This document shows, in pieces, positions 1 to 18,005 of a stretch of 18,005 nucleotides of DNA. Each line of letters starts with the position of its first letter. Within the stretch, counting starts at the first letter, position 1. A program made the translations under genes and the position numbers. This DNA is from Hydnum rufescens UP504 (lineage: Eukaryota; Basidiomycota; Agaricomycetes; Cantharellales; Hydnaceae), in NCBI GenBank assembly GCA_014904985.1, contig MU129404.1, positions 1 to 18,005 of the forward strand, read 5' to 3'. A model generated the notes under the pieces. The model ran no database searches and was not told where the DNA came from. It saw only the letters and a list, made by a program, of their open reading frames with translations.

Positions 1-1440
1 TATCGATGATCCCCCTCTCCCAGCTTCACTCGATATGATCTCATCCTCTGATGGTGTCAAACTCACCGATGCGTACCATAAACAACTGGAGGATTTTTGT
101 TCTGAGGAACCGTGAACGGTACAGGCAATGGTGTCTCGCAGCCTCGAACTTGGGAATCCAGGTTTCTCTTGCCACTCTCGTCATGCCAGTGAAACCCCAG
201 TCACTTGGCGAGTCCCCATTTTCGGTCCATCTCTTGTCGCAGTCGATGCCGGATGAGCTTGCAATGACTCAACTGGTGAGTGATTATCTGCGCTGTGCAT
301 ACGAATATGGTGCTTTTGCCCAGGATGACCATGCACTGGTGTATCGACCACATTTCCATGGTCGGTAAAACAGACCGTCCTCATTTCGGTGTCGATGATA
401 ATCTAATCGGGGCGTTGTATCTCCATTCGAACTCGGGAGTCTGGCTTGATGATCTCCAAGCGCACGGGGTGCCATTGTGGGGCCTTTGGTTTGATGATGC
501 AGGGATTGATATTAAGAGTATGCAGCATTTGACTGGGAAGGAAATTTCCCAAGAAGAGCTCGATCCGATTCTGAAGGAGAAAGGCAACGACATTCACTAT
601 CACACAGTTTCAGAGCAGCTCATTGTAGAGTCCGATTGCCCGAGTCCCTGGTTCATTGTGCCGAGGTCCTATCCTGGGGTACCACCTCACAAAGCCCTGG
701 AAGACATCGTTCTCGACGCACTCTTTCTTCAGTATCAGCCACGGCCTCCTGAAGAAATGTGTCAGTCTCTTCGAAACATTGTTGGGGATGGACCATTCTT
801 GCCCCCTTCTCATTATGCATCATCTTCAGCTGCCCACTTTTCAGAGGGAGTCACCTGTGACATGGATGAGGCGCTGGAAGCCGAACCCTGGTTCGGTCCT
901 GATAACGACGAAGAGGAGGCTGCTCAAGAAGAGGAAGATGCCTTGGATCGATCTATTCAACCGAGGCGAGGCGAGTCGAATGAGGACTTTGAAGCATGGC
1001 GCGAGGTTGAAATCATCAAGTTCAAGAAGCGGAAGCAGGCAGCACAGGCGAAGATGGATGTTGCTCGGAAAGAGGCTAACGAGTTGATGCAGCGAGCCTT
1101 GAAGGGCGACAAGTCAGCTCTGGCTGATGTCAAGAGTTGTCTGAAGGGGCTAGCGGAAAGAAGAAGGGCAAACTTAGCGATTTCGATGCATGCATTCTGG
1201 AGGGGTGGAGGGATCCCAACAGCAAGAGTGCGGCCAGGAATGCTGCCAAACATCGCAAGCGGCTCGGATTGGACAAGGATAGTGGCTCCGTGTCAGCAGG
1301 CTCTTCAGGCTCTCGACTCCCCGGCATCGTGGGTACTCATGCGGGTTCCCTGCATGTCGATTCCCTGCCTTCAGAACACGAGATTGTCGTTGGTATCGTG
1401 GGCGCAATCGAGGCGTCTGTGCCGGCCAGACGGATGGAGG

Positions 1441-1800
1441 CCTCTCCTACTGAGGCCACGTCTTCCGCTCCTGCTTCTACTGAGGCCACGCCCTCTACTC
1501 CTGCTCCTACTGGGGTTGCGCCCTCTGCTCCTGTTTCTACTGAGGCGACGCCCTCTACTCCTGTTCCTACTGGGGTCACGCCGTCTGCCCCTGTTTCTAC
1601 TGAGGAGATGCCCTCTGCTCCTGCTCCTACTGGGGTCATGCCCTCTGCTCCTGTTTCCACTGAGGTCACGCCCTCTACTCCTCCCACTGGGGCCGTGCCC
1701 TCTGCCCCTGTTTCTACTGAGGCCACTCCCTCTGCTCCGGCTCCTACTGGGGCCATGCCCTCTGCTGCTCCTCCCATTGAGGCCATGGCCTCCGTTTCTA
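1441..1800 (+). repeat. In-frame Pro/Thr/Ala repeat coding minisatellite
   Basis: About eleven tandem 30-bp units, often paired into a 60-bp period. They encode ten-residue blocks such as PSAPVSTEAT and PSTPAPTGVA within the first gene. The antisense strand is also open here, but only because the repeat has a biased composition. Likely a flexible, possibly glycosylated or disordered linker. Confidence 0.8.
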
Positions 1801-2089
1801 CTCCTATCGAGCTTGTACCCTCGCGTACTAAGTCGGTAATGGTGGAGGCTGAGCCAGCAGGAGTTAGTGTCCCTACTTTTCCTGCCCAGAACACGACACC
1901 AGAGGTCATACCTGCTGAAACCACACCCCCTGCCTACCTGGCGAAGTCTGGAACCATAACTCCTGAGCGTTCAGAGTCACTGCATGATCCACAGGCCTTA
2001 GTGACAGATGAGTCGGGTTTTGAGAGTGGCAGAAGGTCTCCCACATACTCAGAATGCGTGGTTTCCTTCGGATCCCCCTCTCCATCTCG

Positions 2090-2455
2090 TGCTTCGTCTC
2101 CTCATCGATCCTTGAACCCCTGTTCGTGTTCGCGTTCGCATTCGTGTTCCCCTTCTCGTTCTCAAGTGGGTCCTTGATTTCCCTTGCATTCTCGCACACG
2201 TTCTTGATCTTCCCTGCATTCTCGTCGACGTTCTCGATCTCCCCTACGTTCTCGCAGTCGTTCTTTTTCTCCCCCACCTTCCTGCACACGTCCTCAATCT
2301 CCCTCACATTCCCACACGCATCCTCGATCTCCCCTGCGTTCTCGCACACGTCCTCCCTCCCCCTTACATTTCCAGACACGTCCGCGATCCCCATTGCATT
2401 CTCGCACACACCCACCCTCTCCCCCACGTTCCAGCACACATCCTTGGCATCCCTC
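2090..2455 (+). repeat. 30-bp tandem repeat encoding an Arg/Ser-Pro tract
   Basis: Units of about 30 bp built on CATTCTCGCACACGTTCTCG and CGATCTCCCC. In the gene's frame they give SRTRS, RSRSP and HPRSPLRSRT-type peptides. The TGA codons at 2175 and 2205 occupy positions where other units carry CGA. A second + frame and the - strand stay open through the tract only because of the repeat. Confidence 0.75.
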
Positions 2456-2781
2456 TGAGCCCCAAAGGGGAAAATTCTATCATTCCCAGTCCCAAGAGGA
2501 CGATCATCATCATCAAGAACGCAATTATCCTATGGGTTCCTCATTCTCTCATCGATGGCCTGCGAGGTCTCCAGGTGTGTCTGATGGACCTCCACGCGCA
2601 CCTGCAACCATGCAGAATCGGCACAGTATGGGTGTGTCGACTTGGGGTCGCCCTGATCCAACCTTCTCTGCATTTCGGAGGGGAGGTTCACAGCCAGTAC
2701 ATGGGTTACGCCCTCGTGCTCTTACAACAACTTTCGGCCCTACACGTGGTCATAACGATGACTGGGGGAGTGAATTTCGTG

Positions 2782-2839
2782 GTGAGCAAGTTTCGTTTTT
2801 TAGTGTATTTCATCTTGTCTAATAGTTTTAATCCTCTAG
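2782..2839 (+). other. Spliceosomal intron in first gene (58 nt)
   Basis: The donor GTGAGC follows CGTG. A CTAAT branch site lies at about 2819-2823 and the acceptor is CCTCTAG. Removing it joins frame 0 upstream to frame 1 downstream (phase 1), so the coding sense continues across it. Confidence 0.75.
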
Positions 2840-3818
2840 CCTCTCGTGGTGGTGAACTGAATAGATCTTCTCGCGGTGGCGCACCGACTGGGCCCAATGC
2901 AACATTCTCTGTTAGTGGTCCCACGCAACCCATCAGCGGTTGGGTTGGGACCACCACTAGTTCTGCTGTTGCAAAGGGATCTCATGTCGATTTGACGTCA
3001 AGTTTTCAGTCCATTCCTCTTGGCCGATGGTTTGCCATCATTGCTGGTCCTCTTCCTAATGACGGCTTTCGTGACATTCAGCTCTGGCTGGATGTGTACC
3101 CCCAAGTCATTGCGGTTCGTCGAGAACGGCAGAAATCGAGGTTCTCCGTGCAGCTGTTGTTTAAAACCCGACAGATACGCGACGAGCTGAAAACCCTTGT
3201 GTCGAGTTGGGCAACACCGCATGGTGTGGATATCGGAACCACCACCGTGGAAGAACCAAGTGGGCCGTCAGAGCGCTTCACGGGTCAGAAAGATCTCAAA
3301 TATGTCGACCAGGTCTATGCTCATGCACGAAATCTAGATGAACTCAATGCTCTGTTGCAGGGAGCACCTCCGTGTATTAAAGGAGGAGCGGAAAGGGCTC
3401 GCTATGGGGAGTTCTTCTTACACTATGATACTTTCCCCCCTCTATCTGGAGCTGCCCCACCGAAAGCCGAGAGGCTGCGCCATCTGGACTGTGTTGAGTT
3501 CAGCACTGAGTGGTTCCTCGCACGCCTTGCTGGTTACGGGACCATGTTGATCTTCCTCTTCGTCGTATGGAGATGCTCATACGTGCACATAAGTATCGTT
3601 CATTGGGTGCTGGCTTTGCCGTGCCTATGTGGCCTACTGAGGGTCCAGTTGATGCTGTTATTCGTCGTATTTCTCGAATGGCGCGAGATGACATGGGATC
3701 TATATTGACACCGAACCCCGTTGCCGATGAATCGTTTGGCTTCGCGAAATCTTCCTCCGTTTGGCGTATCAAATTGGACTTGGGCCTTGATCGCCCTCAG
3801 TATCCAAAGTCTGAATGA

Positions 3819-4143
3819 TGCGTTACATTTCCATACATGGTGTTTTTTTGTTTTATGCATCACATATTTGTGTCTGATTGTACGCCTTAATGGCACTACT
3901 ACCGCACTAGAATGAAAACTCGGTTTGGCTCGTGCGCTTAATTGCGAATCCGGCAGTTCCCATTGGGAGAGTAAAGTTTTCTGCTTTCCTTGGTCCTTTC
4001 GTTTTACAAGTTTAAGAAGCTTAAACGTAATTTTTTATACTTGCCCAAGCAGGGCGTGGACTGACAATGCTCGCCTTTTCCATGGTGTAGGACGTACCCG
4101 ATAATTTCATGTTATTCTGGGCCACACGTTTAGCTCTTCATAC
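3819..4143. other. Intergenic segment, no gene seen
   Basis: Follows the stop of the first gene. T-rich runs are visible, and a small inverted repeat, GTTTAAG/CTTAAAC, lies near 4010. No open frame with coding character was found on either strand. It may hold the 3' UTR of the first gene. Confidence 0.5.
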
Positions 4144-4640
4144 CTTTTGGCTGTGGTTGCCTTCGTGTGACTGGGGCTATACTCAATTGGCGCGTCCTCA
4201 TCAATTCCACATCCTTTGGCTGTGGTTACCTTCGCGTGACTGGGGCTACATGTTTCGATTGGCACGCTCTCCGCCAATCCCATTTTTGGCTGTGGTTGCC
4301 TTCGCGTGACTGGGGCTACACGTTTCGATTGGCACGCTCTCCGCCAATCCCATTTTTGGCTGTGGTTGCCTTCGCATGACTGGGGCTATACATCCCAATC
4401 GGCACACTCTCATCAATTCCACATCCTTTGGCTGTGGTTGCCTTCGCGTGACTGGGGCTACATATCTCAATTGCCGCACTCTTCATCAATCCATGTCTTT
4501 TGGCTGTGGTTGCCTTTGCGTGACTAGGGCTACACATTTCAATCGCTGGGCTCTTTATCAATCTCACATCTTTTGGCTGTGGTTGCCGTCGCATGACTGG
4601 GGCTACACATCTCGATCGACTACATGTTTTGGGGCTTAGG
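4144..4640 (+). repeat. Minisatellite, seven units of about 71 bp
   Basis: The core TGGCTGTGGTTGCCTTCGCG followed by TGACTGGGGCTACA begins at 4148, 4217, 4287, 4357, 4429, 4501 and 4574, so the period is 69-73 bp. Between cores lies a more variable segment of the type TTCGATTGGCACGCTCTC. Copies 3 and 4 are nearly identical, which suggests recent duplication. The repeat lies just upstream of the second gene. Frames open through it are repeat artefacts. Confidence 0.9.
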
Positions 4641-4780
4641 TTGGCACGTTTTCATCCTGACTCCAAGCTCCTGCGCCACAGTTGCCTTTGCGTGGTTGTG
4701 GTGCTTACCCCCTCACCGGTTTCTCGTAACGGCGGATCTGTGCGTCATTTCCCCCTGCCACCATCATCCACGTCTTTCAG

Positions 4781-7013
4781 ATGTCTTCACGGACGACATG
4801 TTCAACCGCCACCAAATTGGCCGCAGGCAATAAGCGGACCAAAACTACTACCTCCAGGTCGTCCACAAGCACTACTTCGAAGGGAGCCAAGGCGCCGTCT
4901 AAACCCACCAATGCCATGTCAACACGCGTGAATGGTTCTCAGCGAAGAGGACTTAATTTAACCAATGAATTGGAGGGCAGTTCGGGGGATGGTGTTCTCC
5001 CACATGTACCTTCGAAGGCTTCTCAGAAGTCAGGCCCGAGTCGGGAGGACAATAATTCTGGCTCTGAACATCCTCCTCGCCATGCGACTAATAAATTCAG
5101 CACTAGACCGGTGGTAGAAGTTCCGCATTCACGCCATGCTGCAGCCCCTGTTTCCTCATCATCAACAAGGGCTCAAGTACCCCCTGTGGATCCGTTCTCG
5201 CCCACATCTCCACCCTCTAATTCTTTTGAGCCTCCCAGCAGTCCTTTACCTGGCCCGTCAGACCCCTTTGACTCTACGACAGAAGGTACCGCAGTCCGAG
5301 GTGCCGAAGATCGGGATCTTGAGGAAGAGGAGAACCGTGGAGACGCTTCTGATGTCATACATCGCGGTGGCCGGTTCTCGATCGACCAAATCAAGTGGGC
5401 CCATGCGACAGTGTGAAGAATTCTTTGCAGAGCTGGATGCAAAGGCCAAGGAGTGGAATTGAAGTCCGGAGTCAGTTCGGCGCATCGCCTTGGCCGTCTC
5501 ACCCTCCAAAACGTCGCGGAACGGGAATGCATGGAATGCATTCCAGGCATTGTACAAGAAAGACCATCCAAATACTGATCCATCAGGTACGTCCTTTATT
5601 CAGTATATATTCTTACACTAAGAATACTAATTGATGCTACTAGTGTCTGCTCGGGATTATACGGTGAACATGGTGCAGCCAGCATATGCACAGCTCATCG
5701 AATCCTTCGGAGGAGAGGAATCCCCAGAATGGGCTACGGAAGCTGCGCAGCTTATAGCAGAACATGAGAGTGCGAAGGTTGGAGCTACCAAGCTGGTCGC
5801 ACAATCCGGTGGTGACATTGCATGGGTTATGGCCAATCAAAAGGACAAGTGGACACACGATATGCAGTGGCTGGCCACCATGGATATTCACACAATGTTT
5901 TTGATGGTTACTGGCAATGCTGCCTCCCCTGCTGCGCATGCTCAGAATGAATGTCGCCTGGGATCCGAGGAAATGGCTGCTTGGTACAACTCTAACTTTA
6001 CGATGTCCACTCAACTTGCGAATATATATCGATTTATCCTCTCTCGCCGTTCCCGGTATGCTGAGCTCGACCAATTCAATGAGGAGCAAGGGAAGAGGAA
6101 GCGTGATGAAGACCTCAGTACTACGTACAAGACCAGGACTGCTATCAAGGATACATTGATAGGCCTTTTCTCGCCTTTTGTGAAGATGACAAAGTTTCCT
6201 TGGACCAACCTCGCCAAGGTCCTAGTTCAAAACAAACTTATCATTTCGAATTTTGTGCCAAACGACAAATTTCCGAACTTCGGCATGTCACTCTCAGATC
6301 TTCACACAACCGATCAGTATAAAACATTGTACTATGCACTCGAGGAGTCTAGCCCTGAGAAGAAGATAGTCATCACCAAAGTGGATAACTGGCCAGTTGG
6401 AGAAGCTGAGGATGTGGCACTTATCACGGACAGGCATGGAGAGGTGATACTCTCGCTGGCAGCAGCACGGGATTATACTGCCCGGCATGGTGCTGGAGAG
6501 ACTGGAGGAGGGGAAGGGAGCAAGGGGGTGAAACGGAGCGGGATGGACGCGGGTCTTGATGACAGGAGAGGGAACAAGACCACAGTGGGAAAAAGGAAGA
6601 AGGCTGCTGTGAAGTCCGTTGCACTCATACGGGATGAATCGGAGGATGCTGACTCGGTAGACAACTTACTGAGCTTTGGCAGTCGGGCTGCATCTCATGA
6701 TTCCAGTAATTCATCAAGTATTCCCCGCGGCCACTCCTCACTGCACAACCAGCAGCAGCTCCCAAATCAGCCCTGCCCAAAGCCCCGCTTTACCTCTTCT
6801 CTATCTGTAACTACAGCACCGCCGCCAGTACTCAATGGGCTCGGTCACTTGGAAAATGTGAACATCGACTTGGGTTCTGGGTTTCTCGATCAATGGACAG
6901 AGGAAGAACTTGATGTGGTGGCCGGACAGATTGGTTATCAAGGGTTTGGGGACAGCTCTAGTATGAACTTGAATGGGCAACCCACATATTCTGGAGAGCA
7001 ACCTGGCTATTAG
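4781..7013 (+). pseudogene. Unknown basic/Ser-rich protein, possibly DNA-binding; lightly broken
   Basis: The ATG at 4781 follows CGTCTTTCAG and opens a Ser/Thr/Lys-rich, disordered N terminus of about 190 residues. An acidic patch (DRDLEEEENR) and a folded stretch starting RFSIDQIKWAHATV come next. At about 5412 one extra base shifts the frame (2 to 0); the sense then continues EEFFAELDAKAKEWN, a TGA at 5460-5462 and SPESVRRIALAVSPSKTSR NGNAWNAFQALYKKDHPN. The last part loosely resembles an HMG-box or SANT-like helix start, but I cannot assign it. After a 57-nt intron the frame is open for about 456 residues to TAG at 7011-7013. That part has a helical domain (about 5650-6450), a basic cluster GKRKKAAVK near 6590 that may be a nuclear signal, and a disordered Ser/Pro/Gln-rich tail. 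If intact, the product would be about 725 residues. With only two lesions, it may be a young pseudogene or carry sequence errors. Function unknown. Confidence 0.65.
5587..5643 (+). other. Spliceosomal intron in second gene (57 nt)
   Basis: Donor GTACGT, branch site TACTAAT at about 5625-5631 and acceptor GCTACTAG. Splicing (phase 1) joins the two coding frames into DHPNTDPS-VSARDYTVN with no stop. This is one of the clearest introns in the window. Confidence 0.85.
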
Positions 7014-7525
7014 GACCCCTTTATGCTGCTTCCAACTTCTGGTCCAAGTGTCCCTGCCTTGATGGGTCGACACCTTGGGCATTAATACTACCATCTCCTT
7101 CCCTTGATTTCTTCTCTTGTCCTTCAACGGACATGTTCTTGTTTTATTACAGTCCTTCAATGGGCATCCTGCGTCTCAAAAAACCGTGCTAACTATGTGT
7201 TTCCCTCATCTTTGCTTTGTCTTTACCATAGTTAATATTACAATAGAATTAACATGCAGAGCACATGTATGAGGTTCCAAAACTGTGCAAGTCCATCAGT
7301 TGAACCCCAATTAGGCCCTAATTGGGCCCTAATCAGGACCCAAGTTGAAACCAGAATGGTGGATTGGGGCCCCAATAGTGTCTGGTACCTACTTAGGTAC
7401 CAAATCATGCCCCAGAATAGATACCTAAGAAGGGGGTCACATACAGCTGCCCAAGGTGGATCGTGGGGGGGTTTCGTTTGGTTGGGGTTTTGGCGGGGGG
7501 CTTTGTTGTGGGTTCCAATAACAAC
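7014..7525. other. Intergenic region with short inverted repeats
   Basis: Probably begins with the 3' UTR of the second gene (T/C-rich, 7014-7200). A cluster of small inverted repeats follows: CCAATTAGG/CCTAATTGG (7307-7325), GGGGCCCC (about 7366-7373) and GGTACCTA/TAGGTACC (7384-7401). The right end, from about 7430, is the outermost exon-like segment of the - strand hairpin array. No convincing gene. Confidence 0.5.
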
Positions 7526-7669
7526 CTAAAATAAATAAATAATACATTAGTGAAAAAGAAAAAAAAAAAAAAAAGCCACACAAGAGGAGCAGCGTACACT
7601 GCTCCTTTTGCGCAGTTGTACATATGCTTACTTGACATGACCACACGCCTGCCGAAGCGGGTGTGTGGT
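7526..7669 (-). other. Module 1-4: hairpin A plus 106-nt putative intron with poly-A tract
   Basis: Hairpin A is 7640-7669. The putative intron is 7631 down to 7526: donor CAA|GTAAGC, hairpin B about 7578-7612, branch CACTAAT, acceptor TTTTAG. On the + strand a run of about 16 A lies at 7559-7574, which is poly-T in the sense direction. Confidence 0.65.
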
Positions 7670-7821
7670 TCTGTCTGCATTTTCTGTGGTCTTGCGTCAT
7701 GGGTTTCCGGTCCCGGGTATCGTCTGGTGGGCTGCGGGTTTTGTTTGGTTGGGGGTTTGGCGGGTTACGTTCGTAGCTTTCGTTTGGTGGGGGGCTTCGT
7801 TGTGTGTTCAAATGACAATAT

Positions 7822-7959
7822 GGAATAAAAAATAATAGTTAGTGAAAAAGAAAAAAAAGAAAAGCCACGCAAAAGGAGCAGCATACGCTGCTCCTTTTGT
7901 GTGGTTGTACAGATGCTTACCTTAAATTTACCACACACCCGCCAAAGCGGATGTGTGGT
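7822..7959 (-). other. Module 1-3: hairpin A plus intron-like part with lost acceptor
   Basis: Hairpin A is 7930-7959. The donor AAG|GTAAGC starts at 7920 and hairpin B is 7865-7904 with a GGAGCAGC/GCTGCTCC stem. Where the other modules have TTCTAG, the - strand reads TTCCATATTG, so the acceptor AG is missing. Confidence 0.6.
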
Positions 7960-8061
7960 TCCATTGGGGTTTTGTCTGGCCAGCCGTCGTTGGCGGGTCG
8001 CATCATCATTTCTGGGTGGTTCATTCGGCGGATCGTCATTTTGCTGCTTCTGGTCGATAAC

Positions 8062-8202
8062 CTAGAATAATAAATAATGTATTAGTTAAGAACTAAAATC
8101 GGTGCAAAAGAGTGGCATCTGCTGCTCTTTCACACCGTTGTGGGTGTATAAGCGTACTTACCTTATATAGAACCACACACCCGCCGCAGCGGGTGTGTGG
8201 TT
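8062..8202 (-). other. Module 1-2: hairpin A plus 100-nt putative intron
   Basis: Hairpin A is 8171-8202, AACCACACACCCGC paired with GCGGGTGTGTGGTT. The putative intron is 8161 down to 8062: donor AAG|GTAAGT, hairpin B 8101-8136 with mismatches, branch CTAAT, acceptor TTCTAG. Confidence 0.7.
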
Positions 8203-8332
8203 CGCGTTGCCACCTCTTGTGCTTTCGTTTGGCGTTGTTTCCTTTCGTTTCATGTGGTTTTGTTTGGCGTGTTGCCATGGGGGGCCTGGCCGGTTGGATT
8301 TCGTCATTTGGCACCTGGGACCAGGCCAGGAC

Positions 8333-8474
8333 CTAGAATAATAACTAAGTTAGTAAAGAAATTCGATGCAGCGCAAAAAGAGCAGCTTTTGCTGCTCTTT
8401 TGCGCCACAGTATCATTGGGGGAAGGGAACTCACCTTAAATAGTACCACACACCTGCCGCAGTGGGTGTGTGGT
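8333..8474 (-). other. Module 1-1: hairpin A plus 102-nt putative intron
   Basis: Hairpin A is 8445-8474 (ACCACACACC...GGTGTGTGGT). The putative intron is 8434 down to 8333: donor AAG|GTGAGT, hairpin B 8371-8405, branch TACTAAC, acceptor TTCTAG. Confidence 0.7.
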
Positions 8475-8525
8475 CGTGTGCTCGCCTGTCTGGGCTGTTG
8501 CTGGGTGTGGCTGCGTAGTTGCACA
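8435..8525 (-). other. Type II leading exon-like flank of palindrome 1
   Basis: Between palindrome 1 and the first donor of array 1. On the - strand it begins TGCAACTACGCAGCCACACC and contains CAGCAACAG. It matches the right flank of palindrome 2, not the right flank of its own palindrome. Confidence 0.7.
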
Positions 8526-9163
8526 ATTCAATGCCGGCAAGTGCCGATACTCAAGAAGCGCCCAAGCGCTGGCACTACATGCACAATACACATTAATAGC
8601 AAGCATGTAAATGTGTAATAAATACTATATAATAAATATTTGTCCAAAAAAAAGGAAGAAGACGATAATAGTAAGGCAGAGTTCAATAAGACATGATATG
8701 GCTAATTGGATTGGACCACTTCTACGCATCAGAATAGGCCCAAATTTAAATATAGTAATGGTATGTATACACCCTACATGGGCGGCTAATTATATTGGAT
8801 GGTTCTCACATTTTTCAAGTTTTCACGCCTTCAATTCCCTATTTAGGGAATTGAAGGCATGAAAACTTGAAAAATGCGAGAACCGTCCAATATAATTAGC
8901 TGCCCATGTAGGGTGTATACATACCATTACTATATTTAAATTTGGGCCTATTCTGATGCGTAGAAGTGGTCCAATCCAATTAGCCATATCATGTCTTATT
9001 GAACTCTGCCTTACTATTATCGTCTTCTTCCTTTTTTTTGGACAAATATTTATTATATAGTATTTATTACACATTTACATGCTTGCTATTAATGTGTATT
9101 GTGTGTGTAGTGCCAGCGCTTGGGCGCTTCTTGAGTATCGGCACTTGCCAGCGTTGAATCTAC
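8522..9163. repeat. Palindrome 1: giant inverted repeat, arms of about 320 bp
   Basis: The symmetry axis lies at 8842/8843 in CCCTATTTAGGG. Arms pair almost completely out to ATTCAATGCCGGCAAG (8526) and CTTGCCAGCGTTGAAT (9159), with almost no spacer. The arms include AAATTTAAATATAGTA and TATATAGTATTTATT stretches that could act as divergent TATA-like elements, since the flanking arrays run outward. Near-identical 83-codon frames on opposite strands here are simply the two arms. Confidence 0.95.
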
Positions 9164-9256
9164 ATCTTACTTCCCATCTCCAAACCACAATAAACAACCG
9201 CCTGAAAAGGCAAGCACCCGACCACACACCCACCGTTGTGGGTGTGTGGTCACAAG
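9160..9256 (+). other. Type I leading exon-like flank of palindrome 1
   Basis: Runs from the palindrome edge to the first donor of array 2 and contains CCGCCTGAAAAGGCAAGC and hairpin A at 9220-9251. Its closest partner is the left flank of palindrome 2 on the - strand. Confidence 0.7.
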
Positions 9257-9357
9257 GTGAGTATTTTTTTAGTAGATACAATGGCGCAAAAAGAGCAGCG
9301 AAAGCTGCTCTTTTTGCGCTGCTTTGGAATGTTTTTTACTGACGCGCCTTTTTGTAG
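9220..9357 (+). other. Module 2-1: hairpin A plus 101-nt putative intron
   Basis: Hairpin A is 9220-9251 (GACCACACACCCAC...GTGGGTGTGTGGTC). Donor AAG|GTGAGT is at 9257, hairpin B is 9284-9319 with a GAAA loop, the branch is TTACTGAC and the acceptor TTGTAG ends at 9357. Confidence 0.75.
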
Positions 9358-9409
9358 ATTGGGCCCATCCAACACACCACGATAACCCACGAAACGACGA
9401 GAGCCCAAA

Positions 9410-9640
9410 CAGCAGTGCGGCACACGGCAACGCGACGCACGGCAATGCGATGCGACAAAGCGATACACAACAACGTGCCAACAATGCGACATGGCAACGC
9501 GCCAATGACGTGACACGGCAATGCGGCGCACGGCAAAGCAATACATGGCAACGCACCAACAACACGACCCAGCCACACGCCAACGACGTGACATGGCCCC
9601 ACGCCAACGACGCAACATACGGCACCACGCCAAATGAGGC
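9410..9640 (+). repeat. Short degenerate reiterations of ACGGCAACGC type
   Basis: Within the exon-like segment 9358-9686. Words such as CACGGCAACGCGACGC, ATGGCAACGCGCCAATGACG and CACGCCAACGACGTGACATGG recur at uneven 10-30 bp spacing. Stops occur in two frames; only one + frame is open throughout. Confidence 0.6.
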
Positions 9641-9647
9641 CCCAGAC

Positions 9648-9794
9648 CCACACACCCGCCACAGCGGGTGTGTGGTTCTATGTAAGGTAAGTCCCCGCCC
9701 CCCTCAGTAGCAACAGCCACGCAAAAAGAGCAGCGAAAGCTGCTCTTTTTGCGTGGTTTTTAATTCTTAACTAATTTAAAGTCTTATCTTGTAG
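9648..9794 (+). other. Module 2-2: hairpin A plus 108-nt putative intron
   Basis: Hairpin A is 9648-9675, donor AAG|GTAAGT is at 9687, hairpin B is 9717-9756 with outer CCACGC/GCGTGG pairs and a GAAA loop, the branch is TAACTAAT and the acceptor CTTGTAG ends at 9794. Confidence 0.75.
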
Positions 9795-9908
9795 GTCTCG
9801 ACATCCCAAACGTACTGGGGCAGAACCCCCGTAACCCCCCTTATCGCCGCCCAAACAATGGGTGCCCGTACGAACCGCCATACGTACGAGCCACAGTACA
9901 TGGCCCCA

Positions 9909-10051
9909 GTACCCCACACCACCGCAGCGGGTGTGGGGTACTGCAAAGTATGTTTTATATTTAGTAGACACAACGGCGCAAAAAGAGCAGCGAAAGCTGC
10001 TCTTTTTGCACTGCTTTGAATTTTGTTACTAATGTGTTGTTATTATTCTAG
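9909..10051 (+). other. Module 2-3: hairpin A plus 104-nt putative intron
   Basis: Hairpin A is 9909-9941 with a modified outer stem (GTACCCCACACC/GGTGTGGGGTAC). Donor AAA|GTATGT is at 9948, hairpin B is about 9978-10013 with a GAAA loop, the branch is TACTAAT and the acceptor TTCTAG ends at 10051. Confidence 0.75.
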
Positions 10052-10208
10052 ATTGAGACCTCCAAGGCACGCAACGCGACACACGGCAATGCACCAAACC
10101 AGGACATGACGCACAGCAACGCACCAAACGAAGATGCGCCACACCGCAACACGACATACGGCAACGCACAAAACAAGGGTGCGACCACGTCAAAGGAGGG
10201 CCTGAGGA

Positions 10209-10356
10209 ACCACACACCCGCTGTGGCGGGTGTGTGGTACTATATAAGGTGAGTTTCCCGCCCCCCAGTAGCTACACCCGCGCAAAAAGAGCAGCTTTCG
10301 CTGCTCTTTTTGTGCTGGTTTGAATATTTGTACTAATATATCTTTTATTACTCTAG
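10209..10356 (+). other. Module 2-4: hairpin A plus 108-nt putative intron
   Basis: Hairpin A is 10209-10238, donor AAG|GTGAGT is at 10249, and hairpin B is 10280-10315 with a TTTC loop, the reverse complement of the usual GAAA. The branch is TACTAAT and the acceptor CTCTAG ends at 10356. Confidence 0.75.
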
Positions 10357-10416
10357 ATTGTGGCCACAACGAAAACCCGCGAAACCAACAAGGGCCCGAA
10401 CGGCAACACGCCAAAT

Positions 10417-10490
10417 GGCGACGCAACGAACGGCGACGCAACGAATGGTGACGCAACGAACGGTGACGTGACGAACGGCAATGCACCAAA
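10417..10490 (+). repeat. 15-bp tandem repeat, about five copies
   Basis: Unit GGCGACGCAACGAAC with small changes (GGTGACGTGACGAAC). In one frame it encodes NGDAT repeats. It lies in the last exon-like segment of array 2. Confidence 0.75.
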
Positions 10491-10528
10491 CAAGAACCGA
10501 ACGCGCCCAACAAGTGGCCCTATATACG

Positions 10529-10633
10529 GTGAGTCCCCCCCGGTATGTATTTTCCTTGGCTACATTGCACAAGAAGAGCAGCCTCTGGCTGCTCTTCTTG
10601 AGTGCATGGGTGAGCCCCACTGGGCAAGCCTAG
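10529..10633 (+). other. Module 2-5: 105-nt putative intron without hairpin A
   Basis: Donor ATACG|GTGAGT. Hairpin B at about 10567-10605 has a changed stem (CAAGAAGAGCAGC/GCTGCTCTTCTTG) that still pairs. The acceptor call CCTAG at 10629-10633 rests on length match; no clear branch site was found. Confidence 0.45.
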
Positions 10634-10692
10634 TGTATATAATAATAATAAATAAATAAATAAATAATAAATCATAAATAATAAATAATCCT
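10634..10692 (+). repeat. TAA/TAAA microsatellite
   Basis: A/T-only tract of TAATAA and AAATAAATAAAT words between array 2 and the GC-rich start of the KDZ element. Confidence 0.8.
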
Positions 10693-10696
10693 AATG

Positions 10697-10775
10697 GCTA
10701 GGGGCCCCAGGGGCCCCTGGGCTGCTTGACCTGCCCCCTCAACTGAATTGCAGGGGCCCCTGGGGGCCCCCTGGG
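10697..10775. repeat. GGGGCCCC-rich left flank of KDZ gene
   Basis: Two blocks of overlapping palindromes, AGGGGCCCCAGGGGCCCCTG and CAGGGGCCCCTGGGGGCCCC, about 40 bp apart. Similar words recur on the right side of the gene. Confidence 0.8.
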
Positions 10776-10796
10776 TCTGATATCTAGTTAGAGTAT

Positions 10797-10853
10797 ATAA
10801 ATGCAACCTTTGAAATATCTAATTAGATACCGATAATTGGCTGACCAGGCTGG
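10797..10853 (+). repeat. Left copy of ~56-bp direct repeat
   Basis: Shares ATAAATGCAA, AATATCTAATTAGA and GATAATTGGCTGACCAG with 14461-14517, in the same orientation and with the same spacing. It overlaps the presumed start of the transposase reading frame. Looser similarity extends another ~45 bp upstream into the GGGGCCCC block. Confidence 0.8.
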
Positions 10854-11742
10854 CCATGCACATTGGTGCAGTGCTGCTGCATGGCAGTGGGATCGTGATG
10901 TTATACTAGCTTTGGTTTGTCCATACATGGCATACATACGCCTGTTGCAGCAAGGACAGTCTTGTACAGATCCTCCTCCTATCAAATGCTCTTGCAACTG
11001 TCGTGGAGTATTAAAACAAGTGACTGCTGTATATATGGATTGTAAGGATTCCTTTCATTCTGTGTTGGACCTAAAGTCTGATCATTTCTCATTAGACCTT
11101 GAGTACATAAAGCTACAAATATGCCCATGTGCTCCTGCACCTCTGCAACTGGTGCAGCGGGGTTTATTTCCCTGCTCGCCGGTATATCCAGCTTTGGCAG
11201 TCAGCCTCGAGATGCTGGAGTTTGTATCAACGCTGTTCTTGCATCTGGCTCCCAATGAGACTGCATGGTCTGATGCCCTCACTACATTCTTGGCAAGACG
11301 GGGGCCATGTATTTGAAGCACAAGATTCACTCCACCGGCAATTCGCATCTGCATTGGGGCAATTCCAAATCTTAGTGCACGTCGTGAATGCCGAAGTGGA
11401 CAAGCAAATCATCATTGCTCACTGTGAAATATCATCTTGGGATCCCATTGATCGAGACAATATTGATCCAGATGCAATTGTACTGCCGAAGGTTGATGAA
11501 TCCATGCCCATAACGGCTCAGTTGTATGTCAGTGCCCTTAGTAGCGATGGCTGCCTTGTTAGTGAACCCACCACCCGCATGATGAACGGTCATGCCAAGG
11601 GGAATGTAAACGGGCCAACCATGCCATCGCGAACCACACTCCCACACCCAGGGCCCGATCCCCCCATTAGTCCATCTGATTACCTTCGCTCTCATTGCCC
11701 ACTGTGCTTTGGTGGAGTTAACAAAGTCGGGGAGAGCAAACT

Positions 11743-11815
11743 GTGAGTAGTACACATTCTATTCACACTCTTGTCATGTCGTGATGCTGATATAGTGAAT
11801 CTTGTTGTATTGTAG
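11743..11815 (+). other. KDZ intron 1 (73 nt)
   Basis: Donor GTGAGT after AAACT; acceptor TATTGTAG. A GCTGAT word at about 11785 could be the branch. Splicing (phase 2) joins GESKL to PKFFLCLDVCF, restoring the family order. Confidence 0.8.
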
Positions 11816-13188
11816 CCCCAAGTTCTTCCTGTGTCTTGATGTGTGCTTTGCCCTTAGATGAAACAAGGACTATGACTGCCATCCTGGCCAAAAAAAGCAA
11901 CCTGGCACCCAGGATCCTCGAATTGTCCCACCGGGAACTCATGAGCTGCCCCAGAGCTTCTTGGAAGCTTGGAAAGCAAGGGTTGAGGCAGCCCAGCCTG
12001 TTAAGGGGCATGAACGTCGTACTAAACACACGTCTAAGCAGGGGGAGTACGTGGTTGATGTTGCCGATGGTGAGGGCGATTGTGTTGAGCCAGGGCTGCG
12101 CGTGCCGAACTCGTACCTTGACAACTGTGGCGAGTCTTTTATTGCTGCTGATGGGGAGAGAGTGAAGACCCCTGGACAGCACTTCTCAGACACTGGCATG
12201 ATGGCAGGTGTTTGTCGCCATGATCGAGTCATTGTCTGGAGCAATATGTGGACGCCTGGAGAGCAACAGTTCTATGCACTGGCAATAATTGATTTTGTCA
12301 TGGCACAGTTGCCTGTACACTGGCGAGTTGGCATTCTCTACGATGTCGGCTGTCAAATTCACCGAAGCACCCTGAAGTGGAACCTCTTGCCACAATGGAT
12401 GCCACAGATTGTATTTGGAATCAGTGTCTTCCATGCATACAGCCATCAGTGGGTCTGTCAGTTGTGGTATCATCCCCGGAATGGCAACATCTGGGGTCTC
12501 ACTGACAGAGAGGGCTGTGAATGTCTTTGGAGTGATCTTCGAAGCCTTATCCCAAATCTCCATGTCACCGGCTTCCATCATTGATTGTTCCTCCTGGACC
12601 TCCATATTGAACATCAGGACCATCTGAAGTTATGCCAGGCTAGTGTTTGGCTGGAAAAGTGCGTGTGGGCAACAAAAGCCCAACTTGCACTTGCTGAAGC
12701 AAAGAGGGACAAGATCCAATACACCAATGAGTACTTGCAAGCTCAATTTGAAGCACAGCGAGCCTATCAAAGCTGGCCTTTAGAGTGACAGTCTAAGAAG
12801 AAAGGTTTTCATGCTGTGGAGAAGATCCTTGCCATCCGTCAGTGTCTGAATGCTGCTCAAGATCTCGTCGAGGTCCTCCAGAAACAACTTATGTCGGTGC
12901 CTCTCTCAGACAGCATTGCAAGCCGGAATGAAGTTGCAGAGATCACGACTTCGATTGCTGAACAAGAGAAGATTGTCTCGCGTCCATCAAAGCAAGATAA
13001 TGACTTGACGGCTGTCCTTCAACTTGGTGATCCAATATCGTATGAGAAGCTCAAGAAGATGAGGGGCCATGCTTGGTTTGAACACCAGCTTAATATGCGG
13101 GCTCTTAAAGCCTGTATTATTGCGAAAGCGTGTGAGAAGAACTTTGAGACTCGTAATCTCACAGGAGCTTTCAGGAGTAAGGCAGTAG

Positions 13189-13254
13189 GTATGTCATTTC
13201 CTTTCAAGTGAAGGCTTTCCAAAACTCATGAGCAACTTTGCTTCATACTCCTAG
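13189..13254 (+). other. KDZ intron 2 (66 nt)
   Basis: Donor GTATGT after GCAGTAG; acceptor TCCTAG. Splicing (phase 1) joins FRSKAV to DHNTMEHTTKALKRR with no stop. Confidence 0.8.
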
Positions 13255-13661
13255 ACCATAACACTATGGAGCATACAACAAAAGCATTGAAGAGACGCTA
13301 TCGCTCTGTCAAGAGTCTTGTTGCAGACTATAACAAATGGCGACTTAATATGATGAAGCTTCATGGTCAGGGCAGGATCTCAAAGAATGCAATAATACCT
13401 CCACCTATCAATATGAAGGGTCTTTTTGGCCTTGATGTCAACAATGATATCTGGCAGGATATTGGACTCACTGATGATGAGTTTGATGGAACTGTTCCCC
13501 TTGGCTTGGGGATGAGGATGTCCAAAATGGCATCTGGCTCATGCAAGAGGTGGTAAATTGTTGCAACGAGCTTTATCTATGCGACCGAGAAAGCTACTCC
13601 CTGCAGCAATGGTTTGAAGATGAATCTGCTGCATTGATGGCAGCTTCAAATGCATGTCAAG

Positions 13662-13723
13662 GTGTGTTTGTATGGTTTTCCTCCCAGCTTTCCAAGGCCC
13701 TAATTGTGTATAAATTATTCCAG
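13662..13723 (+). other. KDZ intron 3 (62 nt)
   Basis: Donor GTGTGT after TGTCAAG; acceptor ATTCCAG. Splicing joins ASNACQ to DDDLKFFLQEHIQ across a frame change (2 to 1), which supports a real intron. Confidence 0.8.
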
Positions 13724-14162
13724 ATGATGATCTTAAGTTCTTCCTTCAAGAACACATTCAAACCCTCTGTGATTTGGGGAAGAGGTGGGGTCAGGCTATT
13801 GATGCTTTGAATGTGGCTCTGCCTGGCAAGTTGAGGGGTTCCCAAAGGCACACAAATTCACAATCAGGTGGTGTCTCCCTGGTTTTTGAAGTGGACAGCT
13901 CGGATGATGAGGAGGATTTTGAACTTGAACCTCCACTTGTGCTTGCTGATAGTGCAATCCTTGCTGCTGCTGACTATACCCATCAGCAGGGACTCTCAAG
14001 TGATGAAGGTAGTCAGTCTAATGGTACTGACAGTGAGGATGAGTGATTCCTTGACTCTAGATATCTTTTTACTATGTGTACTACTATATCAATATCTAGT
14101 TTGTCCGTCCCTATATTGAACTCTAAGAAGTAAGGGGACTCCACTCTTAGAGACTCGGGCCA

Positions 14163-14440
14163 TATGCACAGGGGCCCCTGCTGTACACACAGGGGCCCTG
14201 CCATGCACACAGGGCCCTGCCATGCACACAGGGCCCCTGCCATGCACACAGGGGCCCCTGCCATGCACACAGGGGCCCCTACTGCACATGCAGGGGCCCC
14301 TTCGGAGTAGGGTCCGAGGCCATTTCTAGGCCTTAAACATGGCTGTGGGGCCCCTGGGGCCCTACATCAAGAGTGGGGGCCCCTCAGCATATGGGCACAG
14401 ATGATAATCATATATGAGGGGTCCCTAGGGGCCCCCATGG
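14163..14440. repeat. GGGGCCCC minisatellite, right flank of KDZ gene
   Basis: Seven units of about 20-21 bp of the form CATGCACACAGGGGCCCCTG fill 14163-14300, followed by scattered GGGGCCCC words to about 14440. Each unit is a small palindrome. No coding sense is convincing. Confidence 0.85.
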
Positions 14441-14460
14441 AAATGTATCTTATTAGACTA

Positions 14461-14517
14461 GATAAATGCAAGGCTAATAATATCTAATTAGACATGGATA
14501 ATTGGCTGACCAGCCTG
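14461..14517 (+). repeat. Right copy of ~56-bp direct repeat
   Basis: Counterpart of 10797-10853. It ends GCTGACCAGCCTG, directly against the truncated exon-like end of array 3. Confidence 0.8.
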
Positions 14518-14519
14518 TT

Positions 14520-14785
14520 GCCGTGTCGTGCTGTCATGCGTTGTGTTTCTGTGTCGCATTGCCGGATGTTGCGTTGCTGCGTCGTGTTTCCATACATCGC
14601 ATGGCTGTTTAGGCTCTCATCGTGCGTTGGACGAGGCCTCAATCTAAAATAAATAAAGAGACGTTAGTAAGATGTTCCAAAGCAGTGCAAAAAGAGCAGC
14701 TTTCACTGCTCTTTTTGTGCCATTGTATCTACTAGAAAAAATACTCACCTTGTGACCACACACCCACAGCGGCGGGTGCATGGTC
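14520..14785 (-). repeat. Array 3: one leftward module, truncated at KDZ element
   Basis: Module 3-1 on the - strand has hairpin A at 14754-14785 and a putative intron from 14748 down to 14644 (105 nt). Donor AAG|GTGAGT, hairpin B 14685-14720 with a GAAA loop in sense, branch TACTAAC, acceptor TTTTAG. The intron is very close to module 2-1, including GTGAGTATTTTTT and AGTAGATACAATGGC. The next exon-like segment (ATTGAGGCCTCGTCCAACGC) also matches array 2 and then stops at the KDZ repeat. Confidence 0.8.
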
Positions 14786-14846
14786 ATGCGGTTGCCTTTT
14801 CGGGCGGTTGCTTGTTGTGGTTGCAGAGATAGGAAGCAAGATGCAG
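14749..14846 (-). other. Type I leading exon-like flank of palindrome 2
   Basis: On the - strand it contains CCGCCCGAAAAGGCAACCGC and hairpin A. It matches the right flank of palindrome 1 (9160-9256). Confidence 0.7.
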
Positions 14847-15498
14847 ATTCAATGCCGGCAATTGCCGATACTCAAGAAGTGCCCAAGTGCTGGTGCTGCA
14901 AGCACAGCACACAATAGTACCAAACATGTATATTTAAAATAAATACTATATAATGAATATTTGTCCAGGAAAACCCGAAGAAGGTGATGATAATGAGTCA
15001 GAGCCCAATAGGCATGAGACAGCGAATTGCAGAGTGGATTGGGCCACTTCTACACATCCAAATTGGCCCAAATTTAAATATAGTAGTGTTATATATACAC
15101 TCTACATGGGCGATTGATTATCTCGGATGATCCTCACATTTTTCAATTTTTCATGCCTTCAATTCCTAAATAGGGAATTGAAGGCATGAAAAATTGAAAA
15201 ATGCGAGGATCATCCGAGATAATCAATCGCCCATGTAGAGTGTATATATAACACTACTATATTTAAATTTGGGCCAATTTGGATGTGTAGAAGTGGCCCA
15301 ATCCACTCTGCAATTCGCTGTCTCATGCCTTATTGGGCTCTGACTCATTATCATCACCTTCTTCGGGTTTTCCTGGACAAATATTCATTATATAGTATTT
15401 ATTTTAAATATACATGTTTGGTACTATTGTGTGCTGTGCTTGCAGCACCAGCGCTTCGGCGCTTCTTGAGTATCGGCAATTGCCGGCGTTGAATTTGC
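14842..15498. repeat. Palindrome 2: giant inverted repeat, arms of about 320 bp
   Basis: The axis is near 15170 in CCTAAATAGGG. It is a diverged paralogue of palindrome 1 with the same order of motifs: terminal CGGCAATTGCCG, TATATAGTATTTATT-like, AAATTTAAATATAGTA, and central CTTCAATTCC. Its two arms resemble each other more than either resembles palindrome 1. Confidence 0.95.
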
Positions 15499-15694
15499 AA
15501 CTACACAGCCACACCCAGCAACAGAAATGCGACCACGCAACCACAACACAACAGCAACAGCAGCAGCAGCAGCAGCAACAGCAACAGCAGCAGCAGCAAC
15601 AGCAACAGCAGCAACAGCAGCAGCAGCAGCAGCAACAGCGCACAACCGCAACCACACGACCACACACCCGCATCAGCGGGTGTGTGGTCATAAG
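15495..15694 (+). other. Type II leading exon-like flank of palindrome 2
   Basis: Begins TGCAACTACACAGCCACACC and matches the left flank of palindrome 1 on the - strand. It is longer because of a CAG/CAA expansion. It ends with hairpin A and donor AAG|GTATGT. Confidence 0.7.
15551..15639 (+). repeat. CAG/CAA trinucleotide expansion
   Basis: About 29 CAR triplets mixing CAG and CAA. It would encode poly-Gln in one + frame, but the host exon-like segment has no established coding frame. The homologous flank of palindrome 1 has only CAGCAACAG. Confidence 0.9.
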
Positions 15695-15796
15695 GTATGT
15701 TTTGTCTCAGTAGATACAATAGCGCAAAAGAGTAGTGCAAGCTACTCTTTTTGCGCTGCTATGAATTTTATACTAACGTAGCCTTTATTATTCCAG
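15658..15796 (+). other. Module 4-1: hairpin A plus 102-nt putative intron
   Basis: Hairpin A is 15658-15689 and donor AAG|GTATGT is at 15695. Hairpin B is 15722-15756 with GAGTAG/CTACTC instead of GAGCAG/CTGCTC and a GCAA loop. Branch TACTAAC; acceptor TTCCAG ends at 15796. Confidence 0.75.
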
Positions 15797-15843
15797 GTCA
15801 AAACCAAAACAAACAACAGGCCGCCCAATGAGTGGGCTCAGGA

Positions 15844-15982
15844 ACCACACCCACTGCAGCGGGTGTGGTACTGTAAGGTGAGTCTCCTCCCCCCCCATAG
15901 ATGCAGCCGTGCAAAAAGAGCAGCGAAAGCTGCTCTTTTTGCATTGCTTTACGTTTTTTTAACTAATATTATTTTATTATAG
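15844..15982 (+). other. Module 4-2: hairpin A plus 105-nt putative intron
   Basis: Hairpin A is 15844-15869 (shortened stem, ACCACACCC/GGGTGTGGT approx.). Donor AAG|GTGAGT is at 15878, hairpin B is about 15909-15944 with a GAAA loop, the branch is AACTAAT and the acceptor TTATAG ends at 15982. Confidence 0.75.
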
Positions 15983-16079
15983 GCATTGCCACAAATGAAG
16001 ACCCATGAAGCAACCCCCCAGAATGATAACACACCCGCAAACGGGATCCGCGAATGATGATGCGCCACACAAAGAGATG

Positions 16080-16209
16080 AACCACACACCCGCAGTAGTG
16101 GGTGTGTGGTTCTATACTTGATATGTACCCCAACGACGCAAAAAGAGCAGCTTTCACTGCTCTTTTTGCATCACTTTTAATTATTTTTAACTAATGATTT
16201 TTATTCTAG
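16080..16209 (+). other. Module 4-3: hairpins intact, donor changed to AT
   Basis: Hairpin A is 16080-16111. Where GTATGT is expected, the sequence reads ATATGT at 16121. Hairpin B is about 16138-16170 with a TTTC loop; branch AACTAAT and acceptor TTCTAG (to 16209) are kept. Confidence 0.6.
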
Positions 16210-16290
16210 ATATCATCATGAAGGCAGAGCCACAGAACAACCCCTCAACAGAACAAAAACACCCCCGCAACGATGACGCAGCACGAAGAG

Positions 16291-16434
16291 AACCACCCAC
16301 CCGCAGTAGCGGGTGTGTGGTTCTATGGCGGTATGTAATGTTCCCCCGATGACCCAAAAAGAGTGGCAAAAGCTGCTCTTTTTGCATCACTTTTAATTTT
16401 TTAACTAATGATTTCTTATTCTAGGTACAGTATT
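16291..16434 (+). other. Module 4-4: hairpin A plus 104-nt putative intron
   Basis: Hairpin A is 16291-16322. Donor GCG|GTATGT is at 16331, hairpin B is 16350-16387 with mismatches in the left arm (GAGTGGC), the branch is AACTAAT and the acceptor TTCTAG ends at 16434. Confidence 0.7.
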
Positions 16435-16530
16435 GTCACAAATGAAGACCGAAGACCCATGAAGCAAGCCCCCCCACAATGATAACATGCCCACAAAGGG
16501 ACCCCTGAATGATGATGTGCCAGAACCACG

Positions 16531-16625
16531 GTGAGCATATAACCACACAAAAGGAGCAGCATATGCTGCTCCTTTTGTGTGGCTTTTCTTTTTCCTTTTT
16601 ACTAACGTATTATACATTATTTTAG
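16531..16625 (+). other. Module 4-5: 95-nt putative intron without hairpin A
   Basis: Only GAACCAC remains of hairpin A, directly before donor GTGAGC. Hairpin B is 16544-16583 with long outer pairing (CCACACAAAAGG/CCTTTTGTGTGG). Branch TACTAAC; acceptor TTTTAG ends at 16625. Confidence 0.7.
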
Positions 16626-16768
16626 GTTGTCTGAACCCACAACCCCACCAAGCAAACACACGAGAACGGCAACAGACCCGCCAAATGAAACCCACGAGAG
16701 TTCAAACCCCCAACATGACGACCAACCCCCGTACCGAGTACGAACCGCACAACCGCGGTACAAACCAA

Positions 16769-16870
16769 GGACCACACCCACTTCAGTGGGTGTGGTCCTA
16801 CAAGCTTTTTATTTGATTTCTATATGTACAATGATGCAAAAGGAGCAGCACAAGCTGCTCCCTTTGTGTC
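16769..16870 (+). other. Module 4-6: hairpins kept, splice sites lost
   Basis: Hairpin A is 16769-16798 (GGACCACACCCAC/GTGGGTGTGGTCC). The donor position after CAAG reads CTTTTT. Hairpin B is 16833-16870. A TACTAAT branch word follows at 16884, but no TAG acceptor stands at the usual distance. Confidence 0.6.
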
Positions 16871-16970
16871 ACTTTGAATTTTTTACTAATCGAGAGTCCA
16901 ACTGAAGCCACACCAAAAGAAAACCTGATGAACGCACCACCAAACCCCGCCAAATGAAAAACCAATGGAA

Positions 16971-17108
16971 ACCAGACACCTGCCATGGCAGGGATCTGGT
17001 ACTATTTAAGGGAGGCGATTTTCCCATATCCAACAGTGCAAAAAGAGCAGCGAAAGCTGCTCTTTTTGCATCGCTTTTAATTTTTTAACTAATAAATTTT
17101 CATTCTAG
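16971..17108 (+). other. Module 4-7: diverged hairpin A, donor changed to GG
   Basis: Hairpin A is 16971-17000 (ACCAGACACCTGCC...GGCAGGGATCTGGT), with outer bases changed on both sides. The donor position after TTTAAG reads GGAGGC at 17011. Hairpin B is 17037-17070; branch AACTAAT and acceptor TTCTAG (17108) are kept. Confidence 0.6.
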
Positions 17109-17189
17109 GTATCACCGCAAATGAAGACCCGCAAAGCCCACCAGAACGACAACATCCCCGTGAATGACGACACGCCAAACACAGAGATG

Positions 17190-17328
17190 AACCACACACC
17201 GCAGTAGCAGGTGTGTGGTTCTATACAAGGTATGTAATGTAATGCACTCCAACGGCGCAAAAAGAGGTGCGAAGACAGCTCTTTTTGCATCATGTTAACT
17301 TGTACTGATCTAAATTTTTGTATTCTAG
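17190..17328 (+). other. Module 4-8: hairpin A plus 99-nt putative intron
   Basis: Hairpin A is 17190-17220. Donor AAG|GTATGT is at 17230. Hairpin B, about 17254-17293, is degenerate in its centre. Branch TACTGAT; acceptor TTCTAG ends at 17328. Confidence 0.7.
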
Positions 17329-17433
17329 ATCTTCCTTCCCCCCAAATGAGTACGTGCCCAAAACCCCCCCAACCCACCCAAGAACTGTACGGAAAACCGG
17401 CAGTCGAAGGTACATGACCCCGGACAACAACAA

Positions 17434-17585
17434 GTACCACACCCCTGCCAATGCGGGTGTGTGGTACTACAAGGTATTTTTTTTAAACTTTCTACATCTA
17501 CAGTGATGCCAAAGGAGCAGCGCAAGCTGCCCCTTCGGCATCACTTTGAATTTTTTTACTAATGTTCATTATCATTCAATTCTAG
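17434..17585 (+). other. Module 4-9: hairpin A plus 112-nt putative intron
   Basis: Hairpin A is 17434-17467 with outer GTACCACAC/GTGTGGTAC. Donor AAG|GTATTT is at 17474. Hairpin B is 17505-17542 with GATGCC/GGCATC outer pairs and a GCAA loop. Branch TACTAAT; acceptor TTCTAG ends at 17585. Confidence 0.7.
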
Positions 17586-17733
17586 GATTGAATTTGAAGC
17601 TCCTGAAACGAAGACAACAGACAGCCACAACCCCCAAATGACCTGCACAACGGTGAACCGCCAAGCCAAGCCGCCCAAATGGCCACCGACGAGCCGGGCC
17701 AAGCCCATCCAAGTCCCAAGGCAGCAATGCCCA

Positions 17734-17914
17734 GTACCACATGCCCCCCTCAGCAGGGGTGTGGTACAAAAGGTCTGTTTTTTAACTTAATATTTTGCTG
17801 CCCAACACCCCAGCAACATGCCCCCTGAACCGCATCTGAACACCGGATGACCCCCCATCCAAAGTCTCAAGGAAGCAACGGATGGTACCACACCTGCCCT
17901 AGCGGGTGTGGTAT
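17734..17914 (+). other. Modules 4-10 and 4-11: hairpin A copies, hairpin B missing
   Basis: Hairpin A is 17734-17767, followed by AAG|GTCTGT at 17773 but no hairpin B. A second hairpin A is 17885-17914 with GTATGT overlapping its 3' edge, so it may not be a working donor. The array is decayed here or changes structure beyond the window. Confidence 0.5.
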
Positions 17915-18005
17915 GTTTTTTTAATTGAATTTTTAAATAAATAAATACATAAGTTGATAAAAAAACATGAGACTGCCAAATGAAAACAGCCCCCACCCGG
18001 GGTGA

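Follow-up and report, generated by a model that had tools for sequence, protein, structure and literature searches.

The hairpin arrays in the window, the whole 18,005-nucleotide stretch of Hydnum rufescens UP504 DNA analysed here, appear to form the body of a DNA transposon, not free introners. Most probably, they make up the two arms of an element of ~5 kb in which a central palindrome likely serves as the promoter and the modules are predicted to supply two divergent non-coding RNAs with their exons and introns. Established directly are the build and insertion site of one complete copy, the counts across the genome, the pattern of splice signals, the missing coding phase and, in one aligned module, the strong conservation of donor and hairpins.

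The mobile unit is the entire palindrome-centred element, as delimited in the one complete copy examined (C144:136025-141021; 4,997 b). This copy has CA..TG ends, imperfect terminal inverted repeats of ~70 b (comparison of its Y end with the X end of the same family gives a score of 53, the best of 200 shuffles being 26) and a perfect 8-bp target-site duplication, CTCTTTAC, on both sides (CAG is common to the edge, and longer readings are also allowed); its edges are terminal repeats, not splice sites. The insertion target is a Ty3/gypsy-type integrase gene: when the flanks are joined, a 277-aa open frame runs across the insertion site; one flank encodes an integrase zinc-binding domain, and the opposite flank Tf2-type SH3 and chromodomain. 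A matching duplication was found in one of the six copies tried (C144) and in none of C318, C212, C353, C346 and C120. The arrays in these five are doubled or interrupted by other insertions.

The genome of H. rufescens UP504 holds hundreds of palindrome-centred copies of the element. A genome-wide count of copies, as the preliminary description had suggested, returned 6,031 cores of the intronic (B) hairpin with at most 2 mismatches, 3,319 of them exact (reversed control, 0), and 538 ends of palindrome arms with at most 2 mismatches (control, 0); among the ~100 arm ends listed, which come from many contigs, many form -/+ pairs ~600 b apart. The terminal inverted repeats, target-site duplication, many dispersed copies and absence of a transposase of its own place the element among the non-autonomous TIR DNA transposons.

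Two copies, P1 and P2, lie in the window (Table 1), with their palindromes oppositely oriented, which corrects the first reading. P1 aligns with the C144 copy (94%, 3403 b) and with C120 (90.5%, 3435 b). The array had been placed at 7526-18005; the array itself is borne out (19 B hairpins within 7400-18005), and its left edge moves to 7459, where homology with two other copies ends. P1 is cut at this left end, and the other copy of its target-site duplication is outside the window. AATA/AATAATA repeats are listed in the A/T-rich tail of P1. The terminal repeats, the insertion of P1 into the KDZ gene and the near-identity of the arms had not been noticed in the preliminary description.

Table 1. 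Features of the two element copies and the KDZ gene in the window
Feature	Position	Strand	Remarks
Element copy 1 (P1)	7459..10852		palindrome-centred; left end cut at 7459
Y half P1 module 4, predicted intron	7526..7631	-	A 7634-7675, B 7574-7617
Y half P1 module 3	7863..7959	-	hairpins and donor kept, acceptor AG lost
Y half P1 module 2, predicted intron	8062..8161	-	A 8170-8203, B 8100-8137
Y half P1 module 1, predicted intron	8333..8434	-	A 8445-8474, B 8376-8401
Palindrome P1	8526..9159		arms of 316 b with 97% complementarity; predicted back-to-back promoter
X half P1 module 1, predicted intron	9257..9357	+	A 9220-9251, B 9280-9323
X half P1 module 2, predicted intron	9687..9794	+	A 9644-9679, B 9715-9758
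X half P1 module 3, predicted intron	9948..10051	+	A 9907-9943, B 9972-10015
X half P1 module 4, predicted intron	10249..10356	+	A 10209-10238, B 10276-10319
X half P1 module 5	10529..10600	+	donor and B hairpin; acceptor and A hairpin not found
A/T-rich tail with AATAAA words	10637..10695	+	judged by eye; may be a polyadenylation region
X-end terminal inverted repeat of P1	10774..10852		resembles KDZ right end
P1 target site GCCATGCA	10853..10860		inside KDZ gene; uninterrupted on C13 and C264
KDZ transposase gene copy	10853..14517	+	has CxC1 domain and, within 11862-12581, KDZ domain; P1 interrupts the gene
KDZ family right end	14425..14517		34/40 among matches listed stop at 14517
Element copy 2 (P2), start	14518..15502		palindrome, and X half that is cut by KDZ element; Y half runs to window end
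X half P2 module 1, predicted intron	14644..14748	-	B 14681-14724
Palindrome P2	14839..15502		arms 97-99% complementary; predicted back-to-back promoter
Y half P2 module 1, predicted intron	15695..15796	+	A 15658-15689, B 15726-15751
Y half P2 module 2, predicted intron	15878..15982	+	A 15844-15869, B 15905-15948
Y half P2 module 3	16079..16209	+	both hairpins, branch and acceptor present; donor weak or lost
Y half P2 module 4, predicted intron	16331..16424	+	A 16289-16324, B 16350-16389
Y half P2 module 5, predicted intron	16531..16625	+	B 16541-16584; A hairpin not found
Y half P2 module 6	16768..16873	+	A and B hairpins; no acceptor; sole donor-like word inside hairpin A
Y half P2 module 7	16971..17108	+	hairpins, branch, acceptor; donor weak or lost
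Y half P2 module 8, predicted intron	17230..17328	+	A 17189-17221, B 17252-17293
Y half P2 module 9, predicted intron	17474..17585	+	A 17433-17468, B 17502-17545
Further lone A hairpin	about 17738-17765		by eye
Lone A hairpin	17886..17913	+	then A/T-rich tail with AATAAA words (tail by eye)

The element itself encodes no KDZ transposase; the KDZ gene in the window is the target of P1 and is uninterrupted at the same place on C13 and C264. The X and Y ends of the element are both similar to the right end of this KDZ-encoding family from the same genome (score of 80 for the X end, best of 200 shuffles 24; 75 for the Y end, shuffle best 25), and because of this resemblance the element is likely to be mobilised in trans by a KDZ transposase. 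The left end of the KDZ copies lacks the repeat that is found at both element ends: at the left edge common to C13 and C264, the scores are 14 and 20, below the shuffle maxima of 32 and 33. This missing repeat was counted against the best explanation. The affinity is to the Kyakuja-Dileera-Zisupton fungal DNA transposons, among which 8-bp duplications have been reported for Zisupton and a Dileera family, and CA..TG termini with 7-bp duplications for Kyakuja (PMC12730594); as far as that account goes, the element is like Zisupton and Dileera in its duplication and like Kyakuja in its termini. Unlike KDZ elements, it has no transposase and its body is palindromic, with two arms of hairpin modules.

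The preliminary description had counted about 21 modules, 15 of them intact, with introns of 95-112 nt. The pattern stands. The recount over 7400-18005 gives 19 B hairpins, distributed over four segments of the array, and two lone A hairpins close to the right end; under the present thresholds, both splice signals survive in 14 of the 19 modules, whose introns measure 94-112 nt, and five lack a signal. The modules are real and far above chance: when the sense strand was fixed by the side of the palindrome alone (19 palindromes), the donor, branch and acceptor followed one another in order, as in spliceosomal introns, in 77 of 131 B hairpins (donor, 107; branch/acceptor, 96), compared to 2/131 in the antisense control and 0.7/131 with shuffled flanks. 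At least one signal is missing in the other 54. This set leaves out C120, three stretches without a detected palindrome, and hairpins near the centre or near stretch ends. That the orientation of the splice signals follows the array likewise holds in a wider set of stretches: the better strand points away from the palindrome in 152 of the 157 B-like hairpins with a palindrome in view (166 in 22 merged stretches overall). Among the five exceptions, the one on C271 is not a B hairpin, those on C335 and C368 are A hairpins admitted by a loose filter, and two lie at the left extreme of the C331 stretch. The 152 likewise include a few A hairpins. The median intron is 104 nt long, or 62 nt after subtraction of hairpin B (n=126, modules chosen for having signals); five protein-gene introns in the window, placed by eye, span 57-73 nt. 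The T content in C144 is 0.13-0.16 in exons and 0.35-0.39 in introns.

Could the arrays be a decayed multi-exon protein gene of the transposon? A 306-aa open frame passes through four predicted junctions in the X half of P1, exon indels relative to two copies are multiples of 15 except for three 1-b gaps, and an annotated 257-aa H. rufescens protein matches 23% of this frame at 44%. Nevertheless, we consider such an origin very unlikely. In the nine spliced halves with three or more consecutive clean introns, the fewest TAA and TAG codons per transcript sum to 4 versus a random-phase expectation of 3.9, and all stops to 32 versus 33.6, in agreement with the earlier statement that there is no shared reading phase; substitutions are distributed about evenly over codon positions (18/19/21 versus C144, 31/31/42 versus C120), and the longest ATG frames in the C144 spliced halves, 53 and 73 aa, fall short of the means for shuffled sequences (85 and 79). 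It is extremely improbable that the modules are an introner-like family, each spreading alone and creating introns, even though many carry their own donor, branch and acceptor (77/131) and introners of DNA-transposon origin have been described (PMC9860276). The arrays do resemble introners and introner-like elements as these are portrayed in the sources consulted, namely, in consisting of repeated units with their own splice signals and in the link to DNA transposition (PMC9860276, PMC4457414). Unlike introners, however, the splice sites here are numerous in each copy and belong to a non-coding unit within a larger element; what moved in the complete copy is the whole element with its terminal repeats; and in the two-contig sample C1-C2, 46 of the 50 B sites listed have another within 2 kb (judged clustered by spacing alone), the four isolated-looking sites inspected are all in arrays with no single module among them, and no single module within a gene was seen in this small sample. 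Of the two proposals made initially, the multi-intron non-coding unit built from module copies is thus sustained by splice direction and lack of phase, whereas introner-like movement module by module is not supported, the unit that moved in the complete copy being the whole element.

A further alternative concerns the hairpins as such. In 29 aligned copies of X module 1, the difference at non-CpG sites is smallest in the donor (0.000), hairpin B (0.009) and hairpin A (0.029), compared with 0.078 for exon 1, 0.119 for the palindrome arm and 0.264 for exon 2, and the branch and acceptor columns are no more conserved than their surroundings (0.131 and 0.162). The conserved stems are compatible with action of the A and B palindromes as DNA, that is, as CACTA-like sub-terminal repeats bound by a transposase or helper protein, with the splice signals a side feature. 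The stems are indeed near-exact palindromes repeated in both arms, with variable loops, and G-U is not clearly more frequent than A-C among their mismatches (B, 161 versus 127; A, 73 versus 62; outside CpG-like contexts, B, 35 versus 64, and A, 17 versus 18), so that there is no sign of maintenance of pairing at the RNA level in the present copies, a point that also weighs against the favoured reading. We nonetheless regard this explanation as rather unlikely, given that it does not account for the donor, branch and acceptor at fixed distances and directed away from the palindrome, the invariant donor, or the U-poor exons and U-rich introns. CACTA sub-terminal repeats are many and short and occur in both arms, as here, but the repeats of this element are hairpins alternating around splice donors. 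Near-perfect arms of about 300 b would suit read-through of the palindrome into a ~300-bp hairpin dsRNA feeding RNA silencing, with the arrays as passengers; this is quite improbable because the splice signals are directed outward, and transcription therefore more likely starts in the palindrome than crosses it.

The two-armed transposon with divergent non-coding RNAs is the reading that we favour, and the palindrome likely functions in it as a back-to-back promoter (the promoter and polyadenylation readings were made by eye from the sequence). The arms are near-identical inside well-preserved copies while subfamilies diverge; those of P1 differ by 6 CpG-type changes and by nothing else over 298 compared positions. 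Their likeness within a copy is probably maintained by gene conversion in a hairpin or cruciform form and, the arms being kept alike, both halves would retain one promoter. Foldback elements and palindromic MITEs are similarly non-coding and multi-copy, with long inverted repeats; unlike these, only the ~320-b arms by the centre are near-identical here, and the outer halves are distinct ordered modules with splice signals.

Each copy would likely give rise to two long, heavily spliced, non-coding RNAs running outward from the palindrome. Hairpin B may act as a zipper stem that folds the ~104-nt intron to ~62 nt and brings the donor and branch point together. The folded ~62 nt is within the range of the few ordinary introns in the window. 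In the zipper-stem introns of Saccharomyces cerevisiae, the limits given are a stem at least 10 nt from the donor and at least 20 nt from the branch, with linkers of 42-85 nt (PMC12350175); 106 of 119 modules have a donor-branch stem at the published linker lengths, and 81 of 119 satisfy all three limits. Unlike in those introns, nearly the same stem recurs thousands of times, together with an exonic hairpin, in a mobile element. The donor is partly paired, not free, in 4/4 minimum-energy folds run, which was counted against the best explanation. Of the 135 modules with a clear donor, 129 have a hairpin A, which spans positions -24 to -20 in every case. At the exon end, hairpin A might cover the RNA immediately 5' of the junction and in this way prevent loading of the exon junction complex, which would let a long, intron-rich non-coding RNA escape intron-linked decay. 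A more far-reaching and doubtful possibility is a selfish element with splicing itself as its product: in its tandem self-folding intron modules, one hairpin would act as a zipper within the intron and another would sit on the exon-junction site, and the two divergent non-coding RNAs, very efficiently spliced, would either escape both intron-linked decay and transposon silencing or occupy the splicing machinery, with a KDZ transposase moving the element in trans.

Non-autonomous DNA transposons are usually regarded as short, silent passengers. The element described here, which appears to contain two non-coding units rich in introns, has spread thousands of hairpin modules in one mushroom genome. 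It is an example of palindrome arms staying alike while copies diverge, and its modules form a natural library of near-repeats that vary in donor, branch, stem and spacing, from which one could learn, by RNA-seq alone, how intron and exon structure affect splicing.

Throughout the four array segments of the window, the repeating order is hairpin A (ACCACACACCCGC..GCGGGTGTGTGGT) in the putative exon, then a donor, then hairpin B (GCAAAAAGAGCAGC..GCTGCTCTTTTTGC) in the putative intron, followed by a branch word and TAG. The preliminary description of hairpin modules carrying splice signals holds: 14 of the 19 B modules in the window retain both signals, at a spacing of 94-112 nt. Among 131 hairpins, with the sense strand assigned from the palindrome side only and GTGTGT words within hairpin A not counted as donors (as also in the stem-mismatch, zipper-distance and hairpin A figures below), donor and branch/acceptor are both present in 77 on the sense strand vs 2 on the antisense strand and 0.7 in shuffled flanks. 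The splice direction follows the array, as originally proposed: across 22 merged stretches, 152 of the 157 hairpins have their better splice strand directed outward from the palindrome. A search of the genome (63.2 Mb, 539 contigs, the window being all of contig C480) yielded 6,031 matches to the B core at no more than 2 mismatches and none in the reversed control. In other collections, the core occurs in 5 contigs from viruses and in at least 119 stretches of prokaryote DNA, among the matches listed nearly always as one site per stretch; these are probably chance matches or bacterial terminators. Of 42 Rfam matches up to E 5 in window 7400-18005, none reaches the gathering score; the top sub-threshold matches are microRNA models located on the palindromes. 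No description of such an element was found in the literature, judged by titles and abstract openings.

In every element read, a palindrome of ~640 b is accompanied by two arms (X and Y) whose first exons differ, and X-type and Y-type arms are paired in all 7 palindromes for which both arm ends were caught (20 arm ends). Genome-wide, there are 538 arm ends, and many of those listed form inverted pairs ~600 b apart. The palindrome arms are kept alike inside well-preserved copies: the arms differ by 6 CpG-type changes and no others in P1 (the left of the two palindrome-centred copies in the window, P2 being the other), by 7 and none in the C144 copy, by 2 changes in C346 and not at all in C353, compared to 33-46 non-CpG changes per arm between subfamilies. 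Arms of other copies show 2 to 18 non-CpG differences; the larger values for C368 (32), C271 (80) and P2 (100) are partly due to the ungapped comparison, which inflates differences where copies carry indels. A second near-perfect palindrome with its own ends adjoins the Y array on C318 and contains a B-like hairpin, plus splice-like words on either side of its centre.

The boundaries of the element are clearest on C144, where a copy of 4,997 b is flanked on both sides by CTCTTTAC and sits in an integrase gene of the Ty3/gypsy type; when the flanks are joined, a 277-aa open frame crosses the insertion site. For the copies on C318, C212, C353, C346 and C120, target duplications were sought and none matched. 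The element ends are inverted repeats of ~70 b, and the X and Y ends are each similar to the right end of a KDZ (Kyakuja-Dileera-Zisupton) transposase family. P1 is inserted in a KDZ gene, because the gene resumes beyond the right end of P1 and is uninterrupted at this site on C13 and C264. Homologs of the KDZ domain come from Hydnum rufescens UP504 in 14 of 34 cases, and one is from Cantharellus. From the sequence of its ends, the element family is likely to be moved by a KDZ transposase.

Other elements lie close to these copies. On C353, an element with the terminus CCAAGGTG apparently splits a B hairpin, its left end not having been found; an inverted-repeat element, TATAGAAGAAGG.., is present on both sides of a shortened palindrome element and also adjoins the C144 copy; and one array begins immediately downstream of the stop codon in a gene resembling window gene 2. 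The left segment of the window, which truncates the Y half of P1, contains two protein genes of unassigned family, with no Pfam match in the five frames searched, and two tracts of tandem repeats. Across the genome, 94 sequences match gene 2, and many of them have open frames; 23 of the 29 homologs of this gene belong to H. rufescens UP504. This segment is probably another mobile element, because its right end is similar to the terminus of an element on C212 (score 62 vs 24 for the best of 300 shuffles).

Coordinates of features in the window and in related stretches of the same genome
Feature	Sequence	Position	Remark
Left segment	window	1-7458	
Tandem repeats	window	1444-1806	30/60-b units, within gene 1
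Tandem repeats	window	4144-4613	72-b units, between the two genes
Homology with C144 and C120 copies	window	7459 to about 10850	
Right end of P1	window	10852	
Right end of KDZ family	window	14517	end of 34 of 40 matches listed; within X half of P2
Second palindrome	L067 (C318:20400-23700)	about 1-3300	~3.3 kb, by eye
Element with CCAAGGTG	C353	near 17890-18462	
Inverted-repeat element	L040	390-1007 and 2368-2770	by eye
Inverted-repeat element	L044	from about 2012	by eye
Array start after gene 2-like gene	L042	about 1520-1600	by eye

Recent copies appear to have undergone strong RIP-like or methylation-linked decay: across window 9123-10520, CpG-type changes account for 56 of 58 exon substitutions relative to C144 and 101 of 104 relative to C120. 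Rhizoctonia solani belongs to the same order as H. rufescens. For that fungus, CpG-biased, RIP-like change is described (PMC4014442). The same decay affects the stems, and RNA-level selection on stems in the present copies is unsupported, because the main CpG positions carry TpG and CpA in comparable numbers and stem mismatches show no clear overall excess of G-U over A-C, a comparison with little power for the period when the copies were active. For X module 1, compared across 29 copies, non-CpG pairwise differences are 0.000 for the donor, 0.009 for hairpin B and 0.029 for hairpin A, against 0.119, 0.078 and 0.264 for the comparison regions (palindrome arm, exon 1 and exon 2, respectively). 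Neither the branch word (0.131) nor the acceptor region (0.162) shows such a reduction, although the acceptor AG itself is retained in all but one of the 29 aligned copies.

The predicted introns, drawn from modules selected for carrying signals (n=126), have a median length of 104 nt, or 62 nt minus hairpin B; five protein-gene introns in the window, placed by eye, span 57-73 nt. Hairpin A is present in 129 of 135 clear-donor modules and in all 129 spans exon positions -24 to -20, where the exon junction complex would load. Of 119 modules, 81 comply with all the zipper-stem limits published for yeast introns. Both hairpins form in the RNA folds predicted for four modules, whose energies lie 6.9 to 8.7 standard deviations under those of shuffles, yet the donor is partly paired in all four. 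Given these lengths, distances, positions and folds, hairpin B would aid splicing and hairpin A would mark or mask the exon junction.

A coding hypothesis, prompted by a 306-aa open frame that runs through the X half of P1, was rejected on comparison with other copies: the frame is disrupted in close copies. A protein search with it matched a single weak H. rufescens model. The lack of a shared reading phase among exons, already remarked in the preliminary description, is borne out in nine predicted spliced halves. Clustering gave 2 exon families under single linkage and 6 under average linkage; these counts were set aside because CA-rich exons align at 0.56 even when shuffled. Of the two possibilities initially raised, the non-coding multi-intron unit is favored, and the free introner family gives way to a different reading: the arrays appear to belong to a transposon family within which putative intron modules have multiplied.
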